This document shows, one piece after another, positions 1 through 64,000 of a stretch of DNA of 64,000 nucleotides. The DNA lies in assembly GCA_947626575.1 (NCBI GenBank), contig CANQSR010000006.1, forward strand, positions 1 through 64,000, read 5' to 3'. Position numbers and translations under genes: made by a program. The stretch's first letter is position 1. Every line of letters begins with the position of its first letter. Below the pieces are notes generated by a model. The model did no database searches, was not told the DNA's origin, and saw nothing but the letters and a program-made list of their open reading frames with translations. The stretch is from an uncultured Clostridia bacterium. GTDB taxonomy: Bacteria > Bacillota > Clostridia > Christensenellales > Borkfalkiaceae.

Positions 1-574
1 TGTAGCGGTCAACACAGCTGCCCTGCCGCAGTCCCCGCGTTATGATCGCCACCAAAAACTTGGCGATTTTTTCATAATACGCCGTCTGCACGACGCGGTC
101 GGGGAACGGCGATGCCGTTTCGAAAAAGTTATGCTCTGCTTCCGTCGCAAGGATATTTTGAAAAAGCGGGAACAGGCGCATGATATAATCGCTCAACCCC
201 TCTTTGTTGAACGGGCGCAGACCGTTTTCATCGTCGTCTTTCCGCTTGCTATACGGCGCGGTGTCAAAGACATAGTTCATGTGGAAGATAAAACACTCTT
301 TCTCGAAAAAGGCGATCTCCTTATCCGCGATGGTTTCATCCTCCGCGATAGCTACACCCTCGATACTGTCCCGAACACAGTAAACTTTCCATGCGGTCAG
401 TTCCAAATCCTCTATGAATTTATCGAACGGGATCTTATCCCCCGGTTTCAGATCGCCAAAAACTACGTTTTCAATCACATAGGCATTGAAGATGGAATTG
501 ACGTCAATGGCACAAAACGCGAGCAGTACGCGTCGGAGTTTTATCAATTCTTCTTCGGAAAGTTTTTCCCGCAT
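1..574 (-). CDS. hypothetical protein, 3' end outside window
   Basis: Open reverse frame from ATG at 574 (MREKLSEEELIKLRRVLLAFCAIDVNSIFNAYVIENVVFGDLKPGDK...) preceded by GGGAG SD; runs off the left edge. Confidence 0.65.
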   Translation of the reverse strand, partial: MREKLSEEELIKLRRVLLAFCAIDVNSIFNAYVIENVVFGDLKPGDKIPFDKFIEDLELTAWKVYCVRDSIEGVAIAEDETIADKEIAFFEKECFIFHMNYVFDTAPYSKRKDDDENGLRPFNKEGLSDYIMRLFPLFQNILATEAEHNFFETASPFPDRVVQTAYYEKIAKFLVAIITRGLRQGSCVDRY

Positions 575-1023
575 TGCATTTCTCCCAAATATAAAAAAAC
601 TGCGCCAACCGAAGTCAGCGCATGAAAAACGCAAACTCCGTTGTCGCCAAACAGTAATCATAAGCCGTGAATGTAATTTCACCCTCTATGATCGGATTTT
701 GCATTTTTACCGATATCCAAAAGAGGATGAAATTACTTTTTTGACAAACGAAAGATGCCCGTACGCCTGTGCGGGGGACTTAGATTAACTGTTTGGCATA
801 CTCAGTGTAGCACAGAACGAATTTTTTGTCAAGCCTTAAAGGGCGATAGAGCGAAATTTATGAAATTGTGCGAGAAAGTAACGCTTATGACGGGGAAGCG
901 GACTTCTTATTCCGTCCCCTATTTCACGATGCGCAATGGGATAGGGTCAGAATTACGCCGTAAAGTAAAATGATTGCTTTGCTAAAATAGTGTCGTAAAA
1001 ATAACCCTATTTGGGAGAAACCT

Positions 1024-1266
1024 ATGAAGCTAAGTACGGCAATTGCATTGAGAATCGGTAGGATTTTGCAGGAAAAAGGAATTTCGCAATATCGGCTCGA
1101 ACGGAAAATTGCCATGCCGCACAGCACATTGAAATCGTTAATGGCCGAGAGAAACAAGAGTGTCAATTTGACGACGCTCATGCTCATCATAAAGGGGCTT
1201 GATATGACCCCCGCCGCCTTTTTCGATGACCCGCTCTTCACGGACCCCGAACTTATCATTGAGTAA
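1024..1266 (+). CDS. XRE/Cro-CI family helix-turn-helix regulator (80 aa)
   Basis: RIGRILQEKGISQYRLERKIAMPHSTLKSLMAERNKSVNLTTLMLIIKGLDMTPAAFF is a typical HTH_XRE pattern; GGGAG SD upstream. Confidence 0.85.
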   Translation: MKLSTAIALRIGRILQEKGISQYRLERKIAMPHSTLKSLMAERNKSVNLTTLMLIIKGLDMTPAAFFDDPLFTDPELIIE

Positions 1267-1295
1267 AATTTGCAAACAAGTGGGAATGCGGAGAT

Positions 1296-1421
1296 ATGAA
1301 CATCGACGCGCCCGCCCTCACCGAGGCGCAGGAAAATATTCTCTCCGAATGGCGGGATTTAAGCGGCGCACAGAAAGACGCGCTCGCCCTCTACATCGAA
1401 GCCATGAATAGCCGCCACTGA
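1296..1421 (+). CDS. small protein, 41 aa, downstream of XRE regulator
   Basis: ATG 1296 to TGA 1421: MNIDAPALTEAQENILSEWRDLSGAQKDALALYIEAMNSRH; GCGGAG-like SD. Confidence 0.45.
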   Translation: MNIDAPALTEAQENILSEWRDLSGAQKDALALYIEAMNSRH

Positions 1422-1612
1422 TTCTAAATGGTGGCGGCGCGGCAGAAATGTCTCGTAAAATTTGTCCTGTTCGGGCGCTTCCTTTTGTTCTTCCTTGAAG
1501 TTTATCATTCCGAAGTCCTTTGCCGTAGTGCGGCGGGGTAGCATAGTTATAATTATATGTGTATTGCACATATTTGTCAATGTGTAACGCACATTTTTTC
1601 TAAAATGAAGCC

Positions 1613-1825
1613 ATGCAATTCGGAGAAAATTTTCGGAAAATACGCAGACAGAGCGGGCTTTCGCAGAAGGAGGTAGCCCAAAGGCTCGGCATCTGCCAAT
1701 CCAACGTAAGCGATTGGGAAAACGACGTCTCGCGGCCCGATTATGAGAAACTTATTGCGCTCTCCGAACTCTATGAAGTCTCGCTCTATGAGCTTTTGGG
1801 CATCGAGCGGCCGATGCTTTTGTGA
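1613..1825 (+). CDS. XRE family transcriptional regulator (70 aa)
   Basis: FGENFRKIRRQSGLSQKEVAQRLGICQSNVSDWENDVSRPDYEKLIALSELYEVSLYELLG: canonical HTH_3. Confidence 0.85.
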   Translation: MQFGENFRKIRRQSGLSQKEVAQRLGICQSNVSDWENDVSRPDYEKLIALSELYEVSLYELLGIERPMLL

Positions 1826-1881
1826 ATTGATATAAAACGCTTGACTTGCGACGGGAGGCGTACTATAATATCCACGATCGA

Positions 1882-1998
1882 ATATTCTTTGGGGCGGAGT
1901 GAAAGTCTCCACCGGCAGTATAGTCTGCGAAGCCTTTTGGCCCGAACGGGTGAAATTCCCGTACCGACGGTATAGTCCGGATGAGAAAAGAAAATGCG
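1882..1998 (+). promoter_or_regulatory. FMN riboswitch (RFN element)
   Basis: GGGGCGGAGTGAAAGTCTCCACCGGCAGTATAGTCTGCGAAGCC...GGGTGAAATTCCCGTACCGACGGTATAGTCCGGATGAGA matches the RFN consensus; promoter TTGACT-N17-TATAAT just upstream; ribU downstream. Confidence 0.95.
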
Positions 1999-2006
1999 CG
2001 AACATG

Positions 2007-2041
2007 AACGCCCCCTTTCAGACATGGGGGCGTCCTTTTTG
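2007..2041 (+). terminator. intrinsic terminator of the FMN riboswitch
   Basis: ACGCCCCC-N10-GGGGGCGT followed by CCTTTTT. Confidence 0.85.
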
Positions 2042-2105
2042 GTCTATGGCCAAATACGCAGGATCCACAGAGGATATCCGAAAATCATTTTTTCGAGGTG
2101 TTCTC

Positions 2106-2840
2106 ATGCAAAACAAAAAGTTTTTTTCCACGACGCGCATCGTCATGATCGCGCTCTTTGGGGCGCTGGCGGGACTTCTGCACATCGCAAAATTCCCGCT
2201 CTCCTTTGCCTTCCCCGGCTTTTTGGAGTTTGACTTCTCGGATATCCCGCTCTTTATCGGCACCTTCGCGTTGGGGCCGGTCTCAGGGTGCCTCATCGTC
2301 GTCGTGAAACTGCTCGTCAAGCTGGTGTGCATCGGCACGAGCAATTTCTTCGTGGGAGAGCTTGCAAATCTTCTGATCGGATGGGCATTCGTCATCCCCG
2401 CAGGGCTTATCTACCGTCATTGGCGCACGATGAAGGGCGCGGTCGTCAGCCTTGCGGCGGGGTCGGTCTGTTCGGTCGCCGTCGCCATCCTTGCCAACCG
2501 CTTCATCCTCATTCCCTTCTTTGTGCGGCTTTACGGCGGTTGGGATCACGTCATCCCCGCGCTCAAAAATCTTTTCCCGTCCATCACGCAGGAAAATTTT
2601 TATCTCTACTACCTTTGGCTCTCGGTACTCCCGTTCAATCTGCTGAGGTGTTTGGTGGCGAGCCTCGTGAGTTTCTTTGTATATAAGCATGTTTCGCGGC
2701 TCATCGACCGCATCAACCGCAAAATCTCGCCCGAAGGCGCAAAGGTGGGGGCCTCGGATATCGCAGTGATCGCAGTGTGCATCGCCGCCGTACTCTTATT
2801 GTTCCTCTTTGCGCTTCTGCGGTTCTTCCTGTGGGATTGA
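2106..2840 (+). CDS. ribU: ECF transporter riboflavin-specific S component RibU
   Basis: Multi-TM protein (MIALFGALAGLLHIAKFPLSFAFPGFLEFDFSDIPLFIGTFALGP...) under an FMN riboswitch. Confidence 0.9.
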   Translation: MQNKKFFSTTRIVMIALFGALAGLLHIAKFPLSFAFPGFLEFDFSDIPLFIGTFALGPVSGCLIVVVKLLVKLVCIGTSNFFVGELANLLIGWAFVIPAGLIYRHWRTMKGAVVSLAAGSVCSVAVAILANRFILIPFFVRLYGGWDHVIPALKNLFPSITQENFYLYYLWLSVLPFNLLRCLVASLVSFFVYKHVSRLIDRINRKISPEGAKVGASDIAVIAVCIAAVLLLFLFALLRFFLWD

Positions 2841-2895
2841 GTTTTCGGATCGGCCCGGATATTTTATAAAATAGAACTATCTCTTTATGCTTTCG

Positions 2896-2931
2896 GGAAC
2901 CTCGCAAAAATTGCGAGGTTCCTTTATTTTT
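2896..2931 (+). terminator. intrinsic terminator after ribU
   Basis: GGAACCTCGCAA-N3-TTGCGAGGTTCC followed by TTTATTTTTAT. Confidence 0.8.
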
Positions 2932-3121
2932 ATCTTAGTTACTTGTATTGGGGTACGAGGAATGCTCTCGACAAGACGAATTGAACAATGTTACAATAAT
3001 GACATAAGAAATGAGTGCGCGAAACGCACGAATCACGGAGTGGAAAAAATGTAAAAAACAATAGGATAACCCGGTTCCGATGTCAAAAGCAAACGAAAAG
3101 GACCCATATAAGGAGGAGGAA

Positions 3122-3721
3122 ATGGTTGAAATGAAAGAAGAATTTTCAGAGCAGTACAGTTTGAAGAGAAACACGATCAACATTTTTGAGGCGATCACGT
3201 CGATGACGGCGGAACGTGTGATCGGCGAGCTGCAATATCTTGACGACAAGTTCCGCACGGATGAAGTACCGATGGAGGAGCGCATCATCACCATTCAGAT
3301 CGATAGCCCCGGCGGAAGCGTTTCGGACGGCCTCGCCATCTACGATACGATGAACTACATCGACGCAAAGATCGCAACGGTGGGGCTGGGGATGTGCGCA
3401 AGCATGGCGGCGTTCTTGCTCTCTTCGGGGACGCGCGGGATGCGCCGTGCAACCGAAAACTGCGAGATCCTCATCCACCAACCCCTCGGCGGGGCAAGCG
3501 GACAAGCCTCGGATATCATCATCGCCGCAAACCACATCGAACGTATCCGCGCAAGGCTCAACAAAATCATGGCCGAGAATACCGACCAACCAATCAGAAA
3601 GATCCAAAAAGACACCGACCGCGACACCATTATGAGCGCCGCAGACGCAAAAGCATACGGACTCATCGACGATGTCATCCCCGGCCGGAACAAAGCCAAA
3701 GGAGGGAACAGTGATGTTTGA
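3122..3721 (+). CDS. ClpP-like serine peptidase (ATP-dependent Clp protease proteolytic subunit family)
   Basis: IQIDSPGGSVSDGLAIYDTM, GLGMCASMAAFLLSSGTRGMR (Ser motif), EILIHQPLGGASGQASDI (His motif), DTIMSAADAKAYGLIDDVI. Alternative start at 3080. Confidence 0.9.
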   Translation: MVEMKEEFSEQYSLKRNTINIFEAITSMTAERVIGELQYLDDKFRTDEVPMEERIITIQIDSPGGSVSDGLAIYDTMNYIDAKIATVGLGMCASMAAFLLSSGTRGMRRATENCEILIHQPLGGASGQASDIIIAANHIERIRARLNKIMAENTDQPIRKIQKDTDRDTIMSAADAKAYGLIDDVIPGRNKAKGGNSDV

Positions 3722-5333
3722 CCATCTTACAGAAACTATGCTGAAAAGCTACTATATTGCAGAGAACACCGTCGGGCGTTTTAACCCGGATAAGCGGGCT
3801 TTGTTCTTCGTCTATGCCGATATCTTTCTCTTGGACAAAGAAGAGGCGGAACGCCTCTTTGCGCTATCTCAGACGCAAGAGGTGTTGGAGATCCAAAGCG
3901 AACAGGAATACCACCAATATCTGCGCATGAAGCAATACCTTTCCATGAACGCGCGCTCGCACAGGGAGGACTCCGAACTCGATGAGATCATCGACCTAAA
4001 AGGGACTGCTTTTGCGATGGCGCTCAACTTTCAACTCATGGTCAGCGCAAAGGATGCGCGCACCGTTGCCTGTGAAAATCTGACGATCGCCGCAGAGAAT
4101 GGTCTCGTGCTTGCGCTCAATGCGCTCGGCGTGTTGCAGTCGGAGGGGATCGTATTCCTGAAGGACAAGGAAAACGGGCGCAAGAAAATTCTTTGCGCGG
4201 CAGAGTGGAACAGTGAAGAGGGCCTGCTGGCGGCGCTTTACTATGACCCCATAAACCGCGAAAAATATCTCGAATGCCTGCAAGGCTGTCTTGTCCGCAT
4301 CGGACACGCCGAGGTGTTCGAGAGAGTTGTGGAACAGTACGGTCCGTACGTTAAGGGACGGCACGGGGAGTATAAACTTCTCGAAAAGGCGTTCCGTCAG
4401 GGGATCATCAAGCGGGACATGTATAATAAATCTTATGCCCGGCTCGTCTATTCGGAGATCCTCGGTGAACGAGACAAGGAAACGCTTGTTCTTACGCCGA
4501 ACAAAGAATTATTCGCAGAAGCAAGTTCGTTGCCCCTCAAACTCGGACATGGTACGGCCGAATTTCCCGCACAGGCGTTGGACGGGATCCGTCCCGACCA
4601 CCGTGAAGAATGCGACAAAGTGTTATGCGCGCTTGGAAACATTGACCTGAGAGCATTGGCGACCTACCGCCCGCTGTGCTTTGTTTCAGACAGCAAATAT
4701 ATGCTCGACTACTATGCGGCGGCGCTTTCCCGTTGCTTTAAGACCTCTCACGTGGAACGGATCGAGATCTGCGACCTTGTAGATTACGATTTCGAACCCA
4801 CCAAGAACAATATCTTCGTGCGCAGTTGCGATGAGGACGTATTTAACCTGTATCTGCTCGCATTCCGCGGGGAGATCCCGGAGAAAGCCTTCGATCACGT
4901 AAAGAACTTTTTGCAGAGCGGTACGCGCGGGAAATATCGGTTGAACCATCCCGGCGTTGTGCTGGACCTCTCTTCCGTGCTTCCCGTCTGCTTCGCCGAT
5001 AGGGAAAACGCCAAGAAATTGAAACAGTATTGCGACTTGATCCGCATAGCAGAACTTACCGCGAGAGAAAAGCGGCTGCTTACGGAAAAAGCCGTTCGGG
5101 AAAAGGCGGCCGTGTACGGCATGAATGAGCTTACGATGCAGGAAGGCCTTTCAGAGAAGCTCGCCGCATACGGCATGGACGAAATTGACAGGGCGATCGA
5201 CGACGCCGTGCGCGAACATCGCGCGAAAACGCTTTGTCTTACGGAATCCCTGGTACTGCCTTACATCGGAAGCATCGGGGCAAAACGAAAAGCATATGGC
5301 TTTGGAGGAAGCATCCATGACGATCACGAATGA
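3714..5333 (+). CDS. Sel1-like / degenerate AAA+-like protein, ClpP cassette component
   Basis: Strong SD GGAGGG; Sel1-like helical repeat pattern (AENGLVLALNALGVLQSEGI...KENGRKKILCAAEWNSEEGLLAALYYD); C-terminus resembles an AAA+ sensor-1/lid region but without a recognisable Walker A. Confidence 0.55.
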   Translation: MFDHLTETMLKSYYIAENTVGRFNPDKRALFFVYADIFLLDKEEAERLFALSQTQEVLEIQSEQEYHQYLRMKQYLSMNARSHREDSELDEIIDLKGTAFAMALNFQLMVSAKDARTVACENLTIAAENGLVLALNALGVLQSEGIVFLKDKENGRKKILCAAEWNSEEGLLAALYYDPINREKYLECLQGCLVRIGHAEVFERVVEQYGPYVKGRHGEYKLLEKAFRQGIIKRDMYNKSYARLVYSEILGERDKETLVLTPNKELFAEASSLPLKLGHGTAEFPAQALDGIRPDHREECDKVLCALGNIDLRALATYRPLCFVSDSKYMLDYYAAALSRCFKTSHVERIEICDLVDYDFEPTKNNIFVRSCDEDVFNLYLLAFRGEIPEKAFDHVKNFLQSGTRGKYRLNHPGVVLDLSSVLPVCFADRENAKKLKQYCDLIRIAELTAREKRLLTEKAVREKAAVYGMNELTMQEGLSEKLAAYGMDEIDRAIDDAVREHRAKTLCLTESLVLPYIGSIGAKRKAYGFGGSIHDDHE

Positions 5334-7029
5334 ACTCTTAAACGGGTATGAAAATACCAAATACTACCACTATGATGAACTCGGCGAAGCCTTTCCGAAC
5401 AGCTTTTGGTATGACGAGCTTCCGGAACATGAGGTGACCGGCGTACTGAAATCATGCCGCTATGTAAACGGGCGGCTCCTGCAAACCTACTCGGAGAAGG
5501 ATAACCACGTCGGCGTGATCGCGGCGACCCGGCTGGGAAAGACGACTTCCTATGTCATTCCCACCGTGCAGTCTTTTGCGCGGGCAAAGAACAAGAAGAG
5601 CATGATCGTTTCCGACCCCAAGGGGGAGATCTTCCGCCACACGGCGGCCATGCTCCGCAAGGAAGGCTATACCATCCTGTTCCTCAACTTCCGCGACTAT
5701 AAACATTCCGAATGCTGGAATCCGCTGACGCCCATCTACCGGAAATACCATTCGATTTTCGATGTTTACAATGAGATCGAGGTCGTAGATACGGAGAACG
5801 GTCCGCGCAACCGGTTGCGCGGGAAGATATATGAAAACCAGGCCGAACTCGACGAAGAGCTGGAACAATGGGAAAATCTCATGATGGAAGAGGTCGGGAA
5901 CGATATCGACGATCTTGCGACCATGATCGCGCCCACCTGCAAACAAACGGACCCGTATTGGGAGGATAGCGGCCGCGAACTTCTCAAAGCATTCATTTGG
6001 GGCATGCTCGAAGATAGCCGCCCCGAATTATTGGGAGATTCGGGCAGAACGCAGATCACGGAAGAGACCTTTTCCTTCGCAACGATCATCACGCTCATGG
6101 GGCTTTTGAACAAGTCCGAAGTGGATTTCGACGGAGGGTATTTCACCGAACGCCCCAAGACGTCCCGCGCCTATCAGATCGAAAAGGCGACCATCCCCGT
6201 AAACGCACAGACTACCCGCCAATGTATCACGAGCGTATTCAGTTCGCAGATGTCCATCTTCCGCGAATGCGCGATGCGCCTCGTCACGAGTTGTAACTCT
6301 TTCGATATGAATATCCTCACGGAGGACAAGCCCGTTGCGCTGTTTATTGACTACCGCGACGAACTCAAAGTGCATTTTAAGGTCATCAGCCTCTTCATTC
6401 AGGACGCCTATCGTCTCCTCATCGAACATGCCAATCGTCAACCCGACGGGAAGCGGAAAATTCCCTTTTACTTCATTCTCGATGAGTTTGGCAACTTCCC
6501 GCCCATGAATGACTTTGAAACCACGATTTCCGCCTGTGCAGGAAGGAACATCTTCTTTATTCTGATCGTTCAGTCCTATGCGCAGCTCAACAGCGTGTAC
6601 GGCGATGCGGTCGCGGCCATCATAAGGGACAATCTCAATATGCACATCTTCTTCGGCTCAAACAATCCGCAGACTCTCGAAGAATTTTCGAGGGAATGCG
6701 GTCAATATACGCGGGTAGCCCCCGCGTCTGCCCTGAACGGGAAGGGGGCGGAGATGGATTACTACCAATTTGAAACCATCCAGCTGATCCCCAAGAGCAT
6801 GCTTGCGCACTTTTCCCCCGGCGAGTGCATCGTGACGGAGGCAAACTGCGGATACGTGCTTTTCTCCAAGCTGGAACGCTACTATCTCTGCAAGGAATTT
6901 ACCGATATGCCGCTTTCCGACGAAAAAGAGTATAGCGGGGCGGCGAATCCGTTTGACAAGAAATACATCTATCACCTTTCGGAAAAAAACAGCGGCAAAC
7001 ATTCATGGAAAAGCATATTTGACTTATAA
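5317..7029 (+). CDS. VirD4/TraG-type (T4CP-like) ATPase without N-terminal TM segment
   Basis: Walker A-like GVIAATRLGKTTSYVIPTVQ, SDPKGEIFRHTAAMLRKEGY, Walker B FILDEFGNFPPMNDFETTISACAGRNIFFILIVQSYAQL, IRDNLNMHIFFGSN: characteristic of VirD4/TraG-family ATPases. SD GGAGGAA before ATG 5317; overlaps the previous ORF. Confidence 0.85.
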   Translation: MTITNELLNGYENTKYYHYDELGEAFPNSFWYDELPEHEVTGVLKSCRYVNGRLLQTYSEKDNHVGVIAATRLGKTTSYVIPTVQSFARAKNKKSMIVSDPKGEIFRHTAAMLRKEGYTILFLNFRDYKHSECWNPLTPIYRKYHSIFDVYNEIEVVDTENGPRNRLRGKIYENQAELDEELEQWENLMMEEVGNDIDDLATMIAPTCKQTDPYWEDSGRELLKAFIWGMLEDSRPELLGDSGRTQITEETFSFATIITLMGLLNKSEVDFDGGYFTERPKTSRAYQIEKATIPVNAQTTRQCITSVFSSQMSIFRECAMRLVTSCNSFDMNILTEDKPVALFIDYRDELKVHFKVISLFIQDAYRLLIEHANRQPDGKRKIPFYFILDEFGNFPPMNDFETTISACAGRNIFFILIVQSYAQLNSVYGDAVAAIIRDNLNMHIFFGSNNPQTLEEFSRECGQYTRVAPASALNGKGAEMDYYQFETIQLIPKSMLAHFSPGECIVTEANCGYVLFSKLERYYLCKEFTDMPLSDEKEYSGAANPFDKKYIYHLSEKNSGKHSWKSIFDL

Positions 7030-7039
7030 GGAGAGCAGT

Positions 7040-8407
7040 ATGGTGGAATATCAGGAACTTTTGGATTATGTCAAGGGGCAGCGAACGGTAACGATCCCCG
7101 AACTGCAAAGGCTGTTTTCGTCGGACTATCTGACGATCGCAAAGAACGTACATAAGATGGTTTCCGAGGGCGTGCTTGAACTCGGAACGGGCGTACAGTA
7201 CTCCGTTTTACAGAAAAACCGGGCGGACCGTTTAACCCATATATCCGATGAGGTGGACGATCTCGAAAAACAGCGCGCTGCTTTGGAAGAGCGCAGGCGG
7301 GAGATCCTCAGGCGCATGCGTGAAAGCATCAGGGAGGAAGTCGTCAATAATGATGATGACGACGATGATGACGACGAGGACGATGACGATGGCGAATTGG
7401 AGGTGGAGCCGCTCGACGGCTCCGAGGACGGCGATGAAGATGCGGACGATGAAGATGCGGACGATGAAACTCCGCCCGAAGTACAAGCCATCTCCCAAGC
7501 GGTCGGAGAAGGGGTATCCGTCAGCCGATCGGACGGGGAATATTATCTTGTTCCGGAAGGGCTGGAAACGGAAGGGTCGGAGGTTCGCTTTCAGATCCTT
7601 ACCCGCGATGACGGCGTCTATCTTTCGGACGGCGGGCTTGCCCTGCTTTCACTCGGAAACAACGTCTCTTTTGACAGCGAGGGCATCGATGAACAAATCG
7701 GCTGCATCGTAGACCGCTATGATGTCAGCGTTGTGGGGGACGAACTCAGGATCAAACTCGTTTCCCCCGAAGATGCCGTGCCGTGTATGTTCCGTCTCTT
7801 TGCCGCGATGGAGCGCATCATAACGATCAATGAAGAGGACGTCGCCGATTGCCTTGCATACAAGAAAGCGGAGGACAAGATTTGGGATGCCGCGAAGGAG
7901 CTTTTGGTTGCCAAACCGGGAATGGGGTTCCGTGAGCTTGTTTTAGGCATGCGGGAGCGCTATGAAGGCGTGAAGGACGGCGAAAACATCGATGATATCC
8001 TCGTCTATGCAGGTGGCGTGAAAAAATTTACGAAGATGTCCGAAGAAGAATATCAACAGAACCGCGCCGGCCTCTTAGGGGCAAAACAGTCACAGAATGA
8101 TACCCCCAAAGACGAAGGGGCGGATCGTTCTCCCGCAGAGGCCGATGCCGCAAATCCCGCGGAGAAAGATGAGCAAGAACCCGTAAATCCCGTGTATATC
8201 AAGGCTTTGGCGACCGTGATCCAAGAAGGCAAGGTGTCCTTATCCTTTGTACAGCGCAACTGTTGCGTAGGATATGCCCATGCCGAGAAGATCATTTCAT
8301 GGATGGAGCGCATGGGGTATATATCTCCCTTCGATGAAATCACCCGAACGCGAAGGGTGCTTATGACAAAAAGGCAATTTATCAAAAAATACGGAAAATT
8401 TCAATGA
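7040..8407 (+). CDS. winged-helix protein with FtsK-gamma-like domain, Asp-rich linker and DUF1828-like domain
   Basis: C-term NPVYIKALATVIQEGKVSLSFVQRNCCVGYAHAEKIISWMERMGYISPF resembles FtsK gamma; N-term VTIPELQRLFSSDYLTIAKNVHKMVSEGVLEL is also wH-like; middle EYYLVPEGLE...DDGVYLSDGGLALLSLG is DUF1828-like; DDDDDDDDEDDDD linker. Confidence 0.6.
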   Translation: MVEYQELLDYVKGQRTVTIPELQRLFSSDYLTIAKNVHKMVSEGVLELGTGVQYSVLQKNRADRLTHISDEVDDLEKQRAALEERRREILRRMRESIREEVVNNDDDDDDDDEDDDDGELEVEPLDGSEDGDEDADDEDADDETPPEVQAISQAVGEGVSVSRSDGEYYLVPEGLETEGSEVRFQILTRDDGVYLSDGGLALLSLGNNVSFDSEGIDEQIGCIVDRYDVSVVGDELRIKLVSPEDAVPCMFRLFAAMERIITINEEDVADCLAYKKAEDKIWDAAKELLVAKPGMGFRELVLGMRERYEGVKDGENIDDILVYAGGVKKFTKMSEEEYQQNRAGLLGAKQSQNDTPKDEGADRSPAEADAANPAEKDEQEPVNPVYIKALATVIQEGKVSLSFVQRNCCVGYAHAEKIISWMERMGYISPFDEITRTRRVLMTKRQFIKKYGKFQ

Positions 8408-8420
8408 CAAGGAGGAAGCC

Positions 8421-8723
8421 ATGATAAATATCTTAGATGTGTTGCTCGATAAGGATGATAGGGACCCCATTCGGCTTGCGGATAGCAAAGGCCGCGAACT
8501 TCTTTTCGAGCAGGTAGCCATAATCCCGCACGATGATAAAATTTACTGCATATTGAAGCCCATAACCCGCATAGAAGGCGTTGCCGATGACGAGGCCATC
8601 GTCTTTTATGTGGATGAGTCGTCGGCGGAATCGCCCGTTCTCATGGTGGAGACCAATGAGCTTACGGCGATCGATGTGTTTGAAGAGTATTACGATCTGC
8701 TTGAAAAGGACAAAAAGAAATGA
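8421..8723 (+). CDS. DUF1292-like small acidic protein
   Basis: LLDKDDRDPIRLADSKGRELLFEQVAIIPHDDKIYCILKPI...DDEAIVFYVDESS resembles DUF1292; SD AAGGAGG. Confidence 0.6.
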   Translation: MINILDVLLDKDDRDPIRLADSKGRELLFEQVAIIPHDDKIYCILKPITRIEGVADDEAIVFYVDESSAESPVLMVETNELTAIDVFEEYYDLLEKDKKK

Positions 8724-8775
8724 GCGCGTTGCGGAACGCATCACGATGTGCTATAATAGGGCAGGAGGTACGGTT

Positions 8776-9252
8776 ATGAAAAAGAAACGTAAGGCTTCGG
8801 ACGAGGACGGAGAACTCATGGATGAGAACGACGAGGTACTCGTAAAAGCCTATCACAAACAGTTTGAAGATTATTTCGCCTTCGCCGAACAAAACAACGT
8901 CCGCCTGAAAGATGCCGTTGAAATGCACCTTGCGGACTTGCCGTTCAAACAGATACTGAGCGGAGAAAAGACCGTGGAGGTCCGGCTGTATGATGAAAAA
9001 CGCCGCGAGATCCGCGAGGGGGACGTCATCGTGTTTTACCGTGAAAACGGCTCGGAATGGCTCTGCAAGTGCGTGAAGGCGCTCTACCGCGCGCCGACGT
9101 TCGCGGAACTCTTTGAGATGCCGGATATGCTTGCGAAGGCTGGGTTTTCGGACATGCCCCCCTCGGATGCGGCCGATTGCATGCACCGGTATTACACGAC
9201 GGAGCAAGAACGGCAATACGGCGTCCTTGGCATCGAGCTGAGCGATTTGTAA
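8776..9252 (+). CDS. ASCH domain protein
   Basis: EMHLADLPFKQILSGEKTVEVRLYDEKRREIREGDVIVFYRENGSEWLCKCVKALYRAPTFAEL; SD GGAGG. Confidence 0.8.
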   Translation: MKKKRKASDEDGELMDENDEVLVKAYHKQFEDYFAFAEQNNVRLKDAVEMHLADLPFKQILSGEKTVEVRLYDEKRREIREGDVIVFYRENGSEWLCKCVKALYRAPTFAELFEMPDMLAKAGFSDMPPSDAADCMHRYYTTEQERQYGVLGIELSDL

Positions 9253-9271
9253 TGATCGCATGAGAATGATC

Positions 9272-9940
9272 ATGAGTACGCGCAAACCCAAAATATCTAT
9301 TTTAGGCGATTCCATTTCCACGTATGAGGGCTATCAGCCCTATGGATATTCCGTCTATTACCGGGACGACAGGCTTTATGACAACGAACTTGAAAGCGTA
9401 GAGGACACTTGGTGGATGCAAGTGATCGGTGCGCTCGGCGGGGAACTCTATATCAACGATTCCTTTTCCGGCAGCACGGTCGCGGGGATGTTTTTCCCGT
9501 CCGCTTGCAGCGACGAACGTTGTTCTGCCTTAGGCGCCGAAGATGCCCCCGATATGATTTTCGTTTATATGGGAACCAACGATCGGGGGCTTTCGGTCCC
9601 GCTCGGCATGGAAAATCCCGCGGATCCGAACGGCTTCTATGGCGCATACCGGCAAATGTTGAAAAAAATCAAGCTGAATTATCCGTCCGCGAAGATCGTC
9701 TGTGCGACCCTGCCGGCGGGACGCTTGCAAGAAGGCGATGCGGGAGGATACGATGAGGATACGGGCTACAACGAGGCAATAGCAAGGGCTGTTGCCGAAG
9801 AAGGGTGTATGCTGGCGGATATTGCCGCCTTCGGCAAACGCTATGAGACATTGGATGCTTGTCATCCGACGCGGGCAGGGCACAAAACGCTCGCCGGTTT
9901 TTGGCTCAAAGCGCTTGGTTTATCGGGAGAAAACATATGA
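9272..9940 (+). CDS. SGNH/GDSL hydrolase family protein
   Basis: KISILGDSISTYEGYQP ... DMIFVYMGTNDRG ... DACHPTRAGHKTLA. Confidence 0.85.
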   Translation: MSTRKPKISILGDSISTYEGYQPYGYSVYYRDDRLYDNELESVEDTWWMQVIGALGGELYINDSFSGSTVAGMFFPSACSDERCSALGAEDAPDMIFVYMGTNDRGLSVPLGMENPADPNGFYGAYRQMLKKIKLNYPSAKIVCATLPAGRLQEGDAGGYDEDTGYNEAIARAVAEEGCMLADIAAFGKRYETLDACHPTRAGHKTLAGFWLKALGLSGENI

Positions 9941-10845
9941 AAGAGAGAGAAATTACGAAACAATTACGCATGTGTATTGAAAACGCATTCGGATGCTGTT
10001 TGGATGAAGTGGGGGAAGGCGAATGCGAAGACGGAGAAATGTTCTTTTCGGACGGAGATTTTCATATCGTCCTGCACGATGGAAGATTGTGTAAAACAAC
10101 TTACGCCGCAGAGGATTTTTTGATGATCCGCTTTCGGCGGGAAGAGGACCCCGTTGATCCGTATGTTGTGATCTATATGAAGAACGGGGATAGGCTGTAT
10201 TATTATAATTTTGAGTGGGCGGATTATTTCAAGACGGCGTGGATGCTCAACCGCGTGGGGCAGCCCTCGCTCAACGATGATGCGCTCGTCGATTTCTTCG
10301 AAGCACAGCGAAATACCGAGAAGCAAGTGCGCTCCCGCACCGTCCCCCAAGGCATCGATGTAATCGAATACGAAGAAGCCCATCAAGAGCAAGTCAAGGA
10401 TCTGCTCGTCGAACTTCAAACATATCTTGCGTCCTTGGACGACAGGGGAGTTCTCGTTCTGAAAGAAAATTATCGCGAGGACTACTTCGCGTATCTCATG
10501 GGCGAGATGGAAAAACACGAAGGAAAGATGTTTCTGGCGCGCGGCGCAGACGGGGCGGCGGGACTCGTCGTTTGCAAGATCTTTCAAGGGGGCGGGGAAC
10601 ACGACATCACCACCTCCTGCCCGAAGATCGGTTTCATCAGCGACTTGGTCGTGACCGAAAAAGAGAGGGGCAGGGGGATAGGAACTGCGCTCCTCACCGC
10701 CGCCGAGAAATATTTTGCAGAGCGTGAATGTGCCTACGCGCAGCTTGAAGTATTCGCGCCCAATACGGCTGCAAGACGGCTCTATGAAGATTTCGGGTTC
10801 AAGACAAATTGTCTTTATTTATCGAAGAGGACGGAAGCGGTATGA
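9937..10845 (+). CDS. GNAT N-acetyltransferase with additional N-terminal domain
   Basis: GFISDLVVTEKERGRGIGTALLTAAEKYFAERECAYAQLEVFAPNTAARRLYEDFGF; about 140 aa N-terminal domain of unknown type. Confidence 0.8.
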   Translation: MKEREITKQLRMCIENAFGCCLDEVGEGECEDGEMFFSDGDFHIVLHDGRLCKTTYAAEDFLMIRFRREEDPVDPYVVIYMKNGDRLYYYNFEWADYFKTAWMLNRVGQPSLNDDALVDFFEAQRNTEKQVRSRTVPQGIDVIEYEEAHQEQVKDLLVELQTYLASLDDRGVLVLKENYREDYFAYLMGEMEKHEGKMFLARGADGAAGLVVCKIFQGGGEHDITTSCPKIGFISDLVVTEKERGRGIGTALLTAAEKYFAERECAYAQLEVFAPNTAARRLYEDFGFKTNCLYLSKRTEAV

Positions 10846-11528
10846 TTTTTATCACAGGCGACACGCACGGCCAAAGTGACTTTGCAAAACTTCTCTATTT
10901 CGCGGATGCGCATCCGGGGCTTACGAAGAAGGATCATATGATCATCGCCGGGGATTTCGGCGGCGTATGGAGCGAGCGGGGGTTGGAGACGACGCTTTCC
11001 ATGTATGCCCGCCTGCCGTTCACCACGCTGTTCGTGGACGGCAATCACGAAAACTTCGATATGCTGGGCGCTTATCCCGTGGAAATTTGGAACGGAGGAA
11101 AGGTGCATAAAATCAGCCCGGACATCATTCATTTGATGCGCGGACAGGTATTCGAGATCGAGGGGAAGACCTTCTTCACCTTCGGCGGCGCAACGAGCAT
11201 CGACCGATATTTGCGTACGGAGGGAAGCAGTTGGTGGCCGCAGGAACTGCCCACCTTTGAGGAACTCGACGAGGGGATTGCCAATTTGAAGCGGTATAAC
11301 AATCGAGTAGATTTCATCGTCACGCATTCCTGTGATGAAAAGGCTTTGTGGTATCCGCCGCTTCGGGAGCGGGGCGTCAAAATGGAGACATTCCCCGAAA
11401 ACCGGATGCTATCGCTGTTTGAGGACACCGTCCAATACGGGCATTGGTATTTCGGACACTATCACATGGACGGTGCCTTGACCGAAAATAAGACTGTGCT
11501 ATATCAAAAAATCGTTCGTCTCGGTTAG
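10842..11528 (+). CDS. metallophosphoesterase
   Basis: MIFITGDTHGQ, MIIAGDFGGVWS, LFVDGNHENFDML, FIVTHSCDEKA, YFGHYHMD. Confidence 0.85.
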   Translation: MIFITGDTHGQSDFAKLLYFADAHPGLTKKDHMIIAGDFGGVWSERGLETTLSMYARLPFTTLFVDGNHENFDMLGAYPVEIWNGGKVHKISPDIIHLMRGQVFEIEGKTFFTFGGATSIDRYLRTEGSSWWPQELPTFEELDEGIANLKRYNNRVDFIVTHSCDEKALWYPPLRERGVKMETFPENRMLSLFEDTVQYGHWYFGHYHMDGALTENKTVLYQKIVRLG

Positions 11529-11637
11529 AAGCCCAAAGAGCCGCTTGGAACTCACCGCCGACGGGACGGTTTGATTGCGCTGACGGCTTGAATTGGCCGT
11601 GGACGGCTTGATTTTCGCGGATGGTTTGGGTTTTCGA

Positions 11638-11685
11638 CGCCGCGCGCCGCAACTTTGGTTGCGGCGCGCGGCGTATTTTTCATAC
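11638..11685 (+). terminator. strong intrinsic terminator
   Basis: CGCCGCGCGCCGCAA-CTTTGG-TTGCGGCGCGCGGCG followed by TATTTTT. Confidence 0.7.
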
Positions 11686-11763
11686 GAGGCGGCGTAATTT
11701 TTCGGACACGGCGCCGTATTTACATACGAGGCGGCGTATTTTTCATACAAGTTTTCTAAAATT

Positions 11764-11793
11764 GTTGCAAAAAACCTTCGGGGGTGATATACT
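11764..11793 (+). promoter_or_regulatory. sigma-A-type promoter for leader of the LRR lipoprotein gene
   Basis: TTGCAA, about 17 nt, TATACT. Confidence 0.6.
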
Positions 11794-11972
11794 GTATGCG
11801 CAACACAATCGTATAAAAAATGTTTATATGGGTACAACCGAGGCATGGATGTATCCTCTTGAACCCTATATAAACATTTAGGAGATTGTGTTGCAACAAT
11901 ATGGGATACTTCTAAGCGGGCGTCCCATATTGGGGCGTCCTTATTTTTACAAATTTTTAGGAGGAGAACAAC

Positions 11973-14900
11973 ATGAAGAAGAAACTTTGGACCGTGTTAC
12001 TTACGGTCCTCACGGTTCTATGCCTCAGCCTCGGCCTCGCGGCCTGCGGCGGATTGCGCCCCAATCCCGGCTTTTCTGAAGCGGAGTATTCACTCAATTA
12101 CAAACTCAATGAAGACAAAGCGAGCTATTGCGTTGGCGGGATCGGAACGTGGCGAGACACTGATCTCGTGATCCCTGCAGAATACAATGGGAAGCCCGTG
12201 ACCTCGATTGGGGAGGCGGCGTTCTATGGTTGTAAGGAGCTAACGAGCGTAACCATCGGAAGCGGCGTGACGGTAATTGGAGACGAGGCGTTCTATAATT
12301 GTAGTGGGCTGACGAGTATTGAGATCCCCGCAAGTATGACCTCAATCGGAGGGAGCGCGTTCAGTGGTTGTAGTGGGCTGACGAGTATTGAAATTCCCGA
12401 TAGCGTGACCTCGATTGGATATGGTGCGTTCTTTTATTGCAGTGGGCTGACGAGCGTAACGATTGGGAGCGGCGTGACGGCGATTGGAGAGTGGGCGTTC
12501 TCTGATTGTAGCAAGTTACAGAGCGTAATGATCGGAAACGGCGTGGCTTCGATTGGAAACGGTGCGTTCTATGGATGTAGTGGGCTGACGAGTATTGAAA
12601 TCCCAGACAGCGTGACTTCAATCGGAGATAAGGTGTTCTCTGATTGTAGCAAGTTACAGAGCGTAACGATCGGAAACGGCGTGACCTCGATCGGAAACGG
12701 TGCGTTCTATGGATGTAGTGGGCTGACGAGTATTGAAATCCCTGATGGCGTGACTACGATCGGATATAGTGTGTTCGAGGATTGCAACAATATTCAGTCG
12801 GCCACCATACCGACGGCCATGATTTCGTATATTCCTCACGGGTCGTTGAAAACGGTTGTTTTAACAAGCGGGATGATTAAAGATGGTGCATTCAGGGGCT
12901 GTAGCGGACTTGAAAGCGTGACGATCGGGAGCGGCGTGACCTCGATTGGATACGAAACATTCTATGGTTGTAGCGGGTTGACGAGTATTACAATACCCGA
13001 TAGCGTGTCCTCAATCGGAGATTCTGCATTCTTTGGTTGTAGCAAGTTACAGAGCGCAACGATCGGGAGCGGCGTGACCTCAATTGGAGAGGAGGCGTTC
13101 TCTGGTTGCAGCGGACTTGAAAGCGTAATGATCGGGAGCGGCGTGACCTCGATCGGACATGGTGCGTTCGAGGATTGCAACAATATTCAGTCGGCCACCA
13201 TACCGACGGCCATGATTTCGTATATTCCTCACGGGTCGTTGAAAACGGTTGTTTTAACAAGCGGGATGATTAAAGATGGTGCGTTCTCTGATTGTAGCGG
13301 GCTGACGAGTATTACAATGCTCAATAGTGTGACCTCGATTGGAGGATCGGCGTTCGCTGGTTGTAGCGGGCTGACGGGAGAATTAACGATCCCCGACAGT
13401 GTGACTTCGATTGGAGGATCGGCGTTCGCTGGTTGTAGCGGGTTGACGGGAGAATTAACGATCCCCGACAGCGTGACCTCAATCGGAAGCTATGCGTTCG
13501 AGAATTGCAGCGGGCTTGAAAGCGTGACGATCGGAAACGGCGTGACCTCAATCGGAAGCCATGCGTTCGAGAATTGCAGCGGGCTTGAAAGCGTTATTTG
13601 GAATGCGGAAAATTGCACTGATGCAGGGGGGTGGTCATATGGTAAGGATTATACGATTTTCAGAAATTGTACAAATTTGAACACTATGGCCTTTGGAGAA
13701 AGCGTAAAAACAGTTCCCGCATATGCGTTCAGTGGTTGTAGTGGGCTGACGAGTATTGAAATTCCCGATAGCGTGACCTCGATTGGAAATGGTGCGTTCT
13801 TTTATTGCAGTGGGCTGACGTGCGTAACGATCGGGAGCGGCGTGACCTCAATTGAAGCGTGGACATTCGCTGGTTGTAGCGGGCTGACGAGTATTGAGAT
13901 TCCCGATAGCGTCACCACAATCGGAGAGCAAGCATTCTATAATTGTAGCGGGCTTGAAAGCGTAACGATCGGGAGCGGTGTGACTTCGATCGAAAGTTTG
14001 GCATTTTATCAAACAGCTTATTATAATGATATTGACAATTGGGAGAACGGAACTGTTCTATACATTGAAGATTACCTTATTAAAGCCAATGATACAATTT
14101 CCGGAAATTATTCCATTCGCGATAATACAAAGGTGATTGCAGATGAGGCGTTCCATGAATGTAGCGGGCTGACGGGTGTGACGATCCCCGACGGCTTGAC
14201 CTCAATCGGTGTTTCGGCGTTCTATGGTTGTAACCGGCTGACGAGTATTGAGATACCCGATAGCGTGACCTTGATTGGAGGAGCGGCGTTCTATGGTTGT
14301 AGCGGGCTGACGGGAGAATTAAAGATCCCCGACAGCGTGACCTTGATTGGAAGGAGAGCGTTCCATAATTGTAGGGGGCTGACGAGTATTACAATACCCG
14401 ATAGCGTGTCTTCAATCGGAGATTCTGCGTTTTCTGATTGTAGCAAGTTGCAGAGCGTAACGATCGGGAGTGGCGTGACCTCGATCGGATATGGTGTGTT
14501 CGAGGATTGCAACAATATTCAGTCGGCCACCATACCTGCGGCCATGATTTCGTATATTCCTCACGGGTCGTTGAAAACGGTTGTTTTAACAAACGGGATG
14601 ATTAAAGATGGTGCGTTCGCCGGTTGTAGCGGGCTTGAAAGCGTGACGATCGGAAACGGCGTGACCTCGATCGGAGAGAGCGCGTTCAGTGGTTGTAGCG
14701 GGCTGACGGGAGAATTAAAGATCCCCGACAGCGTGACCTCAATCGGAAGCTATGCGTTCGAGAATTGCAGCGGGCTTGAAAGCGTAACGATCGGAGACGG
14801 CGTGACCTCGATTGGAGGATCGGCGTTCGCCGGTTGTAGCGGGCTGACGGGAGAATTAAAGATCCCCGACAGTGTGACCTCAATCGGAAGCTATGCGTTC

Positions 14901-15536
14901 GAGGATTGTAGCGGGCTTGAAAGTGTGACGATCGGGAGCGGCGTGACTACGATCGGATATGGTGCGTTCGAGGATTGCGGCGGGCTGACGAGCATTGAGA
15001 TTCCCGATAGCGTGACCTCGATTAGAGGAGCGGCGTTCCATCAGTGTAGCGGGTTGACGAGTATTACAATTCCCGATAGCGTGACCTCGATCGGAGAGTT
15101 GGCGTTCGGTGGTTGTAGCGGGCTGACAAGTATCGAAATCCCTAACGGCGTGACCTCAATCGGACAACAGGCGTTCTATGGTTGCAACGGGCTTGAAAGT
15201 GTGACAATTGGAAGCGGCGTGACCTCAATCGGAAATTATGCGTTCTATGGTTGTGAAGGGCTGACGAGCATTACGATTCCAGAAAGTGTGGTTTTGATTA
15301 GAGATGGGGCGTTCTATGATTGTAGTGGGCTGAAAAATATCTATTATAAGGGAACGCCCGAAGCATGGAACAATATTTCGATTGACAATTACGGCAATTA
15401 CAATTTAACCGATGCCACGCGGTATTACTTCTCCGAGGGGGAACCCGATGAGGCGAAGTGGCAGGAGAGCGAGTATTGGTGGCACTATGACCCCGAAACA
15501 TCGCTTCCCACCCCGTGGGAGAAGAAAGAACCGTAA
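11973..15536 (+). CDS. BspA-like leucine-rich-repeat (LRR_5) surface lipoprotein, 1187 aa
   Basis: Lipobox MKKKLWTVLLTVLTVLCLSLGLAACGG; about 40 repeats of the type GAFxGCSGLTSIxIPDSVTSIG. Confidence 0.95.
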   Translation: MKKKLWTVLLTVLTVLCLSLGLAACGGLRPNPGFSEAEYSLNYKLNEDKASYCVGGIGTWRDTDLVIPAEYNGKPVTSIGEAAFYGCKELTSVTIGSGVTVIGDEAFYNCSGLTSIEIPASMTSIGGSAFSGCSGLTSIEIPDSVTSIGYGAFFYCSGLTSVTIGSGVTAIGEWAFSDCSKLQSVMIGNGVASIGNGAFYGCSGLTSIEIPDSVTSIGDKVFSDCSKLQSVTIGNGVTSIGNGAFYGCSGLTSIEIPDGVTTIGYSVFEDCNNIQSATIPTAMISYIPHGSLKTVVLTSGMIKDGAFRGCSGLESVTIGSGVTSIGYETFYGCSGLTSITIPDSVSSIGDSAFFGCSKLQSATIGSGVTSIGEEAFSGCSGLESVMIGSGVTSIGHGAFEDCNNIQSATIPTAMISYIPHGSLKTVVLTSGMIKDGAFSDCSGLTSITMLNSVTSIGGSAFAGCSGLTGELTIPDSVTSIGGSAFAGCSGLTGELTIPDSVTSIGSYAFENCSGLESVTIGNGVTSIGSHAFENCSGLESVIWNAENCTDAGGWSYGKDYTIFRNCTNLNTMAFGESVKTVPAYAFSGCSGLTSIEIPDSVTSIGNGAFFYCSGLTCVTIGSGVTSIEAWTFAGCSGLTSIEIPDSVTTIGEQAFYNCSGLESVTIGSGVTSIESLAFYQTAYYNDIDNWENGTVLYIEDYLIKANDTISGNYSIRDNTKVIADEAFHECSGLTGVTIPDGLTSIGVSAFYGCNRLTSIEIPDSVTLIGGAAFYGCSGLTGELKIPDSVTLIGRRAFHNCRGLTSITIPDSVSSIGDSAFSDCSKLQSVTIGSGVTSIGYGVFEDCNNIQSATIPAAMISYIPHGSLKTVVLTNGMIKDGAFAGCSGLESVTIGNGVTSIGESAFSGCSGLTGELKIPDSVTSIGSYAFENCSGLESVTIGDGVTSIGGSAFAGCSGLTGELKIPDSVTSIGSYAFEDCSGLESVTIGSGVTTIGYGAFEDCGGLTSIEIPDSVTSIRGAAFHQCSGLTSITIPDSVTSIGELAFGGCSGLTSIEIPNGVTSIGQQAFYGCNGLESVTIGSGVTSIGNYAFYGCEGLTSITIPESVVLIRDGAFYDCSGLKNIYYKGTPEAWNNISIDNYGNYNLTDATRYYFSEGEPDEAKWQESEYWWHYDPETSLPTPWEKKEP

Positions 15537-15550
15537 GCGAAGATACCGAG

Positions 15551-15590
15551 AAAAAGCCACCCCATGGCGACATGGGGTGGCTTTTTCTCA
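15551..15590 (+). terminator. intrinsic terminator after LRR lipoprotein
   Basis: AAAAAGCCACCCCATG-GCGA-CATGGGGTGGCTTTTT. Confidence 0.85.
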
Positions 15591-15706
15591 TCCTTACACC
15601 GATGTAGTGTTGCGAAGAGGACGGCAAAACGCGGCGCGGGGCAAAACGCGGCGTGGGGCAATAAGCGAGGCCCGGAAGGGGGACGCGAAGGGCGGCGAAG
15701 AGGGCG

Positions 15707-16468
15707 TTACATGCGGGCTTCGCACAGTTCGCGGAACTTTTGCAGAAGAGCTTGGGCAGAGAAACACTCCGCCACGGCATTAACCCGCCGCGCCGTGCAT
15801 ACGGAGAGTACATAAGAGGGGTCATGGGGCAAAATTTCGCCCTCACGGAACGAAAAGAGGGTACCCATGTCCGCGGGTAGGGCAAACGTTTGCACGTGAT
15901 ATGCGGGCGATGCGTCCTGCGCGTCCATGGCAGTTTCGAGGGCGCTCAGCCGCCCGAAGGCGCCGCCGAGGCCCGTGCCGCGCTGTTTCAAAATGCTCTC
16001 CTTCGCCGTCCAGATGCGGAAAAAGACGGCAAGCGGCGCAGGAGCCTTCCGCAGCTCTTCCCGCTCCCGCGCGGAAAAACAACGCGCCGCGATGGGGGCA
16101 TAGCGGACGGGACGCACCATCTCCGCATCCACGCCCACCTCGCTTTCATCCGCCGCGCAGACGGAAAGCTCCCCCGAATGGGAGAGATTGAAGTAAAACG
16201 AAGGCGCAGAACTCAAAGCGCAAGCGCAATCGCAATCGAGGCGGGGCTTGCCGTTTTCCCCGCGCACGATGCGGATGGCTTGGTTTTTCAGGCCGAGCTT
16301 CTGCATGATCTCCACCCGTGCGGCGGCTTCCGCCACGATACTGCGGACGCGGTCGCGCTCGCGCCGGTATTGCAAGATCTCCGCCCGCCGCGCCGCGGGA
16401 AAATACGCGAGTATCCGCATGGCCTCGTCCGCCGAAAGCATTCTGTTGTCCGAGATGATCAGTTTCAA
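15707..16468 (-). CDS. 4'-phosphopantetheinyl transferase superfamily protein (Sfp-like), TTG start
   Basis: FYFNLSHSGE, VGVDAEMVRPVRY, FFRIWTAKESILKQRGTGL; SD GGGAGG before TTG. Confidence 0.85.
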   Translation of the reverse strand: MKLIISDNRMLSADEAMRILAYFPAARRAEILQYRRERDRVRSIVAEAAARVEIMQKLGLKNQAIRIVRGENGKPRLDCDCACALSSAPSFYFNLSHSGELSVCAADESEVGVDAEMVRPVRYAPIAARCFSAREREELRKAPAPLAVFFRIWTAKESILKQRGTGLGGAFGRLSALETAMDAQDASPAYHVQTFALPADMGTLFSFREGEILPHDPSYVLSVCTARRVNAVAECFSAQALLQKFRELCEARM

Positions 16469-16640
16469 GGTCCGCCTCCCCGCTTTGCATCTATTTTACC
16501 ACATTTTCCGCGCTTTGCCAACTGCTTTTGCGCACCCCGCCGCTTCCGCCGCCCATATGGGCCGATGGACCGCAAAGGGGCATACCATGTCCGCGGGGAA
16601 GGGCCTAATATGCGCTTTTCCGCGGGGAAACGAAAACAAA

Positions 16641-16690
16641 ATAGAGGTCCCGATAACGCGCCCGCGTTATCGGGACCTCATTCTATACTG
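16641..16690 (-). terminator. intrinsic terminator after the LacI-family regulator
   Basis: Near-perfect inverted repeat GAGGTCCCGATAACGCG-CCC-GCGTTATCGGGACCTC; T-rich tract on the minus strand (CTCTATTTTGTTTT). Confidence 0.75.
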
Positions 16691-16755
16691 TCCTTATCGG
16701 TCCGTTTCCTGCATCTTCCGCTTTCGGGACCGCATTCCATACTTCTTTCGTTTGC

Positions 16756-17724
16756 TTATTTTTTGCGCGCCTGCGTGGTACTGCGCAGGACGAGTTCATG
16801 TTCCACCATCGCGCGCTGGGCGGGCATTCCGCCGATACTGCCCGCAAGCACGGTGAACGCAAGCTCGCCCGTCCGTTCGAAGTTTTGCCGTATCGTCGTC
16901 AGTTCCAAAAAACTCGCGCCCAAATCGTCGTAGCCGATGACGGAAATATCGCCGGGGATGCGTTTCCCCGCCTCCCGCATGCGGGAAATAAACCCGCCGG
17001 CCATCACGTCCGATGCGCAGATGATGGCCGTGAACTGCTTGCCGTATTCCAGATAATACTCCGCCGCGTCGATGCCCGCCTGTTCGGTGTAATCGCCGAA
17101 ATAGGTGAGGTCGTAACGGTATTCGATGCTGTTCTTCGCAAGCCCCAACACGTACCCCGCCAGCCGCTCCGCACCCACGAGCGATTCCCGCTCGCCGTCC
17201 AAAAACGCGATATGTTCATGCCCGATCGAGACGAGATAATCCACCGCCTCTTCGACGGCGGCAATGTTATCGCTCCCCACGCCGGAGATGAACGGGTTGC
17301 CCGCAACATAGTTATCAATGAGGACAAGCGGCCGTTTGACGTGTTTGAGCTGGGCATAGATCTTGGAACGGAAGTTGATACCGAGCAGGATGGCCCCCTG
17401 AAAACGGTTGTCCGCGAGATATTCGTTGAGATCGAAGTCCTCGTCGACCGCCTTGGATACCACGATATACCGCGCCGCCGTTGCCGCGCGCGTAAACGCT
17501 TCCGCGATGACCGCGAGGGGTTCCGCCTCCTTGGGCTGCCTGCCCCACAGAACGGCGATACGCCCCACGATCGCCGACGCCTTGCGCGAACGGTATCCGA
17601 CCGCGTTCGCGTATTCGCACACCAGCGCACGCGTCTGCTGGGAGATGTCAGAGGACCCGTTGAGCGCTTTGGACACCGTGGAGATGGATAATTTGAGTTC
17701 TTTGGCAATATCCGTGATCGTCAT
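16756..17724 (-). CDS. LacI-family transcriptional regulator of the starch/maltose locus
   Basis: MTITDIAKELKLSISTVSKALNGSSDISQQTRALVCEYANAVGYR (LacI HTH) plus periplasmic-binding-like domain; divergent from malQ. ATG at 17724 chosen over the longer ORF. Confidence 0.9.
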   Translation of the reverse strand: MTITDIAKELKLSISTVSKALNGSSDISQQTRALVCEYANAVGYRSRKASAIVGRIAVLWGRQPKEAEPLAVIAEAFTRAATAARYIVVSKAVDEDFDLNEYLADNRFQGAILLGINFRSKIYAQLKHVKRPLVLIDNYVAGNPFISGVGSDNIAAVEEAVDYLVSIGHEHIAFLDGERESLVGAERLAGYVLGLAKNSIEYRYDLTYFGDYTEQAGIDAAEYYLEYGKQFTAIICASDVMAGGFISRMREAGKRIPGDISVIGYDDLGASFLELTTIRQNFERTGELAFTVLAGSIGGMPAQRAMVEHELVLRSTTQARKK

Positions 17725-17731
17725 AAGCCGA

Positions 17732-17764
17732 TTGTACCATGTGTATGCGTGTTTTGTCAACCGA
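17732..17764 (-). promoter_or_regulatory. promoter of LacI-family regulator
   Basis: Minus strand TTGACA-N18-TACAAT, 6 nt before ATG. Confidence 0.7.
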
Positions 17765-17776
17765 TTTCGGGAATCA

Positions 17777-17790
17777 GTTTTTCGAAAAAC
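17777..17790. promoter_or_regulatory. putative LacI-type operator 1
   Basis: Perfect palindrome GTTTTTCGAAAAAC, central CG. Confidence 0.6.
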
Positions 17791-17824
17791 GATAGTAGAG
17801 AGCAAAAAATAAAAAATCTTTACA

Positions 17825-17836
17825 TTTTTCGAAAAA
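17825..17836. promoter_or_regulatory. putative LacI-type operator 2, upstream of malQ promoter
   Basis: TTTTTCGAAAAA immediately 5' of TTGCAA-N17-TATGAT. Confidence 0.6.
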
Positions 17837-17896
17837 ACGCTTGCAATTTTTACCATCAGGTGATATGATGATGAAAAACGCAAAGGGGAGTTTCGC

Positions 17897-19390
17897 ATGA
17901 AGAGAGTTGCAGGATTGCTGATGCCGGTCTCCTCTTTGCCCTCACCTTACGGCATCGGGACGCTCGGTAAGGAAGCCTACCGCTTCGTGGATTTTCTCTG
18001 CGGCGCGGGCTGTTCGCTTTGGCAGGTGTTGCCCCTGCAACCCACTTCTTACGGGGACAGTCCCTATCAATCGTGCGCCGCAGGCGCGCTCAATCCCTAT
18101 TTCATCGACCTCGATTTCCTCATCCGCGACGGCCTGTTGAAGCGCGAGGAAGTAAGGAGCGTGGATTGGGGCGGGGCGCGCGTCGATTACGGCAAGCTCT
18201 ACCGTTTCCGCATCCCGCTCCTGAAAAAGGCGTTTGCGCGGTTCGGCCGCTCGCTCCCCGAATGGCGGGAATTTCTCGCGCGGGGGGAATACCGTGACTA
18301 TGCGCTGTTTGCGGCGCTCAAAGACGTCCACGGCGGCGCCTCCTTCGAGACATGGGGGGAGGATGCGGTCTACGACGAGGCGCGCATGTCCGCATTCGAA
18401 GAGACGCACCGCGAGGAAGTGGAATTCCGTCAGTTCACGCAGTATCTCTTCCTGAAACAGTGGGGCCGCCTCAAAGAATATGCCAATGCGCGCGGGGTGG
18501 AGATCGTCGGCGATATGCCGTTTTACGTCGCACGGGACAGCGTGGAGACGTGGAAATACAGAAATGAGCTGTTTCTTTTGAATGAAGAGGGAATGCCCTC
18601 CGCGCAGGCGGGCGTCCCTCCCGACGCCTTCTCCGAAACGGGCCAACTGTGGGGGAATCCCGTATATGATTGGGCCAAGATGGAGAAGAATGATTACAAG
18701 TGGTGGCGTACGCGCATCCAAAACGCGCTCAGCCTGTATGATACCGTCCGCATCGACCACTTCCTCGGCTTCATCCGCTATTACGCCGTTCCGGAGGGAG
18801 AGCGGGATGCGCGCCGCGGAACGTGGAACGCGGGGCCGGGGAAAAAGCTCTTCAAGGGGCTGGAAGGCGCGCCCGTCATCGCGGAAGATCTCGGCCTCAT
18901 CGACGCGGAGACGCGGCAGGCCATCGACGCCATCGGCTACCCCGGAATGAAGATCTTGCAGCACGCATTCGACGGCGACCCCTACAACGAACACAAGCCC
19001 TCCAATTATACGGAGCGCGTGGTGGCCTACACGGGGACGCACGATAACCTCACGCTCTTCTCCCGCGTGAGCGGAACTTTGGGGGAGGCGCGGAGGCGCA
19101 TGCTTGCCGACCTCAGATCGGAGTGCGTGAAGGCGGGCGTGCTGTTCCGCGCGAGTTCGGACCGCGAGATATGCAGGACGATGCTCCGGCTTCTCTATGC
19201 GAGCCCCGCCTATGCCGTTATCGTACCCTTGCAGGACGTACTCCTGCTCGGCGAGGAGGGGAGGATGAATTTCCCCTCCGTCGTCACGCCGCTGAATTGG
19301 TCCTTCCGCTTCAAGCGTTCGGATCTTTCGGCGGGTACCATGCAACGCCTTGCCGCGCTCGCAGCCGGGAGCGGCAGATCGTTTCAATAA
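17897..19390 (+). CDS. malQ: 4-alpha-glucanotransferase
   Basis: RVAGLLMPVSSLPSPYGIGTLGKEAYRFVDFL, WQVLPLQPTSYGDSPYQS, VRIDHFLGFIRYY, VIAEDLGLI, GYPGMKILQHAFDG, YTGTHDNLT: GH77. Confidence 0.95.
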   Translation: MKRVAGLLMPVSSLPSPYGIGTLGKEAYRFVDFLCGAGCSLWQVLPLQPTSYGDSPYQSCAAGALNPYFIDLDFLIRDGLLKREEVRSVDWGGARVDYGKLYRFRIPLLKKAFARFGRSLPEWREFLARGEYRDYALFAALKDVHGGASFETWGEDAVYDEARMSAFEETHREEVEFRQFTQYLFLKQWGRLKEYANARGVEIVGDMPFYVARDSVETWKYRNELFLLNEEGMPSAQAGVPPDAFSETGQLWGNPVYDWAKMEKNDYKWWRTRIQNALSLYDTVRIDHFLGFIRYYAVPEGERDARRGTWNAGPGKKLFKGLEGAPVIAEDLGLIDAETRQAIDAIGYPGMKILQHAFDGDPYNEHKPSNYTERVVAYTGTHDNLTLFSRVSGTLGEARRRMLADLRSECVKAGVLFRASSDREICRTMLRLLYASPAYAVIVPLQDVLLLGEEGRMNFPSVVTPLNWSFRFKRSDLSAGTMQRLAALAAGSGRSFQ

Positions 19391-19410
19391 ACCAAAAAGA
19401 GGGAAACAGA

Positions 19411-22116
19411 ATGAAGAAGAGATTCACAGCGCTCATGGCCATGTTGCTCGCACTGCTCTTTCTGCTGTGCGCATGCGGCGGCAACGAGACGCCGCCCGAA
19501 CCCGAAGAGGGCGGCGGGCCGAAGGATGAGTACACCCTGCCCCTTGAAGACGGGAAAAAGCAGCTCACCATCTATTATTACCGCGCGGCCGGATACGAAG
19601 ATTGCGATATCTGGATGTGGTATGGCGACGTTGCGGGGAAGGGATACCCGATGCACGAATGCGCTTACGGCGCGAAAGTCGTCTTAAACGTCCCCGATAG
19701 CGTGACGCAGGTGGGCTTTATCATCCGCACGGGCTGTTCGGAGCCGGGCGGCGAGACGTGGGGAACGGCCACCAAGGACGCGACGGACAGCGACCGCTTC
19801 GTCTCCTTGAAGGAACGCGAGACGGTCATTTACACCAAGGCGGGAGATGCCAAGTCCTATGTCAGCGAGGACGGAGGGCAAACGTTGAAGGAGTTGAAGA
19901 ACATCAACATCGCGGATCTGCAAGATCTCACGCATATCAAATATGTCCTCAGCACGGCCGTGAGCGTCACGGCGGAAGATGTCTCCTTGAAGGACGGCGA
20001 CGGGAAGGATGTTGCCGTCTCCAAAGTGACTTCCAACAACGCAAACGGCACCATCGAGACGGCGGCGCCGCTCGATCTCGCCAAGGCATACACGCTCGCG
20101 ATCAGCGGCTTCGAGGACCCCGTACCCGTCGTGCCGCTCACCTATTTTTCGGGCGCGGAATTTGCCGAAAATTATAACTATGACGGCGAGTTGGGCGTGA
20201 AGATCGAGGGCGGCAAGACGGTATTCCGCCTCTGGGCGCCCACGGCCTCCGATGTAAAGCTCAACCTGTTTGCGGCGGGAAAGGGCGGAAACGCCGAAAG
20301 GACCGTGGACATGGTACGGGGCGAGAAGGGCGTGTGGAGCTACACCGAGAACGCGGACCTGAACGGGAAGTACTATACCTACACCGTCTCCACGTCTGCG
20401 GGCGTACAGGAAGCGGTGGACCCTTACGCCGTCTCCGCGGGCGTGAACGGCGATAGGGGCATGGTCCTCAACCTCGCTTCCACGGACCCCGACGGCTGGA
20501 CGGACGACCTCTTTGTCCCCGAAAATTACAAGAATTACACGGACGCGGAGATCTGGGAAGTCCACGTGAGGGATTTTTCCAACAAAATTACGCAGTCTGC
20601 CTATAAGGGCAAGTTCCTCGCCTTCACGGAGACGGGCCTCAAAGAAAACGGCATCCCCGTCGGCGTGGACTACCTCAAAGAACTCGGCATCACCCATGTC
20701 CACCTTCTGCCCTCCTTCGACTATGCGACGGTGGACGAGGCGGCGGGGACGGGCTTCAATTGGGGCTACGATCCCAAGAACTACAACGTGCCTGAGGGAA
20801 GTTATTCCACAGACCCGACCGACGGCGCCGTCCGCGTGAGGGAATTCAAGCAGATGGTGCAGGCGTTGCACGAGCAGGGCATCGGCGTCATCATGGACGT
20901 CGTCTACAACCACACGAGCGGCCTCGATTCCAACTTCAACCGCATCGTACCCTATTACTACTACCGTTTCAACGGCGACGGCACGGCCTCCAACGGTTCG
21001 GGCTGCGGCAACGAGACGGCCTCCGAACGCTATATGTTCAGCCGCTTCATGGTGGATTCCGTCACCTATTGGCAGAAGGAATACAATGTAGACGGCTTCC
21101 GCTTCGACCTCATGGGGTTGCACGATACGGCCACGATGCAGAAGATCGAGAGGGCCGTGCATGCGCATAACCCCAACGCGCTCCTCTATGGCGAGGGCTG
21201 GACGGGCGGCACCTCCACGCTCTCCACGGGGCAGCAGAGCGTCCTTGCGAACCTGCGCGCCGTCAACGCGAGCGTGGGCGGCGACAGCAAGAACCACACC
21301 AACGGCATCGCGATGTTCTCCGACGTCATCCGCGATGCGATCAAGGGGTCCGTCTTTGATATCACCGACGTCGGCTTTGCCACGGGCGGCAAGGCGGGCG
21401 CATCGAGTTCTATCCGCTTCGGCGTGAACGGCGGCGTCAACGATGCCTCCTTCGGGACCAAGAATGCGAACGGCTGGCAGTCGTATAACCCGACCAACGT
21501 CGTCAATTACGCCTCCGCGCACGACAACAATACGCTGTGGGACCGCATCTGCCACGTCTATGGCGAGGGCGCGGATACGCTCTCCGAGCGGCTCGCATAC
21601 AACCGTCTCTCGGCGGCCATCGTGCAGACGGCGCTCGGCATCCCCTTCATGCAGGCGGGCGAAGAGATGCTCCGCCAGAAGAAGAATGCCGACGGCAGTT
21701 ATAACGAAAACAGCTACAACGCCTCCGACGAGGTCAACAACCTGAAATGGAACTTGCTCACGAAGGACTCCGAAGAGTACAAGATGATGCAGTATTATAA
21801 GGGCCTCATCGCGCTCCGCAAGGCCTTCCCCGTGCTTCGTTCGGCAACGACGATGGGGCAGGGCTACAACGTGTGCAACCTCGTCAAGGCCGAGGGCGCT
21901 CTGATCGCCTTCACCATGACCGAACCCACGAACTCCGCGCATCAGCTCTTTGTGGTCTACAACGCCGCAAAGACGGCGGCTTCCGTCGAACTTCCCGCGG
22001 GCAATTGGGCGCTGTATGCAAACGGCACGCAGGCTGGCGCCGCCGCGATCGAAAGCAATTTGTCAGGAACGCAGGAAATCGGCGCGATAAGTTGTTACGT
22101 TTTTAGCAAAATTTGA
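19411..22116 (+). CDS. pulA: type I pullulanase-like lipoprotein (GH13)
   Basis: Lipobox LLCACGG; FNWGYDPKNYNVPEGSYSTDP (pullulanase signature), DVVYNHTSGLDSNF, GFRFDLMGLHD, YGEGWTGG, NYASAHDNNTLWDRI. Confidence 0.92.
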   Translation: MKKRFTALMAMLLALLFLLCACGGNETPPEPEEGGGPKDEYTLPLEDGKKQLTIYYYRAAGYEDCDIWMWYGDVAGKGYPMHECAYGAKVVLNVPDSVTQVGFIIRTGCSEPGGETWGTATKDATDSDRFVSLKERETVIYTKAGDAKSYVSEDGGQTLKELKNINIADLQDLTHIKYVLSTAVSVTAEDVSLKDGDGKDVAVSKVTSNNANGTIETAAPLDLAKAYTLAISGFEDPVPVVPLTYFSGAEFAENYNYDGELGVKIEGGKTVFRLWAPTASDVKLNLFAAGKGGNAERTVDMVRGEKGVWSYTENADLNGKYYTYTVSTSAGVQEAVDPYAVSAGVNGDRGMVLNLASTDPDGWTDDLFVPENYKNYTDAEIWEVHVRDFSNKITQSAYKGKFLAFTETGLKENGIPVGVDYLKELGITHVHLLPSFDYATVDEAAGTGFNWGYDPKNYNVPEGSYSTDPTDGAVRVREFKQMVQALHEQGIGVIMDVVYNHTSGLDSNFNRIVPYYYYRFNGDGTASNGSGCGNETASERYMFSRFMVDSVTYWQKEYNVDGFRFDLMGLHDTATMQKIERAVHAHNPNALLYGEGWTGGTSTLSTGQQSVLANLRAVNASVGGDSKNHTNGIAMFSDVIRDAIKGSVFDITDVGFATGGKAGASSSIRFGVNGGVNDASFGTKNANGWQSYNPTNVVNYASAHDNNTLWDRICHVYGEGADTLSERLAYNRLSAAIVQTALGIPFMQAGEEMLRQKKNADGSYNENSYNASDEVNNLKWNLLTKDSEEYKMMQYYKGLIALRKAFPVLRSATTMGQGYNVCNLVKAEGALIAFTMTEPTNSAHQLFVVYNAAKTAASVELPAGNWALYANGTQAGAAAIESNLSGTQEIGAISCYVFSKI

Positions 22117-22127
22117 AAACGCCAAAC

Positions 22128-22141
22128 TTTTTTCGAAAAAA
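22128..22141. promoter_or_regulatory. putative LacI-type operator 3
   Basis: TTTTTTCGAAAAAA directly upstream of TTGACA-N18-TAGAAT. Confidence 0.6.
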
Positions 22142-22143
22142 TC

Positions 22144-22173
22144 GTTGACAAGTTCGGCGCGGGCGTGATAGAA
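22144..22173 (+). promoter_or_regulatory. promoter of starch-uptake operon
   Basis: TTGACA-AGTTCGGCGCGGGCGTGA-TAGAAT. Confidence 0.6.
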
Positions 22174-22374
22174 TGTAGTCACTGAAAACAATTTTCAAAT
22201 TCGGGCAAGAGGGCGCCCTCTTGCTTACGGTATTTCTCCCAAATACCGTAAAAAACATTTATCAGGAAGTCTTTCGCCGCAAAAAGGGGCGGCGCAAAAG
22301 CCCCGCGGACGGGAGACGGCAGCGGATGATATCGCAGAGAATCTGCGAAAATATATCAGGAGGAAAAGAAAACA

Positions 22375-23823
22375 ATGAAAACAAAGAAGTGGCTGAGTTT
22401 GTTCATGGCGGTTGCCATGGCCATCTCGATGACGGCGGTCTTCGCCGCGTGCAACGGCGGGGGCGACAAGATCACCGTTACTTGGTACGACGGCCGTAGC
22501 GAACTCAGAACCGAAGAGATCGACAAGGGTTCAAAGGCGACCGAGTGGACGCCTGAGAAAACCGGCTTCGAGTTCAAGGGCTGGTTCGAAGAGGCGTCGC
22601 TTACCACGGCGTTTGACTTCGACAAGGCGCTCGAAGAGGATACCGATATCTATTCCAAGTGGCTGGATACCACCAACGTGACGGAGGATACCAACAGCTA
22701 TTATGTCATCGGCACGGGTACCGGCACGATGAAGGATAGCAATTGGACGCACAGCCCCACGGTGGAAGCGCTCCAACTCAAAAAGGTGGAGGGGAAGACC
22801 AACGTCTACACCATCACCCTCGACATGTATGCGGGCGACAGGTTCCAGATCTGCTTCGGCAGTTGGGACGGCCAGATGGGCATCGGCTATGTGGAAGGCG
22901 CAAAATATGCGGACTTCGAAGTCGGCCAGAACCCTTCGGATAAAATGAGTGGCGTTTCCGGCACGGCGGCCGATCAGGACTATGCGGTCGTCAAGAATAC
23001 CGATGGCGACATCGTGTTCCACGGCGGCAACGAGAACGACAATGCTTCCACCAATTGGAACATCGTCTGCTATGAAGGCCACGACGGCACCTATACCTTC
23101 ACCCTTCACACCTATCCCGGACAGGAATCCAACAACTACATCGAGTGGAAACTCGATAAGCCGCTCGAAGCTCTCACCAAGACGCACGAGATGTATATCA
23201 TCGGCTCCATGAACGATTGGGCAAGCACCGATACTTCCAAGCTCATCGCGATGAAGGAATCTGAGGACAAGGCGACGTGGACGGGCTTTGTCACCATTAC
23301 TGCGGATGACTATTCCGACGGCAACGATTATGCCGAAATGAAGGTGTTCAACGCCATCGGCAACGGCTGGTTCGGCGGCGACACCGATACGGGCGCAGAA
23401 GTACTCGACGGCGGCAACATCAAACTCACCGCAGGTACGTGGGGCGTGAAGTACACCGTTGCGACGGGCAAGGTCCAGGTGGAACTCTGCAAGTACTATG
23501 TGGTCGGCACCTTCCTTGACGGCGAGACCGCAGTCAACTTCTCCGTGAAGAAGGACGTCACGCCCGAACTCACCGGCAGCGACGGCACCTACACCGCAAC
23601 GTTTACGGTGGAAGACGTCACCTCGAACAGTGCCTATTCTTGGATAAAGGACCAGGGCAAGGATGGCGTGTTTGCGATCAAGGTCGTGTTCGGATGCGAA
23701 CTCGGTATCAAGACTTGGTATGCCGACGATGCTCACGACGGAGACAATTGGTATCTCCAAGCGGGTAGCCATACCGTAACGCTCACCATCACCGCAGATA
23801 GCGCCACTGTCACAGTTGCGTAA
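22375..23823 (+). CDS. lipoprotein with InlB B-repeat-like N-terminus, putative starch-binding
   Basis: Signal/lipobox-like AVFAACNGG; TVTWYDGRSELRTEEIDKGSKATEWTPEKTGFEFKGWFEEASLTTAFDFDKALEEDTDIYSKW; CBM-like repeats; operonic with maltose transporter. Confidence 0.65.
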   Translation: MKTKKWLSLFMAVAMAISMTAVFAACNGGGDKITVTWYDGRSELRTEEIDKGSKATEWTPEKTGFEFKGWFEEASLTTAFDFDKALEEDTDIYSKWLDTTNVTEDTNSYYVIGTGTGTMKDSNWTHSPTVEALQLKKVEGKTNVYTITLDMYAGDRFQICFGSWDGQMGIGYVEGAKYADFEVGQNPSDKMSGVSGTAADQDYAVVKNTDGDIVFHGGNENDNASTNWNIVCYEGHDGTYTFTLHTYPGQESNNYIEWKLDKPLEALTKTHEMYIIGSMNDWASTDTSKLIAMKESEDKATWTGFVTITADDYSDGNDYAEMKVFNAIGNGWFGGDTDTGAEVLDGGNIKLTAGTWGVKYTVATGKVQVELCKYYVVGTFLDGETAVNFSVKKDVTPELTGSDGTYTATFTVEDVTSNSAYSWIKDQGKDGVFAIKVVFGCELGIKTWYADDAHDGDNWYLQAGSHTVTLTITADSATVTVA

Positions 23824-23895
23824 AGCAAGCAGAACGGAGTCCCCTCCCCGCGAAAGCGGGAGGGGGAGTCCGTTTCGGCTCCTTAGGAGGTCAAA

Positions 23896-25170
23896 ATGAA
23901 AAAATTCGGTAAATTTATCGCTCTCACGCTCGGCGCCTGCATGACGCTCGGCTTCGCCTCTGTGGCGGCGGCCTGCGGCGGTGGCGGCGGAAACAATAAC
24001 ACCGACGGCAAAGAGACTTTGCTCGTCGTGTGGTGCCCCGAAGCGGACCACGAGTTCGCAAAGCAAGTCGCGGCGGATTTCCAGGCCGCGCACCCCGAAA
24101 AGAAGTATAAGTTCCAATTCGGGATCCAGGGCGAAGGCGACGCGGCGACCAAGGTCCTCAACGACGTCGAAAACGCGCCCGACGTGTTCTCGTTCGCAAG
24201 CGACCAGATCAACAAGCTCATCGTGGGCGACGCGCTCGCCCGCATCGGCGGCGACAGGTTGAAGTGGATCAAGGATAACAACGAGGCGGACGCCGTGGAC
24301 TCGGCGACCGTTACGCTCAGAGGCGAAGAGGGGACCTATGCCTTCCCCTACACGGATAACACCTTCTTCCTCTACTATGATAAGTCCAAGCTCACCGAAG
24401 AGGACGTCAAGACGCTCGACGGCATCATGGCCAAGACGAGCGCGGATGAGCAGTTCTATTATCCCACCAACGACGGTTGGTATGGCTCCGCCTTCTTCTT
24501 CGGCGCAGGCCTCGATTATGAGGTCACCCTCGGCGAACAGCTCAACGAGCTGACAGTGACGACGACTTTCGGAAACGAGAAGGGTCTCGCCGTCACGGAG
24601 GCGCTGTGGGGCTATGTCCAGAAGCCGGGCTTCAAGGCCGATTCCGACGACAGCAAGCTCATCACGGGCTTCCAGACGGGCAAGGCCATCGCAGGCGTGA
24701 GCGGCATCTGGAACAAATCGCAGATCAAAGAGTATTTAGGCGACAACTTCGGCGTTGCCAAACTTCCCACCTACACGTTGAACGGCGAACAGGTGCAGCT
24801 CGAATCGTTCGCGGGCTATAAGCTGCTCGGCGTCTCCAAGCGTTCTCCCAACATGACGGATGCGCTCGAATTTGCGCAGTTCTATACCAGCAAGGAGAGC
24901 CAGCTCAAACACTTCGATGCGCGCGGCTTCGTTCCCACCAATAAGGACGCCAAGGCGGATGCGAGAGTTGCGGCGGATGATTGCGCAAAGGCCATCAGCG
25001 CGCAGCTTCCCTTCACGCACTCGCAGAAGAACGTACCCGGCGATTTCTGGACGCCCATGGCCGGCCTCGGCACTGCCATGATCAATGCGCTCGGCGGCGA
25101 CGGCGAGACCTTCAATGCACAGGAACAGCTCGAAGCCCTCGTCAACGGCTTCATCAAGTCGGCAACCTGA
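23896..25170 (+). CDS. malE: maltose/maltodextrin ABC transporter substrate-binding lipoprotein
   Basis: LLVVWCPEADHEFAKQVAADFQAAHPEKKYKFQFG...YAFPYTDNTFFLYYDKSKL; SBP family 1, upstream of two permeases. Confidence 0.88.
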   Translation: MKKFGKFIALTLGACMTLGFASVAAACGGGGGNNNTDGKETLLVVWCPEADHEFAKQVAADFQAAHPEKKYKFQFGIQGEGDAATKVLNDVENAPDVFSFASDQINKLIVGDALARIGGDRLKWIKDNNEADAVDSATVTLRGEEGTYAFPYTDNTFFLYYDKSKLTEEDVKTLDGIMAKTSADEQFYYPTNDGWYGSAFFFGAGLDYEVTLGEQLNELTVTTTFGNEKGLAVTEALWGYVQKPGFKADSDDSKLITGFQTGKAIAGVSGIWNKSQIKEYLGDNFGVAKLPTYTLNGEQVQLESFAGYKLLGVSKRSPNMTDALEFAQFYTSKESQLKHFDARGFVPTNKDAKADARVAADDCAKAISAQLPFTHSQKNVPGDFWTPMAGLGTAMINALGGDGETFNAQEQLEALVNGFIKSAT

Positions 25171-25233
25171 TAGAACACCCTTTCTTGCGGGGGCAGGAAT
25201 GCCCCCGCATCCTTTTATCCGGGAGGAATGACA

Positions 25234-27054
25234 ATGGACATTACGACGAATGAAACGCGTCCGCAGGCGGCCGCGGGCAGGGCGAGAGAGGGCTTGATCG
25301 TCCGCGCAGGGCGCAAGGTCAAGGAATTTTTCCTCGGCATCGCCCACGGCTCGCTCGCCACAAAGCTCTCCTGCCTCTTCATGGGGTCGGGGCAGATGAT
25401 GCGCGGGCAATATATCAAGGGCGCGCTCTACTTGCTCATCGAAGTACTCTTTGTACTCTACATGGTGTTTTTCGGCGGGAGATATCTCGGTTTCCTCTTT
25501 TCGGGCGACCTCGGCACCCGGCTCGGCACGGAAACGTGGGATGAAGTCACGCAGAGCTTCGTCTATACGCAGGGCGACAACAGCTTTCTCATCCTGCTTT
25601 ACGGCGTCGTCTCGATCATCGTGCTTTGCCTGTTCATCACCGTTTGGTGCATGAACGTCAGCGGCAATATCCGCAACGATAAGATCTGCAATATCGCGGG
25701 CATCGCGCCCCCGCAGAGCTATACCGATGCGCTCGGCCGCATCGTCCCCGGCGTTGCTTCGGCATCGCTCTCGGAGAATTCGATATGCGTGCAGGGCGGG
25801 AGGATAAAACTCACGCTCGCGGGCGATGTGGGAGGCGTCCTCGAAATCGGCGGCGAACGCCATGCGGTGGAGGAGATCGAGGCGGGCGTCACACGGTTCG
25901 GCGCGCTCCTCGTGACGGCCGTCGAGACCACGGAAGAGGGTACCATGTACGAACTCTACCGCGATGAAAACGTCTTTTCCCGCGAATATCTCCAATATCC
26001 CGTCTATCTCTATACGAAGGACGGCGCGCTCGCGGCGGCGGCCTTTTTGCGGGAATGCGGCAGGGTCTCCACCTTCCGCGAAGATTGCAAGCAGTATGTG
26101 AATAAGAAGTTCTATGTGCCGCTCCTCGTCGTGCCGCTCATCGGGCTTCTCGTCTTTACGGTGATGCCGCTCATCTTCATGATCCTCATCGCCTTTACCA
26201 ATTACGACTATGAGCATACTCCGCCCGGAGCGCTCTTCGATTGGGTGGGCTTTGCCAACTTCGCGAAGATCTTCTCCATCGGCGGGGGCGGCTCGAATTT
26301 CCTGCTCGTCTTTTTGCGCGTCCTCGCGTGGACGTTCATCTGGGCGATCTTTGCAACGTTTACCAACTACTTCTTCGGCATGATCCTCGCGCTCATGATC
26401 AACAAGAAGGGCATCAAACTCAAAATGCTGTGGCGCACGATGTTCGTCATCGCGATCGCCGTGCCGCAGTTCGTCACCCTGCTTCTGATGCAGAAGATCC
26501 TCGATGCGGACGGCATCCTCAACGTCATTTTGGGGCTGACGGGCGACAACAAAATTTTGTGGCTGGGCGACAGCTCGAATTGGGCGATCATCCCGCGCGT
26601 CACCATCATCGTCGTCAACATGTGGATAGGCATCCCTTACACCATTCTGATGTGTTCGGGCATCCTCATGAACATCCCGCCCGAAATGTATGAAGCGGCG
26701 CGGCTCGACGGCGCAAATCCCTTCCAGATCTTCCGCAATATCGTGCTTCCCTATATGCTGCACGTCACGGCGCCCTACCTCATCACGCAGTTCGTGGGCA
26801 ATATCAACAACTTCAACGTCATCTGGCTGCTATCGGGCGGCGGACCCGTGGATAATATCAACTATGGCGGCGGCTCCAAGGCGCAGGCGACCGACTTGCT
26901 CGTGACGTGGCTCTACCGCCTCACGACGGACGTCAACCCGCAATATAACCTCGCTTCCGTCATCGGCATCATCATTTTCGTGATCAGCGCGGCGCTTTCG
27001 CTCATCACCTTCAACCGTTCCAAGGCAAATAAGAACGAGGAGGATTATCAATGA
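25234..27054 (+). CDS. malF: maltose/maltodextrin ABC transporter permease MalF
   Basis: EAARLDGANPFQIFRNIVLPYM (EAA loop) and multiple TMs; long N-terminal extension with soluble insert. Confidence 0.88.
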   Translation: MDITTNETRPQAAAGRAREGLIVRAGRKVKEFFLGIAHGSLATKLSCLFMGSGQMMRGQYIKGALYLLIEVLFVLYMVFFGGRYLGFLFSGDLGTRLGTETWDEVTQSFVYTQGDNSFLILLYGVVSIIVLCLFITVWCMNVSGNIRNDKICNIAGIAPPQSYTDALGRIVPGVASASLSENSICVQGGRIKLTLAGDVGGVLEIGGERHAVEEIEAGVTRFGALLVTAVETTEEGTMYELYRDENVFSREYLQYPVYLYTKDGALAAAAFLRECGRVSTFREDCKQYVNKKFYVPLLVVPLIGLLVFTVMPLIFMILIAFTNYDYEHTPPGALFDWVGFANFAKIFSIGGGGSNFLLVFLRVLAWTFIWAIFATFTNYFFGMILALMINKKGIKLKMLWRTMFVIAIAVPQFVTLLLMQKILDADGILNVILGLTGDNKILWLGDSSNWAIIPRVTIIVVNMWIGIPYTILMCSGILMNIPPEMYEAARLDGANPFQIFRNIVLPYMLHVTAPYLITQFVGNINNFNVIWLLSGGGPVDNINYGGGSKAQATDLLVTWLYRLTTDVNPQYNLASVIGIIIFVISAALSLITFNRSKANKNEEDYQ

Positions 27055-27932
27055 TGAAGGATACTTCTGTGAAAGAGAAATTGTTCGGGCAGAAGGTGCG
27101 TTCGGGGATCGTCAACGGGATCATCTATGTGATCCTTGCCGTCCTCGGCATACTTTGGGTGCTTCCCATCGTCTATCTGCTCTATACCGCCTTCCGCGTG
27201 ACCCCCTCCACGGGCATCATTTACGACGTCATCCCGCCCGACCTCGAACTCGGTTTCGGCAACTTCGTGCGCCTCTTCAACGAGACCATGTTCCCGACGT
27301 GGCTTGGAAATACCGTCCTCGTCGCCGTCTGTTCGTGCGCGCTCACGACGCTCTTCATCCTCATGGTGAGCTATGCCTTTTCGCGCATGCGCTTTAAGCT
27401 GAGAAAGCCGCTCATGAACGTCATGCTCGTTCTCGGCATGTTCCCCGGCTTCATGTCCATGATCGCCGTCTACTTCATTTTGAAGGCGATGGGGCTTACC
27501 AACTCCCTGTTCGCACTGATCTTGGTCTATTCGGGCGGCGCGGCGCTCTCGTATTATATCTGCAAGGGCTTCTTCGATACGCTCCCGCGTTCGCTCGAAG
27601 AGGCGGCCATCCTCGACGGCGCCAACCAATGGACCATCTTCTGGCGCGTCACCATTCCGCTCGCGAAGCCCATCATCGTCTATACCGTCCTCACATCCTT
27701 CATCTCGCCGTGGTGCGATTTCATCTTCGTCAACACCATCATCAACGATGCCACGAAGTACACCGTCGCCCTCGGCCTCTACCGCCTCATCAACGCGGAA
27801 AAGAGTTCTTTCAGCGAGAACTTCACGGTTTTCTGCGCGGGCGCGACCATCGTCGGCGGCCTCATCACCGCGCTCTTCCTCAGTATGCAGAAATACTATG
27901 TGGAAGGCGTTTCGAGCGGTGCGGTCAAGTAA
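27051..27932 (+). CDS. malG: maltose/maltodextrin ABC transporter permease MalG
   Basis: EEAAILDGANQWTIFWRVTIPLAKPIIVYTVL (EAA loop); overlaps malF stop (ATGATGA). Confidence 0.9.
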   Translation: MMKDTSVKEKLFGQKVRSGIVNGIIYVILAVLGILWVLPIVYLLYTAFRVTPSTGIIYDVIPPDLELGFGNFVRLFNETMFPTWLGNTVLVAVCSCALTTLFILMVSYAFSRMRFKLRKPLMNVMLVLGMFPGFMSMIAVYFILKAMGLTNSLFALILVYSGGAALSYYICKGFFDTLPRSLEEAAILDGANQWTIFWRVTIPLAKPIIVYTVLTSFISPWCDFIFVNTIINDATKYTVALGLYRLINAEKSSFSENFTVFCAGATIVGGLITALFLSMQKYYVEGVSSGAVK

Positions 27933-27941
27933 GGAGAAGAG

Positions 27942-29510
27942 ATGAAGAAAAAATTTTTTGCGGCTCTGGCGCTGATTTTGGCGGTCTCCCTGCCGCTCGC
28001 CGCGTGCGGCGGCGGGGATACCTCGCTCAACATCCTCGACGATAACTACCGCAATTGGTATGAAGTCTTTGTCCGCTCTTACTGCGATTCGGGCGAGGAC
28101 GGCGTCGGCGACCTCAAAGGACTCACGGGCAAGCTCGGCTATATCTCGGAGATGGGGTATAACGGCATCTGGCTCATGCCCGTGTGCGAATCGACGACCT
28201 ATCACGGGTACGACGTCGTGGACTACTGCACGGTGGAAAGCGATTACGGCACCAACGAGGACATGAAAACGCTCGTCGAAGAGGCGCATGCGCGGGGCAT
28301 CCGCATCATCGTGGACATGGTGTTCAACCATACTTCGGGGGCCAACGCATGGTTCAAAAATGCCGTCGAGGCGCTCCGTTCGGGCGCGACGGGCGAAAAC
28401 GCCAAGTATATCGACTATTATAATTTCTCCCGGAGCGAGCTTTCGGGGTATCTCCCCGTTTCGGGCGCGGAGGGGTGGTATTACGAGGCGCAGTTCGATA
28501 GCAACATGCCCGACCTCAACCTCGATAGCGAAGCGGTGCGCGCGGAACTCAAAGATATCATGGAGTTTTGGCTCACGGATATGGATTGCGACGGCTTCCG
28601 CCTCGACGCCTGCACGAGTTACTACACGGGCAATACCGAAAAGAACGTCGCGTTCTTGAAGTTCGTCAACGATACGGCCAAGAGCATCAAGCAAAACGCC
28701 TATATCGTGGGCGAGGTATGGCTGGGGTCCAATGCGCAGATCCGCCAATACTATGAGAGCGGCATCGATAGCTGTTTCCTCTTCCCGATGAGCGCGGGCG
28801 CAAGCGATATCAGCTCCATCAAGGCGCTCATGGGGTCCATCCAGACGCAGCCGGGCGACGCCTTCGAGCAGCTGCTCCTCGACTACCAAAGCATCTATGA
28901 TATCGGCACGCAGGCGCCCTTCCTCTGCAATCACGATACCTCCCGCGCGGCCAATATGTTCGCGGGGAAACTGCAAATCAAGATGGGGGCGGGGCTTCTC
29001 TCCCTCATGAACGGCAACGTGTTCGTCTACTATGGGGATGAGATCGGCATGCGCTGTGCGGATCCCGATTCCGACCCGACCAAGCGCATCGCCATGCGCT
29101 GGTCGGAAAAGGACATGGCGGAAGGGCAGGTGTTCATCCCGCCGCAGGCGGGGGTCGCGATGGGGCAGAGCGCCTATCCGAACGGCTCCGTGGAGTCGCA
29201 ACAGGATGACCCTACCTCCATCCTCAACTATTACAAGGCCGCCATGCGGCTGAGGAACCGCCATCCCGAACTCGCGCGCGGCACGGTGGAACGCGTCGAC
29301 CTCGATAACCGTTACGTCGCCGCGTTCACCAAGACGTACCGAGGGAGCAAGATCACCGTTCTCGTCAATCTTTCGGATTTCGAAAGTTTCGAGATCGACG
29401 TTTCGGGTTACGGGAGCGTCCAAGATATCCTCGATGCGGGCGACGCCGCGAGCGCCGTCAAGGGGACGACGCTCACCATGCAACCCTATTCCATCGCCAT
29501 CTTCCGTTGA
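27942..29510 (+). CDS. alpha-amylase family (GH13) lipoprotein
   Basis: Lipobox LAACGGG; NWYEVFVRSYCDSGEDGVGDLKG, GIWLMPVCESTTYHGYDVVDY, IIVDMVFNHTS, GFRLDACTSYY, VGEVWLG, FLCNHDTSRAANMF. Confidence 0.92.
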   Translation: MKKKFFAALALILAVSLPLAACGGGDTSLNILDDNYRNWYEVFVRSYCDSGEDGVGDLKGLTGKLGYISEMGYNGIWLMPVCESTTYHGYDVVDYCTVESDYGTNEDMKTLVEEAHARGIRIIVDMVFNHTSGANAWFKNAVEALRSGATGENAKYIDYYNFSRSELSGYLPVSGAEGWYYEAQFDSNMPDLNLDSEAVRAELKDIMEFWLTDMDCDGFRLDACTSYYTGNTEKNVAFLKFVNDTAKSIKQNAYIVGEVWLGSNAQIRQYYESGIDSCFLFPMSAGASDISSIKALMGSIQTQPGDAFEQLLLDYQSIYDIGTQAPFLCNHDTSRAANMFAGKLQIKMGAGLLSLMNGNVFVYYGDEIGMRCADPDSDPTKRIAMRWSEKDMAEGQVFIPPQAGVAMGQSAYPNGSVESQQDDPTSILNYYKAAMRLRNRHPELARGTVERVDLDNRYVAAFTKTYRGSKITVLVNLSDFESFEIDVSGYGSVQDILDAGDAASAVKGTTLTMQPYSIAIFR

Positions 29511-29567
29511 CCCCCTCTTCGGACATGGTACCCCCGCAACGCGTCTCTCCGCATAGGAGAGGGCGGC

Positions 29568-29690
29568 AAGGCTTCCCCCTTGGGGGAAGCTGTCACCGCA
29601 GGTGACTGATGAGGGGTGTAATTAGAATATAACCCCCACCTGACGCGGCTTCGCCGCGCCGCCCGCTCCCTTAAAAGGGGGCAGGTCTCT
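29568..29690. repeat. dispersed intergenic repeat family A, copy 1
   Basis: AAGGCTTCCCCCTTGGGGGAAGCTGTCACCGCAGGTGACTGATGAGGGGTGTAAT...CCCCCACCTGACGCGGC; closely matches 49024-49144. Confidence 0.8.
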
Positions 29691-29940
29691 GGGGGCGGGC
29701 GGGCCGTAAGGGCGCGTTCCCTCATTCCGAACGAAGCGAAGCGGAGTGAGTGAATTCGAATTGTTTTTATGAAACCTGTTCGCTCAGGATACACTCCCCG
29801 CTCACTGCGTTCGGGGTCGGTATGAGGGGAAACCCTTTCGGCCCTTCGGGCCACTTGTCTCACGCGGGTAGAACCCCGCGTTACTTCGCCTGCGGCTCGT
29901 GGCGACCTTCGATAATAAATAGAAGCCTCGGTCGGACGGT

Positions 29941-30029
29941 CACCGTTCGCGCCTTGCGATGCGCTCACTCACCGCAAAACGCCGCCCACAGCACACTGTG
30001 CTGATGTGCGAGAAGCGCGTTTTGCGACC
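29941..30029. repeat. dispersed intergenic repeat family B, copy 1
   Basis: CGCTCACTCACCGCAAAACGCCGCCCACAGCACACTGTGCTGATGTGCGAGAAGCGCGTTTTGCGACC; reverse complement at 52869-52956. Confidence 0.8.
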
Positions 30030-30065
30030 TAAAAGGGACAGCAAGTTGCACCGCATAAGAGCAAA

Positions 30066-30106
30066 AACAACAGGCCCGACGGGAAACCCGTCGGGCCTTC
30101 GCTGTG
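30066..30106. terminator. hairpin terminator near HAD gene 3' end
   Basis: AGGCCCGACGGG-AAA-CCCGTCGGGCCT. Confidence 0.6.
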
Positions 30107-30126
30107 CCTGTATCCGTGTGAATGTT

Positions 30127-30840
30127 TTATCCTCTCTTTGCCTCGGCGAGGCCGAGGAGAAGGGGTACGATCGTCGAGGGCGTCGCCGTGAAATCCGCAG
30201 GCGGCAGGCCGCAGTAACGGCCGGATTGCTCCGTCTCGATGTAGACGCTCTTCATCCCCGCCTCGCGCGCGCCGCCCACGTCGTCCCGCAGGTCGTTTCC
30301 GACATAGATGCAGTGTGCGGGCGAGAGCGAAAACCGTTGCATCGCAATGCCGAAGAGCTGCGGCGAAGGCTTCTTCCAGCCCGCCTCCGAGGAGAGCAAA
30401 ATGCCGTTGAAACGGTGCGAAAGGCCCAACATCTCCAACTCGTCCCTCGTAAAACAGGCCTGCGCGTTGGAGAGCAGATAAATTTTCGTGCCCGCCTCCC
30501 GAAGCCCGCCGAGGAGGGGAAGCGTCCACGGGAACAGCCTGAGGCGCACCGCCGAGAGCGCGCGGAAACGCCGTGCGAACGCCGCCGCGCCGCTCTTTCC
30601 GTACTCCGCAAGCAGACGCGCAAACACGGGGATGAGGTCGATCTCCGCGTCCTGCGGCATCGCCGAAGCGGCGTCCGCGCATAGGGCGCGGTACTTCTTT
30701 TTCACGCCCGCGGCATCGTCCGTGCCGAGAAGGGCGGCGATCTCCGTCCAGAACTTCGCGCTGTCCTCATCCGTGAGGATATCGGCGAGCGTGCCATAGA
30801 GATCGAATAAAAACGTCGGTTTTTCAATGATTTCTGCCAT
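30127..30840 (-). CDS. HAD-family hydrolase
   Basis: PTFLFDLYGTLADILTDED, KIYLLSNAQACF, KKPSPQLFGIAM, CIYVGNDLRDDVGGAREAGM. Confidence 0.85.
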   Translation of the reverse strand: MAEIIEKPTFLFDLYGTLADILTDEDSAKFWTEIAALLGTDDAAGVKKKYRALCADAASAMPQDAEIDLIPVFARLLAEYGKSGAAAFARRFRALSAVRLRLFPWTLPLLGGLREAGTKIYLLSNAQACFTRDELEMLGLSHRFNGILLSSEAGWKKPSPQLFGIAMQRFSLSPAHCIYVGNDLRDDVGGAREAGMKSVYIETEQSGRYCGLPPADFTATPSTIVPLLLGLAEAKRG

Positions 30841-31042
30841 GATCGTCTCCCATTATAGCACGGATCCCGCCCGCTGTAAAGGGGATGGGGGCGGCGCGCC
30901 GCGCCGCCGCGCAAAGTTCTGCGAATTTTGGCGAATGGGAAAAATTTTCCAAACATACGCTCGTATCCTTGCTTTTCTGTTTGGAAAATGGTATAATGCC
31001 CCTGTATCTGCGCAATGATTTTTGATACGGGTAAGGATAGAT

Positions 31043-34000
31043 ATGGCGATCAGAAAGAGAAAATTGAACAGCGAAAAAGTGGCGCTCGAATTGCGCTTTC
31101 CCCAATACGTCGGCTATGCCGACTACTTTTTGCAGACCTCCGTCTCCATACAGGTCAAGAGCAGTTTCGAGGAAGCTCTTCCGCTCACGGTCACCGTCGA
31201 GAGCGGGGAGGGCCTCGTTGTGCCGTATGAGGAGAAGATCGAAGTCCCCTTCGAGAGCGCCGTCGTTCTCGAACCCAAAAATATCTTTTCGCCCGTGTAT
31301 CTCGCCGAATGCAACGAGATATGCAGGGCGGCCGTCCGCGTGACGGCGAAAAACGAAGGCAAGGAGATCGCCGCGGCAACTGCGGAGATCACCGTGCTTC
31401 CCTTCGACTTTTGGGAGGGCCTCACGGGCAATGCCGAGCGCATCGCGACCTATGTGCGCCCGCGCATCGCCGATTGCTCCGTCGTTCTGCAAGAGGCGGG
31501 GAAGCGGTTGAAAAAGTGGCGCGAGGACGCCGAATTTTACGGCTATACGGGGGCGGATAAGAACGCCGTGCGGCAGATCATCGCCGCCATTTTCGCATCG
31601 CTCCGCGCCGCCGGCATCGAGAACGACGGCGAACCCGACCTCTACCTTCCCGCCCTCGCGGCGCGCGAAACTTCCATCTTGAAGGACCGACGCGCCACGC
31701 CCTTCCAGCTCGCCCTGTTTGCGGCGGCCTGCCTCGAAGCGGTGCATCTCCACCCCGTCATCGCCGTGGGGAGAAGCGGCCTCGGCGTGGGCGTATGGCT
31801 ATACGACAGCTGTTTCCTCGACGCCGTCACCGACGATTGCGACCTCGTGGGCAAGTATATCTCCGAGGGCATCAATAATCTGAGTTTCTTCGACGTCGAG
31901 GACCTCTTCCTCGATAAAAACGTCGCCTATACCCCCTCCGAGAAGCATTTCAGGGAAAAGTTGGGCGAGGGGTATTACGAATGCTTTGTGGATATTAGGC
32001 GTTGCCGCATGGGGGGCGTCGCCGTCTGTCCCATGCGCGGACGCGGCCTCAAAGGGTTCGAGATCTACCGTGAAGAGGAGATGTCTCCCGAATCCGCCCC
32101 CGCGCCGCTGCCCGTATTCAAGGATCTGAAACTCGACGGCAAACAGCCCAAGAACAAGCAGTGGGAGCGGCGGCTCCTCGATCTCACCACGAAAAACCCG
32201 TTGCTCTCCTTTTCGGGCAAGAACGCCCTGCACCTCGCCGAGGCGGATTGCGACGAACTCTATTGCAGCCTCTCCGCGCAGGAGACGATGAAGCTCAAAG
32301 CGGACGGCCGCGAAGAGGCTCCCTTCGGCGCGGGAACGACGACGCAAAAACACGACCTCAACTCCCTCGAACGGCAGAAGGGCATCCTGCGCGCGCTCAC
32401 CGATGCGCGTTCTGCGCAGGAGACGGCGGTAAAGCTCATGCGGAAGAACCGCGAGGCGGTGGAAGAATCGGGTGCGCGCATCCTCTATCTCGCGCTCGGA
32501 TTCCTGCGCTACCTCGGCAAGGACGACGGCCTTCCCAAACACGCGCCCATCGTCCTCGCGCCCGTCGGCCTCGCGCGCGCCAAGGGCGGGGAGGATTTCT
32601 CCGTCTCCGCGTCCGAAGAGGGGTACTTCGTCAACGCCACCCTGCTCGAATTTTTGAAGCAGGAGTTCAACATCGATATCCGCGGCCTCGGCGGGGACGT
32701 CACGGGCCTGAAAATTTCCGAGATCATCGCCATGGTGCGCGCCGAGACGGCGGCCATGAAGGGCTGGGACGTCACGTCCGACGTCTATCTCTCCGCCTTC
32801 TCCTTCCAGACCTTCCTCATGTGGAACGACATCCGCACGCGCATCGACGAATTCCGCAAAAACGCGACGGTCGCCGCCCTCTTCGAGGGACGGGCGCAAA
32901 AGCAGGAACTCCCCGTGCCGAAGGAGGAGGATACGGCCGATCCTGAGGAAGTCCTGTTGCCGCTTCCCGCCGATAGTTCGCAGTTTTCCGCCATCGCGCT
33001 TTCGGACACGGGTGCCTCGTTTGTCCTCCACGGCCCTCCCGGAACGGGCAAGAGCCAGACCATCACCAACATCATCGCAAACGCCCTCGTGCAGGGAAAG
33101 AAGGTCCTCTTCGTCGCCGAAAAGAAGGCCGCGCTCGACGTCGTCAAGAAGCGGCTCGACGCCATCGGCATCGGCGATTTCTGCCTCGAACTGCATTCGG
33201 GAAAGACGGATAAGGCGGGGGTATTGAAGCGCATCGAGGATACGCTCGCCCTCGCGGGAACGGCGGAGGAGGTCTCCTTCGGCGAGAGAACGCGCGAACT
33301 CGTCGCCCTCCGGGAGGAACTCAAAGAACCCATGCGCGCCCTTCATATGAAGCGCCGCCTCGGCATCTCCGTCTATCAGGCCATCCTCGAATATCTCAAA
33401 AACAAGAACGCGCCCGATATCCTCGATATCGAGAGTTCTTTCTATGATACGCTCACCGAGAAGAAGCTCTCCGAGTGCAAGACGATGATCCTCGCGGCGG
33501 CTTCCGCGGCCAAAGAGTGCGGCGGGGTGTTCAATTCTCCCTTCGAAAACGTCAATCTCACGGAGTATTCGCAGGAACTCCGCGACCGCGTCTATTGCGC
33601 CTCCGAGGTGATGCTCGCCGAGATCAGGCATCTGAAATCCTTTTTGGGGCTTTTCCTCGAATTTTACCGCCAGCGCGTCTCCACGCTCACCCGCAAGAAA
33701 CTCACCTCCATCGCGGCCATCGCCCGCGGGCTTGCTTCGGGCAAATACGAGAAGTACTTTTACGGCGTCAAGGAGGACGCCTTCTATACCTTCTTCAACG
33801 CCAACAAGCGTCTCGATGCGGCACTCGCCTATTACTATAAACACTTCAAGGTCCTCGTGGACCTCGAAGGATGCGAGGTGGTGGGGCGCTATATGGAGCT
33901 GGGCGGCGATTGGAAACTCTACCGCCCCGCGAAGAACCTCGTCAAAAAGCTGATGCGCGCCGCCCTGCACGAGATCTCCGAAGAGGACGTCCCCAAGTAT

Positions 34001-36646
34001 TTGCAGACGGCCGTCGATATCGACGCCGCCATCCGCCGCATCACGTCCTGCACACAGCTCTCCAAGAACTTCACCGACCGCGCGGGCCATATCGTGTTCA
34101 AGAAGCGCGCCGATTTCCTCGCCGACCTCGAATCTCTCCATGCGCTCGCCGCGGAGAGCTTCCTCGATTACAACGCCGATGCCTTCAACGGCATGTGCAT
34201 CCGCGCGGCGAACGGCTATACCGCCCCCGTCCTCGAAGGGTATTTGAAGGCCACGGAGAGCTATTTCGCGGCCGAGGAGAGCTTTTTGGACGTCATCCAT
34301 GCGGACAGGAGCAAACTGCGCGAGGACGACATGCCCGACTATTTCTCCGCCAAGGCTTCCGCGCTCATCGACAACGTGGACATGCTCCCCAATTGGTGCA
34401 TGTATCGCGCTACGGCGCAAAAGTTGGCGGGATACGGCCTGACCTTTATCACCGATTCGCTGGAAAGCGGCCGCCTCAAAGTGGAGAATATTCTTGCGGG
34501 ATTTGAAAAGAACGTCTATAAGAATTTTCTGGAAATCAACATCCCCGCCGACCCCGCGCTCTCGCGCATGACGGTGGGGACGCTCGAAGAGACGGTGGAA
34601 AAATTCCGCCTCGCGTGGGAAGAATACGGCAAGATCACGCGCGCCTGTATCCGCGCCAAGCTCATCTCCCGCCTGCCCAAGGCGGACGACGAGGGGAGTT
34701 TCTCGCTCGAACTCGCCGCGTTTACGCGGCTCTCCAAATCCAACTTGCGCGGCGCGGGCATCCGCAGTCTGCTCGCGGAGATCCCCACGCTTTCCTCCGT
34801 GGTATGCCCCTGCCTTCTGATGAGTCCCATCACGGTGGCGCAGTATTTGAAGCCGGAGGCCAACAGCTATGACCTCGTCATCTTCGACGAGGCCTCGCAG
34901 ATGTCCACGGCGGAGGCCATCGGCTCCATCGCGAGGGCCAAGTCGGCAGTCATCGTGGGCGACCCCAAACAGTTGCCGCCCACCGTGTTCTTCCACTCCA
35001 CCTATGTGGATGAGGACGACCTCGAAAACGAGGACCTCGAAAGCATCCTCGACGACTGCCTCGCCCTCGGTATGCCGGAGCGGCATCTCAAATGGCATTA
35101 CCGCAGCAAGCACGAGTCGCTCATCGCCTTCTCCAACAGCATGTATTACGACAACCGCCTGTGTACCTTCCCCTCGCCCGATGCGCTCGAAAGCAAGGTA
35201 AAATTGATCCTCGTGGACGGCGTTTACGACAGGGGCTTTACCAAGCGCAATAAAAACGAGGCCGAGGCGCTCGTCAAGGAAGTCGTGCGGCGGCTCTCCG
35301 ACCCCGTCCTCTCCCGTTCGAGCATGGGGATCGTCACCTTTTCCAGCGTCCAGCGCGACGACATCGAACGCTTGCTCACCAAGGAGATCGTGGCGCGGCA
35401 CCTCGATGCGGCGGCTTACGACCGCGAAGAGCCGCTCTTTGTCAAGAACCTCGAAAACGTGCAGGGCGACGAGCGCGACGTCATCCTCTTCTCTGTCTGT
35501 TACGGTCCCGACCGTCTCGGCAAAGTATCCCTGAATTTCGGGCCTCTGAACCAGGCGGGCGGCTGGCGGCGTCTCAACGTCGCCGTCTCGCGCGCAAGGG
35601 AGGAGATGCTCGTTTTCTCCACCATGACGGCCCCCATGATCGACCTCGCCAAAACTTCGTCGAAGGGCGTCGCGGGCCTCAAAGCCTTCCTCGAATTCGC
35701 CGAGAAGGGCCGCACGACGCTCGCCGTCCGTTCAAGCACGGTGCGTCCGGGGACGGGGATCGGGCGGTATATCGCCGAAGAGCTTTCGGGGTACGGCTAT
35801 GACTGCCGCGCCGACGTGGGCGCCTCGGATTTCAAGCTCGACGTGGCCGTCGTCGACCCCGCCGACAGGCACCGCTTCATCCTCGGCATCCTCTGCGACG
35901 GCGACGATACCTTCTCCGTGAAGGATAGAAACATGTTGCAGGTGCAGACCTTGAAGCGCAGCAATTGGAACGTCATGCGCATCAATTCCGTCAATTACTA
36001 CAACAACCCCAAGCGCGAACTCAAACGCATCAAGGACGTCTTGGACCGCCTCACGGGCAAGGATAAGAACGCGGAAGCGCGTCTCGCGCGTTTCAGAAAG
36101 CCGTACCGCTCTGTCAAGAATACGGGCATGGAGACGGCAGTCTTTGTGACGGGCGGCGAAAACGACGCGGAGATCATGGCGCGGCTCAAAGAGATCGTGG
36201 CGGTGGAGGAACCCATTTCGCGCGCCTTCCTCAGAAAACGCTGCCTTGCAACGTTCGGCATCGCCAAGAGCGGCACCCGCGTGGACGCCCGCCTCGATGC
36301 GCTCATCGACGGATGCGCCTTCCAGCGCGACCGCGTGATGGGGGTGGATTATTTCTACAAGAACCCCAAGGCCATCCTGCCCGGAAAATTCCGCGTGGAG
36401 GAGGGGGAGGCCCTGCGCCGCACGGAGGAGGACTTCACCGTCTATGAGATGGTGTCCCTCATCAAGGGTGCGCTCGAAGAGCGCGTCGCGCTCTATATGG
36501 ATGAACTCGCCGCCGTCGTGACGGGGATGTTCAAGGAACTCCGCCCGTCCGAACGCCTCACGGCGTTTCTCGGCAACTGCGTTGCGTATGGGGAGGAGAA
36601 GGGGATATTTGTGAAGTCCGTCTCAGACAGAGTTAGCTTGGCATAA
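31043..36646 (+). CDS. DUF4011-type SF1 helicase with C-terminal REase-like domain and DUF3320-like tail (about 1867 aa)
   Basis: WERRLLDLTTKNPLLSF (DUF4011), GPPGTGKSQTITNIIANAL (Walker A), IFDEASQMSTAEAIG (Walker B), GDPKQLPPT, WHYRSKHESLIAFSN, NVQGDERDVILFSVCYG, VAVSRAREEMLVFS; C-term VGASDFKLDVAVVDPADRHRFILGILCDGD. Confidence 0.88.
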   Translation: MAIRKRKLNSEKVALELRFPQYVGYADYFLQTSVSIQVKSSFEEALPLTVTVESGEGLVVPYEEKIEVPFESAVVLEPKNIFSPVYLAECNEICRAAVRVTAKNEGKEIAAATAEITVLPFDFWEGLTGNAERIATYVRPRIADCSVVLQEAGKRLKKWREDAEFYGYTGADKNAVRQIIAAIFASLRAAGIENDGEPDLYLPALAARETSILKDRRATPFQLALFAAACLEAVHLHPVIAVGRSGLGVGVWLYDSCFLDAVTDDCDLVGKYISEGINNLSFFDVEDLFLDKNVAYTPSEKHFREKLGEGYYECFVDIRRCRMGGVAVCPMRGRGLKGFEIYREEEMSPESAPAPLPVFKDLKLDGKQPKNKQWERRLLDLTTKNPLLSFSGKNALHLAEADCDELYCSLSAQETMKLKADGREEAPFGAGTTTQKHDLNSLERQKGILRALTDARSAQETAVKLMRKNREAVEESGARILYLALGFLRYLGKDDGLPKHAPIVLAPVGLARAKGGEDFSVSASEEGYFVNATLLEFLKQEFNIDIRGLGGDVTGLKISEIIAMVRAETAAMKGWDVTSDVYLSAFSFQTFLMWNDIRTRIDEFRKNATVAALFEGRAQKQELPVPKEEDTADPEEVLLPLPADSSQFSAIALSDTGASFVLHGPPGTGKSQTITNIIANALVQGKKVLFVAEKKAALDVVKKRLDAIGIGDFCLELHSGKTDKAGVLKRIEDTLALAGTAEEVSFGERTRELVALREELKEPMRALHMKRRLGISVYQAILEYLKNKNAPDILDIESSFYDTLTEKKLSECKTMILAAASAAKECGGVFNSPFENVNLTEYSQELRDRVYCASEVMLAEIRHLKSFLGLFLEFYRQRVSTLTRKKLTSIAAIARGLASGKYEKYFYGVKEDAFYTFFNANKRLDAALAYYYKHFKVLVDLEGCEVVGRYMELGGDWKLYRPAKNLVKKLMRAALHEISEEDVPKYLQTAVDIDAAIRRITSCTQLSKNFTDRAGHIVFKKRADFLADLESLHALAAESFLDYNADAFNGMCIRAANGYTAPVLEGYLKATESYFAAEESFLDVIHADRSKLREDDMPDYFSAKASALIDNVDMLPNWCMYRATAQKLAGYGLTFITDSLESGRLKVENILAGFEKNVYKNFLEINIPADPALSRMTVGTLEETVEKFRLAWEEYGKITRACIRAKLISRLPKADDEGSFSLELAAFTRLSKSNLRGAGIRSLLAEIPTLSSVVCPCLLMSPITVAQYLKPEANSYDLVIFDEASQMSTAEAIGSIARAKSAVIVGDPKQLPPTVFFHSTYVDEDDLENEDLESILDDCLALGMPERHLKWHYRSKHESLIAFSNSMYYDNRLCTFPSPDALESKVKLILVDGVYDRGFTKRNKNEAEALVKEVVRRLSDPVLSRSSMGIVTFSSVQRDDIERLLTKEIVARHLDAAAYDREEPLFVKNLENVQGDERDVILFSVCYGPDRLGKVSLNFGPLNQAGGWRRLNVAVSRAREEMLVFSTMTAPMIDLAKTSSKGVAGLKAFLEFAEKGRTTLAVRSSTVRPGTGIGRYIAEELSGYGYDCRADVGASDFKLDVAVVDPADRHRFILGILCDGDDTFSVKDRNMLQVQTLKRSNWNVMRINSVNYYNNPKRELKRIKDVLDRLTGKDKNAEARLARFRKPYRSVKNTGMETAVFVTGGENDAEIMARLKEIVAVEEPISRAFLRKRCLATFGIAKSGTRVDARLDALIDGCAFQRDRVMGVDYFYKNPKAILPGKFRVEEGEALRRTEEDFTVYEMVSLIKGALEERVALYMDELAAVVTGMFKELRPSERLTAFLGNCVAYGEEKGIFVKSVSDRVSLA

Positions 36647-36650
36647 CGGG

Positions 36651-36790
36651 CGAACTGCGTATCTGCGTCGCATAACTGCGTCGTGCTGCGTTTTTCTTGG
36701 TCGTGTACGAAAAAGTACACTCCCTGCGAAAAGCCTCGCACTCCTTGTTCTGCTCGCATCTCCGCAGTTGAGGTGACCCACAACGCTTAT
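36651..36790. repeat. dispersed intergenic repeat family C, copy 1
   Basis: CGAACTGCGTATCTGCGTCGCATAACTGCGTCGTGCTGCGTTTTTCTTGGTCGTGTACGAAAAAGTACACTCCCTGCG; similar to 52696-52830; starts about 5 nt after the stop codon. Confidence 0.7.
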
Positions 36791-36917
36791 TCGAACAATT
36801 CGCGCCTCCCCCTTATACATGAGGGGGAGGGGTAGGGGAGGGGTGCCTATTCTTTCCCTTCGCCAAGCCCCCGAAAAACGGTTGACAACGCGCAAGAAGC
36901 GTGATACTATTTTTCAG

Positions 36918-38276
36918 ATGAAATTTCCGAGACTGAAAACCAAGATGAACGTTTGGAGCTACCTCGCGCTCGGCTACTTCGCCGTGATGTTCGTGGGCAG
37001 TATTCTTCTCGTTCTCCCGTTTGCATCCAAAGAGGGCGGCACGAGCTATATCGACGCGCTCTTTACTGCGGTCTCGGCGGGTTGCGTCACGGGTCTCGTT
37101 CCCCTCGAAACCAACGTGCATTGGAGCATCTTCGGGCAGGCCGTCATCCTGCTCCTCATCCAGCTCGGCGGCCTCGGTTTCATGACCTTCGTCACCCTGC
37201 TCCTTCTCATGGTGAAGCACGGCATCGGGCAATACCACCGCCGCGCCGTTTTGCAGTCGGTGGGCGGCGGACACCTCGCGGGCGTCAAGAAACTCGTGCG
37301 CCGCATCGTCATCGGCACGGCTTGCTTCGAGATCGGCGGCGCGGCTTTGCTCTCCATACGCTTTATTCCCGCGCTCGGCGTGGCGCAGGGCATCTGGTGC
37401 GCCGTCTTTCATTCGGTTTCCGCCTTCTGCAATGCGGGCTTCGATATCCTCGGCGGCACGGTCGTGGGTGCGGGTTCGCTCTCGTATTACGCCACCGACC
37501 CGCTCGTTTCGCTCACGCTCTGCACGCTCATCATCATCGGCGGCCTCGGCTTCTGCGTGTGGGGGGACGTCCTCGATTGCAAGCTCAATCCCAAAAAATT
37601 TCAATTTTACACCAAGGTAATTCTCATTGCCTCCGCCGTTCTGATCTTCGGCGGCACCCTGCTCTTCTTGCTGTTTGAGTGGAACAATCCGCTCTATACG
37701 GGGTATAATTTCTGGCAGAAACTGCTCGCTTCGCTCTTCAATTCGACGACGGCGCGGACGGCGGGCTTCTATACGACCGACCCCGCGACGCTCTCGGACA
37801 GCGGCTATCTTCTGATGCTCGTTCTGATGTTCATCGGCGGCTGTTCGGGTTCCACGGCGGGCGGCATCAAGGTGGGGACGTTTGCCGTCATCATCATGGG
37901 GATGCTTGCGGCGTTCAGGAGCAAGAAGGATATCAGTTTCGGCAAGCGGCGCATCGAGAGCAAGCTATTGGCGCAGGCCCTTGCGATCTTCGCGGCATAT
38001 CTCTTCCTCATCCTTACTTCCACCGTCATCATCTGTGCCATAGAGCCGGACGGGCCGAATACGTTTGCGTGCACGCTGTTTGAGACGGTTTCGGCGTTGG
38101 GTACGGTGGGGCTTTCGATGGGGCTGACGTCCACGCTCACGGTGTGGTCCAAGATCATTCTCATTCTTCTGATGTACCTCGGCCGCGTCGGCGTTCTTAC
38201 GCTCGCCTTTGCCTTGGCGAAGAAGCGGGATACGGCGGAGATCCGCTACCCCGTCGATACGTTCTTCATCGGGTGA
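36918..38276 (+). CDS. trkH: Trk-type potassium transporter membrane subunit
   Basis: DALFTAVSAGCVTGLVPLETNVHWSIFGQAVILLLIQLGGLGFMTFVTLL, FHSVSAFCNAGFDILGG, GGCSGSTAGGIKVGTFAVI: TrkH/KtrB. Confidence 0.93.
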   Translation: MKFPRLKTKMNVWSYLALGYFAVMFVGSILLVLPFASKEGGTSYIDALFTAVSAGCVTGLVPLETNVHWSIFGQAVILLLIQLGGLGFMTFVTLLLLMVKHGIGQYHRRAVLQSVGGGHLAGVKKLVRRIVIGTACFEIGGAALLSIRFIPALGVAQGIWCAVFHSVSAFCNAGFDILGGTVVGAGSLSYYATDPLVSLTLCTLIIIGGLGFCVWGDVLDCKLNPKKFQFYTKVILIASAVLIFGGTLLFLLFEWNNPLYTGYNFWQKLLASLFNSTTARTAGFYTTDPATLSDSGYLLMLVLMFIGGCSGSTAGGIKVGTFAVIIMGMLAAFRSKKDISFGKRRIESKLLAQALAIFAAYLFLILTSTVIICAIEPDGPNTFACTLFETVSALGTVGLSMGLTSTLTVWSKIILILLMYLGRVGVLTLAFALAKKRDTAEIRYPVDTFFIG

Positions 38277-38445
38277 AAGTTTTTCGCGAAATTTGTTTTT
38301 TGTATTCTCGCTGTCCCCTTTGAGGGGAAAGTGTCGCGCCGCCTTTGCGCGACCCAAGGGGTGTCTTAAATCCGCAAAACAAATTCCGCGAGGGAAATGT
38401 GCGTTGGCGTCTTAATGGGTTGAGGTCTCTTCTTCGTTTCAACGG

Positions 38446-39295
38446 ACAAGAAGCAAACAGGGCTTTGCAAATTGAGTCGCCCACGCCCGAAATCAATTCG
38501 GGCTAAGGCAAGTAATTTGGAATGGGTTCGCGCCGTCATCCTGAGCGAAGCGACGAGAAATCTCTAAGAACGAGATTTCTCACTACGTTCGAAATGACGT
38601 AATGTGACCCCTTGGCGCCCCTATGAGGGGAGCTGGCGAGGCGGAGCCGAGCCTGAGGGGTTTTGAACCCCCTCAGGCATTTACGGAGCCATCGGCCCGC
38701 CACGCCAGAGCGACGGGCCGCTTCTACCCCCTCCTTGGGGAGGGGGGTAGGGGAGTGGGGAGTAAATAGGTTTACCATATGATACTCCCCACCTCAGTCA
38801 CGCCCGCGCGTGACAGCTCCTCCCCAGGGAGGCGCTTTGGAAACCCTTTCGGCGCTCCGCGCCACTTTCGCTTTCAGAGACAGCCGCCCGCTTCGCCCGT
38901 CATTTCGAGGAGCGAAGCGACGAGAAATCTCAAAGAACAAGATTCCTCACATGCGTTCGGAATGACGTGTTAGTGATTTCTCACTACGTTACTTCGCGCT
39001 GCGCGCTCGTGCGCCTTTGATGACAATAGAAGTGCGGCGTTCGAAATGACATATAGACCAAGCCCGTAAAAATAAAAAGCAAAATCGTCTCACGACATTT
39101 TGTTGGCACAACAAAATGTGTGAACATAAAATTTTTTTGCCTTAGCCCGAATTGATTTCGGGCGTGGGCGACCCAATTTGCAGAGCCCTGTCTGCTTGTT
39201 GTCCGCGAGAACATCTTATCGGGACCAAACCCGTAAAAGTAAAAAGTAAAATCGTCTCACGACATTTTGTTGGCACAACAAAATGTGTGAATATA
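38446..39295. repeat. repeat cluster between trkH and trkA (inverted pair, direct pair, two fold-back elements)
   Basis: Inverted pair 38446-38511/39137-39202; direct pair 39056-39127/39223-39295; GTCATTTCGA-type fold-back elements at 38535-38600 and 38898-38968. Confidence 0.8.
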
Positions 39296-39307
39296 GTAGG
39301 AGGTTTT

Positions 39308-39961
39308 ATGAAATCCTTTCTTCTGATCGGTATGGGGAAGTTCGGGCGTACGCTCGGACAAAAAATGCTCAACATGGGCGACGAAGTCACCATCGTTGAC
39401 AAAAACGAGGACATCATCAATTCCCTCGCGCCCCGTTATACCAACGCGCTCATTGCAAACTGCATGAACCTCGATAATCTGAGGACCATGGATATCCCCT
39501 CATACGACGCCTGTATCGTTGCCGTGGGGGAGGACTTTCAGGCGTCGTTGGAGATCACGTCCAACCTCAAAGACTTGGAGGCGCAACGCATCATCTCGCG
39601 CGCCGCGACCGAGATCCAGAGCAAGTTTTTAAGCCGCGTCGGCGCGGATGAGGTCATCTATCCCGACCGCGATATCGCCGAAAAACTCGCTATCCGTCTC
39701 AATTCGAGCAACGTCATCAACTATATCGACCTCGATACGGAGTATTCCATCTTCGAGATCGCGTGTCCCAAAAAGTGGGTAAAAAAGCGCCTCATAGACA
39801 TCAACCCGCGCAAAAATTTGGGCATGAACATTCTTACCGTCAAGAAGGGTGCGGAGGTAAGTTACGAACTCGACGGCGAATACGTGTTTGAGGAAGGCGA
39901 CCAGCTCGTTGTGTTCGGCAACACCGAACGCATCCTCGAATTTACCAACAAGACGAAGTGA
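39308..39961 (+). CDS. trkA: potassium uptake protein TrkA/KtrA (TrkA-N, TrkA-C)
   Basis: FLLIGMGKFGRTLGQKMLNMGDEVTIVDKNEDIINSL...ILTVKKGAEVSYELDGEYVFEEGDQLVVFGNTERI; SD AGGAGG. Confidence 0.93.
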   Translation: MKSFLLIGMGKFGRTLGQKMLNMGDEVTIVDKNEDIINSLAPRYTNALIANCMNLDNLRTMDIPSYDACIVAVGEDFQASLEITSNLKDLEAQRIISRAATEIQSKFLSRVGADEVIYPDRDIAEKLAIRLNSSNVINYIDLDTEYSIFEIACPKKWVKKRLIDINPRKNLGMNILTVKKGAEVSYELDGEYVFEEGDQLVVFGNTERILEFTNKTK

Positions 39962-40181
39962 TTTTTTTCAAACAGGAAGCGGCGGCGCCAACATGGCGCC
40001 GCCGCTGATGTTTATCATATGGAAAGGGAGAAGCGGAACGAACGAAGTCCAACACGTCACGAGGTGAGGGATCTCGTCCGATGCCATCTTGACCGCCCTT
40101 TCGAGTCATGTTGAGCGAAGCGAAACATCCCGAAGAACAAAGTCCGCTTACACGGCGCTTGGTCGCAATAAGATTCTTCGC

Positions 40182-40342
40182 GGATGGGAGTTCGTTGAAA
40201 GTCATGCTTATTCGGCTCAGAATGACGTGATGACGGATGGGCAGTTCGTTGAAAGTCAAACTTTCATGGCTCAGAATGACGTGATGACGGATGGGCAGTT
40301 CGTTGAAAGTCATGCTTATTTGGCTCAGAATGACGTAATGAC
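40182..40342. repeat. 54-bp minisatellite, 3 copies
   Basis: Units 40182-40234, 40235-40288, 40289-40342: GGATGGGCAGTTCGTTGAAAGTCAWRCTTWYWTGGCTCAGAATGACGTGATGAC. Confidence 0.85.
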
Positions 40343-40482
40343 GGACGGGCCCTACCCCCTCCTTGGGGAGGGGGATTCAGGGAGTGGGGATGAATTGGTT
40401 TTCCTCATGATACACCCCACCTAAGTCACGCTCGCGCGTGCCGTTCCCAACGGGTGGGCAAGGCGTACACAGAACGTATCTT

Positions 40483-41418
40483 TTATGCCTTTCCTGCGCA
40501 GCCCAAGACGTCGCAGATCTTGTGCTTGACGATGGCCTTCATGTTCGCACGGGCGTCGCCGAGGTATTGGCGGGGGTCGAAGTGCGAAGGGTTCTCCACA
40601 AAGTGCTTGCGGATGGCCGCCGTGAAGGCAACGCGCAGGTCGCTATCGATGTTGATCTTGCAGACGGCGAGTTTTGCCGCCTTTTTGAGTTCGCTTTCGG
40701 GGATCCCGATGGCATTCGGCATGGAACCGCCGAATTCGTTGACGATGGCCACTTGGTCCTGCGGCACGCTCGATGCCCCGTGCAACACGATGGGGAAGCC
40801 CGGAAGGCGTCTGCCGATCTCTTCGAGAATATCGATGCGGAGCTTGGGATCCTGCCCCGGCTTGAATTTATATGCACCGTGGGAGGTGCCGATGGCGATC
40901 GCGAGCGAATCGCAACCCGTGCGCGCGGTGAATTCCTCCACTTCGTCGGGCGAAGTGAACATGGCGTCGCTCGCGGCAACGTGGACGTCATCCTCGATCC
41001 CCGCAAGTTTGCCGAGTTCGGCTTCTACCACAACGCCGTGGGCATGGGCATACTCCACGACCTTTCTCGTGAGCGCGATGTTTTCCTCCCAAGGCTTGGA
41101 AGAGGCGTCGATCATGACGGACGTAAAGCCGAGGTCGATGCAGTCCTTGCAGATCTCGAAATCCGCACCGTGGTCGAGGTGCATGGCGATGGGGATATCC
41201 GTAGTCTCTGCGGCCGCCAGCACGAGGTGGCGAAGATATACGGGGTTGGCATACTTTCTCGCGCCCGCGGATACCTGCAAAATGACGGGGGAACGGCATT
41301 CGTTCGCCGCCTCCACGATGGCTTGGATCATCTCCATATTGTTGACGTTGAACGCGCCGACGGCATACCCGCCCTTATACGCCTTTTCAAACATCTCCTT
41401 GGTTGTTACGATTGGCAT
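40483..41418 (-). CDS. fba: class II fructose-bisphosphate aldolase
   Basis: YAVGAFNVNNMEMIQAIVEAA, IPIAMHLDHGADFEICKDCIDLGFTSVMIDASSKPWEENIALTRKVV, IAIGTSHGAYKFKPGQDPKLR, IVLHGASSVP. Confidence 0.95.
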   Translation of the reverse strand: MPIVTTKEMFEKAYKGGYAVGAFNVNNMEMIQAIVEAANECRSPVILQVSAGARKYANPVYLRHLVLAAAETTDIPIAMHLDHGADFEICKDCIDLGFTSVMIDASSKPWEENIALTRKVVEYAHAHGVVVEAELGKLAGIEDDVHVAASDAMFTSPDEVEEFTARTGCDSLAIAIGTSHGAYKFKPGQDPKLRIDILEEIGRRLPGFPIVLHGASSVPQDQVAIVNEFGGSMPNAIGIPESELKKAAKLAVCKINIDSDLRVAFTAAIRKHFVENPSHFDPRQYLGDARANMKAIVKHKICDVLGCAGKA

Positions 41419-41645
41419 TTTGGTTTCCTCCCGGATTGACTTTCCTCAATTATAATCCAACGGCGCGGAAATTGCAAGAGGATAGGCTCAAAATGGGGGA
41501 AATTTTTTCCGTTTTGCCGCTCTTCCATAAGTACACCTTATTCTTACTAAAAGCAACACGAATACCTGTAAGGTTGACATTGCAAAAGCGCGATGATATA
41601 ATGGATAGTGACATACTCTCATGAAAACATCGGAAGGAGGTCAAT

Positions 41646-44600
41646 ATGAATAGGAAACTTCGCTATTTGATCGCGTTGTTTGCGGCAACGGCGCTCTCGC
41701 TGCTCGGCATCGCGGGATGCGGCGGCGACGGCGGGCAAAAGGCCACGCTCACCCTCGATGCGGGGAGTGGCACGGTCGCTACGCAAGAATACGAGCTGGA
41801 AGAGGGGGCGGATCTCTATGAATTTCTCAAAGATAAGACCCCGACGCCGGAGGACGGCCTCACCTTTGCGGCATGGTATTGGAACGGCAAGCCCATCGAA
41901 GAGGGCGATACCATGTCCGCGGGGGGGGGTACTGTAACCGCAAAATATTATGCCCAATATACCCTCGAAGTCTATCTCGAAGAGGACGGCTCGTTCGTAA
42001 AGTCCGAGGCGGAGAGCAAGACGGACAGGGCCATCTTCGGCGACCCGCTCACCCTCACGGCGCCCTCGGTCGAACACTATGCGTTTGAGAGCGACCGGGA
42101 GGGGACGCGGCTTTCGAGTGCGGCGCTCGGCAAGAACGAGGTATTCAAGGCCTACTACACGATCGAGACGTACACGGTCATGTATCTTCCCTATGCCCCT
42201 GCGGAGGCCGGCCTCGAAGGCTCGATCCCCTCTTCCGCCGTGCGCTATGGCGATTCCGTCACGGTGGCGGACGGCAAGGCATACACCGTCTCCCCCGGAT
42301 ACCGCTTCGGCGGCTGGGCGACGGAGCTTGGCGGCGCGGTGGAATACCGCGGCGGCGAGGTGCTGACCCCTTCCGCGGATGTGCATCTCTTCGGCGTCTG
42401 GGACGTGGCGTATGCCGACCGTTTCGGCGGCGCCGATCTGCTGTTCTTCCCGCAGGCCGATGAAAAGGAGGCGGTGCTCGTGCGCGCGGGGCAGGAACTT
42501 ACGGGTACGCGCGACGGCGAGAATTTCTCCTTCGAGGATGCGGAAGGCCATGAAATTTTGAAGGGCAGGGCCGCGGCGGGGACCTTCGTCTACTACCGCG
42601 ACGCCATGAAGGACGTTAGCTACAAGCACGCGGACGCCTACACGGGCGCGGCGCATGCCGACGGCGCAACGCTGGCCTTCGACGGACGCGGCGGGGCGGA
42701 ATTTACCGACGCGGCTGGCGCGCATACGGGTTCCGTGACCTACGATCCCGCCACCATGTCCTATACCTTTACCTATACGGACGGCACGGCGCGCTTTTCG
42801 TTCATGCTCACCGAACTCACGGAAGGGGAGACTTCCACGCCCGCGTTCATCTTCGAAGGCGCGGAAGCGGGGGCGTATCTCGGCATCTCCCTCCACTATT
42901 TGGGCAGTACCACGGAGGGCATCTACGGAGACCTGCTCGTGCTTGACGGCTATGGCCATGCCTATCTGTTCGACGGGGACGATTATCTCGCCGCGCAGAC
43001 GCTGACCTTATATTACGTGGGGACCTATGTCCCCGACGGTGACAGCGGCGAAGTTGACTTTACGCTGGCGGACAGCGAGGGCAACATCACCCAAATGCGC
43101 GCCAAACTCATGACCTATGGCGGGCGGCCCGTCTGGTTTGCTGACCTCGGCTATGCGGGGACCTATACCGACTCCGACGGCGCAAAGCTCGTCCTCGACC
43201 GCTATGGCGCGGTCTATGGGAGCGCCGTCTATACCAAGGACGGCGCGGAGACTTCGGGCATCTTTACCTTGGAGCCTTCGCCGCTCGGCCTCGCCGTGCG
43301 CCTCATCCCGCAGACGGGGGACGCCATCACCTTCCGCATCGACACCTCTACCCACACCATGGAGCGTCTCGGCGGCGGCAACTATGCGGAGTATCTGCGT
43401 TACTATGGCGATACGGGCGAGATCGACGTCAATTGGCCCGTGCTGGTCGCGCAAAACGGCTCCGCCAAATATTATGAGAGCAAAGAGACGGTAACGGAGG
43501 GTACCGTGTCTGAGGTCAGCGGTTCGCAAAACCGTTTCCTCTTCACTTCGTCCGCCCTCAAATTCGAGTATGAATTGGGCGAGGGTTACTTTGAAGTGGC
43601 GGGGCGCATCTCCTATTTCCACTACTTCAAGATGTATCCGCTCGCCGAGCAGACGGGCGTCCGCACCCTCAGCGGGGAGAACGGAAGCGGTACGATCGTC
43701 TTGACGGACGCGGGCGACGCCGTCTATACCGGCGCGGACGGCGCCTCCCATCTCGGCGTCTGCACCATCCTAAACGGCGCGGACTTCGGCCTCTCCTATG
43801 ACATCGGGGAGTTTATGGATATCTCGACGGGCGAGACCCGCTATTTCCGCTTCGTCAAGAACGATGAACAGGTCTATGCGACGTTCTCCGTCCTCGGCGA
43901 AGAGACGGGCCTCTATCTGCTCTATGCGGACGGCGCGGTCGATGAGCAAGTGAAGCTCTTCCTTGCCGCCAACGGGGAGGAGCGCAAAGCGTTCTACCGC
44001 GAGATCGCGGAGGACGACGCCGAACAGAAGGCTTACGGGACCTATACCATTGCGGACGGCGAAGGGACGCTGACCTATTCGCAGGACGGCAAGGACGTCA
44101 CCCTGCAATTCTTGCTCGACCCCGCAGACGGGACGTTCGCCGTCCACACGGATAAGTGGACGGGCGTCAAGACCTTCACGAACGGGCAGAATTCGATCGC
44201 GCTCGACGGCTACTATACTGCAATTTACCGCGGCGAAGGGAGAGAGCTGACCGCGGAATATACCTTCGTCAGCGATACGCGCATCTATCTCTATGGCGTG
44301 ACCGAAGAGGGTATCTTCGAGGGCTATTTCGACCTCGACCTCGGACATGGTACCTACAAAGCGTGCGGCTATGAGGTCGGCCGCTATTACGACGACGCCT
44401 CCGACGACCTGCTCGATCTCGACGGATACGGCAAAGTCACGCGGTACAATATCACCGAGCATGACGGCGAGGGCAACCTCACCAAGCTCGAAGAGGGGAC
44501 GTACACCGTACTCGATGCCGACGAGGGGATCCTGCGCATCACCTTCGAAGAGAGGAGCTTTGCCGTCAAGCTGTATGCAGTGAGCGACGGCGAGGACCTC

Positions 44601-47564
44601 AGCCACTTCTACACCGTCGAGGATAAGGCGGCGGATACGTACCGCTCGGCCAAGTGGGAGTTCTTCACCCTCGACGGCTTCGGAAACGCCTACTTTACCG
44701 ACGCCTTCGGCATCACCTATCAGGGGACGTACACCAAGCGTTCCGCGCACGTCTATGCCTTCCGATCGGAGACATATGACGGCACGGCGTATATCGTCAT
44801 CAAAGAGGATAAGACCTGCGAAGTCCCCACGGACGGGTTCGTCACCGACGGCAAAGTCCTCGTGAAATATTTGGGCGGCGAAAAGAACGTCGTCATTCCC
44901 GATAACATCACGGAAATCGCCGCTTTGGCCTTCTCGGAACGCGCATCGGGGTCGCGTTACGACGGCGCCGCCATCGTCACGCTCGATCTCAAAAACGTTA
45001 CGAGCGTGGGCGCGAACGCCTTCAACGGCTGCACCGAACTCGTCAGCGTGACGGGCAACGAGGTGCTGACGGTCGCAGAGAGCGCGTTCTATGGCTGCAT
45101 CGAGCTTTCCGCGGTCACCATGCAAAAACTTACGACCATCGGCGAGTTTGCCTTCCATCTCTGCGAATCGCTCGAACACATCGGGTTTGACAAGGTGACG
45201 ACGGTCTATTCTGCGGCGTTCAGCGAATGCCACGGATTGATCTCCGCCGAGTTCCCCGCCGCCGTCAAATTCTATGAAGGCGTGTTCTATGATTGCTTCC
45301 TGTTGGAGACGGTGACGTTCGGCGAAACTCTTGCGCAGCTCGGTACGCCCGAAGAGGTGGTCACGGGCGTCTTTGAACGCTCTTACGTGGAAGAGCAGGC
45401 CCCGCTCACCCTCATTTTCGAGGGAGAAAGTGTTCCCGTCATCGGCGCGGATCTCTTCGCGGGCGTGACGTATTACACCGTAAAGGTGCCTACCATGTCC
45501 GTGGTCAAGAAGTTCTATGCGGATAAATCATGGGCAGAATACAGTCTCTATATCGGTATCGCGGATACGCCGCGTTCGTTCTATTGCTTTAATTATGGTA
45601 ACGTGTGGGCGTTGGAATTGGATGGAACAGTCAAGATCATCCGCGAAGGTTCGGTCACGGCGTACGGGGCGTATGAGATCAAAGAAGGGCAGTTGCTCGT
45701 CTATCGGAACGGCCTTACGGAGCCTGTGTCTCTCGGAGATGTAGACGAAACGGCGCACACGATTCTCGTGGATGTTTATGGCTACGGCATTGATTATAAA
45801 CCCGGTTCATGGTATTACTTCTATGAGGTAGGGAATGCACTTGAATTGACCGTTTCCTATACCGATGTGGACACCACGCTCACGTTCACGCCCGTTAAGG
45901 GAAATTTCTACACGGCCTCCACGATCTTCGAGGTCGATGCCGTGTTCGATGAGAACGGGGCAGAGAAAAACGTCAAGGTAGTCCTGGAAAGAAACATGTA
46001 CGGCAGCACCACGCTGTATATGGTGGTGGATGGGAAATATCGCAGGAGCATGAGCATCAGCTACTCGTCTAAGGAGGTCTCGCTCGGCGATCCCGTGTTC
46101 ATCCCCGTCGTCACGACCTACACGGCGGAGGATACGAGCTATCTCGCTCTTTCGCAGAACGACGAAGCGGCCACGCAGTACACGGCTTCCTTCGTCATCG
46201 CAAGCATCAGGGACGGCGATGGGACCCCGCTCAACGCTTCGCAGGTGGCCGTCGAGGCTGACGGCAAGTCGTTCAAGGTAAAGGATGCGATCGTCTTTGA
46301 CGGGTACAGCTATGTATTTACCTTTACCGTGGAGACCGAGACGGGCAAGTTTGATTATAAGGTGGAGGCGCAACGCCGTACCGTCGTCCAAAACAGCAGT
46401 TTCCGCGCCGTCATCTATCAGAACGAAGACGGCGAAGTGGCGAACATCGCCGCTTACCTCATGGGCAATTACGATTGGGAAGAACTCGACGGCAAGACGG
46501 AAGATTACGTCTATACGCCCTCGCAGGACGGCAAGGTCCACGAGTGGGTCATCTACAATTATAATTATGCGGGCCACTACACACTCACGCTCACGGGCAG
46601 CGGAGATGCGCTCACGGGAGAGATTTCTTCGGGCAAGGTCGCAAAGGGATATCTGAACAACACATATGCGATCGTGTTCTATGCGGGCGACGATATTTCC
46701 ATGCTCTATATGCGCAACACGGACGGGGTATACTCCAAGGTGGATGAACAGGAGATCTCCGAAAAGGAGGGCTATCTCGAAGTGACGCACGGCGGAATGA
46801 CCTATTACCTCACCGTGAACGGAGAAAGCGTCGAAATCGTCATTGCGGATATCACCTATCGATCCTCGGAGGACAGCGATTTCGCAGGGAGCCTGCATAT
46901 CGTGACGGGACCCGACGGGGTCATCTCTTCCGCAACGCTTACGGTCGGGACCGAGACCTATACAAAGTTCCTGACGGTGGAGGACGATTATCTCTTCTTC
47001 GGAACGGAGAAGGCCTACCGCGCCCATATTACTTCGGGCAAATGCACGATTGCGGAGCGTGAGATCAAGACGTTTACCGATGAAACGGCGGACGCCGAGA
47101 TCGCCGTCGTGGTCGAAAGCGATGACGTGATCGGGGTAATTTCCGCCAAAGTCGGCGGCACGGAATATGCGGCGCATATCGGAGAAAATTATACTTCGTG
47201 GAGAGATCGTACCATTCTTGTCGATGCCGAAACGCCGATGTGTTTCGTCGTCAATGTGGGCGAAAACACCATGCAGACCGTCAAATTGCTCGTGGCAGAG
47301 ACGGAAGACAAAACCTATCGTATCTATCTTGCCGCTGCCGAGGAAGGCGACTATAAGGTCGTCGGCCTGGAATTCCTCTACAACGGGAAGTATGTTTGGG
47401 AGCGTATCGATTACGCGGCAATGACGGATGGCGAGTATAATTGCGAAATCGACGTATATGCCGACTACTACGACGAATATAGCAGCTACGCAAACCTCTA
47501 TTTCAATATCACGATCGACGGCGATACTTGCAGTGCGACTTTGTACGATATCAGCGGTTACTAA
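41646..47564 (+). CDS. giant (1972 aa) surface lipoprotein with InlB/Listeria-type repeats, 'LDGYG' modules and an internal LRR block
   Basis: Lipobox SLLGIAGCGG; repeated LxLDGYGxAY modules; LRR_5-like block AFNGCTELVSVTGNEVLTVAESAFYGCIELSAVTM; promoter TTGACA-N17-TATAAT upstream. Confidence 0.85.
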   Translation: MNRKLRYLIALFAATALSLLGIAGCGGDGGQKATLTLDAGSGTVATQEYELEEGADLYEFLKDKTPTPEDGLTFAAWYWNGKPIEEGDTMSAGGGTVTAKYYAQYTLEVYLEEDGSFVKSEAESKTDRAIFGDPLTLTAPSVEHYAFESDREGTRLSSAALGKNEVFKAYYTIETYTVMYLPYAPAEAGLEGSIPSSAVRYGDSVTVADGKAYTVSPGYRFGGWATELGGAVEYRGGEVLTPSADVHLFGVWDVAYADRFGGADLLFFPQADEKEAVLVRAGQELTGTRDGENFSFEDAEGHEILKGRAAAGTFVYYRDAMKDVSYKHADAYTGAAHADGATLAFDGRGGAEFTDAAGAHTGSVTYDPATMSYTFTYTDGTARFSFMLTELTEGETSTPAFIFEGAEAGAYLGISLHYLGSTTEGIYGDLLVLDGYGHAYLFDGDDYLAAQTLTLYYVGTYVPDGDSGEVDFTLADSEGNITQMRAKLMTYGGRPVWFADLGYAGTYTDSDGAKLVLDRYGAVYGSAVYTKDGAETSGIFTLEPSPLGLAVRLIPQTGDAITFRIDTSTHTMERLGGGNYAEYLRYYGDTGEIDVNWPVLVAQNGSAKYYESKETVTEGTVSEVSGSQNRFLFTSSALKFEYELGEGYFEVAGRISYFHYFKMYPLAEQTGVRTLSGENGSGTIVLTDAGDAVYTGADGASHLGVCTILNGADFGLSYDIGEFMDISTGETRYFRFVKNDEQVYATFSVLGEETGLYLLYADGAVDEQVKLFLAANGEERKAFYREIAEDDAEQKAYGTYTIADGEGTLTYSQDGKDVTLQFLLDPADGTFAVHTDKWTGVKTFTNGQNSIALDGYYTAIYRGEGRELTAEYTFVSDTRIYLYGVTEEGIFEGYFDLDLGHGTYKACGYEVGRYYDDASDDLLDLDGYGKVTRYNITEHDGEGNLTKLEEGTYTVLDADEGILRITFEERSFAVKLYAVSDGEDLSHFYTVEDKAADTYRSAKWEFFTLDGFGNAYFTDAFGITYQGTYTKRSAHVYAFRSETYDGTAYIVIKEDKTCEVPTDGFVTDGKVLVKYLGGEKNVVIPDNITEIAALAFSERASGSRYDGAAIVTLDLKNVTSVGANAFNGCTELVSVTGNEVLTVAESAFYGCIELSAVTMQKLTTIGEFAFHLCESLEHIGFDKVTTVYSAAFSECHGLISAEFPAAVKFYEGVFYDCFLLETVTFGETLAQLGTPEEVVTGVFERSYVEEQAPLTLIFEGESVPVIGADLFAGVTYYTVKVPTMSVVKKFYADKSWAEYSLYIGIADTPRSFYCFNYGNVWALELDGTVKIIREGSVTAYGAYEIKEGQLLVYRNGLTEPVSLGDVDETAHTILVDVYGYGIDYKPGSWYYFYEVGNALELTVSYTDVDTTLTFTPVKGNFYTASTIFEVDAVFDENGAEKNVKVVLERNMYGSTTLYMVVDGKYRRSMSISYSSKEVSLGDPVFIPVVTTYTAEDTSYLALSQNDEAATQYTASFVIASIRDGDGTPLNASQVAVEADGKSFKVKDAIVFDGYSYVFTFTVETETGKFDYKVEAQRRTVVQNSSFRAVIYQNEDGEVANIAAYLMGNYDWEELDGKTEDYVYTPSQDGKVHEWVIYNYNYAGHYTLTLTGSGDALTGEISSGKVAKGYLNNTYAIVFYAGDDISMLYMRNTDGVYSKVDEQEISEKEGYLEVTHGGMTYYLTVNGESVEIVIADITYRSSEDSDFAGSLHIVTGPDGVISSATLTVGTETYTKFLTVEDDYLFFGTEKAYRAHITSGKCTIAEREIKTFTDETADAEIAVVVESDDVIGVISAKVGGTEYAAHIGENYTSWRDRTILVDAETPMCFVVNVGENTMQTVKLLVAETEDKTYRIYLAAAEEGDYKVVGLEFLYNGKYVWERIDYAAMTDGEYNCEIDVYADYYDEYSSYANLYFNITIDGDTCSATLYDISGY

Positions 47565-47752
47565 TTGAAACGGCGGGCGGGAGAGATCCCGCCCGCTTGA
47601 ATTTTTCCGCTTTTCCGCTCCGCAAATCCGTGAAAGTTTGCGCGAGGAAAATTGTGGAAAAAGCATTGACGCACGCAAAAAAGCGTGCTATAATAGCATA
47701 CGGTAAAGAGGCGTCCGAAGGCGCCAAAGAATTTTTGGAGGAATGATTCATC

Positions 47753-48772
47753 ATGGCAAACGTAAAAGTAGCAATCAACGGTTTCGGCCGCATCGGCCGT
47801 CTCGCGTTCAGGCAGATGTTCAACGCGGAAGGGTATGAGATTGTTGCCATCAACGACCTCACCAGCCCCACCATGCTCGCGCACCTTTTGAAGTATGATA
47901 GCGCGCAGGGCAGATACGAGGGCCACACCGTCTCCGCCAACGACGAAGAGAGAACGCTCACCGTGGACGGCAAGTCCATCAAGATCTATGAGGAAAAGGA
48001 TGCCGCCAACCTTCCTTGGGGCGCCCTCGGCGTAGACGTCGTTCTCGAATGCACGGGCTTCTATACCTCCAAGGCGAAGTCCGAAGCGCATATCAAGGCC
48101 GGCGCAAAGAAAGTCGTCATCTCCGCTCCCGCGGGCAACGATCTTCCCACCATCGTGTTCGGCGTCAACGAGCAGACCCTCAAAAAGGATGATACCATCA
48201 TCTCGGCCGCAAGCTGCACCACCAACTGCCTTGCTCCCATGGCCAACGCGCTCAACAACGCGTATCCCATCGTTTCGGGCATCATGACCACCGTCCACGC
48301 CTTCACGGGCGACCAGATGGTCCTCGACGGCCCTCACCGCAAGGGCGATTTGAGAAGGGCGCGCGCCGCGGCCGTGAACATCGTTCCCAACTCCACGGGC
48401 GCCGCGAAGGCCATCGGCCTCGTCATCCCCGCCCTCAACGGCAAGCTCATCGGCAGCGCACAGCGCGTTCCCGTTCCCACCGGTTCGACGACCATCCTCG
48501 TCGCCGTCGTCAAGGGCAAGGATATCACCAAGCAGAGCATCAACGACGCCATGAAGGCCGCCGCTTCCGCTTCCTTCGGTTACACCGAGGAACTGCTCGT
48601 CTCCTCGGATATCATCGGCATCACCTATGGCTCCCTCTTCGATGCCACCCAGACCATGGTCACCAAGATCGACGACGATACCTATCAGGTGCAGGTCGTC
48701 GCTTGGTACGATAACGAGAACAGCTACACGTCGCAGATGGTCCGCACCATCAAGTACTTCGCCGAGCTGTAA
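47753..48772 (+). CDS. gap: type I glyceraldehyde-3-phosphate dehydrogenase
   Basis: [96 protein letters not shown]. Confidence 0.98.
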
Positions 48773-48790
48773 TCGGAAAAGCAATAAAGC

Positions 48791-48822
48791 AAAAGCGCTC
48801 CCCGCCGGGAGCGCTTTTATCA
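48791..48822 (+). terminator. intrinsic terminator after gap
   Basis: AAAAGCGCTCCC-CGCC-GGGAGCGCTTTTA. Confidence 0.85.
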
Positions 48823-48950
48823 TACTTTCCCTCGCAGACCCTTTACGACCTATTAGGGAGCAAGAGAACCGCCCTCGTCGCCCCCTGTGGGGGAGATGTC
48901 ACGAGCTTGCGAGTGACAGAGGGGTTTTGGGAACCCTTTCGGCCTAACAT

Positions 48951-49020
48951 GTCATTTCGAACGAAGTGAGAAATCTTTTTCTTTGAGATTTCTCACCCCT
49001 GCGGGGTTCGAAATGACGTA
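48951..49020. repeat. GTCATTTCGAAC-type fold-back element
   Basis: GTCATTTCGAACGAAGTGAGAAATCT...AGATTTCTCACCCCTGCGGGGTTCGAAATGAC. Confidence 0.8.
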
Positions 49021-49023
49021 TGG

Positions 49024-49144
49024 AAGGCTTCCCCCTTCGGGGGGAAGCTGTCACCGAAGGTGACTGATGAGGGGCGTAATAAAAGTTACACCCCCACCTG
49101 ACGCGGCAAAGCCGCGCCACCCGCCCCCTTAGAAAGGGGGCAGG
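49024..49144. repeat. dispersed intergenic repeat family A, copy 2
   Basis: AAGGCTTCCCCCTTCGGGGGGAAGCTGTCACCGAAGGTGACTGATGAGGGGCGTAAT... Confidence 0.8.
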
Positions 49145-49213
49145 CCTCGTCGCCCCCTATGGGCCGGCGAGGCCAAAGGCCGTGACAGAGGGGTTTCGGG
49201 CGTGATGCCGAGG

Positions 49214-49759
49214 TCATTGGCCGAAGAAACTGCGGATGATCTCGGCGATCTTGCTCTTGTAGACGACGTTCGCATTGCCCGCCGTGAAGCAGAGGGGCGG
49301 ATAGACCACGCACCACCAATTATCGCCCTTGCCCGTGCCGAGTTCCAAAATGAGCGCATCATATACGCCCGCTTCAAGCGTGACGCTTTCATAGACGCGT
49401 GTGGGGAACTCCTCCCGCCGCAGGCTCGCCTTCGCGCCGTACGAAAAGCCGTTTTCTTCGAGTACGCGCTCCGCCACGCGCTCGATGCCTTCGAGCTTGG
49501 AGCCGATGAGCTGTATCGCTTTCTCCTTCGTGGTTGCGCCGCTTACGGTTGGCGTGAGATATTCCACGACGGCATCGCGCACCTTGTATTTTACCGCCTG
49601 CGCCGCAGGTTCGTTGGAATCGGCGCGGATATGTACCCGAAGGTATGCGCCCGTGACGTCGTTTGTGCCACCCATGTCCGCGATCCCCCCGCATGAAAGC
49701 GCGACGGCCACGGATGATACCAAGAGCAGTAAAATTAAGATCGCTTTTTTCATAGCCAT
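49214..49759 (-). CDS. spoIIR: stage II sporulation protein R
   Basis: YLRVHIRADSNEPAAQAVKYKVRDAVVEYL...VYDALILELGTGKGDNWWCVVYPPLCF: SpoIIR signature. Confidence 0.93.
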   Translation of the reverse strand: MAMKKAILILLLLVSSVAVALSCGGIADMGGTNDVTGAYLRVHIRADSNEPAAQAVKYKVRDAVVEYLTPTVSGATTKEKAIQLIGSKLEGIERVAERVLEENGFSYGAKASLRREEFPTRVYESVTLEAGVYDALILELGTGKGDNWWCVVYPPLCFTAGNANVVYKSKIAEIIRSFFGQ

Positions 49760-49940
49760 TCTCCTTTGCGGATAAGGTATTGCCGTGAAGGAATTTTTTT
49801 ATACATACTTTCCGCCGAAGCCCCTGCATTTTTTGCGGCGGCGGCTTTCGGGGCGGGCCGCGGGGCAAGGCGCGATTTCTGCCCGCCGCGCCGCGCATAA
49901 AAAATTTCCGCCTTGCACACATTGCGCATAGGAGGAAATT

Positions 49941-50702
49941 ATGAAGAAGTTTTTGGTCATCGGCGCACTCTCGCTGGCACTCGCCACTGCGACGGTCGCG
50001 GGGGTCGCGGCAACGTCCGCAACCGTCGCGCACAATGCCGATACCGCGCTTGAACTTGCCATAGACGCCGCCATTCTCCGCCAGGGGAGTACGGGGGCCG
50101 AGGTCAAGGAAGTCCAGCGCAGATTGAAACAATGGGGCTATTATACGGGCGCCGTGGACGGGATCTTCGGCGCGGGGACGAAGAAGGCGGTCATCGCCTT
50201 CCAGAAGAAGAACGGGCTTACGGCGGACGGCGTCGTCGGCAAGGCTACTTACGCCGCGCTCGGCATGAACGATTCCTACAACGCCCTCGACGGCGGAGGT
50301 TCGGGCAGTTCCAACAACAGGCCTTCGGGTTCGGGTTCATCGAACTACACTTCGTCCGACCTCTATCTTCTCGCAAAGGCCATCTATGCCGAGGGCAGGG
50401 GAGAGAGCTATACGGGGCAGGTCGCCATCGGGGCGGTCATCATGAACAGGGTGAAGAGTTCTTCCTTCCCCAACAGCATCTCAGGGGTCATCTACCAGAA
50501 GGGCGCCTTTACGGCGGTCACCGACGGCCAGATCAATCTGGAACCCAACCAGACGGCATACAACGCCGCGCGCGACGCCATGAACGGCTGGGATCCCACC
50601 TATGGATGTCTCTATTATTACAACCCTGCCGTCGCGACCAGCTCGTGGATCTTCGGGCGCAAGACGGTGACTGTGATCGGCAAGCACGTCTTTGCCATTT
50701 AA
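49941..50702 (+). CDS. sleB: spore cortex-lytic enzyme SleB (peptidoglycan-binding + cell wall hydrolase)
   Basis: GSTGAEVKEVQRRLKQWGYYTGAVDGIFGAGTKKAVIAFQ; LYLLAKAIYAEGRGESYTGQVAIGAVIMNRVKSSSFPNSISGVIYQKGAF. Confidence 0.92.
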   Translation: MKKFLVIGALSLALATATVAGVAATSATVAHNADTALELAIDAAILRQGSTGAEVKEVQRRLKQWGYYTGAVDGIFGAGTKKAVIAFQKKNGLTADGVVGKATYAALGMNDSYNALDGGGSGSSNNRPSGSGSSNYTSSDLYLLAKAIYAEGRGESYTGQVAIGAVIMNRVKSSSFPNSISGVIYQKGAFTAVTDGQINLEPNQTAYNAARDAMNGWDPTYGCLYYYNPAVATSSWIFGRKTVTVIGKHVFAI

Positions 50703-50711
50703 GGAGGAATT

Positions 50712-52691
50712 ATGGAAAAGCAAATCGGAAAGAACGTATCGAGCGGGGCGAAAAAAGTGGAACGCGTCGAAAAGGTAACACAGGAGAGCGTGGACTCTGG
50801 TGTCCCCGTCCAAGAGACGGCTAAGACCAAAAAGAGGGCTACCATGTCCAAAACATCCCCCAAGAAAACGGCGCAAAAGCGCGCCGTGAAGAAGGAGGAG
50901 AAGGCGGCCGAGGGCCGCGTTGCCGAGGCCAAAAAACGCGCCGAAAAGAAGCAGGAAAAGGCGGAAAAGAAGGCGGGGCTCAAACGCGCGAAACTCGAAA
51001 AAAAGGCCGCGCTCAAAGAGAAGAAGCTGGAAAAGAAGCGCGCTTTGGCCGAGAAAAAGTTGCAGAAAAAGGAGATGCTCGCCAAGAAGAAGGCGGAGCG
51101 CATCGAGAAACGCCAGAGCCGCAAGGCACAGCTGAAAGAAAGGCGCATCGAGCGCAAGGCCGAAAAGGCGGCCCGCCGCGAACTTCTCAAAAACGAGACC
51201 AAGGCCGAGCGGCAAAAGCGCATCGAGCGCGAAAAGCGCGAGCGCATCGCCTTGAAGGCCAAGAAACAGGAGGCGCGCATCAAGGCGCGCGAGGATAAGC
51301 TCAAAGCGCGCGAAGCGGCGCGCAGCCGTAAGGCGGACGATAAAAAGCACCGCCGCGAACAAAAGACGGAGCGCCGCCGTACGCCCGGCTTCGGCGGTTG
51401 GCTGGCCGCCGTCATCTCCCTCGGCACCGCCTGCCTCGTGCTGGCGACCGTCATTACGGCAGGGGCGTTCCGCATGAACGATATGGCCGCGGAGGCCGAG
51501 AGCGGATACCGTTCCACGCTCTATGAGATGGTCTCGACCTGCGAGGACCTCGACGACAGCCTCGGCAAGCTCCGTCTTTCGGGCGGCGCAAACGAGCAGA
51601 GAAAGCTCCTCACCGATATCCTCGTGGATACCGCGCTGTTGGAGGCTTCCGTCGAAAAGCTCCCCGTCGATCAGGCCACGGGTACGGATATCTCGTCCTT
51701 TATCAACCGCACGGGGTCGTTTGCGCGCACGATGCTCGCAAAGGTCGCGGCGGGCGGACAGCTCACCGAGGAGGAGCGGGCGCGCGTAAAATCTCTCTAT
51801 GAGATCAACGACGGGCTGTATCAGGAACTCAACACGCTCATCACGGAGATGTCCGCAAACGAGCTTCGCGATTTCTTCGCGGGCGGCGGCAGTATGGCCG
51901 AGAGCTTTACCAAGCTCGCCAAGAGTACGCGTCCCGCCGAGATCGCGGATGCGCCCTTCGCAAAGGAGGGCAACATCGGGGAAAACCGCATCGCCACCCT
52001 CGAAGAGATCTCTTCTTCGGAGGCCGAAGCGAGGGCGGAAGAGTACTTTGCGGCATACCATGTCTCGGATATCCGCTACACGGGCGAGACGGTGACCCCC
52101 GATTTCAGTTGCTATGATTTCATGCTCACGGATGAAAACGGCGGCGAGATCTTCGCCCAGATCACAAAGAAGGGCGGCGAGCTGATATTCTTCGATACCT
52201 ACGAGGAATGCAGCGATAAGAACTTCGATCTCGACGAATGCGACGCTCTGGCGCGCGAGTTTTTGAGCGGTCTCGGCATCGGGAACGTGGAAGCCGTGTG
52301 GCTCTCGGATGCGGGCATGGTCGCCAATCTCACCTACACGACGGTGGAGGACGGCGTGCGCATCTATCCCGAAGTTCTCCGCGTGCGGGTATGCGAGGAG
52401 AAGGGGCGCGTCGTGGGGCTGGATGCCCGCGGGTACCTGCTCAACAGCAAAGATCACAACACGGCGCACCGCCTGTCCCGGCAGGAGGCCGAGGGCAAAC
52501 TCGGCGACGGACTCAAAGTTTACAGCGCAAATCTTGCGCTCATCCCTTCGGACGGCAACGAAGTCGTGGCCTATGAATTCGGCTGCACGTACGGGGAAGA
52601 GGAATATATCGTCTACGTGGACGCCAATACGGGCGAAGAGGTGGAGATATTCCGCGTGATGGAGAGCGCAAAAGGAAGCTATCTGCGATAA
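50712..52691 (+). CDS. ypeB: germination protein YpeB with about 230 aa charged N-terminal extension
   Basis: C-terminal part (ISLGTACLVLATVITAGAFRMNDMAAEAESGYRSTLYEMVSTCEDLDDSLGKLRLSG... PepSY-like) follows sleB; N-term K/R/E/A-rich. Confidence 0.85.
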   Translation: MEKQIGKNVSSGAKKVERVEKVTQESVDSGVPVQETAKTKKRATMSKTSPKKTAQKRAVKKEEKAAEGRVAEAKKRAEKKQEKAEKKAGLKRAKLEKKAALKEKKLEKKRALAEKKLQKKEMLAKKKAERIEKRQSRKAQLKERRIERKAEKAARRELLKNETKAERQKRIEREKRERIALKAKKQEARIKAREDKLKAREAARSRKADDKKHRREQKTERRRTPGFGGWLAAVISLGTACLVLATVITAGAFRMNDMAAEAESGYRSTLYEMVSTCEDLDDSLGKLRLSGGANEQRKLLTDILVDTALLEASVEKLPVDQATGTDISSFINRTGSFARTMLAKVAAGGQLTEEERARVKSLYEINDGLYQELNTLITEMSANELRDFFAGGGSMAESFTKLAKSTRPAEIADAPFAKEGNIGENRIATLEEISSSEAEARAEEYFAAYHVSDIRYTGETVTPDFSCYDFMLTDENGGEIFAQITKKGGELIFFDTYEECSDKNFDLDECDALAREFLSGLGIGNVEAVWLSDAGMVANLTYTTVEDGVRIYPEVLRVRVCEEKGRVVGLDARGYLLNSKDHNTAHRLSRQEAEGKLGDGLKVYSANLALIPSDGNEVVAYEFGCTYGEEEYIVYVDANTGEEVEIFRVMESAKGSYLR

Positions 52692-52695
52692 CGTA

Positions 52696-52830
52696 CGAAC
52701 TGCGTATAGACATCGCATAACTTCGTTGCGCTTACGTTTCCCTTCGTCACGTACGATAAAGTACGCTCCGTGCGGGAAGCCGCGCGCTCCTCGTTCTGCT
52801 CGTCTCTCCGCAGTTGGGTTACCCGTATCG
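52696..52830. repeat. dispersed intergenic repeat family C, copy 2
   Basis: CGAACTGCGTATAGACATCGCATAACTTCGTTGCGCTTACGTTTCCCTTCGTCACGTACGATAAAGTACGCTCCGTGCG; similar to 36651-36790. Confidence 0.7.
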
Positions 52831-52868
52831 CTTGTTCGAACTTTCTTGCCCTCCCCCTTATACCTGAG

Positions 52869-52956
52869 GGTCGCAAAACGCACTTCTCGCACATCAGCAC
52901 GGTGTGCTGTGGGCGGCGTTTTGCGGTGAGTGAGCGCATTTGTAGCGCGAACGATG
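52869..52956. repeat. dispersed intergenic repeat family B, copy 2 (inverted relative to copy 1)
   Basis: GGTCGCAAAACGCACTTCTCGCACATCAGCACGGTGTGCTGTGGGCGGCGTTTTGCGGTGAGTGAGCGCAT. Confidence 0.8.
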
Positions 52957-53209
52957 ACCGAACGCGGGGTTCTACCCGCGTGAGACGGGGGAGGGGAGGG
53001 GGTGTACGCGCCCTGCGGGTGCGCCCCTTCGGGGCATCGACCCACCATGTTCGAGCGACGGGCCGCTTCTACCCCCTCCCACGGGAGGGGGCCCCCCCAA
53101 GGGGGTGGGGCGCATGGGTAGCGCTCTGCCCGAACCCCTCAGGCACCTGTGGTGCCAGCTCCCCTATAAGGGGCGCCAAGGGTAGGGGGTGTACGCGTCC
53201 CGCCTTCAC

Positions 53210-53252
53210 ATCAAAGGCATTATTCCGTATTTTCGGAGTAATGCCTTTCTTT
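53210..53252 (+). terminator. hairpin terminator upstream of trmL
   Basis: AAAGGCATTA...TAATGCCTTT followed by CTTTCT. Confidence 0.6.
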
Positions 53253-53310
53253 CTGTCCGAAATTTTGAGAGGTACTTGCCAAAACAAAAAAAATGTATTA
53301 CAATAGTGTC

Positions 53311-53799
53311 ATGTTGCACATTGTACTCGTCGAACCCGAAATCCCGCAAAATACGGGCAATATCGCCCGCACTTGCGCGGCCACGGGAAGCATGCTCCAT
53401 CTCGTGCGTCCGCTCGGCTTCACGCTCGACGACCGCTATTTGAAGCGTGCAGGTCTCGACTATTGGGATTCCGTGGAGGTCCGCGTCCACGATAGCCTCG
53501 AAGAGGCGCTCTACGCCCTCGGCAAACCCTTTTGGCTCTTCACGACCAAGGCGCGGACATGCTATACCGACGTCTCTTACGGCCCCGACGACGTTCTCGT
53601 GTTCGGGAAGGAGACGGCGGGGCTTCCCGAAGAATTGCTCGTCGCGCACCCCGCTTCCTGCGTGCGCATTCCCATGCTTGAAGGGAAGCGTTCGCTGAAC
53701 CTCTCCAACTGCGTCGCCGTCGCGGCCTATGAAGCCCTGCGCCGTCAAAATTTTGCGGGGCTTGCGGCGGCGGGCGAACTGCACCGTCTGCAATGGTGA
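53311..53799 (+). CDS. trmL: tRNA (cytidine(34)-2'-O)-methyltransferase
   Basis: LHIVLVEPEIPQNTGNIARTCAATGSMLHLVRPLGF...DDVLVFGKETAGLPEELL...IPMLEGKRSLNLSNCVAVAAYEALRR: SpoU TrmL. Confidence 0.95.
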   Translation: MLHIVLVEPEIPQNTGNIARTCAATGSMLHLVRPLGFTLDDRYLKRAGLDYWDSVEVRVHDSLEEALYALGKPFWLFTTKARTCYTDVSYGPDDVLVFGKETAGLPEELLVAHPASCVRIPMLEGKRSLNLSNCVAVAAYEALRRQNFAGLAAAGELHRLQW

Positions 53800-54851
53800 C
53801 GCCGCTCAAAAGAATACTTTCCGCCGCGCTTGCCCTTTTGGTTGCGGCGGCCTGCATCCTCATGCTCTTTTGGCGCATCCCGCGCCGCGTCCCCGCGGGG
53901 ACGGTACTCTGCCGCTGGGAGAGCGGCGAGCGGGAGGAACCTTATGCCGCGGCGCTCGCCTCGTTTGCGGGCATTGAGGACGGCGCGATCTTGCTCGAAC
54001 GCGGCGGAACGCGGGGTACGGTGGGGACGGGCGAGGCATTTGCCCGCGTCCACGCCATCCTCGAAACGGGCGGCCTCTTGGAGCTTCTTACGCTCAATAC
54101 ATACGGGCTTGCGCCCATCGAGCGCGCCGCCCTCTACCTTGCCCACCGCGATACGCTCTACTATACCCGCGGGGCCTTCCGTTTTGACGGAAATAAGGTG
54201 TCACCCACGGACATGGTGGCCGCAAAACGCGTCGTCCTGCTCGACGGAAGCCTTCCTTCCCGCTATCTGCGCGATACGGGCGCGGCGCAACTTGTTCTCC
54301 GCACGGGCGCGGAAATTACGGCGGCCGATCTTGCGGGGAGCGCCGTCGAAAGCGTTGCGGCGGAGCCGCCGTACGCCGCGGAGGGCGAGGCGGTCTATCT
54401 CGATACGGCGGGCGGACGGAGATTCGTCGCCGCCCTGCCCAAAGCGGTGCATCTCACCGTTTCCGATTGCGCCTTTGCGGATGAAGGCGCGCTGTCTGCG
54501 GCGCGAGGGCTTATCTCGCTCGAACTTCCCTTCGTCGGCAATTCGAAGGAGCCGTTTACGGGCTTTGACGGCAGTCTTTCGTGGCTCTTTTCGGCGGGCG
54601 GCGGGGCAGCCGTACCGCCGTCGCTTACTTCGCTCAAAGTGCGCGGCGGCACCGTGGATGCCTTCGCCTTCCGTGGCTCCGAAATCAGGGAGCTGGATCT
54701 ATGCGGGATCCCCGCCGAAAACATCTCCCCGCAGGCGTTTTTGGAGATGCCCGCGCTCAAATATTTGCATACGCGTTGCACGGACGCCCTTCCCGAAGAA
54801 TTTTCCCGCAGGACCGCGCCCTGCGGTTGTACCGTTTATGAGAGAGCGTAA
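53793..54851 (+). CDS. hypothetical membrane-anchored protein, weak LRR-like C-terminus
   Basis: N-terminal TM (LSAALALLVAAACILMLFW); C-term SLTSLKVRGGTVDAFAFRGSEIRELDLCGIPAENISPQAFLEMPALKYL; overlaps trmL. Confidence 0.65.
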   Translation: MVTPLKRILSAALALLVAAACILMLFWRIPRRVPAGTVLCRWESGEREEPYAAALASFAGIEDGAILLERGGTRGTVGTGEAFARVHAILETGGLLELLTLNTYGLAPIERAALYLAHRDTLYYTRGAFRFDGNKVSPTDMVAAKRVVLLDGSLPSRYLRDTGAAQLVLRTGAEITAADLAGSAVESVAAEPPYAAEGEAVYLDTAGGRRFVAALPKAVHLTVSDCAFADEGALSAARGLISLELPFVGNSKEPFTGFDGSLSWLFSAGGGAAVPPSLTSLKVRGGTVDAFAFRGSEIRELDLCGIPAENISPQAFLEMPALKYLHTRCTDALPEEFSRRTAPCGCTVYERA

Positions 54852-54863
54852 CAAGGAGAAATC

Positions 54864-56435
54864 ATGAAGATCTTGAAGAAATTATTCAGCCGTTTTACCT
54901 TGGTCGGCCTCACCATCATCCTGCTCTTTTTGCTGATGGTGGGGGTCCTCATCGGCGCGTTCCTCTTTGTCAATTTGGTCGTCGTCGTGGTCTATCCCGA
55001 AGCCGAGTCCTATATCCGTTGGGCGATCACGATACTTGATTACATCATCATGATCGTGTGCGTGTTGCACGTTGCCAACCGCGACATGGTCCCCGAAACC
55101 AAGGTCCCGTGGCTCATCTGCATCATCACCCTCAACCTGCTCGGCGCGGCCATCTATGCCGTTTTTTCCTCGCACAGGCCTTCCCGCCGTTCGCGCAGGT
55201 TATACCGCAATATCTCCGCCAAGACTGCGGGCGCGATCCCCCGCGCCGTTCCGCGGGCGGCCCTTCATGCGGGGCTGGGACGTTGGGCGGCCGTGAGCGA
55301 ATCGCTCTCCACGGCCGAGCGTTCGGCCGTCATCCACAGCGGCACGGCGACCAAGTATTTCCCCTCCGGCGAAGCCATGTGGCAGCAGTATCTCGCAGAT
55401 CTGAAAGGCGCGGAGAAGTTCATTTTCCTCGAATATTTCATCATCGAAAAGGGGCAGTTCTGGGATTCCATTCTCGCCGTTTTGGAACAAAAAGCCAAGG
55501 ATGGGGTGGAAGTAAGGCTGATGTACGATGACATCGGGAGCATGAGCAAGGTCCGCTTCAACTACCACCGCAAGCTCAGAAAGAAGGGCATCGCGTGCGT
55601 GAAGTTCAATCCCTTCGTCCCCGTGGTCGCCAACGTCCACAACAACCGCGACCACCGCAAGATCACCGTCATCGACGGGAAAGTCGGCTACACGGGCGGC
55701 CTCAATCTTGCGGACGAATACGTCAACGTCACCCATCCCTTCGGGTATTGGAAGGATACGGCCGTGCGCATCGAGGGGCAGGCCGTCAACAACCTGACGC
55801 TGAATTTTTTACAGCTCTACGATATGCAGACGCGAAAGGCGGAGGACGCCGCGCCCTATCTCACCGAATACACCGTTCCCGGCGCGGGATTCGTGCAACC
55901 GTATTTCGACGGTCCCGCCCCGCTCTACGGGCGGCACATCGGCGAGGACGTCTATATCAGCATCATCAACGAAGCGCGCGATTACGTCTATATGACGACG
56001 CCCTACCTCATCATCGACTACCGCATGCGCGAGGCGCTCGTGATGGCCGCGCTCCGCGGCGTGGACGTGCGCATCCTCACGCCGCACATCCCCGATAAAA
56101 AGCTCGTCTTTTCGCTCACGCGGTCCAACTACATGGCGCTCATCAAGGAGGGGGTGAAGATCTATGAATATACCCCCGGCTTCGTCCATGCCAAGATGAT
56201 CCTCGCCGACGACGAAGTGGGGACGGTGGGGACCATCAATTTCGACTACCGTTCGTTCCTGTATCACTTTGAGAACGCGGTCTTTATGTACCGCACGGAG
56301 GCGCTCCGCGAGATGAAGGAGGACATGGCGTCCACCTTTGCGGCCTCCAAATTGCAGACCGAAGAGGATGCAAAGCGCAACGTGGTATTCCGTTTTATCT
56401 GCGAGCTGGCGAAGATCTTCGCGCCGCTCTTTTAA
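54864..56435 (+). CDS. cls: cardiolipin synthase (PLD superfamily)
   Basis: HNNRDHRKITVIDGKVGYTGGLNLADEY and FVHAKMILADDEVGTVGTINFDYRSF (two HKD motifs), N-terminal TMs. Confidence 0.93.
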   Translation: MKILKKLFSRFTLVGLTIILLFLLMVGVLIGAFLFVNLVVVVVYPEAESYIRWAITILDYIIMIVCVLHVANRDMVPETKVPWLICIITLNLLGAAIYAVFSSHRPSRRSRRLYRNISAKTAGAIPRAVPRAALHAGLGRWAAVSESLSTAERSAVIHSGTATKYFPSGEAMWQQYLADLKGAEKFIFLEYFIIEKGQFWDSILAVLEQKAKDGVEVRLMYDDIGSMSKVRFNYHRKLRKKGIACVKFNPFVPVVANVHNNRDHRKITVIDGKVGYTGGLNLADEYVNVTHPFGYWKDTAVRIEGQAVNNLTLNFLQLYDMQTRKAEDAAPYLTEYTVPGAGFVQPYFDGPAPLYGRHIGEDVYISIINEARDYVYMTTPYLIIDYRMREALVMAALRGVDVRILTPHIPDKKLVFSLTRSNYMALIKEGVKIYEYTPGFVHAKMILADDEVGTVGTINFDYRSFLYHFENAVFMYRTEALREMKEDMASTFAASKLQTEEDAKRNVVFRFICELAKIFAPLF

Positions 56436-56444
56436 GGAGACAAT

Positions 56445-56687
56445 ATGATCCATTCCATGAGCGGGGGAGTTCTCGCCCGCAACGAAAGTATTCTGTTTGC
56501 AAAGGTGGAGGTGGAAGGCGCGCCGCATTGGTACATCGCGCCCTTCTTCGTGGCGGCGGGCGACAGGGTATCCGTTCCCTTCGGAAGCGGACTTTCGGAG
56601 GGGACCGTGATAAGGACCGAACTTTGTACGCGGCAGACGGCGCCCATTCCCCTGAACCGCGCCCGCGCCATCGAGAAAAAATTGTGA
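56445..56687 (+). CDS. small protein (80 aa), PriA 3'BD-like strand pattern
   Basis: SD AAGGAG; ILFAKVEVEGAPHWYIAPFFVAAGDRVSVPFGSGLSEGTVIRTE. Confidence 0.55.
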   Translation: MIHSMSGGVLARNESILFAKVEVEGAPHWYIAPFFVAAGDRVSVPFGSGLSEGTVIRTELCTRQTAPIPLNRARAIEKKL

Positions 56688-56730
56688 AAACCCTTGACAG
56701 CGCGCCGCCCTTGTGATAAGATGATACCGT

Positions 56731-56822
56731 CATAGGGGAGTAACCGGCCCGCATTGCGGGCGGCAGCGTCCACACAATGCGGCAACGCGGGTTCTGCATC
56801 AAACGGTGAGACTTATGCACGT
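56731..56822 (+). promoter_or_regulatory. yybP-ykoY (Mn2+) riboswitch
   Basis: ATAGGGGAGTAACCGGCC...GTCCACACAATGCGGCAAC...AAACGGTGAGAC, preceded by TTGACA-N17-TAAGAT and followed by mntP. Confidence 0.85.
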
Positions 56823-56850
56823 CTTTTCGCGTGCGTAAGTCTTTTTTTTA
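56809..56850 (+). terminator. intrinsic terminator overlapping riboswitch 3' strand
   Basis: GACTTATGCACG-TCTTTTCG-CGTGCGTAAGTC followed by TTTTTTTT. Confidence 0.85.
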
Positions 56851-56877
56851 TTCCTGCCGCAAACATCCGGAGAAGAT

Positions 56878-57465
56878 ATGGGGATCTGGGATATTTTACT
56901 CATCGGCGTTGCGCTCTCGATGGACGCTTTCGCGGCCGGCCTCACGGACGGCATGCGCGAAGCGCACATGGGTGCGGAAAAAATGCTGTTGATCGCCGCA
57001 ACGTTCGGCATTATGCAGTGCGTGATGCCGCTCATGGGGTACTGTTTCGGGGAGCTTTTCAGCGCCGCCGTCGCCGCGGTGGCCCCGTGGCTCTCGTTTG
57101 CGCTCCTCGCGCTGGTCGGCGGGAAAGCCGTCGCCGAGTTTTTCAAGGACCGCAAGGCCTCCTCCCTGCAACGGACGGGCGCGCGCACCGTCGGAACTTT
57201 GGAGATCGCCGCGCAGGGCATTGCGACCAGCCTCGATGCCCTCGCCGTCGGCATCACGTTTCTTGCCGCCGAGACCTCAAACAGCCTACCCATGTCCGCG
57301 GTCTGGTGTGCAGCGATCATCGGCGTCATCACTTTTTCGCTCTCGCTTGCCGCCGTGATCGCAGGCAAAAAGATGGGCGACCGCTTCGCCGATAAGGCAA
57401 AACTTTTGGGCGGGATCGTCCTCATCGCCATCGGGATAAAGATACTTTTGGAAGGGCTTCTCTGA
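56878..57465 (+). CDS. mntP: manganese efflux pump MntP
   Basis: ILLIGVALSMDAFAAGLTDGM, ATFGIMQCVMPLMGYCFGE, ALLALVGGKAVAEF, GIATSLDALAVGITF: MntP/DUF204. Confidence 0.93.
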   Translation: MGIWDILLIGVALSMDAFAAGLTDGMREAHMGAEKMLLIAATFGIMQCVMPLMGYCFGELFSAAVAAVAPWLSFALLALVGGKAVAEFFKDRKASSLQRTGARTVGTLEIAAQGIATSLDALAVGITFLAAETSNSLPMSAVWCAAIIGVITFSLSLAAVIAGKKMGDRFADKAKLLGGIVLIAIGIKILLEGLL

Positions 57466-57554
57466 AAAATCGCCGATAGCCCTTGACTTTTTGCATCATA
57501 TTTGGTATAATACACTTAAAAGTTAATAAAATTAACAAATGAAGGAGGGGTGAC

Positions 57555-58829
57555 ATGCACATCAAGCATTACGATTTTTCCAAGAGACCCCTGAAACCCC
57601 GCAAATTCTGGATGTTTTTGGCGCGCGAGTTTGCGATCAAGCCGCGGCTCAAAGGTATGCCCGTCACGGTGGAAAAGATCAACATGGAGGGCATCGAGCC
57701 GCCCTATCTTCTGCTTGCGACGCACGCGAGCATGCTCGATTATCCCCTGATGTACACGGCCATACGGCCGTACAATGCCAACAACGTCGTCGCCATCGAC
57801 GCCGTCCGTGACGTCGGCGATTTTTTCATGCGCCGCCTCGGCTGTATCACCAAGCGCAAGTTCGTCAAGGATTATAACCTCATCCGCCACATGCGCTATT
57901 GCGCCGACCGGTATCATAGCATCGTCTGCGTCTATCCCGAAGCGCGCTATTCCTTCGACGGCACCACTTCGTATGTCCCGCAGTCCGTCGCCAAGATGGC
58001 AAAGCTCATGAAGGTGCCGCTGGTGGCGCTCCGCATGTACGGCACGTTCGTTGCCGCGCCGCAGTGGAACAAGCCGGAGCAGAAGATCCCGCTCCGCGCC
58101 GAACTCGAATGTTTGGCGACGGCGGAGGAACTCGAAAGTCTCTCGTGGCAGGAGACGGATGCGCGCATCCAAAGGGGGATGCAGCGCGACGATTACCTTT
58201 ACCAGCGCGAAAACGACATCCGCATCGCAAATCCCGACCGTGCGGAGGGACTGCATTCCATCCTCTACATGTGTCCGCATTGCGGAAAGCAATTCCAGAT
58301 GTATTCGGGCGGCACGCGGCTTTGGTGCGCCGCCTGCGGCAAGGCGTGGCAGATGAGCGAATACGGCGAACTTGCCGCCGAGGAGGGCGAGACGGAATTT
58401 TCCCATATCCCCGATTGGACGAAGTGGGAGCGCGCGCTCGTGCGCGAAGAAGTGCGCACGGGGCGGTACCGTTTCGAGGCGGAGGTCACCGTACATACGC
58501 TTCCGAATGCCAAGCGTTTTTACGGCCAGGGTATGGGAAAACTCACGCAGACGCCCGAAGGCACGGTCCTCGAATGCACCGCATACGGCGAAAAGCGGAC
58601 GCTCGGCTGGGCGGGTGCGGAGTTGGAGAGCGTGCATATCGAATACGATTATCCCTTCCGAAAGGAGAAGTATAAACACAATATTTTCGGCGACTGCATC
58701 GACATCTCCACGCGCGACGACAGCTATTGGCTGCACCCCGTGGGACTTCGCGACCAGCTCACAAAGTTCTCCTATGCGACGGAGGAGATCTATTTCCTTG
58801 CGCTCGAAAGAGCCAAGGGCGAAAAGTAA
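57555..58829 (+). CDS. PlsC-like acyltransferase with C-terminal zinc-ribbon domain
   Basis: LLLATHASMLDYPLMYTAIRP (HxxxxD), VCVYPEARYSFDGT; C-term CPHCGKQF...WCAACGKAW. Confidence 0.8.
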   Translation: MHIKHYDFSKRPLKPRKFWMFLAREFAIKPRLKGMPVTVEKINMEGIEPPYLLLATHASMLDYPLMYTAIRPYNANNVVAIDAVRDVGDFFMRRLGCITKRKFVKDYNLIRHMRYCADRYHSIVCVYPEARYSFDGTTSYVPQSVAKMAKLMKVPLVALRMYGTFVAAPQWNKPEQKIPLRAELECLATAEELESLSWQETDARIQRGMQRDDYLYQRENDIRIANPDRAEGLHSILYMCPHCGKQFQMYSGGTRLWCAACGKAWQMSEYGELAAEEGETEFSHIPDWTKWERALVREEVRTGRYRFEAEVTVHTLPNAKRFYGQGMGKLTQTPEGTVLECTAYGEKRTLGWAGAELESVHIEYDYPFRKEKYKHNIFGDCIDISTRDDSYWLHPVGLRDQLTKFSYATEEIYFLALERAKGEK

Positions 58830-58842
58830 GGGTTATTAGGCC

Positions 58843-60816
58843 ATGCAAGCGCAAAGCAAAGAGGATCAAAGGCCGCGCATCAATCTGCGGCCTCTTTTGC
58901 TCTGTGCGCTTGGTTTGGTTTTCGGCATCTTCATCTATTACCGTATCCGTTTCGGGGGACTCGCTCCCTCGGATTTTTGTTTTCCGCTCGTCTTTCTCGC
59001 TCTGCTTCTCGTGCCGCCGCGCCCCAAGCGGTTGCTTTTTGCCGCGCTCGCCCTCATCTTGTTTGCGGGCGCGGGCGCGGGTCTTGCCCATCTCGGCGCC
59101 GAACGGTACGCCGCGGGCAAGCCGCAGGGCGAATATGCCGTTTCGGGGACCGTGACGAGCGTCGTCGTGCGGCACGGATACAGCGAGGCGCTTCTTAGCA
59201 GCCTCTTTTTCGGGGGCGAACGCGTGGAGGGAAAACTCACCGTCACCGTCTCCTCCGAACAGGTCCGCGCGGGGGACATCCTGTATTTTGAAGCCACAGT
59301 GACCAAAAACGGCCTACCCATGTCCGGGGATAGCTATTCAGAATACCTCTTTTATTCGGATATCCGTTACGATGCGGGGACGGTGGAATATCACAAGACG
59401 GGGACGTCGCAAAATCCCTTTCTTGCGCTGAATGCGGCGCTATACGACCGCCTGCACGAGGGCATGGACAGGCACGAGGCCGCCGTCGCCTACGCCCTTC
59501 TCACGGGCGATTCGCGCGGCATGGACCAAGGGCTGACGGAGGAAGTGCGAAGCGGCGGCATTGCGCATATCTTTGCCGTTTCTGGCCTGCATATCGGCAT
59601 CCTCTTCGGCGCGGTCTTGCTCCTCTTCAAGCCGATCGGGCGGAAGGCCTTTCTTCCCGCCATCCTCGCCGCCTTTCTCTATACGGCGTTTTGCAACTTT
59701 ACCGTCTCCTCCTGCCGCGCGCTCGTGATGTGCGCCGTCCTCGGCGGATACCGCGCCATCGGCAGGAAATACGACTTCCTTGAAAGCATTTCGCTCGCCG
59801 CGCTCCTCATTTTGCTTTTTTCGCCCGCGGAATGGCTTTCGGCGGGATTCCGCCTCTCCTTCGGCGCGTGCATCGGCCTCGCCCTCTTTTCGGGTCCCTT
59901 CGGGCGGCTTCTCAAAAAGTGCCGCCTGCCCGCGTTCCTTTCAAATTATCTCTCCGCCAACCTCTCCGTACAGCTTTTTACCATGCCCGTCCTGCTCCAA
60001 ACGTTCGGCTATTTCTCGGTATGGGGACTTGTGTTGAACCTCATCTTCATCCCGCTGCTGCCCGTCCTCTTTTTGACGGCGCTGCTCTTTGCGGCGCTCG
60101 CCGTCGCCATCCCGCCCGCAGCCGTTCTCTTGTGCGTCCCCGAAGCGCTGATCTCTGCCATGCTGCTTCTCTTTTCGCTCGGCGACTTCGGACTCGTTCT
60201 GACGGGCTTCTCCTTGGGCACGGGTGCCACGGTTTGGGTCGTCGGCGCGCTTCTCATGAGCGAGCGGGTGCGCATGAAGGCCCTGCTCCGCGGCGCGGCC
60301 GCGGTCTCGCTCGCCGGTATCTTTTCGCTTGCGCTCGTCCTCGAAAACGTCGTATTCACGGGCGCGCGCGGCGAAGTCTTTGCCCGCAGGAGCGGCGGCG
60401 CGCTACTTCTCCGCACGCCCGCGGCGGCCGTTCTCGTCATCGACGGCGGCATCCGCACGAAGGAGCTTACGGACATCCTTTCCCGCCGTTTCGGCGGTAC
60501 GCTCGACGCGGTGTTCGTGGTATCGGAGGACGAACTCGACGGCATCAACCATGCCTTCTTGTTGCCCGCGGAGCATATCTATGCCCGCGACGAGATAGAA
60601 ACGGGCCTCAACGATGCGCCCGTCTCATTTGCGCAGACCGTTGAGACGGGCGGCATGCGGTTTACATACGCGGCGCGGGATAAGCTCATGATATTTTTCG
60701 GGGACGTCTCTTTGGAGGTGGATTTCGGCGGGGAACAGACGCTCGGCACAGATCTCTTCGTGGATGCCTCCGAGAGCTTGCAATTTACGATGCGGGATGG
60801 TATAATATACCTATGA
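58843..60816 (+). CDS. comEC: ComEC/Rec2-family competence protein
   Basis: GDSRGMDQGLTEEVRSGGIAHIFAVSGLHIGILFGAVLLLFKPIGRKAFLPAILAAFLYTAFCNFTVSSCRALVM: competence domain. Confidence 0.92.
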   Translation: MQAQSKEDQRPRINLRPLLLCALGLVFGIFIYYRIRFGGLAPSDFCFPLVFLALLLVPPRPKRLLFAALALILFAGAGAGLAHLGAERYAAGKPQGEYAVSGTVTSVVVRHGYSEALLSSLFFGGERVEGKLTVTVSSEQVRAGDILYFEATVTKNGLPMSGDSYSEYLFYSDIRYDAGTVEYHKTGTSQNPFLALNAALYDRLHEGMDRHEAAVAYALLTGDSRGMDQGLTEEVRSGGIAHIFAVSGLHIGILFGAVLLLFKPIGRKAFLPAILAAFLYTAFCNFTVSSCRALVMCAVLGGYRAIGRKYDFLESISLAALLILLFSPAEWLSAGFRLSFGACIGLALFSGPFGRLLKKCRLPAFLSNYLSANLSVQLFTMPVLLQTFGYFSVWGLVLNLIFIPLLPVLFLTALLFAALAVAIPPAAVLLCVPEALISAMLLLFSLGDFGLVLTGFSLGTGATVWVVGALLMSERVRMKALLRGAAAVSLAGIFSLALVLENVVFTGARGEVFARRSGGALLLRTPAAAVLVIDGGIRTKELTDILSRRFGGTLDAVFVVSEDELDGINHAFLLPAEHIYARDEIETGLNDAPVSFAQTVETGGMRFTYAARDKLMIFFGDVSLEVDFGGEQTLGTDLFVDASESLQFTMRDGIIYL

Positions 60817-61787
60817 AATTCGTTCAGCTTGCAAAGAGCCTCCGCGAAGAGGGGCTTTCGCCCGTCTATCTCATCGAGGGCGAGGACGCGTATTTCCGCG
60901 ACCGCGCCGTGGCCGCCGTGCGCGAAGCGTGCGCACTCACACAGCCCGCCCTCAACGACGTACGATACGAGGGGGAGACGGTGAAGGGCGCGGAAAGCCT
61001 TTCGGCCGAGCTTTGGACGCTGCCCTTCTTCGACGGGCGGCGCATCGTCCGCATCTATGAATACTACCCCGCGGACAAGGAATGGGAGCGCAAATTCGAA
61101 AAGTATTGCGCCGCGCCCTGTCCCTCCACCGTACTCCTTTTTGTGAACACGGGGTCGAAAAAAACCGACTTGAAGCGCAAAAAAGGCGTGACGTTCGTGG
61201 ATTGCGCCAAGGAGGATGAACCCATGCTTTCGCGCTGGGTTTTCGGCATGTGCAAGCGCATGAACGTCTCGGTGGACGGCGACGCGGCAAGCCTTCTCGT
61301 GCGCTATTGCAATTACGACGCCGCGCGCATGTCGCTCGAACTTTCCAAACTCGCCATTCTCGCGGGGGAGGGGGGAAGGATCACGCGCGGAGCGGTCGAG
61401 GAGAACGTCGCCAAGGACGTCGAATATAAGCTCTTCGAACTGACCGATGCCGTGGCGCGCAGGAATTACGGCGATTTTTCCGTCATCCTTTCCGACTTGC
61501 TCGAAAAAGATTACGATGAGAGCGCCGTCCTCTCCGCGCTCACCAATTACTTCCGCACGCTCAGGGAAGTGAGCGGAATGCAGGGGGGAGACGACGCCGT
61601 GGCGGCGGCGCTCGGCATGAAGCGCTATCCCGTGCAGAAAAACCGCGAGACGGCGGCGCGGATGGGGAAGGCGCGCGTGGAGGAGCTGTATCTCGGTTGT
61701 TACCGTTTGGGCGCGGATATGCGCGCCGGCCTTCTCGGAAAGTCGGGCGCGCTCGCGGCCGCCGTCGCAAAAATATTTTTCGGATGA
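60813..61787 (+). CDS. holA: DNA polymerase III subunit delta
   Basis: LSPVYLIEGEDAYFRDRAVAAVREA...LWTLPFFDGRRIVRIYEYYPADKEWERKFEKY...; HolA architecture, follows comEC. Confidence 0.92.
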   Translation: MKFVQLAKSLREEGLSPVYLIEGEDAYFRDRAVAAVREACALTQPALNDVRYEGETVKGAESLSAELWTLPFFDGRRIVRIYEYYPADKEWERKFEKYCAAPCPSTVLLFVNTGSKKTDLKRKKGVTFVDCAKEDEPMLSRWVFGMCKRMNVSVDGDAASLLVRYCNYDAARMSLELSKLAILAGEGGRITRGAVEENVAKDVEYKLFELTDAVARRNYGDFSVILSDLLEKDYDESAVLSALTNYFRTLREVSGMQGGDDAVAAALGMKRYPVQKNRETAARMGKARVEELYLGCYRLGADMRAGLLGKSGALAAAVAKIFFG

Positions 61788-61896
61788 TAAAAACGGCCGA
61801 AAAACATTTTGCATTTTTCCGTCAGTTTGTTATAATGAAATTTGTACTTATCGATTTTGCCGCGCACAGATGCGCGCGGGGGGAGGGGTGAAAGGA

Positions 61897-62730
61897 ATGC
61901 GCACGTTTTCCGAAGTGTGGTCTGCCGTTGTGGCGGTGTTCACGGGTTTCAATTGGGTCATGGCGGTGGAGATCGTGCTTCTCTCCGTCATCATCTACAT
62001 CGTGTTAAAGACGCTTTGGGAAAACAATGCAAGGCGTTATATCTTCGTATATCTGTTGCTCCTGATGGCGACGGGCGTCATCACGCTCTTTTCCACGCAC
62101 TTCGACGGCACCGCGTTCTATATCTTTTTCCTCGTGCTTTCCCTCTTCTTCCTCTTCCTGTTCAGCACGGAGATCAAGCGCAGTATCTGGAATTCGGGCA
62201 AACGCAACCCCATCACGGCTTCCTCCGTGGCAACGGCCAAGATGACCGCCGTCGCCTCGCGTGCGGATGAATACGTCAACAACATCGTGAAGGCGGTGCA
62301 GAATCTCTCCAAAAACGATATCGGCGCGCTCATCGTCCTCTCCAACGGCAACCTTCCCAAGGAGATCATCGAGAGCGGCGTTTCGCTCAATGCGCGCATC
62401 TCGTCCCAGCTCATCGAGGGCATCTTCATTCCCAAGGCGCCCCTCCATGACGGCGCGATGATCATTTACGGCGACCGCATACAGGCCGCGGGGTGCTTCC
62501 TCCCGCTCACGCAGAGGGATTACCCCAAGGATTACGGCACGCGCCACCGCGCGGGCATCGGCATCACCGAAGTCGCCGACGTCTCCACCATCATCGTCTC
62601 CGAGGAGACGGGCATCGTCTCCGTCGCCAAGCGCGGCGAGATCGCCCGCTATGTCGATTCCGAGGGCCTCAAACGGTTTTTGAAGGATTACTATTGGAAG
62701 GAGTTTAACGCGGAGGTGAAGAAGTCATGA
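61897..62730 (+). CDS. cdaA: diadenylate cyclase CdaA
   Basis: LIEGIFIPKAPLHDGAMIIYGDRIQAAGCFLPLTQRDYPKDYGTRHRAGIGITEVADVSTIIVSEETGIVSVA: DisA_N with DGA and RHR motifs. Confidence 0.97.
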   Translation: MRTFSEVWSAVVAVFTGFNWVMAVEIVLLSVIIYIVLKTLWENNARRYIFVYLLLLMATGVITLFSTHFDGTAFYIFFLVLSLFFLFLFSTEIKRSIWNSGKRNPITASSVATAKMTAVASRADEYVNNIVKAVQNLSKNDIGALIVLSNGNLPKEIIESGVSLNARISSQLIEGIFIPKAPLHDGAMIIYGDRIQAAGCFLPLTQRDYPKDYGTRHRAGIGITEVADVSTIIVSEETGIVSVAKRGEIARYVDSEGLKRFLKDYYWKEFNAEVKKS

Positions 62731-62834
62731 AATTTTTGCAGGCGCTGAAAAAGTTCTTTACGCAGAACATCCCCTTGAAACTTCTCGCCCTCGCCGTCGC
62801 GGTCATCTGCGTCGTTGTCGTCAACGTTGTATGA
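62727..62834 (+). CDS. 35-aa single-TM microprotein in the cdaR (YbbR) position
   Basis: MKFLQALKKFFTQNIPLKLLALAVAVICVVVVNVV*; ATGA overlap with cdaA, overlaps the start of the next gene. Confidence 0.6.
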   Translation: MKFLQALKKFFTQNIPLKLLALAVAVICVVVVNVV

Positions 62835-63937
62835 AAGAGCGCCATATCATCATTCCCCGCATTCTCATTCCCCGCGGCGAGGAGATAAAGACGTGGGCGG
62901 CGCCCGCGTCCTATTGCCGTGAAACGATGGAGCGCGCCGCGTCAGTTCCCGCCGCGCTCCGCTTTCTTCTGCCCGAAAACGGGGAGGACGCCGAGGACGA
63001 GGCGGCCCGCATCGAGGCCGCCCGTTCCTATATGTACGACGCCCTCGAAAATACGCTGGAAAAACTCAACCGCGGCGCCATGCTCATCGAACACAAGCGC
63101 GGCAAGGCCGTGCGCTATGGCATCATCGCCGCTTTGGACCTCGAAGCCTATACCATGTCCGAGGGAGAGGCTTCGCCCGTGCGTCCCGCGCAGAAGTTTA
63201 GCATGGCGCGCGCCGAGGCGCTTTCCCGCCTGCGCGAAAATTCCGTTTTGGAATTTTCCTCCGCGGCGGTCTTTTACCGTGATAAGAAAAATAAGATCGT
63301 GCATGCGCTCGGCGAAAATCTCGAAGAGGTCTATGCCTTTGAAGCGGGGGGCGAGCGCATCCGCGGGATGTTCATCCCCGCAGACGCCGCATGGGAAGTG
63401 GCGGACGATATGCACACGCACGGCACGCCGTGCTTTGCCGTCGCCGCAGGCGGGGAAGAGGTCGCGGGCGCAAAGCTGCATTGGGAGCGCGTGAAGAAGG
63501 GGCTTGCCCCCGAAGAGGCGGAAATGCACCCCGCGCGCTATTTTCTTGCCGAGTTTATCAACGTCTATGATCCGGGCCTCACGCTCTCGCCCGTCTGCCG
63601 TATCCTCTCCGACGTGGAGCCGGAGGCGCTTTTCGGCTTCCTTTCGCGCAGGCTGAAATGCGCGCGGGAGGGGAACTGTATCCGCATTTCGGGGCGGGAC
63701 GCCGCGGCTTGCATCCGCGAGACGGACGATGCGCTCGGAGAGTATCTGAAAAAGAACGGCGGCGCGGTGCGGTATGCGGCGCAGTTCCGTGCGGACGACG
63801 AGGCCGTCATCCTTCTGCCCGCGCCCGAAGCGGAGGATATCTTCTCCTATTTGAAAGGCGGCAGGCTCCTGAACGAACACAGCTTCGCCCTCGAAGGCTG
63901 CTATCACTTCGAGGGGAGGGAGATCTCCTATGATTAA
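62831..63937 (+). CDS. DUF1015-family-like protein
   Basis: RGAMLIEHKRGKAVRYGIIAALDLEAYTMSEGEASPVRPAQKFSMARAEALSRLRENSVLEFSSAAVFYRD; HPARYFLAEFINVYDPGLTLSPVCRIL. Confidence 0.65.
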   Translation: MKERHIIIPRILIPRGEEIKTWAAPASYCRETMERAASVPAALRFLLPENGEDAEDEAARIEAARSYMYDALENTLEKLNRGAMLIEHKRGKAVRYGIIAALDLEAYTMSEGEASPVRPAQKFSMARAEALSRLRENSVLEFSSAAVFYRDKKNKIVHALGENLEEVYAFEAGGERIRGMFIPADAAWEVADDMHTHGTPCFAVAAGGEEVAGAKLHWERVKKGLAPEEAEMHPARYFLAEFINVYDPGLTLSPVCRILSDVEPEALFGFLSRRLKCAREGNCIRISGRDAAACIRETDDALGEYLKKNGGAVRYAAQFRADDEAVILLPAPEAEDIFSYLKGGRLLNEHSFALEGCYHFEGREISYD

Positions 63938-64000
63938 GGTATGCAAGTTCGGCGGAACGTCCATGGCCGACGGCATCAATTTTCTTCGCGTCAAGAATAT
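63930..64000 (+). CDS. aspartate kinase, 5' fragment
   Basis: MIKVCKFGGTSMADGINFLRVKN: KFGGTS motif; runs off the right edge. Confidence 0.9.
   Translation, partial: MIKVCKFGGTSMADGINFLRVKN

Follow-up and report, generated by a model that had tools for sequence, protein, structure and literature searches.

A conserved, undescribed clostridial gene cluster encoding a VirD4-like ATPase, an FtsK-derived winged-helix protein, a Lon-type AAA+ protein lacking a P-loop and, at many loci, ClpP

Gene layout and protein architecture

Five closely packed genes lie on the same strand of the window, the 64,000-nucleotide stretch of DNA analysed here (Table 1). The initial annotation had described five such open reading frames, and their coordinates, overlaps and short gaps were confirmed. 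They probably constitute one operon; a terminator-like hairpin and a promoter-like site both lie 5' of the cassette ClpP gene, for which an in-frame ATG at 3080, upstream of 3122, is also a possible start. Pfam identifies ClpP (E 1e-58), the VirD4-like protein (T4SS-DNA_transf, E 3e-47) and the winged-helix protein W (FtsK_gamma, E 9e-16). The assignment of the fifth gene is marginal, since its DUF1292 match, at 23.5 bits, falls just short of the cut-off of 24.

Table 1 Features of the cassette and its upstream region
Feature	Position	Strand	Remarks
Terminator-like hairpin	2895..2923	+	13-bp stem, T-rich tail; ends upstream gene
Promoter-like site, candidate operon promoter	2968..2997	+	TCGACA-18-TACAAT, TG before -10; consensus match only
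Cassette ClpP, the genome's second ClpP	3122..3721	+	Triad intact, docking pocket remodelled
B: Sel1-like repeats, Lon-type AAA+ without Walker A, C-terminal docking-like tail	3714..5333	+	
Y-G-F-G-G tail motif of B, ClpX-like putative ClpP-docking motif	5295..5309	+	
VirD4/TraG-like ATPase without TM helices; own subfamily accompanying B	5317..7029	+	
Walker A of VirD4-like ATPase (AATRLGKTT)	5521..5547	+	GKTT invariant 16/16
Walker B of VirD4-like ATPase (LDEFGN)	6478..6495	+	Invariant 16/16
W: FtsK-derived winged-helix protein, motor domain lost in window copy	7040..8407	+	
N-terminal winged helix of W, gamma-like	7061..7195	+	Profile-profile E 1.2e-7 to C-terminal gamma
C-terminal FtsK gamma domain of W	8186..8368	+	PF09397 E 9e-16
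DUF1292-like small protein, optional accessory	8421..8723	+	Marginal Pfam score; 13 loci

A single-sequence Pfam search with protein B gave no match. Profile methods resolve Sel1-like repeats at residues ~115-175 (E 2e-12 against Sel1 structures), a Lon-type AAA+ domain at ~300-505, with the match to the Lon domain and its lid extending to ~520, and a C-terminal tail. Profile-profile alignment with Lon gave E 1.7e-6, against E 0.24 or worse for 20 column-shuffled controls, and Lon structures in the PDB were matched at E 1e-4. ClpX was considered as the ancestor of B and rejected in favour of Lon (profile-profile E 0.27). The Walker A signature GK[ST] occurs at the P-loop position in 0 of 49 aligned members. 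B is best described as a Sel1-repeat and Lon-type AAA+ protein that has lost its ATP-binding P-loop, and its earlier label of degenerate AAA holds.

The VirD4-like protein lacks any transmembrane stretch (maximum 19-residue Kyte-Doolittle mean 1.39), in agreement with the initial annotation, which saw no N-terminal TM helices, and its Walker A begins at residue 69. Its sequence identifies it as a soluble HerA/FtsK-superfamily ATPase with an intact P-loop, the sole intact ATPase of the window cassette.

W carries winged helices at both ends and an acidic linker; the N-terminal gamma-like winged helix is present in 35/36 W proteins. The FtsK RecA-type motor is absent from the window copy and most relatives. 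Some relatives keep FtsK alpha and motor domains: the motor is intact in L022, L023 and L025, its P-loop is present in L070, and it is degenerate in L031/L032. W descends from a complete FtsK-type protein, and its window copy has lost the motor. W had been annotated as an FtsK-gamma and DUF1828 protein. The gamma assignment stands, amended by the second winged helix and the ancestry in a complete protein. The DUF1828 label is tentative, because the window protein has no such match in Pfam and one relative, L027, matches weakly (E 0.004, below the cut-off).

Conserved core, distribution and neighbourhood

The conserved core, carried by some uncultured bacteria of the gut, consists of B, the VirD4-like ATPase and W, and was found in 37/396 genomes of the host's order. 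The three always co-occur in the genomes tested. VirD4 and W are always adjacent, and the B gene abuts or overlaps the VirD4 gene in most loci. B can be unlinked; such genomes still have the subfamily VirD4 with W directly after it. ClpP adjoins B in 32/55 loci and is therefore not obligatory in cis, and DUF1292 is present in 13 of 55. The five-gene cassette of the initial annotation is complete in the window, but two of its members are optional elsewhere. The high-scoring VirD4 subfamily occurs in all 15 B-bearing relatives and in no other genome of that set; 17 matches score at least 907 bits and the next best 327.

The synteny is not peculiar to one genome. It recurs in 16 genera, at chromosomal places that vary among carriers, and its retention in dozens of genomes cannot be due to chance. 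B was not found in the remainder of the class and phylum, nor did it match any virus, phage or plasmid. Counts of B exclude L106-L108, which are short Sel1-only cross-matches to proteins of ~800 aa. Searching genome contigs with the single B sequence recovered one near relative only. Derivation of the ClpP from a phage head-maturation protease was rejected: its PHROG matches are weaker than those to cellular ClpP models, and B is unmatched among viruses and phages.

The initial annotation had considered an ICE-derived domesticated module. A domesticated or decaying ICE piece, in which a one-time coupling protein survives with the remains of its neighbourhood, would account for the nearest relatives of the VirD4-like protein, which are CD1115-type coupling proteins of conjugative elements (NCBIfam NF045973, 234.4 bits, under the cut-off of 250), and host genomes hold ordinary VirD4 genes too. 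Such a remnant is nevertheless hard to reconcile with invariant Walker motifs, a distinct subfamily set apart by a wide bit-score gap, the lack of a TM region, a set conserved across genera, and a protein B unmatched in plasmids and phages. No relaxase, VirB4/T4SS mating pore or integrase occurs among the recurrent flanking families listed (best 25 per set; 272 flanking proteins). We regard this origin as very improbable and reject it; the earlier suggestion is largely refuted. The cluster is a conserved, undescribed system and in all probability not a conjugative element. No earlier description was found, and open-licence PMC papers yielded none treating VirD4 together with ClpP. The earlier proposal of an undescribed system outside conjugative elements that combines a soluble motor with a dedicated protease is supported.

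Several observations would suit a role in conflict with phages or plasmids, in which the fast-evolving W would be the sensor; such a role concerns purpose and is compatible with either mechanism discussed below. Within one genus the cassette is patchy (13 of ~60 genomes), and the members of that genus do not form one clade (AU p 1e-48), which indicates transfer between families. Of the parts, W evolves fastest (mean identity 26%, vs 67% for VirD4). Some loci have conflict-like neighbours, namely a TIR-methyltransferase or a trypsin plus AAA set. On the other side, the flanks are mostly ordinary metabolic genes, and the five proteins match no described system in PADLOC apart from a weak VirD4/mad8 ATPase match. 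The defence role raised in the initial annotation is not established, the flanking PADLOC matches being mostly generic ATPases; we hold it possible, at clearly less than an even chance.

Tail of B and docking pocket of ClpP

The protein encoded from 3714, B, was the unexpected key player at this locus, through its ClpP-docking-like tail.

AAA+ unfoldases dock on ClpP by I/LGF loops. The G-F motif in the tail of B resembles this docking motif of ClpX: the window copy reads YGFGG, with an aromatic first residue, against LGFGG in the ClpX loop of the host. The final 35 residues contain GF in 49/49 B proteins, vs 1/36 for W, 1/16 for VirD4 and 0/28 for ClpP.

The catalytic triad S94/H119/D168 is invariant in 28 aligned ClpPs and intact in the cassette protein. 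The canonical hydrophobic pocket (Y62, F/Y112, L114; E. coli positions 62, 112 and 114 as defined in PMC6853987) is absent from the window ClpP, which has Q, R and T instead. Position 62 is Q in 25/27 cassette ClpPs vs Y in 29/29 housekeeping ClpPs, and position 114 is T in 23/27 vs L in 29/29. Position 112 is R/S/A/K/C in 27/27 cassette ClpPs; housekeeping ClpPs keep the canonical residue. The remodelling is confined to the cassette copies. These substitutions lower the hydrophobicity of the pocket, so that B may not bind ClpP in the way ClpX does, or a mixed ClpP ring may take part.

The tail of B varies with the presence of a second ClpP. Genomes with the housekeeping ClpP only have mostly I/LGF tails on B, and those with a second ClpP have Y/FGF; an aliphatic tail occurs in 1/33 cases with the second ClpP vs 11/16 without (Fisher 1.6e-6). 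A tree-based model prefers dependent evolution of the tail and the second ClpP (LR 18.4, p 0.001). Of 5 pairs in an independent-pairs test, 3-4 were concordant and none discordant; taken alone, this is not significant. It is fairly likely that Y/FGF tails and the cassette ClpP belong together as an orthogonal pair, and that I/LGF tails would use the housekeeping ClpP in strains lacking that pair.

Alternatively, the tail may have nothing to do with ClpP and serve, for instance, as a structural C-terminus or as a docking peptide of another kind. It is C-terminal and not a loop as in ClpX, and in five exceptions to the covariation B keeps a Y/FGF tail although no second ClpP is present. This is difficult to square with the most diverged B members, which still converge on exactly hydrophobic-G-F, or with a first residue that tracks a second ClpP whose pocket is changed, and we think it quite unlikely. 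Docking of the B tails into the apical pockets of ClpP is the probable arrangement.

Proposed mechanism and comparison with known systems

To our knowledge, all bacterial ClpPs described so far are powered by AAA+ unfoldases of the ClpX/ClpA/ClpC type. The best reading of the cassette, to which we give an even chance, is a cytosolic ClpP protease machine with a dedicated dead-AAA+ adaptor, B, and the VirD4-like motor as its likely power source. The tails of B would dock on the apical pockets of ClpP. Since B cannot bind ATP, force is assigned to the VirD4-like ring, which B would couple to ClpP so that the ring acts as unfoldase or translocase; we put this step a little short of even. On sequence alone, VirD4 could also move DNA in place of protein, and its direct contact with B or with ClpP is conjectural. 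More tentatively, and distinctly below that, the HerA/FtsK-superfamily, non-AAA+ ring may itself be the unfoldase of ClpP, feeding a dedicated ClpP via a dead Lon-type adaptor with GF tails, while FtsK-gamma winged helices aim it at DNA-bound targets. A rather doubtful extension is that W recruits DNA, or a target bound to DNA, in which case the client would be a nucleoprotein and might belong to an invading element.

The same genes could encode a DNA-translocating machine, in which the VirD4-like ring is guided by the winged helices of W, ClpP and B are only regulatory, and B delivers W, VirD4 or a repressor for turnover with the motor not mechanically coupled to the protease. The constant adjacency of VirD4 and W fits this well, as do an optional ClpP and an occasionally unlinked B. 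The FtsK-gamma domains of W are DNA-reading in FtsK, and some relatives keep the full FtsK motor. But B never occurs without VirD4 and W in the genomes tested and its gene mostly abuts or overlaps that of VirD4; a constant partner of the motor is not what a mere regulator would be expected to be. We consider the DNA-translocating machine fairly unlikely. If the ClpP machine is real, it would represent a new way to power or address regulated proteolysis and a new use of the coupling-protein fold. The tail and pocket pairing could be tested with few point mutants and offers a natural example of what may be an orthogonal ClpP-partner pair.

The resemblance to ClpXP and ClpCP lies in a catalytically intact ClpP and a hydrophobic-G-F motif near-identical to that of the host ClpX loop. 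The cassette differs in the AAA+ domain of B, which is Lon-type and lacks a P-loop, in the placing of the motif in a C-terminal tail, in the remodelled pocket of ClpP and, in the window copy, in having a VirD4-like protein as its one intact ATPase. B matches the AAA+ domain and lid of Lon protease, but has neither Walker A nor the Lon protease domain, and carries Sel1-like repeats on its N-terminal side. The VirD4-like protein belongs to the same Pfam/NCBIfam ATPase family as the VirD4/TraG coupling proteins of the clostridial CD1115 family and has intact Walker motifs. Unlike them it lacks TM helices, falls below the family cut-off, always accompanies B and W, and has no T4SS or relaxase among the recurrent neighbour families listed. 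W shares with FtsK/SpoIIIE a C-terminal gamma domain and has a gamma-like N-terminal winged helix, and relatives keep the alpha and motor domains; it differs in its acidic linker, in the loss of the motor from the window copy and most relatives, and in its pairing with VirD4, B and ClpP. Finally, mycobacterial and chlamydial ClpP1P2 likewise have a second ClpP besides the housekeeping one, whereas that of the cassette is encoded together with partner proteins of its own, in an operon whose transfer has been patchy.

Probable operon layout and the obligate core

The five ORFs described in the initial annotation lie at the positions then noted and share a strand. At the first two junctions the genes overlap, by 8 and 17 bases; at the last two they are separated by 10 and 13 bases. 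Just 5' of the first gene lie a terminator-like hairpin and a promoter-like site, which fit a predicted single operon. Domain searches upheld the labels ClpP, T4SS coupling-type ATPase, FtsK gamma and, marginally, DUF1292; DUF1828 gave a weak match at best, in one relative. The assembly (1.9 Mb, 35 contigs) encodes a separate housekeeping ClpP adjoining ClpX.

Features of the window and of homologous loci (L handles) in other genomes of the host's order
Location	Coordinates	Strand	Feature
Window	3122-3721	+	cassette ClpP
Window	3714-5333	+	protein B
Window	5317-7029	+	soluble VirD4-like ATPase (VirD4)
Window	7040-8407	+	winged-helix/FtsK-gamma protein (W)
Window	8421-8723	+	DUF1292-like protein
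Window	9266-11528		SGNH hydrolase, GNAT protein, metallophosphoesterase, 3' of cassette
Window	11973-15536; 41646-47564		surface proteins, BspA-type leucine-rich-repeat
Window	31022-36646	+	1874-aa protein (DUF4011, AAA_11/AAA_12 helicase, MTES_1575 nuclease domains); candidate conflict-type helicase-nuclease from its domains
L028	13555-14844		TIR domain-methyltransferase fusion adjoining cassette
L033	13033-13464		stand-alone Clp_N domain protein adjoining W; locus without ClpP

VirD4 lies on the same piece as B in 48 of 55 B loci, ClpP in 32 and DUF1292 in 13, the loci being drawn from MAGs that are incomplete in places, with relatives' genes called by a simple script. Two of the seven B loci without VirD4 run off a contig end; in all five others a VirD4 of this subfamily is encoded elsewhere in the genome, and a W gene comes after it each time. 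Among close relatives this subfamily scores at least 907 bits in exactly the 15 genomes with B and everything else at most 327 bits; VirD4 of L098, a diverged order member, scores much lower. Because of these co-occurrence counts and the split in scores, B, VirD4 and W form the obligate core.

Distribution and neighbourhood

Among 101 close relatives, 15 have a B homologue. In the order set (396 genomes) 43 gave a match, of which six with only short Sel1 cross-hits were dropped, leaving 37; by genus, 16 of 142 in the order set have B. Besides the window's own B, searches of the class (388 genomes) and phylum (398 genomes) yield only Lon, Sel1-type or spurious matches, and viral contigs, phages and plasmids gave no match. 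Copies within one genus do not form a single clade (AU p about 1e-48); the set has therefore either been transferred among lineages or undergone many losses.

The cassette had been proposed as a possible undescribed system. No relaxase, mating-pore or integrase family is found among the 25 commonest flanking families per set (272 flanking proteins). Flanking defence-library matches are scattered and for the most part generic ATPases. L022 and L024 carry the SGNH hydrolase/GNAT/metallophosphoesterase set, in whole or part, together with the cassette, and L029, L033 and L075 carry its phosphoesterase; the set is possibly travelling cargo. L023, L024, L028 and L091 share a recurrent group of neighbours (families f20 and f21, AAA ATPase f12 and trypsin-like peptidase f8), which may be a further conflict cassette. 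A conserved HTH protein of about 110 aa with a cysteine cluster (L025, L030, L032, L033, L037, L070, L076-L078, L085, L102), a candidate operon regulator, often lies directly 5' of ClpP or B; in the window no copy was seen immediately 5' of the cassette.

Protein B and the ClpP pocket

A profile of 49 diverse B sequences matched Sel1-repeat structures in the PDB at residues about 115-175 (best E 2e-12) and Lon AAA+ structures at residues 395-503 (E about 1e-4). In profile-profile alignment the C-terminal half of B matched Lon of the same bacterial order (E 1.7e-6; 20 column-shuffled profiles and a reversed one did no better than E 0.24), and 'LCFVSDSKYMLDYYAAALSRCF' of B falls on the P-loop region of Lon. 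A P-loop is absent from every B. B is therefore a Lon-type AAA+ protein in which ATP binding in the usual way should be impossible.

All 49 B proteins carry G-F within their last 35 residues (YGFGG in the window), a putative docking tail, the most diverged retaining only hydrophobic-G-F at the end; G-F occurs there in 1/36 W, 1/16 VirD4 and 0/28 ClpP proteins. Cassette ClpPs retain the catalytic triad but differ from the 29 housekeeping ClpPs of their genomes at E. coli positions 62 (Q in 25/27, versus Y in 29/29), 112 (R, S, A, K or C, versus mostly F/Y) and 114 (T in 23/27, versus L in 29/29). These positions (Y76, F126 and L128 in precursor numbering) form part of the wall of the pocket in which IGF loops and ADEPs dock (PMC6853987).

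Tails and ClpP covary. I/LGF tails are found in 11 of 16 B proteins where the housekeeping ClpP is the sole ClpP and in 1 of 33 with a second ClpP, scored as present even if elsewhere in the genome (Fisher 1.6e-6). The ClpP of the single exception, L100, retains L114 and has F at 62. Allowing for the tree, three to four of five independent pairs agree and none opposes, which is suggestive and short of significance; a two-trait Markov model favours dependence (LR 18.4, 4 df, p 0.001). Since each trait changed only seven times, this evidence is good but not final.

Mechanism and purpose

The sequence data support a model in which ClpP would be served by a dead AAA+ adaptor. VirD4 is the only intact ATPase of the window cassette, and we propose for this reason that it would supply force, directly or via B. 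Alternatively, VirD4 and W may move DNA while B and ClpP act on whatever those two meet. The window W has a C-terminal FtsK gamma domain and an N-terminal winged helix that is gamma-like as well (profile-profile E 1.2e-7). Of 36 W proteins, 35 have the N-terminal wing; a C-terminal gamma can be recognised less often, and 25 contain an acidic run. The FtsK motor is intact in W of L022, L023 and L025, that of L070 has a matching P-loop and those of L031 and L032 a degenerate motor. W is the fastest-evolving protein (mean identity 26%, versus 67% for VirD4), as expected of a recognition subunit. Patchiness, transfer and the fast-evolving W make a role in defence plausible.
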